From: Paracyclopina nana
Taxonomy: Eukaryota > Arthropoda > Copepoda > Cyclopoida > Cyclopettidae
Reading direction: 5' to 3'
DNA length: 64,000 nt
Assembly (NCBI GenBank): GCA_019096065.1
Contig: JAGUCH010000001.1
Coordinates: forward strand, 372,001 to 436,000
Shown here: positions 1 through 64,000 of the stretch, in pieces
Layout: every line of letters begins with the position of its first letter
How positions within the stretch are numbered: the first letter of the stretch is position 1
Notes under the pieces: generated by a model
Told to the model about the DNA's origin: nothing
What the model saw: only the letters and a program-made list of their open reading frames with translations
Database searches by the model: none
Translations under genes and position numbers: made by a program

Positions 1-48
1 AGCCAGTTCGCAGCTTGTTGAATTTGCAAGTAAAGAAATGAAACTTAC

Positions 49-1642
49 TGAAGCCACTCCTTTGCGAGCTTGGGTGTCCCGGATTGCCTTACATTCAGCC
101 TTGACGGTTTCCTTGATGTCTTCTTTGACATCCTCGAGCATCAATGGCAGAACCTCAGCCATGACTTCTCTGACAGAGTCCTTAACAGCGTCCTTAAAGG
201 CGTTGGAAGTCGCTTGGACAATGGCGTAGTCAGTCAGCATCGTCCTGAACTTGGCATCAAGCTGCTCCTCGGTCATGACAACAGCATCGGAGTAAATTGC
301 TCCTTCGAAAGCCTGCAACGGGTTTCAATGTACTTAAAGGTCATTTTACTAATCTGATCTACTTACGGATGGCGGAAGACCCACGATGACTTCAGGGCAG
401 GTAGCGCCTTGACCACTTGTGCTGGCTTGCAAAGTTGGATCGAGTGGAGCCAGATGTGGCACTTGCGTGCCAAGTGGCTTTGTTGATGCCGGTTCAGCCG
501 CCGTCTTCTGCTTTTTTGGAGTGATGTGCTCCGACAAAATTGTGAGGCTGTCGTCCGAATCGCTAGTGGCAGCAATTTTGCGCTTAGAGCCAGAGTCCTC
601 CTTGGCCTTTTCCTGGGCCTTAGCCAACATCTTTTGGGCCTTAGCTTTGGCTGCATTCTGCCTCTCGGACTCGCGAAGAGCATCTCGCAAAGCTTTTCGA
701 GTGAGCTTTGACTCAATCTCCTCCGAAGCGGCCTCTTCAGGCGTCTTCTGGATCAAGGCCTTGCCTTTCCCCTTCCCCTTGCCTTTGACTGGCGTTTTAG
801 GGGACTTTGAGAACAGAGGGTTCTGCGTCAATTGGCCAGATTTTCTTGGCTTGAATCCCTGAAAAGACATGAAAGTCAGTTCGCATGGCGTTTAATTGAA
901 AAGTCAAGGGATATTTACCTTAGTGCGACTGGTTCCTGGACTAGGTGCCCCAGCCTCAGATCCGCTAGACAATGGCGTTTTGGAGCCCTTCTTGATGGTT
1001 GCTCGATTGAGCATGGCGTCGAAGTTGCCTTCTTCCTCCGAGTCGTCCGATCCAGTTGTTATTGGCATTTGTTGCTCGCCAGACTTCTTCCTGGTGGAAG
1101 TTTCGTTCCACAAATGGGTGGTGATCAGACCAGTGATGGCATCACGCTCGTTGAAGGTGTACTTCACCATCATCTTCTCCATGAAGTTTTGGATGAGCCT
1201 CATCTTGAGCGCACCCCGCTGCGGAAACGTCAAGTTTTTCATGCGGCCGTTGAAGTCAGCCAACAGGCTTTCAATCCGTGTGCGCGGCAGCCCTGCAAAA
1301 GAAGAATAAAATTCAACATCGGATTGACTTTTAAATAATGTAAGCAGAAATCTTACCCTTCTCAAGTCGGCAGAAGATGGACAAAGCTTTACGGGGTTCG
1401 CCTTCATCCATAAGGCAGTTGGTTGACTTAACCCGCTTGTTCATGGACAGCTTCACACGAGGGTCGAACCCAAAAGCATCGGCAAGCGACTTTCCATCGG
1501 CGAATTCAAAATCGCAAGGCAAGTCGAAGCATGGCTTCTCCATGCTGAGGCCGAAAACCACAACCCGGTCATACTCGGTGGTTGGCTCGTCAGGAGGCGT
1601 AATGGCAGCCTCGAACTTCTTTTTCGGGCTTGGAGTCTTCAT
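49..1642 (-). CDS. Unrecognised transposon-associated protein, 5' part (4 exons, runs off the left edge)
   Basis: Exons on - are 1642-1357, 1292-919, 858-367 and 312-49. Introns are 54-65 bp with GT-AG ends, and phases agree (1, 0, 0); the last visible donor, GTAAGT at 43-48, shows that the gene continues to the left. The start is the ATG at 1642. The visible part is about 472 aa. The N-terminal half (residues 1-220) looks globular and includes a helical stretch around 'LKMRLIQNFMEKMM' that faintly recalls DUF4806-type proteins, which often accompany arthropod transposases; this is only a resemblance. The middle is a Lys/Gly-rich basic segment with long charged helices rich in K, A and E, typical of nuclear proteins, and the last exon is again amphipathic helix. 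Its head-to-head position with the transposase suggests a second element-encoded protein. Function unknown. Confidence 0.6.
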
Positions 1643-2289
1643 GGCTGAGACTCGATTCGGGAAATCCGGTTTTTCAGCGAAATATTTTTTGGCGCAATCG
1701 AACGTCCTTTCAGGTGTAAGGTTGCCGAACGACTGACTGGGCTGTTTAGCTGGGGCAGCACTGATTTTCCGGTAAAATGTGGGCTAGTCTGGCAGGCGAG
1801 GCAGGCGGCGCTTGGGCAGCTCGGAATAATTTTTTCCGCCAAAACACCAAACCTAGCAACGACTTTTACCTGCCAAAAAAACGACTTCCAAGAAATTCGT
1901 TGCCGTAAAATTACAAAATGTCTCTTTGAATGAAATGCTGCGGCGAGTTGGCTTGTTTTATTGCAGAAATTAGATCTAGGCATTGTTTTTTAATGAAATA
2001 AGTCATTAAAGATGATATAAATGCTATGAGTTTTAAATGAAATGCATTTTTTAGTTACTGCGCAGTTAAGATTTCAGTTGCCGAAGATTCATATTTCCTG
2101 CGTTTACTTGGCTGAAATTATTTGCAAAAGCAATAGGAAACTGCACCTAGAAAGCAATTTAACATCTATTTTTATGTTATTCATCCCCAGGCGTGAAAAA
2201 AGGCCAAATTTTTTTGGCCGACATTGGCTGTTTGCAGCTGCTTCCATGCTCAGTCAGCTGACGCCATCTTTGAAATCAGACGCTGAAAA

Positions 2290-5211
2290 ATGCCGAGAAA
2301 AAATGCAAATGGCCCCGTTTCAAACAAGGCTCGCCAAGCCAAACATCGAAAGAAAAGGCGAGAGGCTATGAAAAAGCTGCAAGAAATGCAAGCTCGTTGC
2401 GAGGCCAGAGTCAGGTTACTCCAAGAGAGAATGAACTACGTCGATAATTTGTAAGTTGACGGTGACCGTCATTTTTTCAGACGAACTGAATTCGAAATTA
2501 CTTTCACATTTCAGACGCGAGGAAGATGTTTTTGGACCGCACATCACTGATGTCTGCCCATTTAATGAGGACGATCCGGCGAGGATTGATGAGGCCATAG
2601 CCAACATGAGAGCAGCAATGAGTGGTGACGAAGATGCCGATAACGAGGACAATGACGAATTTCATGATGCAGTGGAAAATGCCGTTGAAAACGAACAAGC
2701 TTGCGAAGGCACTTCGATGCAGCATGGCTCAAGGGTCATCAGGCGTGGTCTCAAGCGACGCTTAGCTGAGATCAAGCATTTGGATCCGAATGACTCTACA
2801 CCTGAATTCAGCGACCTGGATGGTGATTGTGACGACAACACTCAAGCACTACACTCGCCAGTTTTCAAGTCTAGTCGAAAGGAAAGCGGTAATGACTCCA
2901 CTGATGATGATGTTGTGGTTGTCAATGACGAAAATGAGGACGAGGATGACAACTACATTGATCTACCCGATGACTACGACGAAATCGATCAGGTGCGAAA
3001 GCCAATTGAAGATGATGACATGATCAGTCTCAGCTCCCATGAATCTGCCGTCTTTGCCGATCGTGATCCAGTTCACGTTGACCCAGGAGACCTCGACTTC
3101 ATTGAAAACACAACTGGCACTAGCGATGATGAAGCCCCGCCTGAATTTGAACGTGTAAGCCATTTCGCATGCATTTGTTTTTCCTTTACTTTCATAGCTC
3201 TGTTTCATATTTCAGATGCCTGTTCAGGATGCTGTCAGAGAGCTGCTGGCAGCAGATACGGATGATGAAGAAGATGTGTACTACGATGCCCAGGATGAAA
3301 TCATCGAAGAGCATGGTGAACCTGACCCTCGAGAAGACAATGCTGTCTTATGCCATGGAACCACCCTAAAGGACTTTCGAGAAGCTTTGGAGAAAGAGGA
3401 CGAGTTGGATACACAGAGAAAGAGGAATCATGCTTTGTATGCAAGATTCTTCTACCTTTGCTCCATTTTGGCTGTTACGGATAGGGCTGCAAAGGCCTTT
3501 TGGAACTTTGCAAGATCGTTGACAGATAGAGTGCTTTGTTCTTTTAAGACTATGAAAAAGAACTTTGAGAAGCTTGTGCCCCCAATTGATATGGTCTATG
3601 AGTTCTACGACACGGTGGACAAGAAGACAATGCACCACACTGGATCCTACTTTCCTAGAAGAAAGTATCCGAGGCCAAGGTATTTGCTTATGTCCGAGTG
3701 GTCCCAAGTGAAGCTTAAGGAGCTCATTGAGTTTTTCAAAAGCGTACATCCAAAGGACTTTCAATGTACACACAAAGGAAAAATGTACGTAGACCTTTTC
3801 TTGGATGGAGTCCCACTTGCGAAATCTTCCGACAGTTTGATGAGCGTACTGTGTGCACGCTTCGCTCCATGCCGAAAAGTTTGGCCCATTGCTGTGCACA
3901 TCTACAGAAAAGGCACTTCAACTGACATTGTAGACCTCTGCAGTAACTTTCTGGAAGAATGCATGGAGAATAATGTCATTGTGCGCAGGTTCATAGGCGA
4001 CAGTCCAATGCGGGCAAAATTAAAGATGTTGAAAGGCCATGCAGGATATTGTAGCTGCGAATTCTGCTACTGCGTGGGCAAATATATGAAATCTGCCAAG
4101 AAAATGACTTTCCCTCTCGATACAAGCACTTACAAACGCAGAAGCGGATGAAGAGTGGAGACAAATAGCACTTAAGATCGAACAAAATCCAGACCTTCCA
4201 GCGAAAGAGCGATTTGGCTTGACAGGCATTTCACCGCTTCTCCAGCTTGACTATTTCGATATCGTACGCCATTTCGTGCCTGATCCCATGCATAATGTCT
4301 CCCTTGGGGTCGGAAGGCAAATGATTAAGTTACTCTTGAAAACGAAGGCAACAGGTGACATTACGAATCCAGAAGGGAAAGCCATTGCAAGTAAGTTCGA
4401 TGCCAATTGGATACATCAAGAACTGCCTGATGAATTTCCCCGTCGACCACGATCGCTGAAAAAGAATCTGGTGCATCTGAAAGCCTCTGAGTACATTGCT
4501 ATTATTTGCTGCGGGTTCACGCACATGTACGACGCAATGAATTTGAACAGTCAAAAGTCGCTTCGACGCACTTGGCTGCACTTCGCCTGGATTGTTCATG
4601 CAGCTCTCCTTCCCGATCCAATCTTTAAGAAGATTGTGCCAAACAGCATCTTTGCTTACAAGAGGCAAAAGGAGTTCTACAGGCTTTTTCAACAGAACTT
4701 TTCAAAGCAGGAGTGTTCTTTCAATATCCACACCTTCAGCCATTTATTGGAAATCAGAAAGTTGGGCTACCTAAGCGACTTCAGCGCCATGCCATTTGAA
4801 AGCTTTTTCAGCTACCTTAAAAAAATCATTAAGCCCTATACGCTCAGTTTTGCAAAGCAGGTGCTAGTGAAGTCCTTCATTTCCAACATGGGCGACCACA
4901 GGTGTGAGTACAAAGTCAATGTGAGTCCAAACATGAAAAAGAGGGCAGTGAATAATTTGGTAGTTACTGTCGATGGCCAATTTTATTACGTCCATGATTA
5001 CACTGAAACGACTTACGAATGCACTCAAGCCCTCACTAAGGAATACGTCACCCCAGAAGCTCCAGAACTCAATTGGAACCACGTCTTCGTGAAGAGGCTT
5101 GATCGCCTAGACAATGAGCTGGTCGAGATACCTAAAGAAAAAGTACTATGTAAAGCAATTCTAGCTGGAGATGTCTTAATTTCGGTGCCTAATGATGTCT
5201 ACTTCACGTAG
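2290..5211 (+). CDS. DDE-type transposase (CACTA/EnSpm-like), frameshifted
   Basis: Exons are 2290-2450, 2515-3154 and 3216-5211, with phases 2 and 0 agreeing across GT-AG introns of 60-64 bp. Exon 1 is a short, very basic coiled segment, exon 2 is extremely acidic (D/E-rich), and exon 3 holds the catalytic part. Visible motifs: 'LFLDGVPLAKSS' (Asp about residue 464), 'FIGDSPMRAKLKMLKGHAG' (Asp about 529) followed by a Cys-x-x-Cys cluster, then 'PDPMHNVSLG' and 'SAMPFESFFSYLKK'. The order matches the large animal transposases usually grouped with CACTA/EnSpm (tnp2-like). The frame breaks near 4133: frame 0 stops at 4151 and homology resumes at once in frame 1, which one extra base in the AAA at 4132-4135 would explain. 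The copy is therefore either inactive or carries a consensus error. The end is the TAG at 5209-5211. Superfamily assignment is moderate; transposase identity is fairly sure. Confidence 0.72.
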
Positions 5212-6077
5212 TTGCTGCTTCTCTAATGAAAATTTGAATAAATAACACTTGAAAGGCATTTCAAACTCTTGTTGCAAGCTAAAAACATAATTAATTACTA
5301 TTAGGTGCAAACTTCATTTGGAAATCTTTTAGAACTACAGTAAGATTGACGACTTCTCCAAAAGGCACTTTGATTATTTTATGTGAAAAAATTTTTGGTG
5401 AACGAATTTCAAATAGTCAGTTGAAAGTGACTTTGAAAGCCAATTCAAATAACAAACAGAAAGTTAATTTTCAAACTTAAGTTCAACTGCCTTTCGAAGT
5501 CACTTTTGACGACTTTCAATGAACGGCTTTTATGAAAGCCAAAACGAAGGCAGTGAAAGCTACTTTCAGATTTGTCCATTTCCAAAAAAGGGTTCGCTGG
5601 GGGATGCTAATCCAACTGTCTGAGGTTCGAATCTGGATGATCCTCTCTTTTTTCCAACTTCTTTGGAATTTGCATTACTTCCATGGAATTTGAGGGGCAT
5701 TAAATTACTTAAAATCCCTCAAATTTGATTCAAGGGCTGTTAAGTATTTAATATCCCCCAAATTGCTTAGAAAGAACTGTGATATAAAAGAGCTGAGTCG
5801 GATCGGTAAACTGAATTATAACACGAGGAAATCGTATTACAGTATATAAATGATTTAAAAAATATTTCAAATGTCAGTAAAATTCAGAAAATTAGGCAAA
5901 ATTAATTATAAGATATGTTTTTTTTAATTAAAAAGGTCCATTAAAAAAGCAGAATTTTAGTCATTAGTAGTTCATTATTTTACTGCTTTAAAAAAAATTA
6001 ATAATTTAAAGGTTGAAAAATTGACAAATCGAGAATTATTTTTGATTCTTTAAAAAAACTTCAATATAATGAAATTG
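5212..6077 (+). other. Non-coding: transposon end, tRNA-like fragment, AT-rich repeat
   Basis: No gene. At about 5590-5650 there is a tRNA-like stretch with a B-box-like GGTTCGAATC followed by a T-run; the stems do not pair well, so it is at best a tRNA-derived fragment. From about 5870 the sequence becomes an AT-rich tandem repeat that continues on the far side of the LTR element (13574 onward). Confidence 0.4.
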
Positions 6078-6082
6078 CAGGC
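5870..6082. repeat. AT-rich ~175-bp tandem repeat, left part (split by the LTR element)
   Basis: A unit beginning 'AAAAAGCAGAATTTTAG' near 5945 continues across the insertion into 13574-13611. The next unit starts with 'AAAAAGCTAAATTTTAG' at 13612 and another at 13784. Removing the 7.5-kb element and one TSD copy gives a continuous unit of about 177 bp beside one of 172 bp. Confidence 0.6.
6078..6082. repeat. Target-site duplication CAGGC, left copy
   Basis: CAGGC precedes the TG of the 5' LTR and is repeated at 13569-13573 right after the CA of the 3' LTR. Five-base duplications are usual for Ty3/gypsy integrases. Confidence 0.9.
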
Positions 6083-6379
6083 TGTTGTATCATGTTGAAG
6101 CATACTTCCCTATATTGACTCTCACGTGTATTATAGCTATAGTAGATACTCCCTTGTTACCCCAGCGCGCGCGTGCACTCATTCATTCTTTCTGTATTGC
6201 TTAAGCTTGCACTGAATTACACTCAGTACACATCTCGTATCAAAGTGGATACGTTCGCCTCGATCTGGTAAATCTCGGCGTAGCAGTGCTCACGGTTTCC
6301 TGGTACAAGATCAGGGATCCAACCGACGTAGCTCGAGTAGTAGTGCCTTAAGTGTCACCCACGAGGTCGGGACCAACCA
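6083..6379 (+). repeat. 5' long terminal repeat
   Basis: 297 bp, TG...CA, identical to 13272-13568. It contains an alternating CG tract (about 6154-6164) and an arthropod-type initiator-like 'CTCAGTACAC' near 6221, a candidate transcription start; no clear TATA box is seen. Confidence 0.95.
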
Positions 6380-6397
6380 TGGCGTCAGTTCTCAGTC
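6380..6397 (+). other. Putative primer binding site
   Basis: TGGCGTCAGTTCTCAG starts immediately after the LTR. The TGG complements a tRNA CCA end. I could not assign the tRNA from memory. Confidence 0.5.
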
Positions 6398-6442
6398 TCT
6401 TTGCATAAGAGGCCCTTTCCTAGAAGAGGGAAGGTTTGAGAA

Positions 6443-6588
6443 GCAGCCGAAGAAGGTTAGTGAGTGGAAAATTTCCGCCACCCTTGGCAGCATCACGACA
6501 ACAAAGTGTGAGAGGCAGCCGGAGAAGGTTTCGTGAGTGGAATTGTGAAAGTTCCGCCACCCTTGGCAGCATCACAACAAAAAAGTGT
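6443..6588 (+). repeat. Duplicated ~72-79-bp block in the retroelement 5' leader
   Basis: Two imperfect copies: one from GCAGCCGAAGAAGGTT (6443), one from GCAGCCGGAGAAGGTT (6515), both containing CCGCCACCCTTGGCAGCATC. The block sits between the primer site and the Gag start, where packaging signals usually lie. 'AAGGTTAGTGAG' in the first copy is also a plausible splice donor. Confidence 0.7.
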
Positions 6589-6602
6589 CAACAAAAGTGT
6601 CC

Positions 6603-9600
6603 ATGAGCCAGGACTCAATTAAAAGTGCTGGCGAAGAAGAGTGGCATACTGCAGATCAGAACGTATTTGCAGCACTTCAAAGGCAAGTGAAAGCCTTAGA
6701 AGAAGCCAAAGAAGAAGCGGAGGGCCCCGAAGATACGCTTTTGGCAGCCACAAATAGTGACGAGGACACATTTGATACAAGTGTGGTCAGAGCAAATTTA
6801 GCGATGACCGAGAAGGAGAATCCAACTGACTTGCAATTGGCAATCGGAAAGCTTTCCGAAGCCAGAGGTGCAAGAGCACTCGAGGACCTCACCAAACAAA
6901 TACATAGTCTCAATGGACACAAGAGTTGGTTGTCCAGGCACATGAATGCCGGAGAGAAGCTATGCGAGGCCCTGGAAAGGCAGAAGGATATTTCAGTTTC
7001 AGAAGCAAAAGAGCTCCAGAAGCTGAAACAAAAGTTGGTCGACCAGGAGAATAGCATCATGCAGATTCTAAATAACCTGCCGGACGAGACCCGAGTCACT
7101 CAAGCTGACAAGGTCAAGGAGATGTTCGAGAGAAAGGATGCCCTGGAATTGAAAGCACTGGCAATCACAGGCCGGTACGAAAAGGCCAACCCAACTGCCA
7201 TATCGGCATCAAATGCACCGGCATCAGAGGACAGAAAAATTGTCAAGCCGGATGCAAATCTGAAGCCGAAAACGCTGAAGACTGGTGCTACAGCCATTGA
7301 GCTGCAGGTTTTTTTGAGGACTTGGAAGACCTACGTTCAAGAGTCGGAGATCCAGAAGAAGTCCATCGATGCCCAGCACACTTACAGTCTGGTATTATTT
7401 GATGCCAATCTATCAGCCAAGATTTCAGCAAAGTTGAGTGCGGAATCGCCCCTTTTCATACAAGATGAAAATGTGGGCACTCCTTGGATCCTTTCAATGG
7501 AGAGGATCGTAGTAAACGAGTTCCAGCTGGCGTTTCCATTGTCTAAGAGAAGACTGGAGTGCTTTCGTCACAAAAGTACAAACCCAAGCGAGCTGCATGG
7601 AACGAGTTGGGCTGCATTTGAGCTGAAATGCAAAGCAGCCGAGTTTGAGAGCATGGACATAGAGACGGTAATGAAGTACCTCTATATGAGCTCTCTAGCT
7701 AATAAAGCCTTACGGAAAGAGCTTATCAAGGCCGACAACTTAGCTGGCGGCAAAGCAACGATGGATGAGCTCAAATCGGCTGGCAACATGTATGATGTTA
7801 ATACAGCCACCGAAGAGGGTTACGAGAACCCTACCGTGAAGAAGGCTGGGCCTACTGCTTATCGCAAGAAAAAGGCCATGGGCTCGAATGCTGGGGCTGA
7901 GGCCGCAGGTTCAAGCCAGAAGAAGAAGCATGGAGGTTGCTTTGAATGCGGAAGTAAAGAGCACCTCCGACCAAATTGTCCGAAGGCACCAACCTGTCAA
8001 TTTTGCAAGAAGAAGGGTCATGGGGCGGACAAATGCTTCAAGAAGAAAGGCAAGGGCGAGGGTGGCGAGAAGAAGCCGAACGGGAACCCGACGAAAGCCA
8101 TTAAAAAATTCACAGTTAAGTTGCCTTTGAGTTTTGATTTTTCTAGCACGTTGGAGTGTAAAAACGCTATTGCTTGCAATGAGGCAATACGCATCATGAA
8201 AAAATCAAAAGATAGATACTCTCTGCCGTTCATTTTTCAGAGTCGCATCAAGAGGATGGAGGAAGATGACGGAGGGGCAGGGGTTATCAAGATGGCGAAG
8301 ACCAAGAGCAGAAAAAAGAAGGAGATGCAGCAGAAGATCTCCAAGGCAGTGAGCGGGCTGCGGCCCTCATGCCTACCCAATGCTACCAGGGTCACGTCAT
8401 CAAGGCCAACTCCCAAGGCCAAGCTATTATTTTGCCCTGAGGTAGGGTCTGCTTTCTCTACGTATTGCCTGCCAGATACTGGAGCAACCATTACTGTGGT
8501 TGATGAGAAAGTTGCAGCGGAGATGGGGATGCCAATATATCCCAATCCGGAGACCGTCAGGAGCGTTGATGGCACCGAAGTGAAGCCGGGCAGAACATGT
8601 GAGATTGCAATATCACGTGGCATGAAAGTGGTTGTAGTAACCAATGCAGTGGTCGCTTCACTTGGTGACGATGAAGAGGTGATTGTCGACTGGCAGACAC
8701 TGGAGATATTAGGCGTGGTTGGCCTAAACATTAACTCCACGGCAATCGCAGCAACCACAATGGATATGACTCTGGAGAGCTTGAAGCTCAAATATACAGA
8801 GGTCTTTGCAGACAAGCTTGACAAAACCAGGTTTATGAAGGGTGAACCCATGAAGATCCACCTAGTGGATGGGGACATAAAACCTATGAGGATCTCTTCA
8901 ACCAATGCCATACCGGTGCATCTCAAAGCAGCGGCGGACAAGTGCATTAAGGATTTGGAGGATGCCGACATTGTCAAGAAGCTGAAGCCAGGGGAGATGA
9001 CAGATTGGACCTCTAGAGGTTTCTTTGTCATCAAGTCTGATGGCAAATCAGTCAGGTTGGTTACGGACTTCGTTCAGCTGAACAAGTACGTGAAGAGACC
9101 AACCCACCCCTTTACGTCTGCATTCCATTTGTTGAAGAGCATCCCTGCAAAGGCTCAGTGGTTTGTGGTCGGAGACTGTGCGCAGGGATACCACCAGATC
9201 AAGTTGGAAGAAAAGTCATCCTACTTGACTACATTTTTGCTACCACAGGGAAGATTCCGTTATGTGAGAGCTCCCATGGGGCTCACATCTTCCAGTGATG
9301 AGTGGTGCTGCAGGAGTGACATGATCATGACTGGCCTGAACGGAAAGGGAGTCAAATTGGTCGATGATGTCCTCATCTGGGGGGAAACAGAGCAGGAAGC
9401 CCTGCACAATCTGGATGTCCTCCTCAGCAACTGCAAAACCTATGGTGTCAGCTTATCACCCAAAAAGCTGCACATGGGTGAACGTGTCAAGTTTGCTGGA
9501 TTCATGGTCAGCAAGAATGGTGTAGAACCACACGATGACAACTTGAAAGCAATCAGGAGTACCCAAGGCCAGCCAACCAGTCGGATGTGCGAAGCTTTGG

Positions 9601-11372
9601 GATTGGCTCAAACTTTAGGAAGTTTCTTGCCTGATTTGGCCCACATGTCAGCTTCATTGAGGGAGCTAACCAAGGCCAAAGTTCAGTTTCAGTGGTTACC
9701 AAGACACGAAGAAGACTTCAACCAGCTGAAGAAGATCCTGACCGGACCTTTGTTGGTGAAGCATTTTGATGTCAACAAGACCACAGTGTTGACAACGGAT
9801 GCCAGCAGGTTATATGGCATCGGCTACATTCTAACTCAGTATGACCCAAAAGACCCGGACAGGAGCTACCTGATTACCTGTGGGTCCAAGGTCAACTCCG
9901 CTGCTGAGAAGAATTATGCAACTATTGAGCTGGAGTTGCTGGGAATAGTCTATGGATGTGAGAAGAGCTCGCATTTTCTGCATGGCTGCCCAAAATTTTT
10001 GGTGAAGACTGACCACAAGCCTTTACTTGGTATTATGAACAAGGACATGGCAGAGATCACTAACTCCAGACTCTTGAGGCTTAGGGAGAGGCTACTACCG
10101 TTCAACTTCGATTTGGTCTACCTTGAGGGAAGTTAAACTTCATTGCAGATGCCTTGTCAAGACATCCCATTAACTTCTCAGATGACCACCCAGACGCTGA
10201 AGAAACAGAAACTTTGAAGAACTCAAAGATCAGCGTAATCTCAGCCCTCTCTGTCTCAGCACAAGAAGATCCGGCATTCCAAGAAATCCATGATGCAGCA
10301 AGAGCTGACAAGGAGTATCAGGATCTAATTGAGGCCATCCAGGAAGACCTTCATCATCATAAGAAGAAGGGTGTGGCCATTCATGCATTAAAGCTGGTGC
10401 CCCAAAACCTTTGGGGGCAGCTTTCAGTCCAAGATGGAATGGTTGTTATTGATGGGAAACGTGTCTTCGTACCAAAGGAAGCACGTCCATTCATCTTGAG
10501 GACTCTTCATATTGCGCATCCTGGGCAAACGAAGAGCCTGGCTACGGCCAGACAATTCTACTATTGGAGTGGTATGACCAAGGATATCAGACAATCAGTA
10601 GAAGAGTGCGAAATGTGCCAAAAGTACATGGCCTCTTTACCGCATGATGAAGAAGGCGAGAACATGGTACCAACGGCCCCAATGCAGAGTATTGCAATGG
10701 ATTTGGGCCATCATGAAGGGCAGACTATTTAATAGTTGTGGACACCTTCAGTGGTTGGCCTTGGATTTTCAAGATGGTAAGATACACTAGTGAGGAAATC
10801 ATCAAGAAGTTGACGATCATTTTTGCCACATTTGGGTACCCGATCGTGATGAGATCCGACAATGCTGGATGCTTCACCTCTCATGAAATGCGTGAGTTTT
10901 GTAAAGAGCATGGCATAATTGCCACCACCAGCAGCCCTTATCACCACGAGTCCAATGGGACCGCGGAAGCTAGTGTGAAAAACATGAAAAGGCTGGTTAT
11001 GAAAACCAAGACCCTAAGGGAGATGAATGCCGCTGTGCTGGAATTTCGAAATCTGGCACGAGCAGACGGCAAATCCCCTGCGAAGATGTTTTTGGGCCGT
11101 CATTTAAGGACGAAATTACCAATCTTGCATGAGATGACAAAGCTTGAGATGCCAGAACCCAGAGCTGAAAAGAAGCAATTGCCAAACGAGATCATTCCAG
11201 ATTTCAAGGTGGGGGAAAAAGTGCGCATGCAAAATGCACTTACTAAGCTATGGGAGGAGTTCGGAGTCATCCTCGAAGTTCGGCATTCCGGCAGAAGCTA
11301 CGTCATCAAAATGATGATGGCGTGATCAGTGTGAGGAACAAGCGCTTCTTACGCAAGCATAAGATTTGCTGA
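6603..11372 (+). CDS. Gag-Pol polyprotein, broken by three 1-base frame shifts
   Basis: Gag and Pol share one frame from the ATG at 6603; an in-frame GTG at 6585 is a less likely start. Gag ends in two CCHC knuckles (CX2CX4HX4C, residues about 446 and 465). Then come the protease 'DTGA' (625), a reverse transcriptase with 'RAPMGLTSSSDEW' and a VDD active site in 'KLVDDVLIWG' (921), and RNase H with 'TTDAS' (1066) and 'KTDHKPLLGI'. The frame stops at 10134. Pol continues one base back into the RNase H-integrase linker, with the HHCC zinc finger and first catalytic Asp up to 10732. It shifts back again near 10726 for the rest of the D,D,E core ('RSDNAG', 'NGTAEASVK'), and once more near 11310 for the integrase C-terminus, ending at TGA 11370. 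All three shifts are -1 and sit at short base runs. The protein makes the virus-like particle, copies the RNA and inserts the DNA. Confidence 0.92.
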
Positions 11373-11489
11373 CCTCGATGCAAATGCATCGTTATGACTA
11401 GTAAGTAAAGCACCTCACTCAACGCCCAGCTTTTGCAGCAGCACCTTCTCCAGGAAAACATTTCCATCAGCACTCAGTAAGTCTTTTTG

Positions 11490-12236
11490 ATGTATACATA
11501 CACCCAGTGGCTCGGTACTTTGAACACGCCGACCGCAGAAGAGGCTAAGAAAAACGAAGAGAAGTTAGCTGCCCTAATTGCAAAAAGCATTGTAAAAAAT
11601 TGTCCCCCTGTAAATTGCACTTGGTCGGAGGTTATAATGGGATCAGGTCAAAGTACAACCAACAGCGCCGACAAAGCGAAGACTCAGGTTGTTGATGAGA
11701 CCAGCCACACTGGTATTAGGCTAGCGGACATCGATATCATGGTTCCGCAAGGCTCCAGCGAGGAGGACAAGTCAGCTGCTGAGGCAACTGGCAGAGATGT
11801 CACGCATTGGATCTTCTATGGAGTGGCCTTTTGCGCTTTGATGGCTTTGCTATGGATTGGACTGCGGTTCAGGAAATGGCGGAAGAAGGCCAGCGCGAGG
11901 AAAAGGGCCAGAGACTCCCTGTTGATCATGCACTCCCAAGCTGCAAATGTGCAGCCACCGGTCTACCCCCAACAAGCCCCTGCCCCATATGGCTGTCCAG
12001 GCTATGCGTCACCCTATGTCACGCCCTTCGCCTCGACAATGTCCATCGCCCCGACCCCTCATCCGATGGTTTATCAACCTTTCCCAGGAGTTGTACAGAG
12101 CTTGCCAAACATGGCTTATGGAGCCTCCCCGCTGGGAAGTTCACCAACGGTTTCGCATCCTGACTCGCCCCCCTTGCAGGAGGAGGAGCAGAGACGGCGA
12201 AATCGTCTCTTTGCCATCTCTTACAACAATATCTAA
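11490..12236 (+). CDS. Retroelement accessory ORF 2: single-pass membrane protein with Pro/Tyr-rich tail
   Basis: 248 aa from the ATG at 11490. An in-frame ATG at 11637 would give 199 aa starting 'MGSGQSTT', which fits the N-myristoylation rule MGxxxS/T, so the true start is open. One strong hydrophobic segment (residues about 107-127 of the long form) is followed directly by a cluster of Arg/Lys, which predicts the C-terminus inside. The tail is rich in Pro, Tyr, Ala and Ser and holds 'PPVY' (residues 156-159), a PPxY motif of the kind that binds NEDD4-type WW domains in budding. One N-glycosylation sequon (NCT) lies upstream of the membrane segment. There is no signal peptide, furin site or fusion peptide, so this is not a recognisable Env. 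It starts 118 bases after the pol stop. GTAAGT donors at 11401 and 11477 and several CAG acceptors lie just before it, so it may be made from a spliced RNA. Confidence 0.7.
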   Translation: MYTYTQWLGTLNTPTAEEAKKNEEKLAALIAKSIVKNCPPVNCTWSEVIMGSGQSTTNSADKAKTQVVDETSHTGIRLADIDIMVPQGSSEEDKSAAEATGRDVTHWIFYGVAFCALMALLWIGLRFRKWRKKASARKRARDSLLIMHSQAANVQPPVYPQQAPAPYGCPGYASPYVTPFASTMSIAPTPHPMVYQPFPGVVQSLPNMAYGASPLGSSPTVSHPDSPPLQEEEQRRRNRLFAISYNNI

Positions 12237-12244
12237 AGTGTTTT

Positions 12245-12258
12245 TCTCTGTGTTGCAG
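12245..12258 (+). promoter_or_regulatory. Splice acceptor in front of ORF 3
   Basis: The T-rich tract TCTCTGTGTTGCAG ends two bases before the ATG at 12261. The matching donor is not determined; candidates are in the leader near 6456 and GTAAGT at 11401 or 11477. Confidence 0.5.
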
Positions 12259-12260
12259 GC

Positions 12261-13034
12261 ATGTCAGAAGCCCGAGGTGACCGTTCCCCCATTGACTGGG
12301 ATCATCCCGATTGGGACCCCAACGCACCTGTAGATGAGCGCCTGATCGCACCAGCGCCACTCGATGTAGCCACCCTCAATGAGCTGGACGATGTAGCCAA
12401 GCTCAAAGCCGAATTGGCGAAGGCAAAGGAGGAAGTCTATGATGCCCAGTACAGGATCACCGAACTGGAGCATAACCTGGCTGAGGCCAACCAGGAGGTC
12501 AGGGACCTCATTTGGACGAAGGATGTGCTGCGTGCGGATTTGAAGCACCAGTACAATGGCTACAGGCGAATGCTGGACAAGATCTTCGACAACATCCACA
12601 AGGCCATGAACTCGCCTGGCAAGAAATGGAAGCGGACTCGGATTGTCCCCATGACACCCCTGAGGGTAGTTGTTGACGCCGATGGGGTCCGCAGAATCTC
12701 CAGACCGTGTTACGAGAACGCGGAATCTGCCAAGCACGATGGGTTCTCGGCCAGGGCCGGTAAGGCATATACCCGTCAAGGCATAATGCTGGAGGCCGAG
12801 CTCATTGGATTCGGTCAACTGGACAAGGCATGCAAATTGGATGATGGTTCCGAAGATGAAGCTTCCGTCACGAGGTCCGAGGTTATCAAGATCCTAGACT
12901 TGAAGCGTGACGAGTTGACCAGAGATGATCGCCAGAAGTACGGCATTTTTGTAGCTGCAATGGTAGCTATTGGTGTTGGCATGTTCATATGGTGCACCAA
13001 TGGAGGGGAGGTTGCTTTGACGACATCGCCTTGA
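12261..13034 (+). CDS. Retroelement accessory ORF 3: coiled-coil, C-terminally anchored membrane protein
   Basis: 257 aa. The ATG follows a textbook 3' splice site (T/C-rich run ending TTGCAG at 12253-12258), pointing to expression from a spliced subgenomic RNA. Residues about 38-98 form a heptad-rich coiled coil (K/E/L/A), followed by a basic stretch and an acidic region. A hydrophobic segment at about 228-246 lies near the C-terminus with about 10 residues after it, so a tail-anchored topology is likely. I recognise no family. It is 24 bases after ORF 2 and ends about 240 bases before the 3' LTR, in the place where env sits in retroviruses. Confidence 0.7.
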   Translation: MSEARGDRSPIDWDHPDWDPNAPVDERLIAPAPLDVATLNELDDVAKLKAELAKAKEEVYDAQYRITELEHNLAEANQEVRDLIWTKDVLRADLKHQYNGYRRMLDKIFDNIHKAMNSPGKKWKRTRIVPMTPLRVVVDADGVRRISRPCYENAESAKHDGFSARAGKAYTRQGIMLEAELIGFGQLDKACKLDDGSEDEASVTRSEVIKILDLKRDELTRDDRQKYGIFVAAMVAIGVGMFIWCTNGGEVALTTSP

Positions 13035-13271
13035 AGAGCAACATAGAGAAATGAAGACACTGGATCGGATGATGGAACTGAATTTTGATACGCTATGCAT
13101 TTTTCCTATTTTTCTATTTCATTAGGTTTTTTATGCTCTCATCGAAATTCTCGCTTGCTAGGTATATCATAAATCCTAGGCCCCAAAATTAGAGTAGTTC
13201 GAGGTCAATTGATAGGCTAATATGTTAGTGATTACAGCTACCCAGGGGTATCCGTACCCACTTGGGGGAGG

Positions 13272-13568
13272 TGTTGTATCATGTTGAAGCATACTTCCCT
13301 ATATTGACTCTCACGTGTATTATAGCTATAGTAGATACTCCCTTGTTACCCCAGCGCGCGCGTGCACTCATTCATTCTTTCTGTATTGCTTAAGCTTGCA
13401 CTGAATTACACTCAGTACACATCTCGTATCAAAGTGGATACGTTCGCCTCGATCTGGTAAATCTCGGCGTAGCAGTGCTCACGGTTTCCTGGTACAAGAT
13501 CAGGGATCCAACCGACGTAGCTCGAGTAGTAGTGCCTTAAGTGTCACCCACGAGGTCGGGACCAACCA
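13272..13568 (+). repeat. 3' long terminal repeat
   Basis: 297 bp, identical to the 5' copy. It is preceded directly by the polypurine-like GGGGGAGG and followed by the CAGGC target duplication. Confidence 0.95.
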
Positions 13569-13573
13569 CAGGC

Positions 13574-14970
13574 AAAATCAATTTTCAAATAAGTTTCTTC
13601 ATTTCAATAATAAAAAGCTAAATTTTAGTAATTAGTAATTCATAATTCATTGATTTAAAAAAATATAATTTAAGGCCTAAAAAATGGACAAGTAGAAAAT
13701 TATTTTTTATTCTTCAAAAAACTTCATTCCAATGAAATATCAAGAAAAATCAATTAGTATGTAATTTTCTTAATTTCAATAATAAAAAGCTAAATGTGTC
13801 ACTTAATTGACTTTAAAAAATAAAATTCAGGGCTTGAAAAATGGGCAAATTGAGAAATTTATCAGATGCAATTTTGAGCTTTTGAATAGCAATCAATTTC
13901 ATTGACAAGTTGACAGATGGTTTTTTCAGGTGGCGCGCGCGCGATAATTTTCCCATAAAATTAAAGTGGTCCCCGCAATACATTTAGAATGTCCCAAAAA
14001 TGGAACAGCCACTTAGCAAAGTCAGCCATTTGAGGGCAATAAACCTGAAACAAGTCTGCTTTCAATTAGATGCAGAAAAAGGAGGTTTTTGTGAATCCAA
14101 TCTGGGATTTTGACAGGGAATCACGAGAAGTTGATCGAAAAATGTGTCCAGCCTTCTCAGATGATTTTGACCTTGTTTTCTAATTATACTGAGCAAATTG
14201 ATAGATTCAGCCGTGGGGCAAATTGTTCAGTAGCAGCATTAATTGGCCAATTTTCAATGACTCACTCTCCCTTAATAAAAGGTCTCTATTATTGAAATTG
14301 GCTATTAAGCCATTACATAATAAACTTAATAACACACAATGTTCATTATTTATAATTGATTTAAAATAATAAAAATTATTGAACAATTGACAAATTGGGA
14401 TTGATTTTGGCGAAAAACAATTCAGTTAAGTCAAAAATAATTTTTTTTTTTTTATTTTACACAATTACAATTTCAATAAATAACCTGAGGCTATGATTTT
14501 TTCTCACATATTTTTATTAATTATTCAAAATTGGGCCCAAAAGTAAAATTTCAATAAAAGTGGGGAACTTTTTTATTCATCTAGGCCTGAATACATCAAG
14601 AAATGAAAAAATAGTTTTGGCGGAAAAACAGCATATCTCACTCTGCCTTAAAATGGCTGGAGACCTCCCAAGTTGAGAATGGTCACCTTGTAACCATTAG
14701 TCAAGTGACGGAAAAACTATTAAGGCTTGTTAAAAAAGAAGCATAAATTTCCATCGCTGAATTCACCGAATCGCACCTGAAACTGGCCACATATGCCTCA
14801 AAAATGTCGACTCGCTTTGGCTCGGGCCAATCCCCGAAGAATCTCGGCCAAATCAATTAATTCTGACATGACGAATTTCATTATTTTCCAATTGGGCCAA
14901 ACATCAAAATCTGATCTCCAAAAAGAAGGAACTAATTGGAATTTTAAGGCCCTAAAAATAGCGGCTCGCT
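13574..14970. other. AT-rich tandem repeat remainder, then no gene
   Basis: 13574-13870 continues the ~175-bp repeat interrupted by the LTR element. The rest is AT-rich intronic or intergenic sequence with an alternating CG tract near 13934-13943. I see no coding region. Confidence 0.5.
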
Positions 14971-14987
14971 TCACCTAAAAAATTTAC

Positions 14988-15564
14988 CTGTTTGGTCGGC
15001 CTGGTCATTAAACAATTTTCGGCTACTTATGAGTGATGGCTTCGCGGGCACTGCCATAATATGCATAGCCAGGGCGACTTGGAGCCCGTGGCTGATAATT
15101 TGGGCGGCTAGGGTCACAAAAACGATCACCCACCCCCAGCCGCCCTCGGGGTAGTAGTGCTGCTTCATCGTGCGCAGCTCCTTCATTTTTTTGTCAAACG
15201 GGTTAAGCTGGAGGAGCAGCTTGCCGCCGCTGCTGCTCTCCTCCCCATTTTTGGAGATGATGCCCAAAATTTGTTGCTCCGCTACCTCCACTTCACTCTG
15301 GGGCTCGGACGCGAGCATGCCCGAGCCGCCCGAGGGGAAGTCCACCTGGAGGCCCTCGGGTATCACGCCCACGCTCAGCCCGCTGTGGTGCTCGTCCTCC
15401 GCGATGCCCGAGTCTTTGTGGCCCGGGTCAAAAACCGATCCGTCACTCGAGTCCTGAGCTGAGAGCTTCAGCTTGTGCAGAATGACCGGAGATGACCGGG
15501 CCTTGACCGGCATGCTCCTCCTTTTATAGCTAGATTTAGCCCGAGGCCCGAGGGAATAGTCCAT
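14988..15564 (-). CDS. Monocarboxylate transporter-like (SLC16/MFS), alternative first coding exon C
   Basis: The exon starts at its own ATG (15564) and ends at a CAG|GTAAAT donor in phase 1 (donor at 14987). It encodes 192 aa: a long Ser/Gly/Glu-rich cytosolic N-terminus and then 'YPEGGWGWVIVF', the signature opening of membrane helix 1 in monocarboxylate transporters (PDGGWGW in most members), with the helix at about 143-171. Such proteins carry lactate, pyruvate or related acids with protons across the plasma membrane through 12 helices; only helix 1 is here. An initiator-like TCAGTT on - at 15620-15615 and CpG-rich upstream DNA suggest a separate promoter. Two related exons lie at 29855 and 36594, with the same donor phase. 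The common downstream exons are not in the window. Confidence 0.8.
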
Positions 15565-15720
15565 GCTGCTTTGCTTAGCTCAAAGCCAGCATTGTGCTCA
15601 CTCTCCGGACTCTGAACTGAGACTGAGCTAGAGTCAGCGCGCGACTTCTCGAGAAGAAGCTTGTGAACGGCGCGACGCGCCGCGAAACGCCGGTCGCAAC
15701 ACACTAGCCCTTTTAAGGCC
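15565..15720 (-). promoter_or_regulatory. Putative promoter of transporter exon C
   Basis: CpG- and GC-rich DNA in an AT-rich setting, with a TCAGTT initiator match (15620-15615 on -) 54 bases before the ATG. Confidence 0.35.
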
Positions 15721-15789
15721 TTTTCCCCCTTTAGAGGATCTCCAGATGACTGCAGTTTATTATAGGACTACAAACTGGAAAATTTGCAA

Positions 15790-17076
15790 CCAATTTGGCA
15801 AGCAAAACTGATTTCTGAATTTCTGAATTTAGTTTTAGTCAATGTTGAAAAGGGCGAATTTGCAACTAATTCGGCAAGAAATGCAATTGAAACAATCAGC
15901 TCTGATTTCCATTTCAGTCTGAATGATCGACACTTTTTTAAAGCTAAAATTAAACTAAGATACGTTATGTATATCTTTAAGTTTCGGCATAATTTAGTAG
16001 AAAATTATAGTACTGTTATGAAACGTCATAACATATGTTACTAATTTTCATAGTGTTCCGTTCAAAGCTGGAAAATCTTTGGAGGGCGTGTGAGGCTTTT
16101 GAAAGTTGGATGGCGATTAGGTATTGGCAATAAGTGAAGGCATGCTCAAAAAAAGAGCGATATCCATGTCGAAAAGTAAGAGTTCATGGCCGCCATTCTT
16201 CTCGCATCAGAGCGTGTAAAGCGACGTCATTTTCGTGTTGTCATGACTTGACATTCCAAGAGCTCAAGTCATCTGCTTCGCAATGATGGATTGCCATTCT
16301 TAGCAGATGACAAGGGCCTTGTTCTCCATTCAAATGTCCTCACTCATAAATAATTAACATATATTCGCTTTAAAAGCGGCATACATGTAGAAAAACGCAA
16401 TTTCGATATGCCATTCAGTGTTTACTTTTGGCCATGGATATCGACTTTTTTTTGTAAAAAGTGCCACTTATTTACAATACAGTATCACACTTTAACTTTT
16501 CCAAGCCTCGCACATCCTTTAAAGATTTTTTATCTTTGAACGGCGTAACTGAAAAAACAAAAATAGTAATAAGCGCACTTACATTAATGTAATGTGCTTT
16601 AACAACCTATTTGAGTATCAAGTAATTTAAGAAAATGTAACGTTAACATTAAGCGATATTTAAAGAAGTGACGCAAGCAAAGAATGACAAAGACATCAGA
16701 TCTGGTTGCGCTTTGTCCATTATAAAATCAATTTTCTTCATATTTGTTTTTTTATATGTTGAGAAAAGAGCTCATTTACCCAGAGAATTTCACAGGGTCA
16801 GCACACTCAAATGTGACCCCGAATATTTCGAATTCTATGAGATGAAACAATGGCCCTTTTGATACTCGATAACACATCTAGGCTGAGTTATGTAGCTCCA
16901 ACACCGAATGGCTGAGGCCCAATTAGGGCTGTGAAATGGGCCCATTGTGCTTTACTCCGCACAAGATTTCATCATTTGAACAAGAAAAAAAAATAATAAG
17001 CACCATCTCAGAATTAATTTTGCAACTTTGCAGCTAAGCTAAGCAAGGTGCTCAAAACTCAAAAAAGGCCTTTTTG

Positions 17077-17111
<35 letters not shown>

Positions 17112-17225
17112 ACTAGTTTTCCATTTGAAAAGGCAAAAAAGGCACCATCTCAAAATTAATTTTGCTTCAAAATAGCTAAGCTAAGCAAGGTGCTAAAACT
17201 CAAAAAACCCAAACAATTAAAATGT
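15790..17225. other. No gene; contains a fold-back element and poly(A)
   Basis: Intronic or intergenic. It holds the palindromic element at 16055-16545 and a 30-odd base A-run near 17078-17108. I see no coding region. Confidence 0.5.
16055..16545. mobile_element. Fold-back / MITE-like element with ~130-bp inverted ends
   Basis: The left end, 'CCGTTCAAAG...AATCTTT...GTGTGAGGCTT', reads as an imperfect reverse complement of the right end, 'AAGCCTCGCACATCC...AAAGATT...CTTTGAACGG'. Similarity extends inward through 'GCGATATCCATG' (left) and 'CATGGATATCGAC' (right). The central part is also partly self-complementary. No ORF. Confidence 0.6.
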
Positions 17226-17293
17226 TTAAAATAATTTAAAAAAAAAAATGATTTTAAATTTAGCAAAAATCTCAATTAAGCCCTTGAAAGTTG

Positions 17294-17530
17294 CTGTGAA
17301 ATTGGAAATCGGCAGAAAATTCCGAATTTTGAAATTGAAAGAAAATTCCGAATTTAAAATTGGCAGAAAATTCATAAATTTGAAATTGGCAGAAAATTCA
17401 TAAATTTGAAATTGGCTCAAAATTCCGAATATTGAAATTGGCAGAAAATTCAGAAATTTGAAATTGGCTGAAAATTCCGAATATTGAAATTGGCAGAAAA
17501 TTCCGAATTTTGAAATTGGCTGAAAATTCA
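17294..17530. repeat. ~30-bp minisatellite (GAAATTGGCAGAAAATTCCGA-like)
   Basis: About eight tandem copies built around GAAATTGGC(A/T)GAAAATTC, with C(C/A)GAAT or CATAAAT variants. Confidence 0.85.
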
Positions 17531-18110
17531 CCTTGCTTAGCTAATTTCCATTTTGCTCAATGTTGGCAGTGAGACCGACCCAGACAGATGAATTTTTTTC
17601 AACCAGGCCATGAAATCGATCCAGTAATGAAGCATTTCGTGTCTGGTTAATGGCGAGGTGTCGAATGCAAATCAAGGGGGCGTGGCGCCCCAAAGAGTGT
17701 GTCACGGTTCCATACAGCTCGACCTGCTTTTTGCTCCAGCATTACAATAATGTGTATCATTTGATGTACACATCTACATTTTTGAGCCAAGGGCTTAAAA
17801 TTAGACACGCGCTCTGGCAAAGCAGCCCCAAATCCCTTCACTCGATGACAGATCGGAAAAAAGGCCGAGCTCCCCTTGGAAAAAACCATCAGTCCACATT
17901 TGGACATGATTCGAAACAAACTGGGAAATAATGCATCGAATTCCCCAAAGTCTCATGAATTTTGACAAAATGACTTGCCAATAATAAATGGCGGGATCGA
18001 GGTGAAATTTCGAAGCGTCATTACGAGTTTTTCCCGTTTTCTCGCCTCCCGCACGAATTCCCCATACTCAACTCACGTTTTTGCATTTAAAAACAGCCGC
18101 CATTGCCCCA
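17531..18110. other. No gene seen
   Basis: Intronic or intergenic sequence; the short open frames here have no recognisable similarity. Confidence 0.4.
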
Positions 18111-18740
18111 GTTTGATAATTATCTATTTTCGCTCGAATCATCCAAGACTTGAGGACATTTATAACGAATTTGGACGCCTATTTTATTTTTATTCGGCTT
18201 CACTCGATTTACCCAAGGCGGAAAAATTACTTTGGACGCCTAATTTTAGTCAAAATTATTTTGAATTTAGGCTCAATTAACCGAGGGCAAAAAAAAAATG
18301 ATTTGGACGTCTATCAGTAAAGAAATGTAAAAGTATTTTAATTGTTTCATAAGAACAATTTTTAAATGCAAAATTCAAGTTTGAAGGCTTTTAAGGAAGC
18401 TCTCTAAAATACCGCTCAAATAACCAAAGGCGCAATAACTGACTTTGGACGTCTATCAGCAAATTACTGCTGTTTTAATTGACTATTTTGGCCCAATCCT
18501 CCAAACTAAAAAACCCAATTTTTTAAAGGCTTTTTTTAAGAACTTAGCTCAAATAACCCAAGGCGGAAAAACTGCCTTTGGACGTCTATCAGCAAATAAC
18601 TATTTTTCAATTAATTATCCTTGATCCAATAAAACAATTCCCGTTACAAAATTTCAATTTAAAGGCTTGTTAGCAAGTTTTCTTGAATTTCGCTCAAATA
18701 ACCAAAGGCGGAAAAACTGCCTTTGGACGTCTAATTGAAA
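18110..18740. repeat. Satellite with a hairpin unit, period about 60-145 bp
   Basis: Six diverged units each contain 'GCTCAAATAACC', then AAGGCGGAAAAACTGCCTT and 'GGACGTCTA'. CCAAAGGC and GCCTTTGG form a perfect 8-bp stem with a 9-base loop in the best copies (about 18700-18725). It is related to the repeat at 28800-29845. Confidence 0.75.
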
Positions 18741-21700
18741 AAACTGCAATGATGCTCGGTTGTTTTTGCAAAATTCTTCAACAAGCCGAGTTGTAAATGC
18801 CGATAAGAATTTCAAGCAAGTTTATGGCGGGCACTTTTCAATGGTGGTGGAGCGAGCCGCCTTTTTTTGGGCCGAGTGCTTTATGACTCTTTTCACGATC
18901 ATTTTCCGCCGCGACCTTTTTCCCCATAGGGAAAACGGGATGAGTTAAAAATAATGGCACTGCAGATTTTGACGGCTACAAATTATTATTACAATCTGCC
19001 AAAGGAGCTGACAAAATCTTGAGCATGAATCTTGTTGTGAAATTACTCCAATAAACAAACTTTTAGTTTTGATGCCAATCTCAAATCTGCTCAAATCGGT
19101 CAGATCATAAACTAAAACATAAATTAGTATAATAATGATTGTTTTGTCGAAAAAGAGATAACTTTATTTTTAAAGGTCATCAGTGCTAAAAAAGTTATGA
19201 TTAATAATTATTTTTTTAAAATAAGAACATTTAAGAAAAAATAAGGATTGTTTAAAAAATAAATATTTTCTTAATAAAAATAAGGATTTTTTAAAATAAA
19301 AGTAAGGGTTTTTTAATAAAAATAAAAAATTTTTAATAAAAATAAATATTTTTTAAATAAAAATTAATTTTTTTAATAAAAATTAATATTTATAAAAAAT
19401 AAAGATTTCATGAAAAAATTACGATTTTTTGTAAGAAAATAGATGTTTTTTTAAAAAAAAAATCATGATGGTTATTTAGAAATTTAAAATTAAAGTGTGA
19501 CTTTAGAAATTAATTTTCTAAGAAAATATTTTTAGGAATTTTATTTCATGATAAAGTTCATTACTTGGTTTTTTATTAATTACTGCAAAATGAATAATTT
19601 GAGAAAGAAGCGAGCCAAAAAAGTCGGGAAAATTGCTCATTAATATTAAAGGAACTTGCTTAATGAGCCAACAATTAATTATTGCATGCGCACTCCATCA
19701 CAATTAAAAGTTTCATTTTTTGCGGGTCATCCTTAGTGAGCATTCTGTTAATTTTACATTTTTGCCATCAGTGCGCAAGGTGAGATTGCATATTGCTTGA
19801 TTTCGCATTCAAACGCTTCATTCACAACTTGCTGAGAGGGGTGTAACCCAAGAGGAGGAAAAAGTAAGTCCAATCTTTCAGCAAGTTGTGTGAAATAAAT
19901 GGGTAGCTCTCACCAGTACAATTTAATCAATGTGCTGAGCTCACATGTGAATTGAAATGCTCTTTTAAAGGAGAGGAACTGCAAAAAGTGTGTGAAAAAA
20001 AAAAGTTTTTTTAAAATAGTGATTTTGGCTTGCAATTAATGCCGTGCAAATTGAGATGATTTGTTGCTTGCAATTACCCAGGATTTTCCACACCCCTCAA
20101 TGTAGACAATTTCAGAAACGAAGCTTTACTGAGCTGCAAAAAAGCTTCAAAGAGCTCAATTGTTGAGAGCAAAAAAATCGCCAAAAAAAGCCATTTTTCA
20201 CCTGACCCAAATCGCCATGTAACGTCTCAAAAAAGTGCAAATAATGAAATTTTAAAAAAAAACATTATTTAAGTTTATTATTGTTTATCAATGATGATTG
20301 AAAAAGTTATGCGTTAAGTGATACGGAATTGAAATGGAAGAGTCTGTCCTAATATGCTTTTTTGTTCGCTTTTCCAGGCATTTGGTTAGTGATGTGTGCC
20401 CAAGCTGAGAAGTGGTGCTTTTTTGCTCCAACTCCAACTAGGGAAGTTGGAAAAAGGGAGCGAAACTCAGTTAGCGTACAAGTAGTAGGAGGCAGGTTAA
20501 GCTCTATAAAAGGAGTGTGCAAATATATCATTTTCAATCTGCATACACTCACTTGATTTGTAGACCTTATCGGATCGAGCCACAAAGAAACATCTGTTAT
20601 ATTCTGCTTGGATAAGCCACACAGCAGCAGCCAAAATTAATTCTGCCTATGTGTGTGTCAACCCAAAGATACCCAGAGATAATTAAAAAACACAGTAATA
20701 ATTCAAAACAAGGCATAAATCAACAAACTGCCTACTACGCCCAAGCAAAATCTATGCATTGGGTCCATTGAAAATTGAAAGCGACAAACCTAGTTTTGGC
20801 ATTTACATAAAAAGACCAAGTTTTGGCTTGGGCATCAAGTTCTGCCAAAATGTCAAAGAAACTTGAACAAAAAGCTCTATAAGACATACTTTTCCATTAC
20901 AACTCTTTATCGCTTTACGTTCAATACACTATTTTTCATTAAAGTACGTCAAAAACTTTAAGCGCTATTTTATTGTTATACAAAAATAGATTAAAACCTA
21001 GCACACGCTACAAAAAGTAACTTAATATTAAACGTCTAGATCCGCAAATAATCATTTTCAAGATTTTTTTTTGAAAAAATATAAAAGCTTTTTGAAGCTT
21101 TGGAGCTGCTTTGTAAAGCCAACTTATGAAATTAGTTCATGAGGTGGAGAATAGGCGGCGCTTTGAGCGCTTTCATGCATGCTACAGCAGCGCCATCTAC
21201 CTGCCTTTCTTGGCATAATATGAGAGGGAAATTGCATGGCAATGAGAGTTCAACTGCAAAACTTCATGAATTTTGAGCGTTTTTCACCAGATGAAGAAGG
21301 AGGAGCTTCAAAAGTGGGCAATAACGTGATACATCATACAATTCTTGACAGATTTTTCTCACTTCTTCACAAATGTGATGAGAATTCTGCCCTGCAGCCC
21401 ATTTCAACTTATTTTTAGATTGACTTTTTGTATCTTACAGTTTGAATATATTTGACTATGGGTAGATGATACAAGTGGGGCTATGATAATCAGGTTGCAT
21501 GCTGAGAAGCCCAAAAATGATTGATGCTCTTTAAAAGAGTTTAACCTCTTGTTGTTATTATGGTAGCTCAGACTATTAGACAGCAATTTATGGTGATCCA
21601 CAGCTCAGTTGACCTTTTGACAGTTTGACATGTGCTGCCAATTCTTTTCTCCCAGAACCATAAATTCAAAAGTGCATCACCCTAAAAGCTAAATTATTCA

Positions 21701-22670
21701 TAAAAAAACATTTTGAAAAAACATAACTTTCAAAATACTTTTGTTTTGAGCCTTTGCCAATTTGTAAATAAAAAAGGCAATTTTTAATAGCTAAATCAGT
21801 TTTTTATAGAATATAAAAAAGTCAAGAAATGTATTTATGCTTCAAAAATTCACGCAGAAAATGGATTTTTGGATTTATTAAAAAAGAAATTATGCTTTTG
21901 TTGATCCACATGGGAAATAATCAATGTTTTGGTTGCTAAAGTGCATTTCTATTATAAATCATTAAAACAAAGTTAGATAATTCAGTTCTAAAAAAAATAA
22001 TCATTTGATGAATTTTCCTCATTTTTAAATAAGGTTTTTTGATGATTTCTCAAAGTATTAGGTGATTCTTTAAATTAATTAAAAATAATTTCTAGATAAT
22101 TTTTCTAATTCTTAAGTCTTGGGTGATTTTTTAAATTCTAATTTTAAAAAAGGAAGTTTATGCTTTTCCAAATGGGAAATAATCAAGTGTAAATCACCAT
22201 GGCCAATTTGAAATAATCAAGCATATCCAATGTTGCCATTTGGGAGTGACCGAAAATGGCAATAAAAAGTACTTTTTAATGGTCTGAGTTATAGAAATGC
22301 ATTGAGAGCCATTATGATGAGCATAAGAAAAGCAAAAACAAATAATTACTTTTTGACATCATTAATCTCTGCCTGGTTGGGAAAAAAAGGGGTCGAAAAT
22401 TAGCTCAGCTTTTTGCCCGCGAATGACAAGTTTTTATGAGGGGCTGCCCTAAAAAAGTCAGCTCGGAACAATGGCGTTATTTTGCATCTTATCACGATCC
22501 ATCAGAAGCCAATTTGGTAGTTGGATGAACAGCTGATCACAATCAAGATAAAAAGAACTTTTTTTTCGGGGGAAAAGAAAAAAAAATCAGTATTTCTCAC
22601 AATTTTTCCAATTTGAAAGATTTGATTAAAATATAATCTTTTTATTATTATTACATAACTTTTCCAGAAT
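18741..22670. other. No supportable gene; low-complexity A/T and one TATA-type motif
   Basis: 19190-19490 is A/T low-complexity sequence built from AATAAAAATAAGGATTTTTT-like runs. A clear 'CTATAAAAGGAG' lies at about 20501-20512 with an initiator-like TCAATC about 30 bases on, but no convincing reading frame follows. A CTCF-like AGCGCCATCTA occurs at 21189-21199. Confidence 0.4.
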
Positions 22671-22679
22671 ATTCAAGAT

Positions 22680-23165
22680 TTTCTGTAGCTTTTCAACTAC
22701 TTTTGGCGATTTTCAGAATTTCCGGGAGATTTTCTATGATGTTTAAAATTGCAAGTAGCTTTCGACAATATTTGGTGGTTTTCAAGGTTTTTGGGCCATT
22801 TTATGGGATTTTTCAAGAATTTTCAATTTTTTTTGGCAATTTTCAAGAATTTTTGGCGATTTTCAAGATTTTTTGGCAATTTTCAAAAAAATATCAGAAT
22901 TGCTACTAAGCATATGAATTGTTGGCATTTGTCAAGGATTTCTGGCGATTTTCATCATTTTTTTCCAATGTTCGGTTTTTTTGCGATTTTCAAGATTTTT
23001 TCACTAATTTCTAGGATCTAAGGCAACTTCCGAAACTTGTCTCGCGATTTTAGCGATCTTCAAGAATTTTGGGCAATTATCAAGAATTTTTGGCGATTTA
23101 AAAAAATAGTTGGCGATTTTCAAGAGCTTTTGGCATTTTTCAAGAATTTTTTTTTTTGACAATTT
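22680..23165. repeat. ~20-24-bp degenerate minisatellite (TTTTCAAGAATTTTTGGCGA)
   Basis: More than 15 imperfect tandem units of TTTTCAAGA(A/T)TTTTTGGC(G/A)A. Confidence 0.8.
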
Positions 23166-23576
23166 CAAGCAATTTCAAGAATTAAGAATGCTTATATAAC
23201 AACATAACTTTTAACCTAAATTATTATAATTATTTTATTATAATTACTTTTTATTTTTCTGTAATGCTCGGGCCGTTTCGCGATTTTTTTCGCGCTGCGC
23301 GGGAGAAAACGCTTACAATTCAAATGAGTGCCATTCCAGGCAAAAAGGCAAAGTTCTTGACCCCTTTGCTCATCCTGAGCCCAAAGAAGAACTGCAATTC
23401 GTGATGCTCAAGAGACAAAGCTGGGAATTTCCTTGATTTGCATAAGACCATTCATATGTCTTCTTCACTGGATTTCTTCTTCCAACCTCTACAATCCATG
23501 CCAAAAAGTGCAAAATCCAGCTTTTGTTACTCACAAAAACTTTCCAGAAACTTTCAATAAGACCTCTAAAAGCTCT

Positions 23577-24299
23577 ATCTCAAAAGGAGCCAAGATTTGC
23601 ACTAATGGCCAAAAGTCAGTTGAATGCATTTTGAAATTATCACCTTCAGCTACTAAAAAGATTTCGAAAATAGTACATTTTTCAAATTGTCAAATGTTGT
23701 TGGCTTACCTAAAAAAAGAATTCTCGCAATTGCAAAATCTAAAAACTCTAATATAAAGAGTGGCGAACTCGAGAAACAGCTAAACATTAAGTGCACACGC
23801 TAGATGAAAATTAAAGCTTTTTCAAAACGAGCTGACTTTTTTGTGGTGATTTTGGTCCGAAGTTGAGTTTAAACCAAATTGAGTTTCTTGTAATTAACTA
23901 ATAAGGCCTCATTGAATGTCCATCAAAGAATGCCATATTAGCAGCCTTAAATAGCCATAGCAAATAAGCGTATGTCAAGAAATCAAATTCCCTTTTTGGC
24001 AAATGAGATTGAGCTTTTACAGATCTGTCGTTTTTTGCTACTGGTAAGACTGGTTTCGTATTAGCCGGTTAGTACGCGAGTGCAACTGCACTCACAGCGA
24101 CTCACATCTATTAAGTGAAGGTTGCTACATCATAAAACTCCAATAGTTTTCGCACAAAAAGTTCCGCCCTTCTTTATGTTCGGAGTGTTAAGGGCAATCC
24201 GTTAAAATTCAGCCTGATTAAGGACATTGGCCTTTAATGGGCAAACTTTGCAAGCTGGCCTTTTATTTTCAAAGTTGGTATCAGGGTGCAAAAATTATT
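23577..24299. repeat. Dispersed ~720-bp repeat, copy 1
   Basis: Direct-orientation match to 33724-34441 (718 bp), starting TCTCAAAAGGAG and ending GTGCAAAAATTATT. It includes a more GC-rich core (GCGAGTGCAACTGCA...CACAGCG). No ORF is conserved between the two copies. Confidence 0.8.
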
Positions 24300-26160
24300 C
24301 CTCAAAAAATGGAAAAAAAGAGATTTTGCCAAATCTTGATTTGCCTCATTTGATTAAGAACAAACTGCTAACTAATACTAAAATGTCTTGTGAATACAGA
24401 AGCAGAACCAAATAAATAGAAAGTAAGGTATATAACAAATTCTCTAACTTGAATACCATGGAGAATGGTATAAATAGAATTCTTCTTCACAAGCTTCCAT
24501 TCATCATTCATGAATGCTACTTTTCACCACCACAACTAAGACCTCATGTACACATTGCAACAAAGAATCTACTCATAAGCTATTACATAATAACTTTATG
24601 ATTTTTTTACATCATGACTTTTAAAGCCCCTTGAATCATACATTAGTCCTTTTTTTCAAAATTAATTTAAATATTATAACTAATTTTTATTAGCCTTTCA
24701 AGAAAACCTCGATTTTCAGGCTTTCTTATTTGTTTTTTTTCAAATTAATTTGATTTTCATCAATTTTAGTAAGCACAGAAAATATGTTTAGAAATAATAT
24801 TTCCAAATGCATTTAGTTACTTAATAAAATATAGTTTTTTACAAAAAGACCTAAAAAAATTTAACTTTGATGAAATTTAGAATTTTTTTGCAAATTTTTT
24901 CAATTTTTACTTTTTTGGGTTGATCCTCAAGAAAAAAGAATCCAAATGTGGCGGAACAATTTTTGGCATCTTCCAGACGTTTTTTTCCGTCAAAACACAC
25001 GCGGCCACAACAATCGGTGAAGTGATCCAGAAATCAATGGAGAAAGAAGCAATAAATGTCCGGTAGATAAAACTGCTCCGATGATCTTTACCCCTGAGAA
25101 AAAGTGAAGAGATCCTTAGATATGTCTATGCTTAATCCACAGCATCCTACTACGCACATTTCGTTGACCAAATGAAGCCCAAATGTGTGTATGTGTGAGC
25201 GGGGGCTGTCAACTAGGATCTACAAAAATAAACACTTCATTAAAATTGACAAGTGTAGCACTTAATTTTATTGCACTAATCTTTTCAAGGTTTTGAGGCT
25301 TTTCTATAAAAATGTTATCAGGTAGTAAAACAGTTCATGGGACATTTGGTAGCAAAGAGTTCCGCAAAATTGCTCAATGGCCTTTTTATGGCCATGCCTG
25401 AAAAAATAAAACCCCAGCTCTACTTTCTCAGTGCTTCAAAATGCACTTTTCCATTCTTGAGATAAGTTCAAATCATTTCTACTTCCAAAAGTGTTTTAAA
25501 ACGGTATTTAAAAGTTCTAAAAAATGATAAAAAGCACTGATATTCTCAAATTTGGCAATTTTTGGTAAAGTAAACAAATCTAAAAAAGTCTGGATTTAAT
25601 TGTTTGTTTTTGTTTTTTAGGTATGATATGTTTTATCAGCCAAAAAATATGTCAATTAAAATAATAATGCTTTTGAAAAATTCCTAAGTCTATTCTAATT
25701 AGAATTAGGTGTTAATGGGTGTAGATCATGATCAAAGCCCCAAGTGGATATTTAGATTTGGAGAGTGAGGCCAGTTTAATATGCCCAATAATGGGAGTAA
25801 GTAATGTGAAAAGATCTACTTTGAGCATGTTTCACTCTATTTTATGACTGGGATGACATTTTGTGTACTACTCGAGTTGAAGAGATCAAAACTACTATTT
25901 ACACTCCTTTTTTTGCAAGCAGGAAACTTGCAAAAAAAATGTACTTGGCATTTCAAAAGTGAAAAAAAATCAAATTCAAGGCAGTAAACAACTTGAATGG
26001 AAAACACTTTTTCAGCCCCAAATGTGAATTCTATTCAAATTTGATTTATCCCACATGTATCTGGAGTAATGGCGCGAATTTGTCTCACAATAAAAAGAAA
26101 TAAAAAAAAGATGGGAAAATGCTAAAAACTAGGCGGAAAATAGCCGACGCGCGCACGGGT
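24300..26160. other. No gene seen
   Basis: AT-rich sequence with scattered short open frames and no recognisable product. It lies upstream of the F-box/ankyrin gene. Confidence 0.4.
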
Positions 26161-26273
26161 CACGCGTCAGCCAATCGGACGCGCGCACCGGTCACCCAAC
26201 GAGCTCCCTCATTGGTCCAAACTATGACAACAACCAAACAGCTGAGAGTGGCATTTGAGTAAGTAGTAGCAAA
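26161..26273 (+). promoter_or_regulatory. Promoter of the F-box/ankyrin gene
   Basis: A short GC-rich island with CCAAT at 26171-26175 and an inverted CCAAT (ATTGG) at 26211-26215, typical NF-Y sites, 60-100 bases before the ATG. No TATA box. Confidence 0.55.
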
Positions 26274-28744
26274 ATGCCTCTTCAACTGGAAGGTTTCCTG
26301 CTTCACCAAGGTTACTGGAACCTTACTGAGCAGCTCCTGGATAACTTGGACCTCAACTCGGTCCTCAAGCTGAGACTTGCCAGCAAGAGCTGCAATGCAT
26401 GGGTACTGGGACTACCCAAGTTTTGGGCCAAGCTGCTGAGAAGGCATCAGCGAATGCACGCCTGGATCGCCCTCAACGATTGCCCCCAGTGGGAAAAGCT
26501 CATGAGAGACACTGAGCTGAGCAATGATGTGGACAGAATCATGCGCATGATCAAAATCGTGGCCACCTTCAAAGCCAACAGCAAATGCACCACTCCATTG
26601 CACCAGGCCGCCCAAGAAGGTATAGTTAGCGTACTTTGCCCCTAAAAGACATTTCCAGCCATATCTCAGCTGCCTATCATTTGAATCCGTTCAAATTCAC
26701 TGAGCACTCCTCATTTGGCCTTAGCTACAACTCTTATTAATGACTTTTCCCCATAAGTTTGGTTTTTGGCACACTTGTCTAATATCGGTTTTGATTCTTT
26801 AGGTAACATGGCGATGGTCCAGTTCCTGCAGCCTATGGACCATGTAGCACCCAAAGGCATCAGTAAGGGGTACACACCTTTGCACCTGGCTGCTCAGTAT
26901 GGCCGGCTGAAGGTGCTCAAGTACCTGCTGATCTTCAAGAGAGGTGATGAGGCCATGAACCCAAGGAACAAAGATGGCAAGACTCCATTCCACTTGGCAG
27001 CTGAGGCTGGCCACATCCATGTGGTCAAGTTCTACATGGCCATTCTGCATGAGCTGCACCCTCAGACCAATGTGGGCTTCACACCCCTCCATTTGGCGCT
27101 GATGGTGCCAGAAATTAGGTCCTTCAGCAACATTTATGCTGAGGAGCCACCTTACATCAGTGCCAACCTGCTCAAGAACTCCAGGGCTGTGGCTGACCTT
27201 CTGGTCAGGACCAAAGGCTCAGTGAAGAAAGCGGACTTTATGAACAGGTGCGCCCTCTACTTTGCTGCCACCACAGGTAAGATCATTCAGCCTTAAAAAA
27301 TGCTCTAGACCCAAAAAGATCTTAAAAAAATTCTTAAAACCAAAATGAAAAAATCTTGAAGCATGCATATGACTTGAAAAAATCTGTAGACTAAGAATGA
27401 AATTCTTGGGGACTTGGGGAAAAATGATGTTAAAGGCTTGATAAAGCCTTAAAGCTCTTGACTTGTAATTTTAAGACCTGAATAATTCCAAAGACCTAAG
27501 TAATTTTTAAAACCTTAATAAGACCTTAATAATTCTTAAGAACATAATGATTCTTAAAACACTAGTAGTTGACAAACTGAATCATTATTAAGAGCTAAAT
27601 TGAAGACTTTTAAAAATACTTCTTATGAACTGGAACATTCTTAAGGCTAGAGCAAAGCCTCAGACTGAACAGCTATTTAAGTATCAAAATATCCTTGAGC
27701 CTTATTCCATTCATAAGACTTGAATAATTCTTAAGACCTAAATCATGTCTTAAGACCTAAATCATTTCTTAAGACCTGAATCATTACTAAGGCCTAAAGT
27801 ATTATTAAGACTTAAATCATTCTTAAGACCTAAAGCATTTCTTAAGACCAGCATCATTTTTAAGACCTGAATAATTTCTTAAGATCTGAATAATTCTTCA
27901 GACCTTAATAATTCTTAAGACCAGCATCATTCTTAAGACCTAAATCATTTCTTAAGACCTCAAATCATTTTTAAGACCTAAATCATTATTGAGGCTTAAA
28001 TAATTCATTAGGCCGAAATAATTCTTAAGACCTAAATCATTCTTAAGAACTGAATATTTCTTAGAACTTAATAATTCTTAAGACCTTAATAATTATTAGA
28101 ACTTAATAATTCTTAAGACCTCTAACATTCTCGAGGCTTGAACATTTCTTGAGACTTGAACATTTCTTGAGACTTAATATTTAAGACTTGAAAAAACTTG
28201 AGACTTAAATTTGTTTGTTTAAGGTCACCTGAGCGTGGTGAAGTACCTGACCAAGAGGGTGAAGGACAAGAATCCCAAGGACAGGTCTGGCCTCACAGCC
28301 TTCCACCAGGCAGCCAGGAATGGGCATGTGGAGGTGATCAAGCACCTGCTCAAGTACGACCCCTTGAACAACCTTGGCAACACCTTAGGTGCCTGGTCAC
28401 CCCTCCAATTTGCCACCTACTTCAGCCGTCTGGAGGCTGTCAAGATCCTCCTGCCTTTCCTCAACCCTGACAGCCCTGACTGGAAGTCCAGGTACTTGCT
28501 GGTCAACATGGCCATCCAGAAGGGCAACAAAGATGTCCTGCTCTACATCATCCGGAAGATTGACAAGAAAGCTCTGGACACTGCGCTCAACATGGCGCCA
28601 ACCATCAACGTGGTGGCCAACAAAGCGCACAGAGATGAGAAGAGGGAAGCTTGCAAGGAATTCGCGACATTCCTTATGAAACTACACAACGTTTTAGAGG
28701 AGAAAATTGAGGTGTTTGAAACTCTGCGATCCGCGCCAGCTTGA
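26274..28744 (+). CDS. F-box and ankyrin-repeat protein
   Basis: Three exons: 26274-26619, 26803-27276 and 28224-28744, joined at phase-1 GT-AG introns, giving 446 aa. Residues about 12-55 read as an F-box ('LLDNLDLNSVLKLRLASKS' ... 'PKFWAKLLRRH'). At least six ankyrin repeats follow ('TPLHQAAQEG', 'TPLHLAAQYGRLKVLKYLL', 'TPFHLAAEAGHIHVVKF', 'TPLHLAL', 'GHLSVVKYL', 'TAFHQAARNGHVEVIKHLL') before a helical C-terminus. F-box proteins of this form normally join Skp1-cullin ubiquitin ligases, with the other domain choosing the target; here that is inference. An AATAAA lies at 28764-28769. The gene lies on the opposite strand between two alternative transporter exons, so it appears nested in an intron. 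Confidence 0.88.
27470..28200. repeat. ~18-bp minisatellite filling intron 2 of the F-box/ankyrin gene
   Basis: Dozens of diverged units of ATTCTTAAGACCTAAATC. The palindrome CTTAAG recurs throughout. The array occupies nearly the whole 947-bp intron. Confidence 0.85.
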
Positions 28745-28799
28745 ACTTGTCTTAGGTTGATCCAATAAAACCTAATATGCTAAGAAAATCGACTATATA

Positions 28800-29845
28800 A
28801 GGAGACTTTAAGTGGGAAAAGCGAGTTTTAAGCGTCCCGCTCGAACCATCCGAGACATGCTTGCATACTTGGACGTCTAACTTAGATTCTATGAAAAGCG
28901 CTGGATTAATCCAAGCTAGAACTTGAAATGGACTCCTAATTGATAATTTGGAGTGAGAAACCATGCATTACGCTCAATTGATCCAAGCCTTAATTGAATT
29001 GGACTCCTATTTATGATTTTTTGTGAGACCGAGCGGAGCGACTCCAAAAGCTTAAAATATCTATCGAAATCGAAAATTAAGTATAGCGCTCAATTAATCA
29101 AAGTCTGAATTGAATTGGACTTCTAATGGATGAGTTGTTTCTAACACCGAGCGGAGCGACACAGAAAAGAAGAAATATCGCGCTCAATTCATCCAAGCCA
29201 TACTTTGACTCCTATTAATCTTGGTTTTCTAAAATCGAACAGAGCAACACTTAAAACTTAGAAATATCACTCAAAATCAAAAATTATGTATGGCGCTCAA
29301 TTAACCCAAGCCATAATTGAATTGGACTCATAATTACACAGTTGTATATAATACCGAGCGGAGCGACACCCAAAAATAAAGAAATATCAATCAAAATTGT
29401 TGTAAACTATGCTTAGCGCTCAATTAATCCAATAATAGAATGTGACTCATAGTTAGCATGAGTTTTATATAAAACCGAGCGGAGCGACACCCAAAAATAA
29501 GAATATCAAAGAAATATCAGTCAAAATTGTTGTAAACTATGCATAGCACTCAATTAATCCAAGCCATAAATGAATTGGACTCCTATTAATGTTTGTTTTC
29601 GAAAACCGAGCGGAGCGACTCCAAAAAATATGAAATATCATTCAAAATTGAAAATTATGTATAGCGCTCAACTAACCCAAGCCATAATTGAATAGGACTC
29701 CTAGTTACTAAGTTGTACATAAAACCGAGCGGAGCGACACCAAAAACAAAGCAATATCCATCAAAATAGTAAATTATGATTAGCGCTCAATTAATCCAAG
29801 CCAAGATTGGTTTGGACTCCTATTTAATTGAAAAACCGAGCAGGT
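28800..29845. repeat. ~120-bp satellite array (GAGCGGAGCGAC repeat)
   Basis: About eight units with GCGCTCAATTAATCCAAGCC, AATTGGACTCCTA and ACCGAGCGGAGCGACAC; the last motif recurs near 29031, 29149, 29356, 29476, 29608 and 29727. The array ends about 10 bases from the splice donor of transporter exon B. Its backbone matches the repeat at 18110-18740. Confidence 0.85.
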
Positions 29846-29854
29846 TAAGCATAC

Positions 29855-30305
29855 CTATGTCCTTTTCTTGCACAGAGTGGTATTTCCGGTTGGCAATGGG
29901 GAACAGCAAGATGGCAACACTTTGCTGTAGCCCATGGGCCAAAAGTTGCGCGAAAAAGCCACAAACGAGGATGACGTAGCCCCACCCGCCCTCGGGGTAA
30001 TAGTGCTGAAAAATGCCCGCAATTCGCCGCTTTCTCACTGTGCGGGCACTTAAAACTTCGTCCTGGATCACCAGTTCATCTGGCTTCGCCTTCGCCACCT
30101 CGGAATTGGCCAAAGACTGCTGGAAAGCGCCATCTAGCAGCTCGGCCACCACCACGGCCGCAGCGCTACCAGAGCTCCCCTCAAAGGAGCCGTTGGCGAC
30201 TCCTCCGCTATCGTTATCGTCACCGATGAAATAGTGGCGTTTTTTCACGCGTTTCGGCGCCTTTCTCCTGAACAGCTTCTGGCTTTTTCTAGACCACCTT
30301 TTTTA
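29855..30305 (-). CDS. Monocarboxylate transporter-like, alternative exon B (5' end uncertain)
   Basis: An open frame encodes a Ser/Gly/Ala-rich acidic segment followed by 'YPEGGWGYVILVCGFFAQLL', the helix-1 signature. It ends at ATAG|GTATGC, a phase-1 donor (exon end 29855) as in the other two copies. The frame is open upstream to a TAA near 30308 and contains no ATG (only a GTG near 30248), so it needs an upstream exon or a non-ATG start. Acceptor-like AGs on the 5' side are in phase 2, which does not fit the phase-1 donor of the exon at 39068. The start given is the open-frame limit, not a proven splice site. Confidence 0.65.
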
Positions 30306-30309
30306 GTAG

Positions 30310-30880
30310 ATAAACAAGGTCTTGGCTTGAGAAACTAAAGGGCCTACACATTGATATTTTCTGAAATCGTGTGTCCCAAGGGTTCATTTGGTTATAAAAT
30401 AACAATAACATTTTTTTAAAAAAAAAAGCGTTTAGCGCACAAACGGCTCATTTTTTAGGGATAGTTAGCTTCAATGACCCCCCCTAAAATTCAAAAATAA
30501 AAGTTATGTTATTTCATAGTAAAATGGCTAGGATGAACAGAAACGGAGATATAGCCATGCTCATTTTTTTCAATTTTTCCATAATGAGTTTGGGAGCAAA
30601 TATCTCAATTTGAGTGCATTTTACAGATTTGCTTATGAAAGATATTTATCTTCTATTTCCAGAAAAGGTCATTGCTATAAATTATCTCAAAAGATAATAT
30701 ACTGTAGGTGCTATAATAAGCTGTTAAAAATATGTAATGGGAAGCCATAGGCCAGGATTTTTTAATTGCTATCAAATGAACCTAAAGAACATGAGCTTTA
30801 GGAAAAAAATATATTTTTTGGACGTTGCAAAGAATTTGGGTAAGGACCTTCTTCAAGTCAATGTGCATAAAAGGGCAAAA
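30310..30880. other. No gene seen
   Basis: AT-rich intronic sequence between exon B and the minisatellite. Confidence 0.4.
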
Positions 30881-30885
30881 AGTTC

Positions 30886-31135
30886 ATCATAAAGGCAAAA
30901 TCCTCAAAAAAGGCCGAAAACCTAAAAAAAGGCCAAAAACCAACAATATGGCCAAAAAGACTCAAAAATGGTCTAAAACCTCAAAAAGGCCAAAAACCTT
31001 CAATATGGCCAATGAAGCCACAAAAATGGCCAAAAAAACTCAAAAAAGGCAAAAAGCCTAAAACATGGCCAACACTCCTCAAAAATGGCCAAGAACCTAA
31101 AAAAGGCCAAAAACCTAAAAAAGGCCACTTTGGTA
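30886..31135. repeat. ~18-bp minisatellite (CTCAAAAAAGGCCAAAAAC)
   Basis: About 13 tandem units built on AAAAAGGCCAAAAACCT. The Lys/Pro-rich open frames across it are produced by the repeat itself. Confidence 0.85.
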
Positions 31136-31724
31136 AATCACAAAAGATTGAAAAAAGAATTAATGCCCATGTTGCTTTGATGCAGGCAAGAAACTGATTA
31201 AAAAAAGGATTTGTTAAAACAAAGCCAATTTTTTTTAAAAAAAAGTGGCGGGAAATCCCTAATTGCCCATTTTCTACCCATTTTTGGAGCTTTTTCCTCT
31301 TGGAGTTTTCAATTAAGCCAAGACCTTGTTGACAAAGAGTGGTGGCGGTTCGAAAACGAGGCCGGCCTCGAGGTCATTGACGACCTCAGGGCATTTTCCT
31401 CTTGGTCTCGTAAAGGTTCGAAAATGCCACTACTTGTGCTCGGCCTTTGCTCGGCCTGAGGCCAAGAATGTCTGCGACACTTTAACCGGCCTTCAGGCCG
31501 AATTTGGTCCACTGATGAACTGCAGAGCGAGGCCATGTTGGCAAATAGAAGGCCAAATGCACCCACGTGAGCGCCGCGGTTATTACTAACCCTAGATCAA
31601 ATGAAGTCAACCCTAACAGGCGCGCGGAGCGCGCGCGCGCGCAAACGTCAAGAGAAGCCTCATTTTGACAAGGTTGTTGACTTCCCGCGAAGATGACAGA
31701 AGCTAACATGTCGGGTTAGTACAA

Positions 31725-32650
31725 CAGAGCAGCGCCATCTATCGTCAATTATAGAAAATGTTTTTTGGCTTAGCCCAGCTCTGAAATGAGAGTTGCTTTG
31801 GAAAGCAAAACAATGTCCAGCAAAGACTCACAAATGACCAAGTGTGACTTTTTTTGGCTAAGTAATGTATCATCAACAATGTTGACTTCTATGGATTTTT
31901 GCGTAGTTTTGAAGAATACTGCAGTTGAATCAAGTAGCGTACATTGAAATTGAATAACTCAAATAATGCCCAAATTATGAATTAGCATGAACATTAACTG
32001 TTGAACATGCCGGGTCAACGCAACAAAGCAGCGCCATCTATTGTTGTTTTTGTCTTAACCAAGCTCTGAAGCGTGAATTGCTTTGGAAAGCAAAATGGCG
32101 TCCAGCAACAACGGCTTGCAGATGACCTAGTGTGACTTTTCATGGCAATGAAATGTGTCTGCGACATTTTTAATTTCCAAGGATTTTTGCATTGTTTCAG
32201 CATCAACCACAACTAAGCAGCGCCATCTATCATCAATTATAGGAAATGTTTTCTGGCTTAGCCCAGCTCTGAAATGTGAATTGCTTTGGAAAGCAAAACA
32301 ATGTCCAGCAAAGACTCACAGATGACCAAGTGTGACTTTTTTTGGCTAAGAAATGTGTCAGCAACATTTTTGATTACTGCGATGAGTTGACAATCATGTT
32401 TGTCAAATAGCTGTTAAACAGCGTCATTTATTGGCTCAAAATCAAGTTAAATTGTTAGGTCCAAAACATATTTTATCAAGTCCTAAACCACAATGAAAAT
32501 GTTTTCCTCTCAGGAGCGCCATCTATTGACTATGCATGGAAGTTGGAGCTAAAGAACGTTACTGAATTTGGCTTTGGCAAGCAAAATTGAGCCTTGCAAA
32601 GGCCATGCTTCTGACCAAGTCTGACTTTTTATGGCCTTTTGTGTGCATCA
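31725..32650. repeat. Repeated ~140-150-bp block carrying CTCF-like motifs
   Basis: Four related blocks start with AGCGCCATCTA (31731, 32030, 32219, 32515) and continue with GCTTTGGAAAGCAAAA, then 'GACCAAGTGTGACTTTTT' and 'ATGGC' or 'TTGGC'. Spacings are about 299, 189 and 296 bp. A weaker fifth block without the motif follows near 32770. Confidence 0.75.
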
Positions 32651-32849
32651 ATAACTGACCAAGGCTGGCCTTGCTCCCAAAAAATTGGAAATAGTTTCTT
32701 GCCATAAAAGAAAATACTTTTTAAATAGTTTGAACAATACAGTTAAAAAAAATGTTAAATGAGATTGCACAGGCAAAATTAAGTCAAGCCAATTTTGTGA
32801 GAATGAACAAGCCTGACTTTTTATGGCTCGATTCATCAATTTTCATCAC

Positions 32850-33620
32850 AGCAGCTTTCTTTGCATTTTTTAAATACACAAAAGAGCTTTGCAAGCATTT
32901 TCACGGGAAATTGGCTCGACTTTTGTTTACATTCTCACCTCCAAACAAATTGGCAAAAAATAAAGCATGTTTATGCAAAAAAGGAATTCAAACAATGTTT
33001 CCCCAATTTTATTGATATTCAATTTACCTCTTTTTTATTTTGTGGCCTAAGAAAGTCAAAAAATGCAAATATTCCTTTTTTAAGGTGGTGAGTCATAATT
33101 TTCTGAACAGAAAAAAAATGGGAAAAGAAGACTTCTTTCCAATTAGAAATTCCCCATTTTGGTCCAGTCAAGCAGAAAATTGGTCTTTTTATATGCCCTT
33201 TAAAAAAAGATTCTCTTTTGAGGTGATGCCAACCATTTTTTTCATTTTTTTTTCCTGTGGTCATGAAAAAAGCCACAAAAATCATCAAGTGCACTGGGAT
33301 GGTGAAACTTTTCCGGGAAAACTGTTTATTTATTATGATTCTGAAATGTCAACAACAACATTCCTGACATTTTGGTGATGCCCAAAATTTTGGCCATTTA
33401 ACTTGATTAAAAGCCATCATGCCCAAAATTGTCAAAATTCACACTTTCTCAAAAGCTTGATTTGCTTAATCTCTTTGAAACTTATTTTTTTTTATATTTT
33501 GTCAAGATCTGAGGTTTGCCAGAGAAAAAAAGATTTTGGCAATCTCCAGGGCCCACTTTTTTCCATTTGACATAAAACATAAAATATATTGGAGAATGGC
33601 AGCCAATTGGGAGAAATTAA
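32850..33620. other. No gene seen
   Basis: AT-rich sequence; open frames lack recognisable similarity. Confidence 0.4.
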
Positions 33621-33723
33621 TTGAGTAACTTTAAGATTAATAGTCAGCTGAGGCTCAATGATGATATGCAAATGGTTGACTTAATGCTCAGGATGATTAA
33701 TACTGCTTTTATCCAGAGCAGTT

Positions 33724-34441
33724 TCTCAAAAGGAGTCAAGATTTGCACTAATGGCCAAATGTCTTTTGAATGCATTTTAAAATTATCACCTTTAGCTGCT
33801 AAAAACATTAGAAAATAGCACATTTTTCAAATTGACAAATGTCGTTGAATTTAAAAAAAATTGAATTTAAAATTAGCAAAATCTAAAAACTCCGATATTA
33901 AGAGTGGCAGACTCGAGAAACAGCTGAACAATAAGTGCACATGCTGCATGAAAAGCAAAGCTGTTTTGAGACGAGATGGCTTTTTTGTGGCAATTTTGGA
34001 CCAAAGTTGAGTTTAAACCCAATTGAGATTCTTGTAATAAACTAATAAGGCTTCATTGAATGTCCATCAAAGAGTGCCATAGTAGCCTGAAATAATTAAT
34101 AGCAAATAGGCGTATGTCCAATTAATCAAATTCCCTTACAGGCAAATGAGATTGAGCTTTTACTGATCTGTCGTTTTTGCTGTTGGTTTGACTGGTTTTG
34201 CGTTAGCGGGTTAGCATGCGAGTGCAACTGCAGTCACAGCGGCTCACATCTATAAAGTGAAGGTTGCTGAATGAAAAAGCTCCAACAGTTTTCGCAAAAA
34301 AAAATTCCGCCCCTCTTTATGGTAGAGTATTTAGGAAAATCCGTTAAAATTCAGCCTAATTAAGGACTTAGGCCTTTAATGGGCAAACTTTGCAAGCTGG
34401 CATTTTATTTTCAAAGTTGGTTTCAGGGTGCAAAAATTATT
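33724..34441. repeat. Dispersed ~720-bp repeat, copy 2
   Basis: Direct copy of 23577-24299 with scattered substitutions and small indels. It lies on the 5' side (for - strand transcription) of transporter exon B, as copy 1 does for exon C. Confidence 0.8.
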
Positions 34442-34859
34442 TGGCCATTAGATGGGAAAAAAGAGATTTTCTCAGCAAGGAAATGAGGTTGATGTGCAAG
34501 TAGCAAAGAAGGAAAAAAGTTGGGCATGACTAAGGCGAAAAGCAAACTTTCGTCACATGACCTATTTATACCATTATGGTCCAATTACAGTTGATATTTG
34601 TTGGTACTATGTATTTGCTCAAAGTCCTTCATGAAAAATACTTTCTGAAAATTGTCTTTTCATTGAATACATTTAAAATGAGTATGTAACAACTTTAAAT
34701 ATATATTTCACCATTTTCAAAAAAAAGTAATAAAGTATTTTCCATAAATAATCATCCATTCTATTTTTTACTATTGGCGAATTGTATATTTTAAATTATA
34801 CATTGAACTATTTAAAAATATATAATCAGCTGCTTTAATTATTCAGCTATTTTAATACA

Positions 34860-35060
34860 AATATTCTCAATCAGTATTCCAAATACATACTCAGCCATTT
34901 TAAATACATATTCAACAATTTTAAATACTTATTTAGCCACTTCAAATACTTATTACATTATGCAATGAATTATTCAACCATTTTAAATAAATATTCAACC
35001 ATTTTAAATAAATATTCATCCACTTTAAATTACATATTTTTATTCTAAATGAACATGCAG
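34860..35060. repeat. ~20-bp minisatellite (TTCAACCATTTTAAATAAATA)
   Basis: About ten imperfect units of CATTTTAAATA(C/A)ATATTCA. Confidence 0.75.
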
Positions 35061-35410
35061 CCATTTGCAAAGAATATTCAACTATTTTGAATGACTGGTT
35101 CAAGTTACTTAAAAACCTAAAAAATCCTCTCCATATCTCTATTTGGCCTTTTCAGCCAGAATTTGGCCACTTCCACACAAAAACCTACCATACTCTTTTT
35201 TATATGATGGAAAGCAATTTTCGTATGTATAATTCAGTTTACCAATTCGTCTCAGTTCATATAACTACACATGTGTAAAAGCTCTGACGTTTTACTTTAT
35301 CAAGTGACACACATTATAAAGTATTTTATAAGGTGTGTTGCTCCTCTGTTTGACCAGAGACCATGATATTGTCCAAGAAGTAAATCCCATTGCAGAAAAA
35401 GGAGAAAAAA

Positions 35411-35482
35411 TGCCCAGTATGGGGATTGAACCCTGATCATCTAGATTAGGTGTCCGACGCTCTTCTGACTGAGCAACCGATT
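35411..35482 (-). pseudogene. tRNA-like pseudogene or tRNA-derived SINE head
   Basis: On - there is an A-box-like TTGCTCAGTCAGAAGAGC with a perfect GCTC/GAGC D-stem, a B-box GGTTCAATCC with GGG/CCC pairing, and a TTTTTT terminator straight after. The acceptor stem does not pair, and the anticodon loop lacks the normal T at position 33, so it is not a working tRNA. Confidence 0.5.
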
Positions 35483-35804
35483 TACTAAGAGTTTAGTTGT
35501 TAAAATTTGTTTTAAGAATGACATTTGTGCTCTTCTACTAAGCTTAGCTCAGCTAAGTAGAAGAGTCTCTTTCAGAGATACCAGACAGAACTTGATCTAA
35601 CACATCTTTTAGCTTCAAAAAGTGCCAAATTCATAATGCACACTTTTTAAGTGATTGATTAACGCTTTCAACTACTCTTGCCTTACTGAGGGCCTCTCAA
35701 CCCAAGCCTTCAAAGTAATGGATCAGATGCTAAGCCAAGATTGCCTGGTCTGGTAACTTCATTGACATTTGAAAATTACTTTCCATCATATAAAATCGTA
35801 TATA

Positions 35805-36376
35805 CAGCCTGTTTCAGAGAATTCTACGCACTTTGAAATCAAAAGTTTGTGTTGCGGATTTGAGAAATGCGGTACAAAATGGATATCGTTGGAAAGCTTG
35901 AATCTTTTGCCATCTATTTTGTAGCAGTGAAAATCCCAAAATAAAAGTAAAAAAGATAAGAAAATTAAATTTTTCCGTGGCAACTTTTTTAGAGCAAAAG
36001 TGCAATTTTTCACCTACTGAATGCAGCTAAAATCAAGCATTTTCATAATAAAATCAAAATCACTGATGAACCATTAGTATTTTAATGCTGAGAAGAACAA
36101 TTAATCCTTTATCGAAAAAAAAAACCGACAAAATTCGCAATTTTGACCATTTTGAAATGTGTGCATTGCCATCAAAAAAATGGGTGCCATTTTTGAGTGC
36201 TTTTTTATTTTAGGCTTTTAATCCAAACCTTAATTAATTTTTATCAAAAGTGATATTAATAAAAAAGAAGACCAGAGTTTCAAGGTTTCCAACGATATCC
36301 ATTATGTCTAGCATTTATCAAATCCGTAACACAAACTTTTGATTTCAAAGTGCGTAGATATCTCTGAAACAGACTG
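35805..36376. mobile_element. MITE with ~105-bp inverted repeats, TA target (mariner-like)
   Basis: Starts CAGCCTGTTTCAGAGAATTC and ends with the near reverse complement TCTCTGAAACAGACTG. Similarity reaches inward through ACTTTGAAATCAAAAGTTTG and CCAACGATATCCAT. TA flanks both ends (35803-35804 and 36377-36378). Non-coding. Confidence 0.75.
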
Positions 36377-36558
36377 TATATGTAAACAAATTATAAAACA
36401 GGCTTACAAAATGTCTGAGCTCATTTTACAAAGTAAAAATCTCATAGCATTACTTGGCTCTCGCAGGCTCGAGCTCGCAAAGTTGCCACTCGATTTTTAC
36501 TTTGAAAAATTTGCTCAGCTATTGTATTAGCTTGTTTTATAAATTGTTTACATATATA
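36377..36558. mobile_element. Short fold-back (hairpin) element next to transporter exon A2
   Basis: Arms of about 65 bp: TATATGTAAACAAATTATAA... ending AAAGTAAAAATC, mirrored by GATTTTTACTTTGAAAA... ending TTGTTTACATATA, with a ~50-base loop. It directly abuts the previous MITE and ends 36 bases from the exon's splice donor. Confidence 0.7.
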
Positions 36559-36593
36559 AATAGATATTTCCATAAAAAGTAAAATTTTCCTAC

Positions 36594-36854
36594 CTCCCGA
36601 GGAGACTTGAAACAGTGGCTCTTGGACGTGGAACTTTCGATCTGCCAACGAGGCAATCACTGAGGCTGACATGTGGAGGCCATGATTGATGACAGTGGCC
36701 AAAAAGCCACATACCAAGACAATGTAGCCCCACCCGCCTTCAAGGTAATAAGCGTGGAATTTCAGGTTGGCCCACCGATTATTCACAGGATGAATTCGAG
36801 GCTGGCGCCCGATTTCGCCCAAACTGGGCGGCCTCTTCCGGACACTTTCAGAGC
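36594..36854 (-). CDS. Monocarboxylate transporter-like, alternative exon A2 with membrane helix 1
   Basis: An internal exon with a TTTTCAG acceptor at 36855-36861 and donor GGAG|GTAGG. Both junctions are phase 1. It encodes 87 aa: a basic stretch and then 'YLEGGWGYIVLVCGFLATVI', the helix-1 signature with Leu where other copies have Pro. It joins in frame to the ATG-containing exon at 39353-39068, giving 182 residues before the common downstream exon, close to the 192 residues of exon C. Confidence 0.78.
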
Positions 36855-37026
36855 CTGAAAATACAAAATAGTATTTAAAATTGGCTTTTTCCAATGAAAG
36901 TTACTGTTTATTGTGCAATATTAAGTGTTTTATAATCACCTTTACTTTAAGGGAGCGTTAACTGAAAAAGGAGCGTGGCTCATAGTGCTTCCTGTTTGAA
37001 GTAACGAGCCATGGTCAAAATACCTC

Positions 37027-38294
37027 CGCTCTGTATAAATATAGATGCGTTAGATGATTTAGATGACCATCTTTGTCATTTATATTTGTACCATTTACAG
37101 ATGATTTTTGACAATCCTCATCTATATTTGGACTGCTACATGCCTGCGCTCAAGTGCGGTATAAATATAGATGATTCTTCGATCAGTCATCTATGTCTGG
37201 ACTAAATAGAGATGATTTTAGACTTAAACCAAGCTCAAGCCAAGATGATCTATGCTAATAAGGTGAGCTCTTACGGCAGCTGTACTGTTACTAATCGAGT
37301 GACTACGCTGTGGTAAGCTTCAAGACGAAATTTTAGGTAGATCTGTGGATTTTCATTATAGTTTTTGCAGTGGAAATCATATTTAATGCCAAAATCTCTT
37401 TAAAAAAGCCAGTAATTGTGATAGGCTAATTTTATTTTGGATTTGTCTGGTAGCGCTTGTGGGCATGTGAAAGGAGTACTCGCCGGCGCACAAGTTAAGC
37501 CAGATTTTCAGTTTGAATTTCCCGCATTTTTTAATGTTCTAGCGCAACTGCAGCGCCAACTAGGTGAGGACGAAAAAGCTTAATTTAGTTTCGTGATTAA
37601 ACATGACTTAGTTCCGTCAGGATTGCTCGTTAGAGATAGCCCTGGCTCAAGCAAATATGATGTCTTTTGAAATATTGCTCCTTATAATAAATACATGGCT
37701 CTTTTAAAACCAGGTTTATGAAAAATAATCAGAACAATTATAATTACTTTTCATTTCATGGTAAGGAAAATCCAAGAATAACTAAAAATACAAAGAACTA
37801 AAATAATAGCTCTAATTTTTTAGGGCAAATAAGCTTGCAACATTTTGAGCCAGAAGTTCAATATTTCACTTGATTTTTGTTCCAAAAAGCATTCAAAAAG
37901 TTGGAAAAATTTGGAAAGTACCTTTTATTTCGGAAATTCTTATGAAACTCTTAATTTTAATTTCTTTAATTTAGGTTTTTATGTAGTAGTTTGATAAATT
38001 GGCAGGTAGAATATATTTTAAAAATATTTTGGGCCGAGCTTAATGTAAGCTTTAAAGCTTTAAAGTAGCTCATAATAGCTAATTGCAAGCAGCTAAATTA
38101 ATCCAAATATAGATGAAAGGATAAAATCATCTATCTTTATAAATCTTGTTAGTGCAGGAGATTGGTGGTACAAATATAGATGACGATTGGCAAAGATCAT
38201 CTATATTTGGACCAAAAACGGTACAAATATAGATGACAAAGATGATCATCTAAGTCATCTAAATCATCTAACGCATCTATATTTATACAGACCC
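37027..38294. mobile_element. Non-autonomous TIR element with 9-bp target duplication (Mutator-like size)
   Basis: TCTGTATAAATATAGATGCG near 37030 is mirrored by CGCATCTATATTTATACAGA near 38273-38292, and pairing continues through GTTAGATGATTTAGATGA and CATCTTTGTCAT. Subterminal arrays of ATATAGATGA/TCATCTATAT motifs lie inside both ends. AAATACCTC directly flanks each side (37018-37026 and 38295-38303). The 1.27-kb interior has no convincing ORF. Confidence 0.75.
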
Positions 38295-39067
38295 AAATAC
38301 CTCAATACACTTGAGTTTATTTTGTTTTTTCACCATAATAATTTGATAATTGCCCATTTCAGTGAAAACACTGCAATATAATGTTTGTAAACCTTTCTGG
38401 GCCTAAAAGTAAAGTAAATCAATTAACGGAATTTTGGCCGAAATTCTGCTACTTCTAAAAATTCGCAGATTTAGTTTGGGCGCCAAATTCAAATCAGCTG
38501 AATTTTAACAATGAAGAGCTACACCAGCCTAAAACAAGGATTTATTGCCATAAAAAATTAAGTATTTACAAAGTTAACTAAATTAGGTCATGTTACGTAA
38601 CGTTTGGTGAATAAAGCAACAGAGAGGGAAGTAGAGATGTTTTTTCGCCAATTGAGCTCATCTCTCAGAGAGCTGGATACTTTTGCTTCTTCACAGCTTT
38701 GTTTACTTAAGGACATCAATTACATCACAGTGAATGTGGAACACCAGAGAGTATGGCATTTCTGGTGAATACTTGTTATACCAAAGCTTAGCAGGGATCC
38801 CAATGATGAGAAGTAAATGACATAAAGTAAATAACATTTTTACAAAAAAGTGCAGTTTTAGCAAATTGTACAATTTTAGCAAAAAGTACAATTTCAGCTA
38901 AAAGTACAATTTTAGTAAACTTTTTTATTCTCAAAATCCCCATACAAAGTTGTAAGGCATTAAATGAAAACACTCAATTAACTTAAATAGTAAAAAACAA
39001 ATTGGTATTGGACACTTACCAGTAAAAGTAGGCCTCATTCATGCAACAAGTGAAATGGAACACTTAC

Positions 39068-39353
39068 CTGTAATGGTGTTTGCCACATTGTTGTTCTTGT
39101 AAATGCAATTTTCTCTGTGGAGCTTCTGGGGCCCAGAGTCAGCTGTTTTCCCCACAGCAGCTGGAGGAGCTAGCTTGCTATTGGCGCCAATTTCAGGCTG
39201 AGCCATTGAATGAGTTCCACTGTCTTGGTCACCAGCCATATTTTCCCCACTGGAAGACTTGAGTGGCCACTCTAGAGTGTAATACACCCCACCAACCGAC
39301 TCATAGAAGTATCCTTGGCGTTTCTCACCATTTTGGGCCGGCTCCTTGAGCAT
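39068..39353 (-). CDS. Monocarboxylate transporter-like, first coding exon A1
   Basis: The ATG at 39353 opens 95 codons of hydrophilic, Ser/Gly/Ala-rich sequence ending at a perfect donor ACAG|GTAAGT in phase 1. This joins exon A2 (36854-36594) in frame. A TCAGTC initiator match lies 20 bases before the ATG (39376-39371 on -), but a CAG acceptor also precedes the ATG directly, so it could be an internal exon. No membrane segment. Assignment to the transporter rests on phase and position, not homology. Confidence 0.55.
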
Positions 39354-39450
39354 TCTGAGGTCAAAAATGGACTGAATTGAGTTGCTCTAAAAGTGAGAGT
39401 AGAGCGGCTACTGAGCCCCTTTTTTGCATGCACAAGAAAGCAATTTTTTG

Positions 39451-39599
39451 CTACTCCTCTTTTTTAGGGCTAAGAGCAAAAAACAACTGCTGCTCTTGAT
39501 GCTTGAGATGTCTTGTAACTACTGAAGCCTCTTCTTTTTCTGTTGCAGCCTCAGCCTCTACAGAATCATTCATTAGGTGCTCTTCTCCTACTTCTGTAG
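39451..39599 (-). other. Possible extra 5' exon of the transporter
   Basis: On -, a good acceptor (CTTCTCTCCCCAG) opens a 49-codon acidic frame ending at TAG 39451. Its composition (Glu/Ala-rich) resembles transporter N-termini. No clear donor is seen, so it may be chance. Confidence 0.25.
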
Positions 39600-39609
39600 C
39601 TGGGGAGAG

Positions 39610-40540
39610 AAGCAAAAAAGGTGCTTACTAATCTGCTATGCTATAATTTTTCACAGAGTGAAAAACAAGGAAAGATCATGAGAATACTTAATGAAATTGG
39701 AATTCTGAATTTTTTTATTGGGTCTGGGGTTTTTCAGTGGTTGAAAAATTTTCACTTATCTATTTTGACCTAAATTTGGCCTTCACTCAAATAATGATGT
39801 ACTATGTGAAAAAAGATTTAATGTAATAAGAGAAAAAAGAATTTGAGATGGTTTTTTTTAATGTCATAGCTTATTGAACATTTTTTGATTTGTGTAAGGA
39901 ACTTTAAAGAAGTACAAATGGCAAGAATTACATCACTAACTATGGTTTTAGTGAAAGATTTATGGTAGAAAATAATAGATATAAGAAGACATTTCAAGAA
40001 ACAAGGAGTAAATTTAAATTGGCAGGAAAAAAGTGATTAAAACATAGGTAAAACAGTTTGAATCAAAAAGTAGATGAGCTGAGCTTTAGTTCAATATTTT
40101 TTAGGCTATTTTGGGGTCTTTCAACAAAGTATGCAGACAGCAAAAAGTGCAAGCTTTCCACACGGCAAAACAACTTGATCTGGGAATTGTCTCAATAATG
40201 AGAAAAAGGAGCTGGTGATGTGTAAATTACCAAGTTAAGTTCAGCATAAGGTAAATTGGCAAGATAATTAAAAGGCATTTAATTTATGTATGGGTGGAGT
40301 ACCAACAAGAGTTTTTTATTCTACCAACTTTCAATATTTCACACATATATTCGTGCGCACTGTAGCCCTGATAGGACGAGTGGTCAAAGGTAGGACGTTA
40401 TGTAGCACTGATGGACAAATTGACCACTCGGCGATTTCTCAGCTCCTGGTGATCAGAGAAAGCTGGGGTAATTTTTTTCTGAAACTAGGCCCTAAAATCT
40501 ATCATTTTGCCAAGTTTCATCAAAATCTGAGACCTTCTAT
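39610..40540. other. No gene seen
   Basis: AT-rich sequence leading into the satellite block. The motif ACTGATGG(G)AC begins to recur near 40410. Confidence 0.4.
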
Positions 40541-40699
40541 TTTTATTATACACTGATGGGACCTTATGGTTTTATTATACACTGATGGGACTCAGTCTGA
40601 TTTTTCCTATCTTATTATACACTGATGGGACATGTAAATAGACCACTCCATAATGGGACTTGAATAGCTGTAACCACTCCATAATAAGACTTTTAAAAG

Positions 40700-42600
40700 C
40701 ATCTTTTAACAGCAAGGCCAAAGGCTCATCAAAAGTTTGACTTTGCCTCATAAATTGAGTCAAGTTGACCAAAACAACTGACATTTTGACTCAAAATTGA
40801 CTTAGCCTAGTATTTCGAGTTTTATTAGCAGATAAGTAGAAGTATAACGCGATGCGCAAGTTTTAGCTCTTGCAAACTCAAAATGAGTTAAAAGTTTGAC
40901 TTTGCCTCACATTTAGAGTCAAGTTGCCTCAAATTATCCGTTACAGCTGACATTTTGACTCAAATCTGACCTTGGCGAGAATTTCATGTTTTCTATGCAG
41001 TTTAGCAATATTATGACGCGATGCGCAAGTTTTTGCTCTTGCGAACTCAAAATGAGCCAAAAATGTGACTTTGCCTCACATTTTGAGTCAAGATGATTGA
41101 AACTAGCAGCTGCAACTGACATTTTGACTCAAAATTGACTCAGTCAAGAAATTCGCGTTTTCATAGCAGTGATCATGTAATGTATCGCGATGCGCAAGTT
41201 TTGGCAGTTGCAAAATCAAAAAGTTTCAAAAGTGTGACTTTGCCTCACATTTTGAGTCAAGATGACTGAAACTATCAGCTGCAACTGACATTTTGACTCA
41301 CAATTGACTCAGCCAAGAATTTCGCGTTTTCATAGCAGTGATCAAGTAATGTAACGCGATGCGCAAGTTTTGGCACTTGCAAAATCAAAATGAGCCAAAA
41401 GTTTGACTTTGCCTCACATTTTGAGTCAAGTTGACTCAAATTATCAGCTGCAACTGACATTTTGACTCAAAATTGACTCAGTTAAGAATTTTGCGTTTTC
41501 ATAGCAGTGATCAAGTAATGTAACGCGATGCGCAAGTTTTGGCACTTGCAAAATCAAAATGAGCCAAAAGTGTGACTTTGCCTCACATTTTGAGTCAAGT
41601 TGACTCAAACCATCAGCTGCAACTAACATTTGACTCAAAATTGGCCTTTTCAGGAATTTCAGGTTTCTTTGCAGTTTCGTAGTAGTTTGACGCGATGCAT
41701 AAGATTTGGGTCTCAAAATGAATTTTATTAGCAATTAAGTAGAATCATAACGCGATGCGTAAGTTTTCACTCTCGCCAGCTCAAAATGAGTCAAAAGTTT
41801 GACTTTGCCTCATATTTTGACTGTCTAGTTTTAAAAAAACTGTTTTTATTATAGACTGATGGGACTCAGTCAGTTAATATTATATAATTAACTTATTTCT
41901 TTTACAATTAGTTCAGGTTTGAAACACATTAATTAATTGTATCACTGTGAGCTTATAGTAGCTTTCTAAAATACTTATATGACATGAATGTCTTTAAAAG
42001 ATAAGAGTGCTTAAACAACAGACCCAGTACTAATGATTCATCTTTCTGATGTACGAAATCATGGATACAAGGCATTTTTTATAGGTTTTTTAAAGGCCTA
42101 TCTAAATTACCACTCCATGATTAGACCTACACCTCTCCTTGGTGTAACTTTGACCTCTCCTTGAAGGGACTTTTATTTATATCCTGTAGTATAGCGTGAT
42201 AACTTCACTTTGCCTCACATTTTGAGTCAAGTTGACTCAAATTATCAGCTGCAAGTGCCATTTTGACTGAAATTTGATTTAGTCAATAATTTTGCATTTT
42301 TATAGCTAGTAGTATAAAGCGATGCGGAAGTTTTCGCGCCTGTGAACTCAAAATGAATTAATTTGACTTTGCCTCACATCTACAGTCAAGTTGCCTCAAA
42401 TTATCCGTTACAGCTGACATTTTGACTCAAATCTGACCTTGGAAAGAATTTCATGTTTTCTAAGCAGTTTATTGCAGTTCACTAGTTCCATCTTGCGATG
42501 CGTATGTTTTGGCTATTGCAAACTTATTAAAAGGCAAAAATTTGACTTTGCCTCACATTTTTAGTCCAGATGCCTCAAATTTTCAGCCACAGCTGGCCTT
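40700..42600. repeat. ~170-bp satellite, orientation 1
   Basis: About ten units with GACTTTGCCTCACATTTTGA, GTCAAGTTGACTCAAA, CAGCTGCAACTGACATTTTG and CGCGATGCGCAAGTTTT. Spacing is about 165-170 bp in the regular part (40745 to 41580); units are more diverged after 41800. The short open frames here are by-products of the repeat. Confidence 0.9.
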
Positions 42601-42836
42601 TACTAGTTACTAAGAGCTGGACTTTTGATATAAAAATTGACCAACCCTTGATGAGACTTTGTCTCTAAAAGCTCAGTCAAGTTCTCAAAGCTATTACTTG
42701 CATGACTTAATCAAAGGTAGGCAACAGTAGTTTGTATAACTTTGCCAATAACAGACATTAGTGCTTTTTAATACGAGTCTATAAAAGGCTTTTTTTGACC
42801 AGCCTTTCTAATGCTACTTAGAAGTGGACTTGACCT

Positions 42837-45260
42837 CTGCAAATGACCACTCCTTGATGAGACTTTTATTTAGATTTATTCCTAGCCAGACCGATTTTCA
42901 AGCTTGAGTGAAAAAATGACCACTCCTTGATGGGACCTTTAAAAAGATTTATTCCCAGCCAGACAGATTTCCAAGCTTGAGTGAAAAAATGACCACTCCT
43001 TGATAAGACTTGGCCTCCCAAATCTAAGTCTAGTCATAACTGAGACTTGCATGTCTTAAGCTCGGACTCAAAAGCAGTGCTTTATGTAAATGAGTCCACA
43101 AAAACTTATTTGGCTAAGCTTTCTTAAGTTACTAAGAACTAGACTTGCCATTTGCAAATGACCACTCCTTGATGGGACTTTTATTTAGATTTATTCCTAG
43201 CCAGCCAGATTTCCAAGCTTGAGTGAAAAAATGACCACTCCTTGATGGGACTTTTAACAAGATTTATTCCTAGCCAGACCGATTTCCAAGCTTGAGTGAA
43301 AAAAGTTTGGTCTAAACAGCAGTGCTTTAAGTAAAGAGACCACAAAAACTCATTCGGCTTAGCTTTCTTAAGTTACTAAGAGCTGGACTCAACTTTTGCA
43401 AATGAACACTCCTTGATGGGTCTTTTAATTAGATTTATTCCTAGCAGGCCAGATTTCCAAGCTTGAAGTGAAAAAATGACCACTCCTTGATAAGACTTTG
43501 CCACCCAAATCTAAGTCAAGTCCTAGCTAAGACTTGCATGACTTAAGCTAGGACTCAAAAGCAGTGCTTTATGTAAATGAGTCCACAAAAACTCATTCGG
43601 CTTAGCTTTCTTAAGTTTTTAAGAACTGGACTTGAATTATGCAAATAACCACTCCTTGATGGGACTTTTAATTAGATTTATTCCTAGCCAGACATATTTC
43701 CATGCTTGAGTGAAAAATTAACCACTCCTTGATTAGACTTTGTCTCCCAAGGCTAAGTCAAGTCATAGTTTAGACTTGCATGACTTAATTTTGGGCTAGA
43801 CAGCAGTGCTTTAAGTAAAGAGTCCACAAAAACTTACTTGGCTAAGCTTTCTTAAGTTACTAAGAACTAGACTTGCCATTTGCAAATGACCACTCCTTGA
43901 TGGGACTTTTAATTAGATTTATTCCTAGCCAGCCAGATTTCCAAGCTTGAGTGAAAAAATGACCACTCCTTGATGGGACTTTTAATTAGATTTATTCCTA
44001 GCCAGACAGATTTCCAAGCTTGAGTGAAAAAATGACCACTCCTTGATGGGACTTTTAATTAGATTTATTCCTAGCCAGCCAGATTTCCAAGCTTGAGTGA
44101 AAAAATGACCACTCCTTGATGGGACTTTTAATTAGATTTATTCCTAGCCAGACAGATTTCCAAGCTTGAGTGAAAAAATGACCACTCCTTGATGGGACTT
44201 TTAATTAGATTTATTCCTAGCCAGACAGATTTCCAAGCTTGAGTGAAAAAATGACCACTCCTTGATTAGACTTTGTCTCCCAAAGCTAAGTCAACTTCTA
44301 ATAGCTAAGACTTGCATGACTTAAGCTAGGACTCAAAAGCAGTGCTTTCATTATAAGAGTCCACAAAAACTTATTTGGCTAAGCTTTCTTAAGTTACTAA
44401 GAACTGGACTTGACTTTTGTAAATGACCACTCCTTGATGGGACTTTTAATTAGATTTATTTCTAGCCAGACAGATTTCCAAGCTTGAGTGAAAAAATGAC
44501 CACTCCTTGATGGGACTTTTAATTAGATTTATTCCTAGCCAGACAGATTTCCAAGCTTGAGTGAAAAAATGACCACTCCTTGATAAGACTTTGCCTCCCA
44601 AATCTAAGTCAAGTCATAGCTAAGACTTGCATGACTTAAGCTCGGACTCAAAAGCAGTGCTTTTAGTAAAGAGTCCACAAAAACTTACTTGGCTAAGCTT
44701 TCTTAAGTTACTAAGAACTAGACTTGCCATTTGCAAATAACCACTCCTTGATGGGACTTTTAATTAGATTTATTCCTAGCCAGACAGATTTCCAAGCTTG
44801 AGTGAAAAAATGACCACTCCTTGATGGGACTTTTAATTAGATTTATTCCTAGCCAGCCAGATTTCCAAGCTTGAGTGAAAAAATGACCACTCCTTGATGG
44901 GACTTTTAATTAGATTTATTCCTAGCCAGACAGATTTCCAAGCTTGAGTGAAAAAATGACCACTCCTTGATGGGACTTTTAATTAGATTTATTCCTAGCC
45001 AGACAGATTTCCAAGCTTGAGTGAAAAAATGACCACTCCTTGATAAGACTTTGCCTCCCAAATCTAAGTCAAGTCATAGCTAAGACTTGCATGACTGAAG
45101 CTCGGACTCAAAAGCAGTGCTTTTAGTAAAGAGTCCACAAAAACTTACTTGGCTAAGCTTTCTTAAGTTACTAAGAACTAGACTTGCCATTTGCAAATAA
45201 CCACTCCTTGATGGGACTTTTAATTAGATTTATTCCTAGCCAGACATATTTCCAAGTTTT
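42837..45260. repeat. 73-bp satellite in a higher-order arrangement
   Basis: The unit starts CCACTCCTTGATGGGACTTT and contains TTATTCCTAGCCAGACAGAT and CCAAGCTTGAGTGAAAAAAT. Many copies from about 43860 to 45060 are nearly identical. Runs of 2-5 units are separated by a recurring spacer of about 170-200 bp (CAAAAGCAGTGCTTT, GAGTCCACAAAAACTTA), so a larger unit is itself repeated. Confidence 0.92.
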
Positions 45261-45269
45261 AGTGAAAGT

Positions 45270-48180
45270 TTTAGTGCAGCTGAAAATTTAAGTCAACTTG
45301 ACTCAAAATGTGAGGCAAATTCAAACTTATGACACTTTTTGAATTCGCAAATGCCGAAACTTTCGCATCGCGTTACACTAAATCAGTCTGGACTCAAAAC
45401 GTGGTGTAGTTAATAAGAGTGACCACTTGCTAATGTGACATTGACCTCTTCCAAATGGAACATTAACCACTCTTTGATAGAACCTTGACCATTTCTTACA
45501 AGGACATACCGAAACTTGCGCATCGCGTTATGCTACTAGGTGACTGCTATGAAAACTCGAAATTCTTGACTGAGTCAAATTTCAGTCAAAATGTCAGTTG
45601 CAGCTGAAAGTTTGAGTCAACTTGACTCAAAATGTGAGGCAAAGTCAAACTTATGACACTTTTTGATTTCACAAAAGCCAAAACTTGCGCATCGCGTTAT
45701 ACTACTAGATGACTGCTATGAAAACGCGAAATTCTTGACTGAGTCAAATTTCAGTCAAAATGTCAGTTGCAGCTGATAGTTTGAGTCAACTTGACTCAAA
45801 ATGTGAGGCAAAGTCAAACTTATGACACTTTTTGAATTCGCAAATGCCGAAACTTGCGCATCGCGTTATGCTACTAGATGACTGCTATGAAAACGCGAAA
45901 TTCTTGACTGAGTCAAATTTCAGTCAAAATGTCAGTTGCAGCTGAAAGTTTGAGTCAACTTGACTCAAAATGTGAGGCAAAGTCAAACTTATGACACTTT
46001 TTGATTTCGCAAATGCCAAAACTTGCGCATCGCGTAATACTACTAGATGACTGCTATGAAAACGCGAAATTCTTGACTTAGTCAAATTTCAGTCAAAAGT
46101 ACAGTTGCAGCTGATAGTTTGAGTCAACTTGACCCAAAATATGAGGCAAAGTCAAATTTTGATTCATTTTGAATTCGTAAGAGTGAAAACTTGCGCATCG
46201 CGCGGTACTTCTACTTTACTGTTAATTAAACACGAAATTCTTGACCAAGTCAAATTTCAGTCAAAAGGTCAGTTGCAGCTGATAGTTTGAGTCGACTTTA
46301 CTTAAAATGTGAGGCAAAGTCAAATTTTGATTCATTTTGAATTCGTAAGAGTGAAAACTTGCGCATCGCGCGGTACTTCTACTTTACTGTTAATTAAACA
46401 CGAAATTCTTGACCAAGTCAAATTTCAGTCAAAAGGTCAGTTGCAGCTGATAGTTTGAGTCGACTTTACTTAAAATGTGAGGCAAAGTCAAACTTATGAC
46501 ACTTTTTGAATTCGCAAATGCCGAAACTTGCGCATCGCGTTATGCTACTAGGTGACTGCTATGAAAACTCGAAATTCTTGACTGAGTCAAATTTCAGTCA
46601 AAATTTCAGTTGCAGCTGAAAGTTTGAGTCAACTTGACTCAAAATGTGAGGCAAATTCAAACTTATGACACTTTTTGAATTCGCAAATGCCGAAACTTTC
46701 GCATCGCTTTACACAAAATCAGTCTGGACTCAAAACGTGGTGTAGTTAATAAGAGTGACCACTTGCTAATGTGACATTGACCTCTTCCAAATGGAACATT
46801 AACCACTCTTTGATAGAACCTTGACCATTTCTTACAAGGACATACCGAAACTTGCGCATCGCGTTATGCTACTAGGTGACTGCTATGAAAACTCGAAATT
46901 CTTGACTGAGTCAAATTTAAGTCAAAATGTCAGTTGCAGCTGAAAGTTTGAGTCAACTTGACTCAAAATGTGAGGCAAAGTCAAACTTATGACACTTTTT
47001 GAATTCGCAAATGGCGAAACTTGCGGATCGCGTTATACTACAAGGTGACTGCAATGAAAACTCGAAATTCTTGACTTAGTCAAATTTCAGTCAAAAGGAC
47101 AGTTGCAGCTGATAGTTTGAGTCAACTTGACCCAAAATATGAGGCAAAGTCAAATTTTGATTCATTTTGAATTCGTAAGAGTGAAAACTTGCGCATCGCG
47201 CGGTACTTCTACTTTACTGTTAATTAAACACGAAATTCTTGACCAAGTCAAATTTCAGTCAAAAGGTCAGTTGCAGCTGATAGTTTGAGTCGACTTTACT
47301 TAAAATGTGAGGCAAAGTCAAACTTATGACACTTTTTGAATTCGCAAATGCCGAAACTTGCGCATCGCGTTATGCTACTAGGTGACTGCTATGAAAACTC
47401 GAAATTCTTGACTGAGTCAAATTTCAGTCAAAATGTCAGTTGCAGCTGAAAGTTTGAGTCAACTTGACTCAAAGTGCATGGCAAAGTCAAACTTATGACT
47501 CTTTTTGAATTCGCAAATGCCGAAACTTGCGCATCGCGCCTTACTAAATCAGTCTGGACTGATAACGTGGCGTAGTTTATAAGACAAAACAGAGTGACCA
47601 CTTGCTAATGTGACATTGACCTCTTCCAAATGGAACATTAACCACTCTTTGATAGAACCTTGACCATTTCTTACAAGGACATGCCGAAACTTGCGCATCG
47701 CGTTTTACTACTAGATGACAGCTATGAAAACACCAAATTCTTGACTGAGTCAAATTTCAGTCAAAAAGGCAGTTGCAGCTGACAGTTTGAGTCAACTTGA
47801 CTCAAAGTGTAAGGCAAAGTCAAACTTATGACACTTTTTGAATTCGCAAATGCCCAAACTTGCGCATCGCGTTATGCTACTAGGTGACTGCTATGAAAAC
47901 TCGAAATTCTTGACTGAGTCAAATTTCAGTCAAAATGTCAGTTGCAGCTGATAGTTTGAGTCAACTTGACTCAAAATGTGAGGCAAAGTCAAACTTATGA
48001 CACTTTTTGAATTCGCAAATGGCGAAACTTGCGGATCGCGTTATACTACAAGGTGACTGCAATGAAAACTCGAAATTCTTGACTGAGTCAAATTTCAGTC
48101 AAAATGTCAGTTGCAGCTGATAGTTTGAGTCAACTTGACCCAAAATATGAGGCAAAGTCAAATGCAGTGGATCTGCCGAT
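45270..48180. repeat. ~170-bp satellite, orientation 2 (reverse of 40700-42600)
   Basis: Units carry AACTTGCGCATCGCGTTATA, TTCTTGACTGAGTCAAATTT, GTCAGTTGCAGCTGA, GAGTCAACTTGACTC and AATGTGAGGCAAAGTCAAA: the reverse complements of the orientation-1 motifs. About 16 units. A longer block with ACCACTTGCTAATGTGACAT recurs near 45418, 46754 and 47596. Confidence 0.92.
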
Positions 48181-48224
48181 AAAATGAGCTGAAATAATTG
48201 ACCACTCCTTGAAGGACATTGACC

Positions 48225-48330
48225 ACTCACTGATGGCCAGAAAATGACCACTCACTGATGGCCAAAAAATGACCACTCACTGATGGCCAAAAAATGACCA
48301 CTCACTGATGGCCAAGAAATAACCACTCCT
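48225..48330. repeat. Short tandem repeat, ~25-bp unit x4
   Basis: GACCACTCACTGATGGCCAA repeated four times with AAAAT/GAAAT spacers. It shares the CCACTC...TGATGG core with the 73-bp satellite. Confidence 0.85.
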
Positions 48331-48599
48331 TATTGGGAAAGGTTGCGAGATAATTCAAAAAATGAAATTAGGGAGTGGTCATCATTCCGATGGCTAATGG
48401 CATTGATGGGACAAACCACCCATTTTCAAGTATTTGGTATCAAATGAATTCTACTGACCTCAGGAACTCATTTGACCCAACTTTGCCTTGAGGTCCCATC
48501 AGTACGTCCCATCAGTGCAGGCCGTCCTCATTTATTTAGTCACTGATGGGACTCGAGTCTTATCAGTGCTACAAATGAACAACACACACTTGTCTGGAA

Positions 48600-51500
48600 A
48601 AGTGCAAAAAGTGCAATAGGAATTTTTTCCCTTTGCAATTTTCTTTTAGGTCTCACAAGTACACAGAAAAAAAAATGTGTAATGGAATGTGCTGACATTA
48701 GTCTTTTTTCATGCAGGTTTTTATTGTGGAGCAGTCTAGTAAAAATGCAGTGAAAAAAAGCCTCCCATCCATTGAATAAAGTAAAATTTGCATAAAAACT
48801 TCTTCTTCATGATCCAATTCTAAAATGTGGTTAAGTTCAATGGGGGATAAAATGAAAAAGATAAGCTAGCAACATGTCTCAAGTTTCTTGCTTTTTAATA
48901 CAAAAAAGTGAGACTCATTAAAAAAATCTTCCAAGGTTCATTAACTTATTTTAAACAAAAGGCTATAATGGCACAAAAAATATTTACTTCAATAATAGAA
49001 AAACTACAGATTTTAGGTCAAGCACAAGTGACACATAACAAAGTTTGGGAAAGATGAGAAAATTGAGCTTCATTGTTCCAGACACAAAGCAAGAAATCAC
49101 ACACAAAAAAGCAATTTTTTGGGTGCTTTGAAATGTTTTCAGGACATTTGATCTCAACATTAGGTCAGTTTAAAGAAAAAGCAAGAAAAAAGTGATTAAA
49201 TTACTCAATTGGCCCACTTTTGCAGCTCATTATTACATAAGTAACTCACTTTTTCCACTTTGGAAAAGAAGAAAAAACACTTTTTGCATGGCATTCTTCT
49301 TCTTTTGCATCTTGATAATCAGAAACAATGAGTTCTGTCAAGTTGGCTGTGATATAGTGGCATCATCTCAAGAAGCCACAGATCAATCATGTTTTTAACC
49401 TTTTTGCAAACAATTCTGCTGCCCTTAAGTCACAACACTTCAAGTTATTGACCCACAGATTCTTGGCTGACCAGGAATGCCCAACTACTGAACATAAAAA
49501 TATGTGCAACAACAGGAAAGCAAAGCTTTTTTAGCCTGAAAGCTACGCCCACTTTCAAACTGGAGAAATTTCATTGATGAAAGATTCTAAAGGATTTTGC
49601 AAAAAAAAAGTATTTTAGGTCATGTACCCAAATCCTTTGAAATTAAGATATATGAGCCTAAAAAAGAGATTTGAATTAGTTTGAGGCAAGCTTTTTTTAT
49701 TTTAAAAACATTTTAATAAAATTGTTCTTTTATATGGAGAGAAGAATGAGTCAAGTTAAGTGGCAAAAAGCAGAAAAGCCATGATAATTTGTTGACATGC
49801 TTAATGTGCATGAGAATCATATTGTGTTCACACAAAGCACTCTAGGTTTTTTCTCTTATTTTTTTCTGTCTATATTTGAGCACTGTGGGAGTGGAGTCCT
49901 AAAAGCCAATTACAATTTGAGGCCTATTCACTCCCCAGTTGTAACTCTAGAGAGCCAAGAAAGAGGCCTCAAATAGAAGCTTTTTACCACAATATGCAAA
50001 CCTTTAAACAAAAATTATAACATTTCCTGTATGGTTTCAATAAGTCTCAGACACTCAAAAGAATTTAATTGGTTGCACCAAACAGCCAAAAACTAAAAAA
50101 GTTACTTAAAGCCAATAAATCTGCTGATTCTTTTTTTCAACTATCACCAAAACAGACCTGAGATAAATTGACTTAACTACTTCAAATAGCTAAAAAGTTT
50201 GACATTTTCAAGCAAAATTTCCAAAACAGTTTTTCTGATAAGGTTAGACACTGGCTTGTTTTTGGCTCAAGTTTGGATCAATGTTCACATTCACAGTTGA
50301 AGCAAGTCTGTCTATTCAAGTTCCATCATTTGGAAAGTAATGCCAGTAGTTTTTTCCAAGAAAGATTCTACAATAGCAGACAAAAAGGGATCAAAATGCT
50401 GCAGTAAGATAAATTGTTGTCACTGTTTTGCCTGCAGATTAAAAAACTGTTAGTGCCCAAAAATTTCTAGCTGCTGAGGGGAAATTATAACTTCCCCCCT
50501 CAAAATGTCATGATCATTAATTTTGATTTACAACTTTGGATGCTCACATCTCCTCAATTTTTTTGCAAGAAAAATTAAGGTCAGCAAACTGTTTCTTCTT
50601 CTGCATGATACATTTGTGTTTTGCTTGCAGTACAAGTAAACAAAAGTGGAATTTTCCCCCTAAATTGGCAACTTGTAGCAGCATTCCAATAGAGAAATCT
50701 TTTTATACACATCAGCTAATTCATGTCAAAACCCATTAGCCTTTTCTGCCAAGTCTTTTAATTCACAAATTCCATGCACCAATTTTGAAGGAATTTTCAT
50801 ATAAGCAAAATTCCTTCAGAGCTTACTGAAAGCCACTACTTTTATAGTATGCAAAAAAATCAGGCTTGGAAAAGCTAACAAGGGAGAGAAGACATTCCAG
50901 TCAAAAAGTCATTGATCACCCAAAAATTGGACAATTAATTGAAATGCCAATCAAAAAATCCTTATCTTGGAGCATCAATCATGTCTGGTCTACAATAGAG
51001 TGGTATTTCACATAGGAAAGAACAAACTAAAGAAAGTGACCAGACATAAGAGAAATACTGGATTTCCATCCATGAAAATTTTTTAGCCAGACATGAACAA
51101 ATTGCTGGAATTTTTATACAGTTCCAATGAGACTCTAAAACCTGAAATGATGGCGCGGCAGATCATAAATAGGATCTACATACAAATATAGGTTGCACTT
51201 AGGGCTAAACTGCTCTTAAAAAAAGTCACTACTCTGGAGCTTTTAAATGTTCTCCAACCCACTGTGAAGAATTGGAGGTGTTTTAAAAGAGAAGCCTTGT
51301 TAGCTGCTAATGATTGTATAGCACTTAGAAGACCATATTTAGGTCCAAGTGCATCTTTAAGCCATCCAATTAGACATTTTACAGTTGCAAAAAGGACCTA
51401 ATTTCATTTTTGGCCAAATGCATTCATGTTTTTTTGATTTCGATTCAAAGAAAAACATCATGACTGACAACCTTGCAAAATTAGAGCCAAAGAAAAAAGG

Positions 51501-52990
51501 AGTGCAAGTCATTCTGGCTGAAATTTGCAAAATGGAGATTAGGTACTGCAAAAAAAGTGTAGGTCTTACCTAAATTTTTTTTTACTTCTTTAATACCAAA
51601 GATTTGGTCACTGACTGCAGCAGGGCTTCACATTGTTTGACTTTTGGCGCGGCCAAGCTTCTGATATCACAGGTAGATATCTGTGGAAATAATGACATGA
51701 GAGAAAACCACCGCATCTCTCAAAAGGAGGAGAAACCAGCTGATGATTTTCTGAGATATCAGATTCTCTCACTCCTTAATGAAGTGGTTGACCAATATAG
51801 ACTGAAGGCATCAAATTTCAGCATATTTACACCTTTGTCAATGCCAATGAAAGGATCATGGTTTGCTCAAGGAAAATGCAATTATTTTGTCAGATTGCTG
51901 GTCTTCTTCTTCTTCTTATCAGTTCTGTCTTGTTTTATTGCACTTGACAGCCCCATTTTTTTTTCTGGTGAATATGTAGAGTGTGAGGGGAAAGCAAATC
52001 AGTGACATATTTCTTGATGTATTTATGCAAAAAATATATAGACACACACATAGATTTATGGACATGTCTTCTTCTCAGCTGCAGATGAATAAAAAAATTT
52101 TTGGAAATAACCTTTCAAAACAAGGCCAACTTACCTTCATTTTCCAGAAGTTGAAGAAAACCAGCACTTTTGCAATCACTATGACTAAATTTGTATTTCA
52201 AAACTTAAAAGTTGGTTTAAAAACTATATTTTCAAAATTAAGAAGAAACATTGCTTTATGTTTTGGTTTAAAAACTTAATTTTTTAAATTAAGAAAAAAA
52301 ATGCTCATGATTCTTGAGAGTTACAAAAAATTATTTTGTTTCAAAAAGTGTGGTGCAAATTGAAACATGTAAAAAGTAATTATTATGAATTGAATGAAGG
52401 CTTATTTTGATGCGGGAACTGCTGAGCCAGATTAACCTCAATTGAAGTCAATTAGAGCAATGAAAAAGCAGGAAAAAGGGCATTGACGTCATTGAAACCT
52501 TGAGTTAGATAGCTCTGCTGTTTTAGAACACTGAAAAGCCTCGATTTCTAATATCATCATTGAGCCTTCTGTCAAGATAAAAAAAACCTTTTTTTGGCAA
52601 TCTTGCAATGATCATGGGGGTAAAAGTCAAGATGAAAGCTGAAATTAATGAACTATAAAAGACCATTAAAAGAATGGTAAAGACTGAGAAAACTGGTTTT
52701 TGCCAAGAAAGATCTTTAAAAACAATTAATTTTGCACTTTGTATAAGTAACAAAAAAATCCAAAAGAAAACATCAAATTATTTTGTTATTTTACTTTGGT
52801 GAAAAAAGCTATAAATTACTTACATAATTCAGTGGTACAAGGTCACTCTAGCTTAATTTGTGGTACAGCCTAAAAATCGATTTAATGACACTAACACAAA
52901 CACACATTGTGAAAAATGACTGCCCATACTATATAGTGTATATACTACTACACATACTGTGCAACTTTCAGGCCTTAAAATCGATAAGTG
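48600..52990. other. No supportable gene
   Basis: AT-rich DNA. A 133-codon open frame at 51604-52005 has no ATG near its start and no similarity I recognise. No repeats of note. Confidence 0.4.
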
Positions 52991-53006
52991 TGAAAGCTAG
53001 ATTAGT

Positions 53007-53012
53007 TCAGTT
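53007..53012 (+). promoter_or_regulatory. Putative initiator of the scramblase gene
   Basis: TCAGTT matches the arthropod initiator (TCAKTY), 30 bases before the ATG at 53039. No TATA box at the expected distance. Confidence 0.35.
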
Positions 53013-53038
53013 AGTTGTGGATACACTTTTGACTCAAA

Positions 53039-56000
53039 ATGACCTCTGTGAGCCCTGAGCCAATCACTGAAGCTCCAAAGTCAGCTTCAGGATCCAGAAA
53101 TGAAGATGATACAACTTCAGGTACTGAATAATGGTATAACAATCTCTAAAACATGTGCTAATCATGGCTGAGAGAAACGCTTTTTACAATTTTTAAATCA
53201 CTTTCTTGAAGTTCAATCAATTCCGGATTGCCCTTTATCTGACTTTGTTTTACAACTAGTTTTTAATGATGCAAGCAAATCATCCGTTGAACTAGCAATA
53301 ACTCGGTCTCTTATTTTTTAAAAGTAGTTAGCAATTCAACAATTACAGCTAATTGGCAATTAATATTCGACCAAAAGCTATTAAAGTCAAATAATTAGAG
53401 GTTGTAGATATCTAAGTCAAGCAAAAAATTACGTACTTAAAACAAATGACTTAACTTTTCCAACAGTTTCTTTGTTAGTTGCTTGAATGTACAGCTAGTT
53501 GGTTATTTGAAAGACTAGCTGATTGTTTGAATAACCAGTTGGTTATTTGAACAACTAGTCAGTTGTTTAAACAACTAGATGCCAATTTCAGCAACAAGTT
53601 GGTAATTTTAAAAAAGGTCAGCATTTTATATCAAAGATTATTTATCAGAATAACTTTTTGGTAGCTTTTTAGAAGCACAAACGTTGTTGTTGTTCTAAGC
53701 TGAGCAAAGTTCTCAAGAAGTCACTGATGGTTTGCAACTAGAAGCACAAACAACTTGAACAAGTTTGTTGCTCAATAAATGACTTGAAAACTTGAACATC
53801 AGGCTAGTTATTTGTGATTTGCTAAAATGAACAATTAATTATTTGTGTAACTAGTTGGTTAGTTGTATAAGTAGCTGCTTAAATGAACAACTAGTTATTT
53901 AATGACTAGTCGGTTACTTAAACAACTTGTTGGTTGCTTAAACAACTAGTGGATTATTTGAACTACTTGTTGGTTATTTGAACAACAAGTCGGTTATTTG
54001 GACAACTAGTTGGTTACTTAAACAACTAGTTGGTTATATTTGGTTACTTAAAAACAACCAGTTGGTTATAGTTGGTTACTTAAACAACTAGTTGGTTATA
54101 GTTGGCTACTTAAACAACTAGTTGGTTACTTAAACAACTAGTGGGTTACTTGACCAACTTGTTGGTTACTTAAACAACTAGTTGGTTACTTGAACAACTA
54201 GCTGGTCAATTACACAACTAGTTGGTTACTTGAACAACTAGTTGGTAATTTGAACAACTAGTTGGTTACTTGAACAACTAGTTGGTTCGGTTACTTGAAC
54301 AACTAGTTGGTTCGGTTACTTGAACAACTAGTTGGTTTGGTTACTTGAACAACTAGTTGGTTCGGTTACTTGAACAACTAGTTGGTTCGGTTACTTGAAC
54401 AACTAGTTGGTTATTTTAACAACCAATTGTTGAGTTAATCAACTAGTTTGTTATATGAACAACTAGTTGGTTACTTGAACAACTACATGGTTATTTGAAC
54501 AACTAGCTGGTTTCTTGTATAGCTAGAAAATCATTTGAACGACCAGTTGCTGATTTAGGCAACTAATTGGTCACTTCAACAACTAGTTGCTGATGTTAAC
54601 AACTAGTTGGTAAATTCAAAAAAGCCAAGCGATTAACACTATATATAAAATAGTTCTCGTCCCTCGATTCAAGACAGGTTTACTCAAATTTTGAGTCAGG
54701 TTTTTTCCTTTAAATTATGCTTCAGTAATTTTTGATAAAAAAACCAACAATTAAAAAAATAGGAAAAACTAGTGAAATCAGAATTTCCAAGTTGGTGCTT
54801 GGATGCCTAGTTTGCAAATTTCAGAATCCGGCTTACCGATTGGACTGGCTGAGCTGAGCAAGACTGACAAGATTGTGGTGCAGCAGCTGACCGGCGCGAT
54901 GCAGGGCACGAGCTGCTGTTGCTGCCTGGAGTACGAGAGCGAAACCTTGTTCGAGATCTCGGACAGGTTCAACCACGTGATTCTCAGCGCCCACGAGGAC
55001 TCCAATTGCTGCTCCAGACAATGCTGCGAGAGGCTCCGCTCCTTCTCCATGGTCATCCGTGACCGTAACGGCGATGACGTCATCAGGATAACGAGGCCGC
55101 AGCGATGCGATAACTGTCTCTGCTGCCCGTGCTACAACCAAGTAACGGCTTTTAAAAATCCGGATTCATGCCAATTTTCTATTCCGGATTTTAGGCGAGA
55201 TGGATTCTATGAATTGGTTTTAGCTGAAAAATCAAGGATTGCCAAGATTTTGACGGATTTCGGCGGTTCTAGCTTGAATTAGATTTCGCGTCAAATCGAA
55301 ATCCGGAATCAAAACAAATGTTTCAATATCTAGGAAATTCAACGTTTAAATTGCTTACTTTCACGGAATTTCGATTTCTTCCAGCTTTTTCTCAAGTTTT
55401 TTGTTTTGTTTTTTGAAAATTCACGGTGACTTTGGAATTCCGAAATTTTCGGATTCAGCTGTTGTTTACAATTTTAAAGTTGACCGCATCGAAACAAAGA
55501 CCCGAGCTTGCATTAAAAAGCAAACAAAAAAGGAAAACCTTCAAAAATATAGCAAAAAACCAAATAAATCAGACATTATAAATATTTTATCAATTTAATT
55601 ATAAGTGCATAGTCCTACTTATTTTCATAGTTGTCAAACTCAAAGTTTGAATGGAAAAATTTTGGCCTCAAATTGCCCGTCTCCATTCCCTCCTATTATT
55701 ACCAGTTTTTCGATTCGGTAGACTATTTTTAAGGCCTGGAAAACAAAGTAAAGTTGATCAGTGAGACATTTCGTGTCAATTCTTTGATTGATTGGCCATA
55801 ACAATTTGTCTGGGAAGGAAAAAATTGGACCTTTTTTCAACTTGATCATCTCAAAGAATGCTTGAAGAATTGCAGAGTGCAAAAGTGCAATCATGAGCCA
55901 ATGGCATGTCTGTGGCTTGTTTCCCATCAATAAAAAGCTTTCATTTCAGGTGATGGAAGTGGAGTGTCCCATTGGAGTGCCAGTGGGCTCAGTGAGGCAA

Positions 56001-56384
56001 AACTTGAGCCTTTTGAGGCCAACCTTTGAGATTTGTGATGCCCATGACCAGGTTCAGTACAGCATTGAAGGGCCCAACTCCTGCACCTCAATGCTCAAGC
56101 TTTGCTATGCCAAATGCTGCTCAAGCAAGGCTTGCTGCTGCATGTCTCCCAATGTGGTGTTCAAGGTTGTCCATCCAGGATCTGATGACAAGGTTGGAGA
56201 CATCAGCAAGCTGAAGCAAGGGCCAATGCAGGCCAAGAATGACCATGGGGACTTTGACAGGTTTGGCATTGATTTCCCTGATGATGCTGACATCAACATC
56301 AAAGTGGTTCTCCTTGCCACTTGCTTCATGATTGACTATCTCTACTTTGAGGGCCACAATGACCAAGAAGACCAGGTTCTCTAA
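53039..56384 (+). CDS. PLSCR: Phospholipid scramblase
   Basis: Exons 53039-53120, 54825-55141 and 55950-56384 join in phases 1 and 0, giving 277 aa. Exon 1 is a short hydrophilic N-terminus. Exons 2-3 carry the scramblase domain: 'LPIGLAELSKTDKIVVQQ', Cys-rich clusters ('TSCCCCLEYES', 'CCSRQCCE', 'CDNCLCCPCYNQ'), 'CPIGVPVGSVRQ' and the C-terminal pattern 'FGIDFPDDADINIKVVLL' leading into one hydrophobic segment ('ATCFMIDYLYFE'). The Cys clusters are those palmitoylated in characterised members. The family has been tied to calcium-dependent lipid movement across the plasma membrane and to nuclear roles. Length is near that of short animal members. AATAAA lies at 56415-56420. Intron 1 contains a large minisatellite. 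It is tail-to-tail with the next gene. Confidence 0.9.
53480..54615. repeat. 20-bp minisatellite (AACAACTAGTTGGTTACTTG) in scramblase intron 1
   Basis: About 45-50 units. Most contain the palindrome CAACTAGTTG. A 25-bp variant with an added TTCGG is itself tandem at about 54286-54395. Units decay towards both ends. Confidence 0.9.
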
Positions 56385-56554
56385 TACCTCAATTACATAA
56401 CTTTTTGGTGTAGCAATAAAGAGAAAAAATCCCAAGATCCAATCAATGAAAGATCAAGATTAACTTGATCTTTTTATGTAATGACATTACTACTTCTACC
56501 ATAATCTTTATTCCATTGGCCAAATTTAAAAGAACTATTTTTTTTTTCAATAAG

Positions 56555-59500
56555 TTAAAATCTGTATCCTCCTCTTTGCTGATTTTGCTGCTGGTCCCGC
56601 CTCTCAGCAATTCCTCCGCCGCTGCTCAGGCCACGCCCATAGTGAGTGGGCGTGGCGCTGTGAGTCATGGGAGCCACGCCCTCCTCCATCCTCAACTGGT
56701 TGCCGCCATACTTTGCGTAGTCCGGGCTGTAACTGGTAGAAGCTCTCGGGATTGGGGAAGAATACCTAACAATATATACAAAAAGTAGTGCCAAATTCAA
56801 ACTTGTTTTTTCAGCTGCCACAAGCACAAAGTTAAGTACATGGAGTGGACAGGTTAAGCATGGATGTTGTTTAGGACCTTTTGCCTTGTTGTGAGTTGTT
56901 GTAGCTGTTGACTCCTTGAGCCCGGTCTAAAAATCGATCTGTTCTCAACTTGTATGAAGCGGGTTGATCCTGCCTGTTGTGTGAGTGTCCGGGAAAAAAT
57001 GATGCCAAAAATGAGCATAAAAATGGTGTGTGTAAACAGAAAACAAAACATTAGAAAAAACTAAAGCAAACTTTTCCCCTTCCTCCAAAAAAATCCAAAA
57101 AAAAGTCACTCTCATTTTTGTTTTTAAAAATGTTTGTGGATTTGTTGTTGTTTTTTTGGATCTACTCTTTTTTTCAAAAGTACTAACTGATAGTTTAGTT
57201 GTGCACTGCGTAGGTCCTTTTGGCAGCTTTGAAAGCTGTGCAGCAAAGTAGACCATGATTGGATTTTCGAACAAGTTGAGCGCGCCTCTCTCTACTTCGC
57301 GTTGACTGAGAAGAGGAAGAGAATCGCCGTAGCGGCAAATCTGGGGGCGTGAGCACAACATCTACTCCCTCAGTGGATCTACGTCGGCTGGTCAACTCAG
57401 CGGGGTCAGCGTAGCTAACATTGAAATTGGACAATGTTTTTGTTAGTCTTTTTTAGATATTTTAGTGCACTTGAGAAGTTAGGCGTGTTATTCCTTTTTT
57501 AACTATAATTATTTGCCATATAAACATGAATTTCATCAGAACTACTACTATTGGAACTACAACTTTGTCCGCTGGGCAAGACATGTATGAATAAGTAGAA
57601 AATAGGTTAAACTTTGATCTACTATCTTTTGTTAAGGAGAACATAATTCACCTTGTGATTTCTTTCAGCACAACTTTTTCCTTCTCAGCCTTTTTCAGCT
57701 CTTGTGTAGTAGTAGTAGGAGGGTCATTTTGGTCAACTGGAGTTGTAGACCTAATTTAAGAGTCCCCAAAGATGGTTAATTGAAAAAAACACTTTATTGA
57801 TGCCCATAGATAATATTTCTTTAAGCTGTTATACAAACACAGATGTCATGTTACACAACAACACACTTAAGCTCACCTATTCTCATGCCTTCCATTGTAC
57901 ATTTCATAGCCCAGCCTTTCCACTTCAGCCTTGGAATCAACCCTTCTCTCTTCCATCTCATGAGCCCCATTATTGAAGGCACTGTTGTCATAAGCATGAA
58001 TTTCTGAAGAAGAAAATGGAAGTCAATTCATGAAATGAAAAGTTGAACAGACACTGAAATTGGCCTTAAGGAAAGTGAAAATCCCTGGTGTTGTAAATAT
58101 CAAAATTCATTTCATTTAGTATAAAAGCAATTCTGTAAAGTTCAATCAGGCTGTACAATTTCACATAGAAATGTGTGAATTGAGCAGGAACTGCCAAAGA
58201 GCAAGATTTTGAAAGGTAAAGTGAAAAACCCTGGTGGTATAAAGCAGACCAAAGCCTCAAATGATCATTAAAATACAACATCCTTTCGACTTTTTCATTC
58301 TAAATGTTCATTAAAAGTAAAGTCATTTCAAATGCTGTAAAGTAATAGCTATGCATAAATACATTTTACAATTCAAGCTTTCACTTTCATGAAATGATCA
58401 ATAGTATTTAACCTTGACATTGTCACTAATTAAGGCCTTTTTATGGCTGTCACAGAGTGTAAAAAGAGCACTTGTAGCTTCAGCAATGTTACCTTGATGA
58501 CTACCTCTGACTACTGGGCTGGTGGCACCTGTATCATCCGATGATGGAATGTACCTTTCATGCTTCTTCGAGCCAAATTGTGACTTTATCCTTGAAAATG
58601 TGAAAGCTAGCATTAATTTACCATGTAAGGCAGGCTGAAGAAGCTCTCTACTAACCTAGATACTGAGATGGCCAAAGCCAAAACAAGAATGATCAGCAAA
58701 ACAACAATGCCACCAATGACTCCAGTTGCAATCACCATTTGCTTCCTCAAATTGTCCAATTCAGAGTCCCCCTGAGAAAAAGGCACCATTAAAACTCATG
58801 AAATTCAACACTAGGAAATTCAAAACAAAAAAATATCAAGAGCAATATGTACAATAGCAAAATAATAATGAAATAAGTGCAAGCAACTCTAGGTGTGAAA
58901 AAGATTGGTTTGAAGTGGGTGAGTGGTGTAGACTGGTTTAGCTGCCAACTCAGCAATCTACCTCAGTTTTTCTTTGTAGTACTTTAGCCCCACTACCACC
59001 ATCATCATCTTCAGCTTCATCCTCAGTAATGGTTAAACCACCACCAGCATTAGCTATGTTTTGTCTGTTTGCTGTTGTTGTAATGTTGTTACTACTGAGA
59101 AGTGTGTCATTGTTGTTGTTGTTGTCAGTGTCATCAAAAATGGACTCCTCCTCCTCCACATCCATGGCTGAGTCTGTCTCAGTCATGTTCAAATCCACTG
59201 AGATGTTGGTGGACTCTACCTCAGCTTCTGTGGAGGCCAAGCTGAGATTGGACTCAGTCGATGAAGTCAGCAAAAAGCTCTCAGTAGTTGTGGAGTCAGC
59301 TGCTGAGGTTGTCTCAGCTGGGGCTGAAGTTGGAATGATCTCAGCTGTGCTAGTTGCAGAGTCATCCTCTTCCACAGTTGTTGTTGCATTCTCAGCTGCT
59401 TGAATAACATTCTCAGCTCCTTGGTTAACATTCTCAGCTGCTTGGTTAACATTCTCAGCAGTTTGAGTAAGGTTCTCAGTGATGGCTGTCATGTTTTCAG

Positions 59501-60145
59501 CACTGGCAGCTGCTGAGACATTGAGACTCCTTCCTGAGAGGGATGGCTGAGATTCAGAGCTGAGACTTGTACTGTTGTTGAGACTGTTGTCGTCAACTGC
59601 TGAGCTGTTGTCACCGCCAGGTGGCCCTGGTTGCGTGTTGTTGTACTGTTTTTTAAGTATTAGTTTTGTTACTACTCCTTTTTCATTAAGATTAGTCATC
59701 TACGACATCGTTTAGAATCCTTCCCAATTTAAGTTGCAAAAGTGTCCTTAAGAACAAATTGTTTTTCGATTATAGCATGGATTGCTGTTTTGAAATCAAG
59801 CACAATAGTAAGTGAGTATGCACATTGTGCAGAGTCAAATCCTGCAAGATGAACACTCTAGCAAGGCATTTTAGTAAAGCGTTCAGCTTTTAGGTACTGA
59901 CCATGCTTGGCATGCAGGCTCACTTATGATTGTAAATAGTTACAAATCAGCCAGTCATGTAAGAAATCAAACGACAACTTGGCTTTAAGGACACAATTTG
60001 TTGAAACGTGTCTTACCGTCGTTTCTCTGACACTTGGCTGATTGTTATTGCTCATCGATGGTCCTTGGGCCTGACATGCCCGCAATGAAATTAGTACGCA
60101 TACAATACTTGCAGCATACATTTTCCATCGCAATTCAATCATCAT
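56555..60145 (-). CDS. Mucin-like single-pass membrane protein
   Basis: Exons on -: 60145-60017, 59645-58962, 58771-58656, 58590-58505, 58003-57877, 57750-57652 and 56765-56555, with all phases consistent (0, 0, 2, 1, 2, 2), giving 483 aa. Exon 1 encodes a signal peptide ending about 'RACQA|Q'. Exon 2 (228 codons) is a Ser/Thr/Asn/Glu-rich ectodomain with many N-x-S/T sites and repeated 'AENV' units, as in heavily glycosylated stalks. Exon 3 holds the membrane helix (hydrophobic run after 'LRKQM'). The remaining exons are a charged cytosolic tail ending in a Gln/Gly/Arg-rich stretch. An alternative last exon at 57414-57195, also entered in phase 2, would give 486 aa. AATAAA lies at 56512-56507. 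I do not recognise a named family; mucin or syndecan-like is a description of shape only. Confidence 0.8.
57195..57414 (-). CDS. Alternative last coding exon of the mucin-like gene
   Basis: It starts at acceptor TGTTAG|C (57414) in phase 2, matching the donor at 57652, and stays open for 72 codons to TAA 57195. The product tail is Arg/Ser-rich ('STRSRERR'), unlike the Gln/Gly-rich tail of the 56765 exon. No internal donor in phase 2 is visible and no AATAAA lies close by, so it is either a mutually exclusive terminal exon or intronic sequence that is open by chance. Confidence 0.4.
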
Positions 60146-60159
60146 TGTAGGCAATCTTT

Positions 60160-60800
60160 GCAGTGCTCTGAAAGTGAAAAAAGGGTATCAAATTGTGCCA
60201 ATATCAGCAGTATGCTTCATTTTTTGCCTATTGAGTATACCCTTGCTGAAAAATACTCCCTTGATGGGAATATTTTTTCGTGGATTATGTTACTTGGGAT
60301 CAGTGAACAAAAAAAATATCGGTCATGAAACTGAGTGTACTGATGAAGGGATGGAGAATTAATAATCACCAGCTTAAGATGCATGAACTTTGGCTGACCC
60401 CAACTGAAAAAATCCTCCAAGATGACTCACTCCAATATTCAGATATCTCAAAATCAGAGCTCTTACCTTATTTTTTCAACAGGCAAAAGCCTCAATTATT
60501 CATCAGCTGCATGCAGTGATAACTAGAGTCTAGCTTTAATTGTGTGACACAAGCTCCAACCTTATCACAAACCCCCTTAGCTCAACAAGATAATAGTGTC
60601 AAAAACAGTGGCCCACTTACCAAAGCTGCAGCCTTGTTTTACCCACTGCCACAAAGTAAAATCAATAGCAGAGTTTTATCTTAGCTATTTTGCCCCCTTC
60701 AGCAGAGTCCACTACTACAATGAAGGTGTACTACTTCTTGCCCCTCTCTGGAGAGCTGCACTACTATAGAGTATATACTACTGAAATGTGTATAGCCCTT
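60160..60800 (-). promoter_or_regulatory. 5' UTR splice sites and upstream region of the mucin-like gene
   Basis: On -, an acceptor (TTTCACTTTCAG) lies about 20 bases before the ATG at 60145. A matching donor GCTTTG|GTAAGT is at 60621, so a non-coding first exon upstream of 60621 is likely. No clear TATA box. Confidence 0.4.
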
Positions 60801-62140
60801 ATTACAGAGTGACTCTGAAATCCCCTTAAGCAAAGCATCGATTACACATGACTCCAACACTTAGGAATTTCCATGAGGTTAGCGGAGCTTTTTTATCAGA
60901 GTTTATTTTATCAGGGATTTGATGAGCAAATGTGCCTAGATACACTAGATTTACAACATTTAAAGCTTGCTTCTTTAACATAATATCTTGAATGGAATTT
61001 TTTGAATAAATCCTCAATTTAGGCTTAAGGCACTGAGAGCATTAAAGCTGGCTTAAAGATGTCTTTTAAGAATGAATTGAGTAAAAAAATAATCTTTTGA
61101 GAGCAAAGTTTATTACAACTTTTTACTTTGGCCAAAAATCTACATTATTTTTAAAAATGAAATAATGTAAATACACTTATGTATGCAAACTGGGAATCTA
61201 ACTGTTATTTTACTAAAATAAAATACTGCAATTTGAAACTTTTAATGAAAAATAATCTTTTGGGTAATACTTTCAAAGCAGAATTTAACTTGTCAGCTGA
61301 TTGCATTAATCAAAAGTCTAAATAAATGCCAGTAAGGAAAAAGGCAAGTTATATAAATTAAAGCAAAATACACATTAAAAAGTATAATTAATAGATGTTT
61401 GCACTATTGAAGGGTCACTGCATATTTTTGAACACACCTGTCTGACTCCTTCAGTAGTTGAGGCCAGAGTGCGCGCGCGCGCGAGCGCACTTCGCAATAA
61501 GGCTTTCTTAGGCTACCTTGATATATGCTTTTTACACAATGTGTACACTTGTAAGCAGACTTGATGACTTCAGGCCTTTTCGCGAGAAATGGGACAATTT
61601 ATGCTAATTCTCACTTTCTGCTCCCTCAGCAAACTTTTATTCCACCTTTAATTACAACAAACTTGCATTGTTTCAACAATTAGCTTTTTTGGGCCTTGGC
61701 TTCAATTCTTAAAGACAATTTTTGTAAATCCAGTAAATTATTTCCCTTCTCAAGCTGACCCAGGAAATTTGGTATGGTTAAGTTAATGAAAGGTTTTTTG
61801 CTAGCAATGAACTGGTGAAATCTGGAAAGCCTTTTTGGAATTGTTGCTTTCTCTACTGCATGACCTTGGCCTTTTTGAAGACCGGATAAAGTGGTTTTTT
61901 ATTTGGCCTTTCTTTTTTCATGACCCATTTGCTGCACAAATAAAAGCAATACTTTTTCACAATTTGCACCCTTTTCCACTCAATCTTCAAGTAATTTAGT
62001 TAAATGATCATTTAACGCAATAAATGCTTCAAATCATCTCCCAACCTAATAAAAAAATCTAAACTGTGATTTTGTTATTGAAATAGTAGTGCCTTTTTCA
62101 TTTAGGGTCCAATTTACAATTGTATTTTTTGATTGCAAAG
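60800..62140. other. No gene seen; one CG-alternating palindrome
   Basis: Intergenic. AGTGCGCGCGCGCG...AGCGCACT at 61468-61491 is a GC palindrome in otherwise AT-rich DNA. Confidence 0.4.
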
Positions 62141-62202
62141 AAAATGTATTTTATTAAAAAATTACTTATAAGGATCAACATGCAAAAAATAACATGATTT
62201 TT

Positions 62203-63967
62203 TCATTGGCAAATGTGTTGGGTGTAGTCCAGGCAAAGTCCTAAAAATAATATAATTCATTATATTTAATATATTATTTAGGAATAAATAAACCTCTGTC
62301 TGGAGTTGAATTAGCAATTGCTCCAGTATCAGCTGCTCCAGCTGCATTGGTTACAATTCTCACTGTAAAAGGAGCAGAACAATCTGGAAAATCATAAGTA
62401 ATTACCAAAATGTATAATTTTATAGAAAATATTTTTTTTTGCTACCACAAATTGGAGTTTGCTCATTCACAGCTGCTCCAGATGAAGTGTTCAAAACTCT
62501 GCCACAAAATCTGGAATTGGCCATGGCAGCTCCAGGTTGAGCATTACATCCAAATGAGCCGCCTAAAATGTTGAAAAGAACTTGATTTCCTTTCATTATT
62601 AATATCCATGAATAAATGACCTGAAATTTCAATGTAGTCAGAGTCACAGGCTTTTCCAATCTCAGAAGTATCTTTGACTGCAGATTTGTTGTCTAAGCTG
62701 AAAGAGTTGGCTTCTGAAATACAAGTTTGGTATTCCACACAACAGTAGCCAGCATTTTGCCTGATACACACTGAATAACTGTTGATGAAAGCATAGTTTT
62801 AAAAATGTATTCAGGATTATCTTTTGTTAAGTTTATACTCTTGTTTGGGCAAATGCATTGAATTTGGCTTCTGAAAGTTGAAAGAAGTGATTCTGCCAGT
62901 CAGAGTTGTAAAATACTGCAAACATCCACTTGGAGGCCTGTCACAAAAAAATAAAAGTATGTATTTTTCAAAGATTAATTTAAAGCTAGCAATAGACCTG
63001 CTTGAGCTCCAGCATTGGATTTGAGTGGCTTGAATCTCCCATGATCTTGGTTCTCCAGTTGCAGCAGCAAAAGCAAATGTAATTGTGGCTGTATCCGTAG
63101 CTGTATTTCCCATGTCGACATAAACTGTCATAAAAATGTGGATCAATATTTTTGTCCATCATATCAGGTTATTTTGAGAAATTGTTTTACTTACTGTGCT
63201 GGCCAGAGTTCAGTCCACAAATGTCAGGTATTTTGAAAGATGAGGAAGACTGAAACAAAATACAAAATGAATTAATGTATTGTGTACATAAATTATCAAT
63301 TTAGAACATACTGCAATTGTCATTTTATCTGGACAATCATCCCCTGTGGCTCCATCAGTGACTGCAGTTGGTCCCCTCAAATCAAAGGTCTCAAAATCAA
63401 GCCTCAAATCACAGACATCTACAAGCATGTCAAATGAGCTGTCAGTATTCATCAATTGATTATATTAAACCTCGTGATTCCTTATTCACAGTGTAAGTGA
63501 TTGTGGCCGCTTCTGTTGTAGCTGTGGGAAATCCAGGATTCCTGATGTAAGTGCTATTTTGGCTGAAACTACCAGTTTTCATGATTTGGAAGAAGCAGCA
63601 AACACCAAAGCTGTAATTGTAATTTTTACATACTGACTTTGACATACAATGTATGTATGTATTATTTTACTTACCCAGAAGCACAATGTCCACTTGCAGT
63701 TCCACCTCTGTCTCTGCATTCAGTTGTAGTATAGCAAGTTCCATTTCTTGTCATTCTAATTTAAAAGAATAGTTAATTTACTGTTGATATTCAGTTGGTA
63801 GTTGATTTATACCCAATGCTTGTTGATCCTTGTTGGGTGATGCATCCATTGTTCTGAAAGGTGACAATGCTAAAAAGTGAAAATATTTTCCCATCCCTTT
63901 GGTCCTTTTTGAATTGTTTGCCAACTGCTAGCATGGAAATACCAAGTATTAGGATTAACAGCTTCAT
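62203..63967 (-). CDS. Secreted CUB-type protein (arthropod family), complete
   Basis: Eleven exons on -: 63967-63813, 63755-63675, 63610-63471, 63418-63312, 63249-63195, 63124-62998, 62937-62839, 62778-62621, 62562-62446, 62383-62294 and 62240-62203. All have GT-AG introns and matching phases, giving 388 aa. The order is a signal peptide (residues 1-16), 'KIFSLFSIVTF', a small Cys-rich segment ('RNGTCYTTTEC', 'GHCASGFGVCC'), then a CUB-like part with 'CDLRLDFETFDLRGP', 'DICGLNSGQHIYVDM' and 'RSWEIQATQIQC', then 'GCLQYFTTLTGRITSFNF', 'CIRQNAGYC', 'RFCGRVLNT' and a final 'LDYTQHICQ'. These motifs define a large family of arthropod secreted proteins of unknown function; CUB folds usually bind proteins or sugars outside the cell. 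AATAAA lies at 62155-62150. No defect is seen. Confidence 0.9.
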
Positions 63968-64000
63968 TTTGATGCGTCTAGACCTGAAGCTAGACTGAAG

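What the first reader, a model, noticed from the sequence alone, without database searches (positions are those of the whole stretch)
11373..13271. Ty3/gypsy-type element with two small membrane-protein ORFs in the env position
Two frames of 248 and 257 codons follow pol. Each has one hydrophobic segment, neither has a signal peptide, furin site or fusion peptide, and they look unrelated to each other. One is a membrane protein with a basic/Pro-Tyr tail; the other is a coiled-coil, tail-anchored protein. Intact frames in a recent insertion suggest that they are in use. A gypsy lineage with a two-component membrane module instead of Env would be unusual, and it may be undescribed.
Basis: partly seen in the sequence, partly recalled or inferred. 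Interest (0 to 1): 0.8.

Follow-up and report, generated by a model that had tools for sequence, protein, structure and literature searches.

The report
Retrotransposon with FAST-like transfer protein
A virus-like jumping gene in this animal-type genome carries, where an envelope gene would sit, a small membrane protein built like known cell-to-cell fusion proteins, followed by a coiled-coil protein, which suggests that it may spread between cells without an envelope.

Summary
The two frames exist as described (11490-12236, 12261-13034), in a Ty3/gypsy-type element with identical LTRs. They are genes: against 15 divergent copies (of 38 loci) ORF A shows pN/pS 0.106 (integrase 0.094) and ORF B 0.28. 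That is the layout of reovirus FAST fusogens and of sORF2 in Drosophila MDG1 retrotransposons. Sister families in the same genome (60% RT identity) carry an MGxxxS single-pass protein behind integrase (4 of 4 starts read) and, in both read fully, a second small ORF. In all three regions scored, the best acceptor-like site lies 2-5 nt before one of these ATGs. Best explanation: a spliced FAST-like protein for envelope-independent cell-to-cell transfer, plus a coiled-coil accessory. Function is inferred. Against it: five copies lack the MG segment, the N-terminal part is long, amphipathic tests were negative, and no sequence homology to FAST is shown. New variant of a known kind.

The parts
6083..6379 (+). 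5' LTR (TG...CA), preceded by target duplication CAGGC 6078-6082
6456..6457 (+). candidate leader splice donor (AAG|GTTAGT), by eye only
   Evidence: sequence; inference
6603..11397 (+). gag-pol region (PR, RT, RNaseH, IN); interrupted by frameshifts in this copy; A-type stop TGA at 11395-11397
11476..11477 (+). candidate splice acceptor AG for ORF A (rank 6 of 189 AG sites); another ends at 11438 (rank 7)
11490..11636 (+). N-terminal extension of ORF A (49 codons, weak start context, weakly constrained, pN/pS 0.32); its first two thirds are absent in B-type copies
11637..12236 (+). ORF A, FAST-like protein, 199 aa from MGSGQS
11808..11864 (+). transmembrane segment of ORF A (WIFYGVAFCALMALLWIGL)
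11865..11912 (+). juxtamembrane polybasic stretch of ORF A
12257..12258 (+). splice acceptor-like AG, best of 189 AG sites, 2 nt before ORF B ATG
12261..13034 (+). ORF B, 257 aa: coiled coil (residues 36-116) and C-terminal hydrophobic segment (225-248)
13264..13271 (+). purine-rich tract before the 3' LTR
   Evidence: sequence
13272..13568 (+). 3' LTR, identical to 5' LTR, followed by CAGGC 13569-13573

Best explanation
The element is a Ty3/gypsy-type LTR retrotransposon that uses a FAST-like protein instead of Env. Shown: ORF A is a selected, single-pass protein whose strongly constrained part begins at a myristoylation motif and whose transmembrane segment is followed by a strongly basic stretch; a protein of the same layout plus a second small ORF lies after integrase in sister families; acceptor-like sites lie directly before several of the start codons. 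Inferred: genomic RNA is spliced from the leader to these acceptors; the MG form starts at 11637 (by leaky scanning in A-type copies); it is myristoylated, sits N-out/C-in at the plasma membrane, and lets capsids pass directly from cell to cell, for example soma to germ line, as proposed for Drosophila sORF2. In one subfamily ORF A is also read as the C-terminal end of Gag-Pol, which could tie it to the assembling particle. ORF B is an accessory made from its own spliced RNA: a tail-anchored partner or, where it has no membrane segment, a coiled-coil regulator.
For: Copies: 28 of 40 ORF A rows full length (one lacks the last residue) without stop. Pooled pN/pS (NG86, window against 15 copies chosen from 38 loci, codons with gaps or stops skipped): ORF A 0.106, its N-terminal part from MG to the TM 0.050, the extension before MG 0.322 (13 of the 15, four of them with 17 codons and one with 16), TM 0.168, tail 0.152, ORF B 0.282. 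Yardstick in 14 copies: RT-RNaseH 0.065, IN 0.094, gag 0.173. Chance: 5 of 234 ATG frames of 60 aa or more in the window start MGxxx[ST], 1 of 234 also has a TM starting at 11-75, and it is ORF A. Charge is -3 before and +8 after the TM. Start context is weak at 11490 and strong at 11637 (rule recalled). Sister families: L075 MGNSAS, L076 MGQSTS, L077 MGQSTS, L078 MGQSNS, 4 of 4 read; the two read in full lie after integrase and are followed by a second ORF. Best acceptor-like site of 189, 199 and 119 AG sites lies 2, 5 and 2 nt before the window's ORF B, L075's second ORF and L076's MG start. A metagenomic pol (P0084, 46% identical in the region searched) ends in MGCPSS...TM...KMKTRPKK, the only TM found in the last 400 residues of 120 listed proteins. 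AF2, single sequence: one helix 43-104 over TM and basic stretch. Model: PMC11952523 (abstract, sections 8, 10, 11 and passages).
Against: No function was tested. Five loci (L012-L015, L019) lack residues 1-34 including MG, yet they form a multi-copy group. The N-terminal part of the window protein (57 aa) is longer than the roughly 30 residues typical of the class. Amphipathic and hydrophobic-patch tests of three N-terminal parts and one tail did not exceed shuffles. The Tyr after the TM is absent in the window protein. L075 has no net basic charge in the 15 residues after its TM. ORF A proteins show no significant BLASTP match in the two pairs compared, so their homology rests on position and layout. 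The first ATG after the candidate ORF A acceptors in A-type copies is 11490, which would hide the MG. PPxY is not conserved (QPQVY in L020, L022, L023, L036). The candidate acceptor of L075's MG ORF ranks only 40 of 199, that of L076's second ORF 13 of 119. No RNA data; acceptor scores come from an ad hoc matrix. Even for Drosophila sORF2 the authors state that heterologous fusion assays failed so far and that its requirement is not shown genetically (PMC11952523, limitations).
Confidence: 0.6

Rival explanations
1. ORF A is a membrane anchor or budding/assembly factor (matrix- or Env-tail-like) that gathers capsids at a membrane, without fusing cells. The Gag-Pol-ORF A fusion of B-type copies would then be the natural form.
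For: 12 of 13 copies with the 158-nt deletion read TGG for TGA at the pol stop, and in those 12 ORF A lies in a long open frame (420-2082 codons; four of 1823 or more); myristoyl plus basic stretch is a common membrane-targeting signal (recalled).
Against: A-type copies, 24 of 36 aligned, keep a separate gene behind a stop; in sisters L075 and L076 MG is the first ATG of its frame; PPxY is not conserved.
Confidence: 0.2
2. ORF A is a degenerate or unusual Env acquired from a virus, with a fold too diverged to recognise.
For: Env position after pol; one TM; acceptor-like sites.
Against: No Pfam match above cut-off and no credible PDB match; no long ectodomain; AF2 (single sequence, low confidence) gives one long helix, a short C-terminal helix and disorder; very basic stretch on one side of the TM.
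Confidence: 0.05
3. ORF B is an RNA-export or nuclear regulator like CERV of C. elegans Cer1 or sORF1 of MDG1 elements, and not part of a membrane module.
For: Best acceptor-like site of the region lies before it; coiled coil; the second ORF of sister L075 has no TM; PMC10309623 (abstract, two sections) reports that a spliced protein of Cer1 is required for export of genomic RNA; PMC11952523 (passages) places sORF1 in a subnuclear compartment.
Against: Window ORF B and the second ORF of L076 have C-terminal hydrophobic segments; no comparison with CERV itself was made.
Confidence: 0.4
4. The frames are passengers: open by chance in a young family, no function.
For: Some copies lack large pieces of either frame.
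Against: Pooled pN/pS 0.106 and 0.282 with pairwise dS up to 0.29 (ORF A) and 0.88 (ORF B); two of the three large deletions are in frame and the third joins ORF A to the pol frame; same layout in sister families.
Confidence: 0.03

Closest known systems
sORF2 of Drosophila MDG1-group retrotransposons (412, Stalker2) and insect sORF2/FAST-like proteins (PMC11952523)
   Same: Ty3-type element without Env; MGxxxS/T start (four of six in MDG1), one TM, basic stretch after the TM; a second small ORF beside it in MDG1
   Different: Retroelement sORF2-like proteins there are 63-107 aa and usually upstream of gag (downstream of pol in 7 of 22 Lepidoptera consensus sequences); here 199-220 aa, behind pol, behind acceptor-like sites (the paper saw no splicing of MDG1 transcripts), with a long Pro-rich tail, and in the pol frame in one subfamily; host here unnamed
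Reovirus FAST proteins (p14 and relatives)
   Same: Short N-terminal part with myristoylation in some, single TM, polybasic and polyproline motifs, about 80-200 residues (PMC11952523, PMC12945298, passages)
   Different: No sequence similarity was tested; double-stranded RNA virus genes; window protein has a longer N-terminal part
CERV of Cer1 (PMC10309623)
   Same: Extra gene of a Ty3-type element made by splicing, with a leucine-zipper helix domain; possible model for ORF B
   Different: 517 aa, shares exons with gag, nuclear; ORF B of the window has a C-terminal hydrophobic segment; sequences not compared
Errantivirus Env (gypsy)
   Same: Position behind pol, spliced subgenomic RNA (recalled)
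   Different: No glycoprotein-like ectodomain, no Pfam Env match

Membership tests
sORF2/FAST-like proteins | N-terminal MGxxxS/T | tested here: met
   MGSGQS at 11637; 4 of 4 sister starts read. In the window family it is the first ATG only if 11490 is skipped; five loci lack it
sORF2/FAST-like proteins | One transmembrane segment | tested here: met
   hydrophobicity scan
sORF2/FAST-like proteins | N-out/C-in topology | tested here: inconclusive
   positive-inside charge only: -3/+8 window, -2/+4 L076, -2/0 L075
sORF2/FAST-like proteins | Juxtamembrane polybasic stretch | tested here: met
   window, L076 and L077; not net basic in L075
sORF2/FAST-like proteins | Ectodomain of about 30 residues | tested here: inconclusive
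   57 in window, 38 in L075, 33 in L076
sORF2/FAST-like proteins | Amphipathic motifs in ecto part and tail | tested here: inconclusive
   not above shuffles
sORF2/FAST-like proteins | Conserved Tyr just after the TM | tested here: inconclusive
   absent in window protein; Tyr at the TM end in L075 and L076
sORF2/FAST-like proteins | Mediates cell-cell fusion or capsid transfer | not testable with these tools
   needs experiment
Ty3/gypsy (Metaviridae) elements | RT-RNaseH-IN order with LTRs and short target duplication | tested here: met
   protease and zinc-knuckle matches are below cut-off; no RT tree against named clades was made
Errantivirus-type Env | Recognisable envelope glycoprotein | tested here: not met
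   no Pfam match above cut-off, no credible PDB match
CERV/sORF1-like nuclear regulator (ORF B) | Nuclear, needed for export of unspliced RNA | not testable with these tools
   needs experiment

The most novel reading that the evidence does not exclude
A separate Ty3 lineage, with 741 relatives of its RT-RNaseH region in protein collections from genomes and metagenomes, carries behind pol a two-protein, spliced, envelope-independent transfer system: a FAST-like protein with a long Pro-rich tail and a coiled-coil or tail-anchored partner. In one subfamily the fusogen is built into Gag-Pol, so that the particle precursor itself carries it. This would be an independent origin, or a far wider reach, of FAST-type transmission.
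Probability: 0.35. Interest if true: 0.85.

Novelty: new variant of a known kind. Interest (0 to 1): 0.7.

Why it matters
FAST-like transfer by retroelements rests so far on imaging and genetics in Drosophila and on a short-ORF screen of arthropod elements (PMC11952523). A longer form behind pol with a second ORF could escape such screens. It makes testable whether envelope-free cell-to-cell transfer is a common way for LTR elements to reach the germ line, and whether a pol-fused fusogen exists.

Tried and rejected
Spliced retro-copies: first idea, because copies lack exact blocks. Rejected: the junctions are short direct matches, not GT-AG.

Protein homologues of ORF A and ORF B: none scored. 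Viral-contig scans with pol, ORF A, P0001 and a pol alignment gave no confirmed relative. Troyka lineage: abstract and passages seen; its LTR ends (CG...CG) differ, so rejected.

Host identity: no name. TTAGG-type arrays lie in 9 of 17 contig-end stretches fetched (2 of the 17 read N, 3 hold GGCCT/CCAGG arrays, 3 neither); no exact SL1 + GT, no COX1 match, 18S found but nothing to compare it with. I take it for an arthropod-like animal; this is inference and partly recalled.

Late-domain role by PPxY: not conserved. Amphipathic helix: no signal. AF2 from single sequences: mean pLDDT 53.6 and 59.8, so no fold search was run. Other gypsy families of the genome (26-30% RT identity) were not examined for extra ORFs. 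In one search eight of 38 loci were dropped for ORF A and fifteen of 37 for ORF B (truncated, frameshifted or deleted); kept rows there include stretches out of frame (L038 for ORF A; L013 and L033 for ORF B), and the pooled all-pair values were higher than: 0.201 and 0.352. skips gapped codons instead.

Full report
What is there. The window lies on a 17.8-Mb contig of a 92-Mb genome in 10 contigs. The element runs from 6083 to 13568, with identical 297-nt LTRs, TG...CA ends and a CAGGC duplication. Pfam finds RT, RNaseH, the integrase zinc-binding domain and the integrase core above cut-off; the protease and zinc-knuckle matches are below it. Behind pol lie the two frames of the finding, at the stated sizes.

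The two frames in other copies. A DNA search gave 62 match rows for 11373-13271 (the tool calls such counts lower bounds). ORF A is full length (in one row lacking the last residue) and open in 28 of 40 rows, ORF B in 23 of 46. With the window as reference and 15 copies chosen from 38 loci, pooled pN/pS is 0.106 for ORF A from 11637, 0.050 for its part before the TM, 0.322 for the extension 11490-11636 (13 of the 15 copies, five of them with only 16-17 codons), and 0.282 for ORF B, 0.198 in its central part. For scale, in 14 copies RT-RNaseH gives 0.065, part of integrase 0.094 and gag 0.173. ORF A is thus about as constrained as integrase, and strong constraint begins near the MG codon pair. 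Related copies share changes, so these are not independent events; the copies were picked for divergence, plus some close ones. A cruder count, with out-of-frame stretches left in, gave 0.201 for ORF A and 0.352 for ORF B over all pairs.

The start of ORF A. ATG 11637 has A at -3 and G at +4; ATG 11490 has T at both. The protein from 11637 begins MGSGQS. Only 5 of 234 ATG frames of 60 aa or more in the window start MGxxx[ST], and only this one also has a TM starting at positions 11-75.

Subfamilies. In 24 of 36 aligned loci a 158-nt stretch separates pol from ORF A and pol ends in TGA (A-type, as in the window); 12 of 36 lack the stretch and read TGG (B-type), which puts ORF A in the pol frame. 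A thirteenth copy, L022, lacks the stretch but keeps TGA. Four of these 12 have one frame of 1823 to 2082 codons. Eight A-type rows keep a gag-pol frame of 1605-1629 codons, stop to stop; one of them was read and ends ...DANASL followed by a stop (L071). Five copies also lack ORF A residues 1-34 (102 nt, in frame), and four lack 537 nt of ORF B (in frame). The junctions share short direct matches and are not GT-AG introns.

Sister families. RT search of the genome shows five full-length rows at 60-61% identity. I read the region behind integrase in two. L075 has a 220-aa frame starting MGNSAS, with the stop codon only two codons upstream, then a 151-aa coiled-coil-like frame without TM. L076 has a 208-aa frame starting MGQSTS, then a 177-aa frame with a C-terminal hydrophobic segment. 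Short pieces of two more show MGQSTS and MGQSNS, each just behind an AG. Two further near-full-length rows of ORF A relatives, C7:3422560 and C1:2373124, were seen only as search rows. Among AG sites scored with a simple matrix of my own, the best of 189 lies 2 nt before the window's ORF B, the best of 199 lies 5 nt before L075's second ORF, and the best of 119 lies 2 nt before L076's MG start; the ORF A candidate of the window ranks 6, that of L075's MG ORF 40, that of L076's second ORF 13. BLASTP of the ORF A proteins, L075 against L076 and window against L076, is not significant.

Beyond this genome. 741 proteins match the RT-RNaseH part at E <= 1e-10, best 59% identity; 120 were listed. 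Of these 120, one (P0084) has a TM-like segment in its last 400 residues, and there the pol frame runs into MGCPSS, a TM and a basic stretch. Their contigs were not fetched, so whether others carry the pair as separate genes is open.

How it most likely works. The layout matches FAST proteins and sORF2 of Drosophila MDG1 elements, which lack Env and are reported to send capsids from follicle cells into the oocyte (PMC11952523: abstract, sections 8, 10 and 11, and passages seen). I infer the same role here: spliced RNA, myristoylated N-terminus, N-out/C-in protein at the plasma membrane, local membrane merging and capsid transfer. ORF B is either a partner at the membrane or a regulator; CERV of Cer1 (PMC10309623: abstract and two sections seen) is a precedent for the second. 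Shown: sequence, selection, layout, recurrence in sister families. Not shown: transcripts, myristoylation, topology, fusion.

What speaks against it. Copies without the MG segment multiplied, though another copy could have supplied the protein. The N-terminal part is long in the window family. Amphipathic tests were negative. The 11490 start may be the one used. PPxY is not conserved. The authors of the Drosophila study note that fusion assays in other cells have not worked so far.

Novelty. Searches of the paper library (listings and abstract starts, and for PMC12945298 passages) showed insect sORF2 and virus FAST-like proteins but no spliced, pol-downstream pair of this size; the library lacks most subscription papers. 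I file it as a new variant of a known kind.

Noticed in passing
L023/L071 against window: The 3' module is far more diverged than pol in the same copy (dS 0.29 for ORF A and 0.88 for ORF B, but 0.083 for RT), which suggests exchange of the 3' module between subfamilies.
   Followed up: partly
11430-11588: The 158-nt stretch present in A-type and absent in B-type copies has short inverted ends (GCTTTTGCA ... TGCAAAAAGC).
   Followed up: no
L016-L019: Four copies encode a short ORF B: about the first 24 residues joined to the C-terminal hydrophobic part by an in-frame 537-nt loss.
   Followed up: partly
L040-L053: Nine contig-end stretches carry TTAGG arrays with TTGGG variants; three others carry GGCCT/CCAGG arrays.
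   Followed up: partly
3216-5211: Two adjoining frames of 311 and 330 aa directly upstream, no Pfam match; look like a broken transposon gene (impression only).
   Followed up: partly
14971-15564, 29820-30248, 36442-36894: Three minus-strand frames with a YYPEGGWGW-like motif, probably tandem monocarboxylate-transporter paralogues (recalled; no Pfam match).
   Followed up: partly
54803-56384: Two frames that match successive parts of phospholipid scramblase (PF03803).
   Followed up: yes
17274-17555, 19216-19458, 22637-23166: AT-rich short-period tandem arrays.
   Followed up: no
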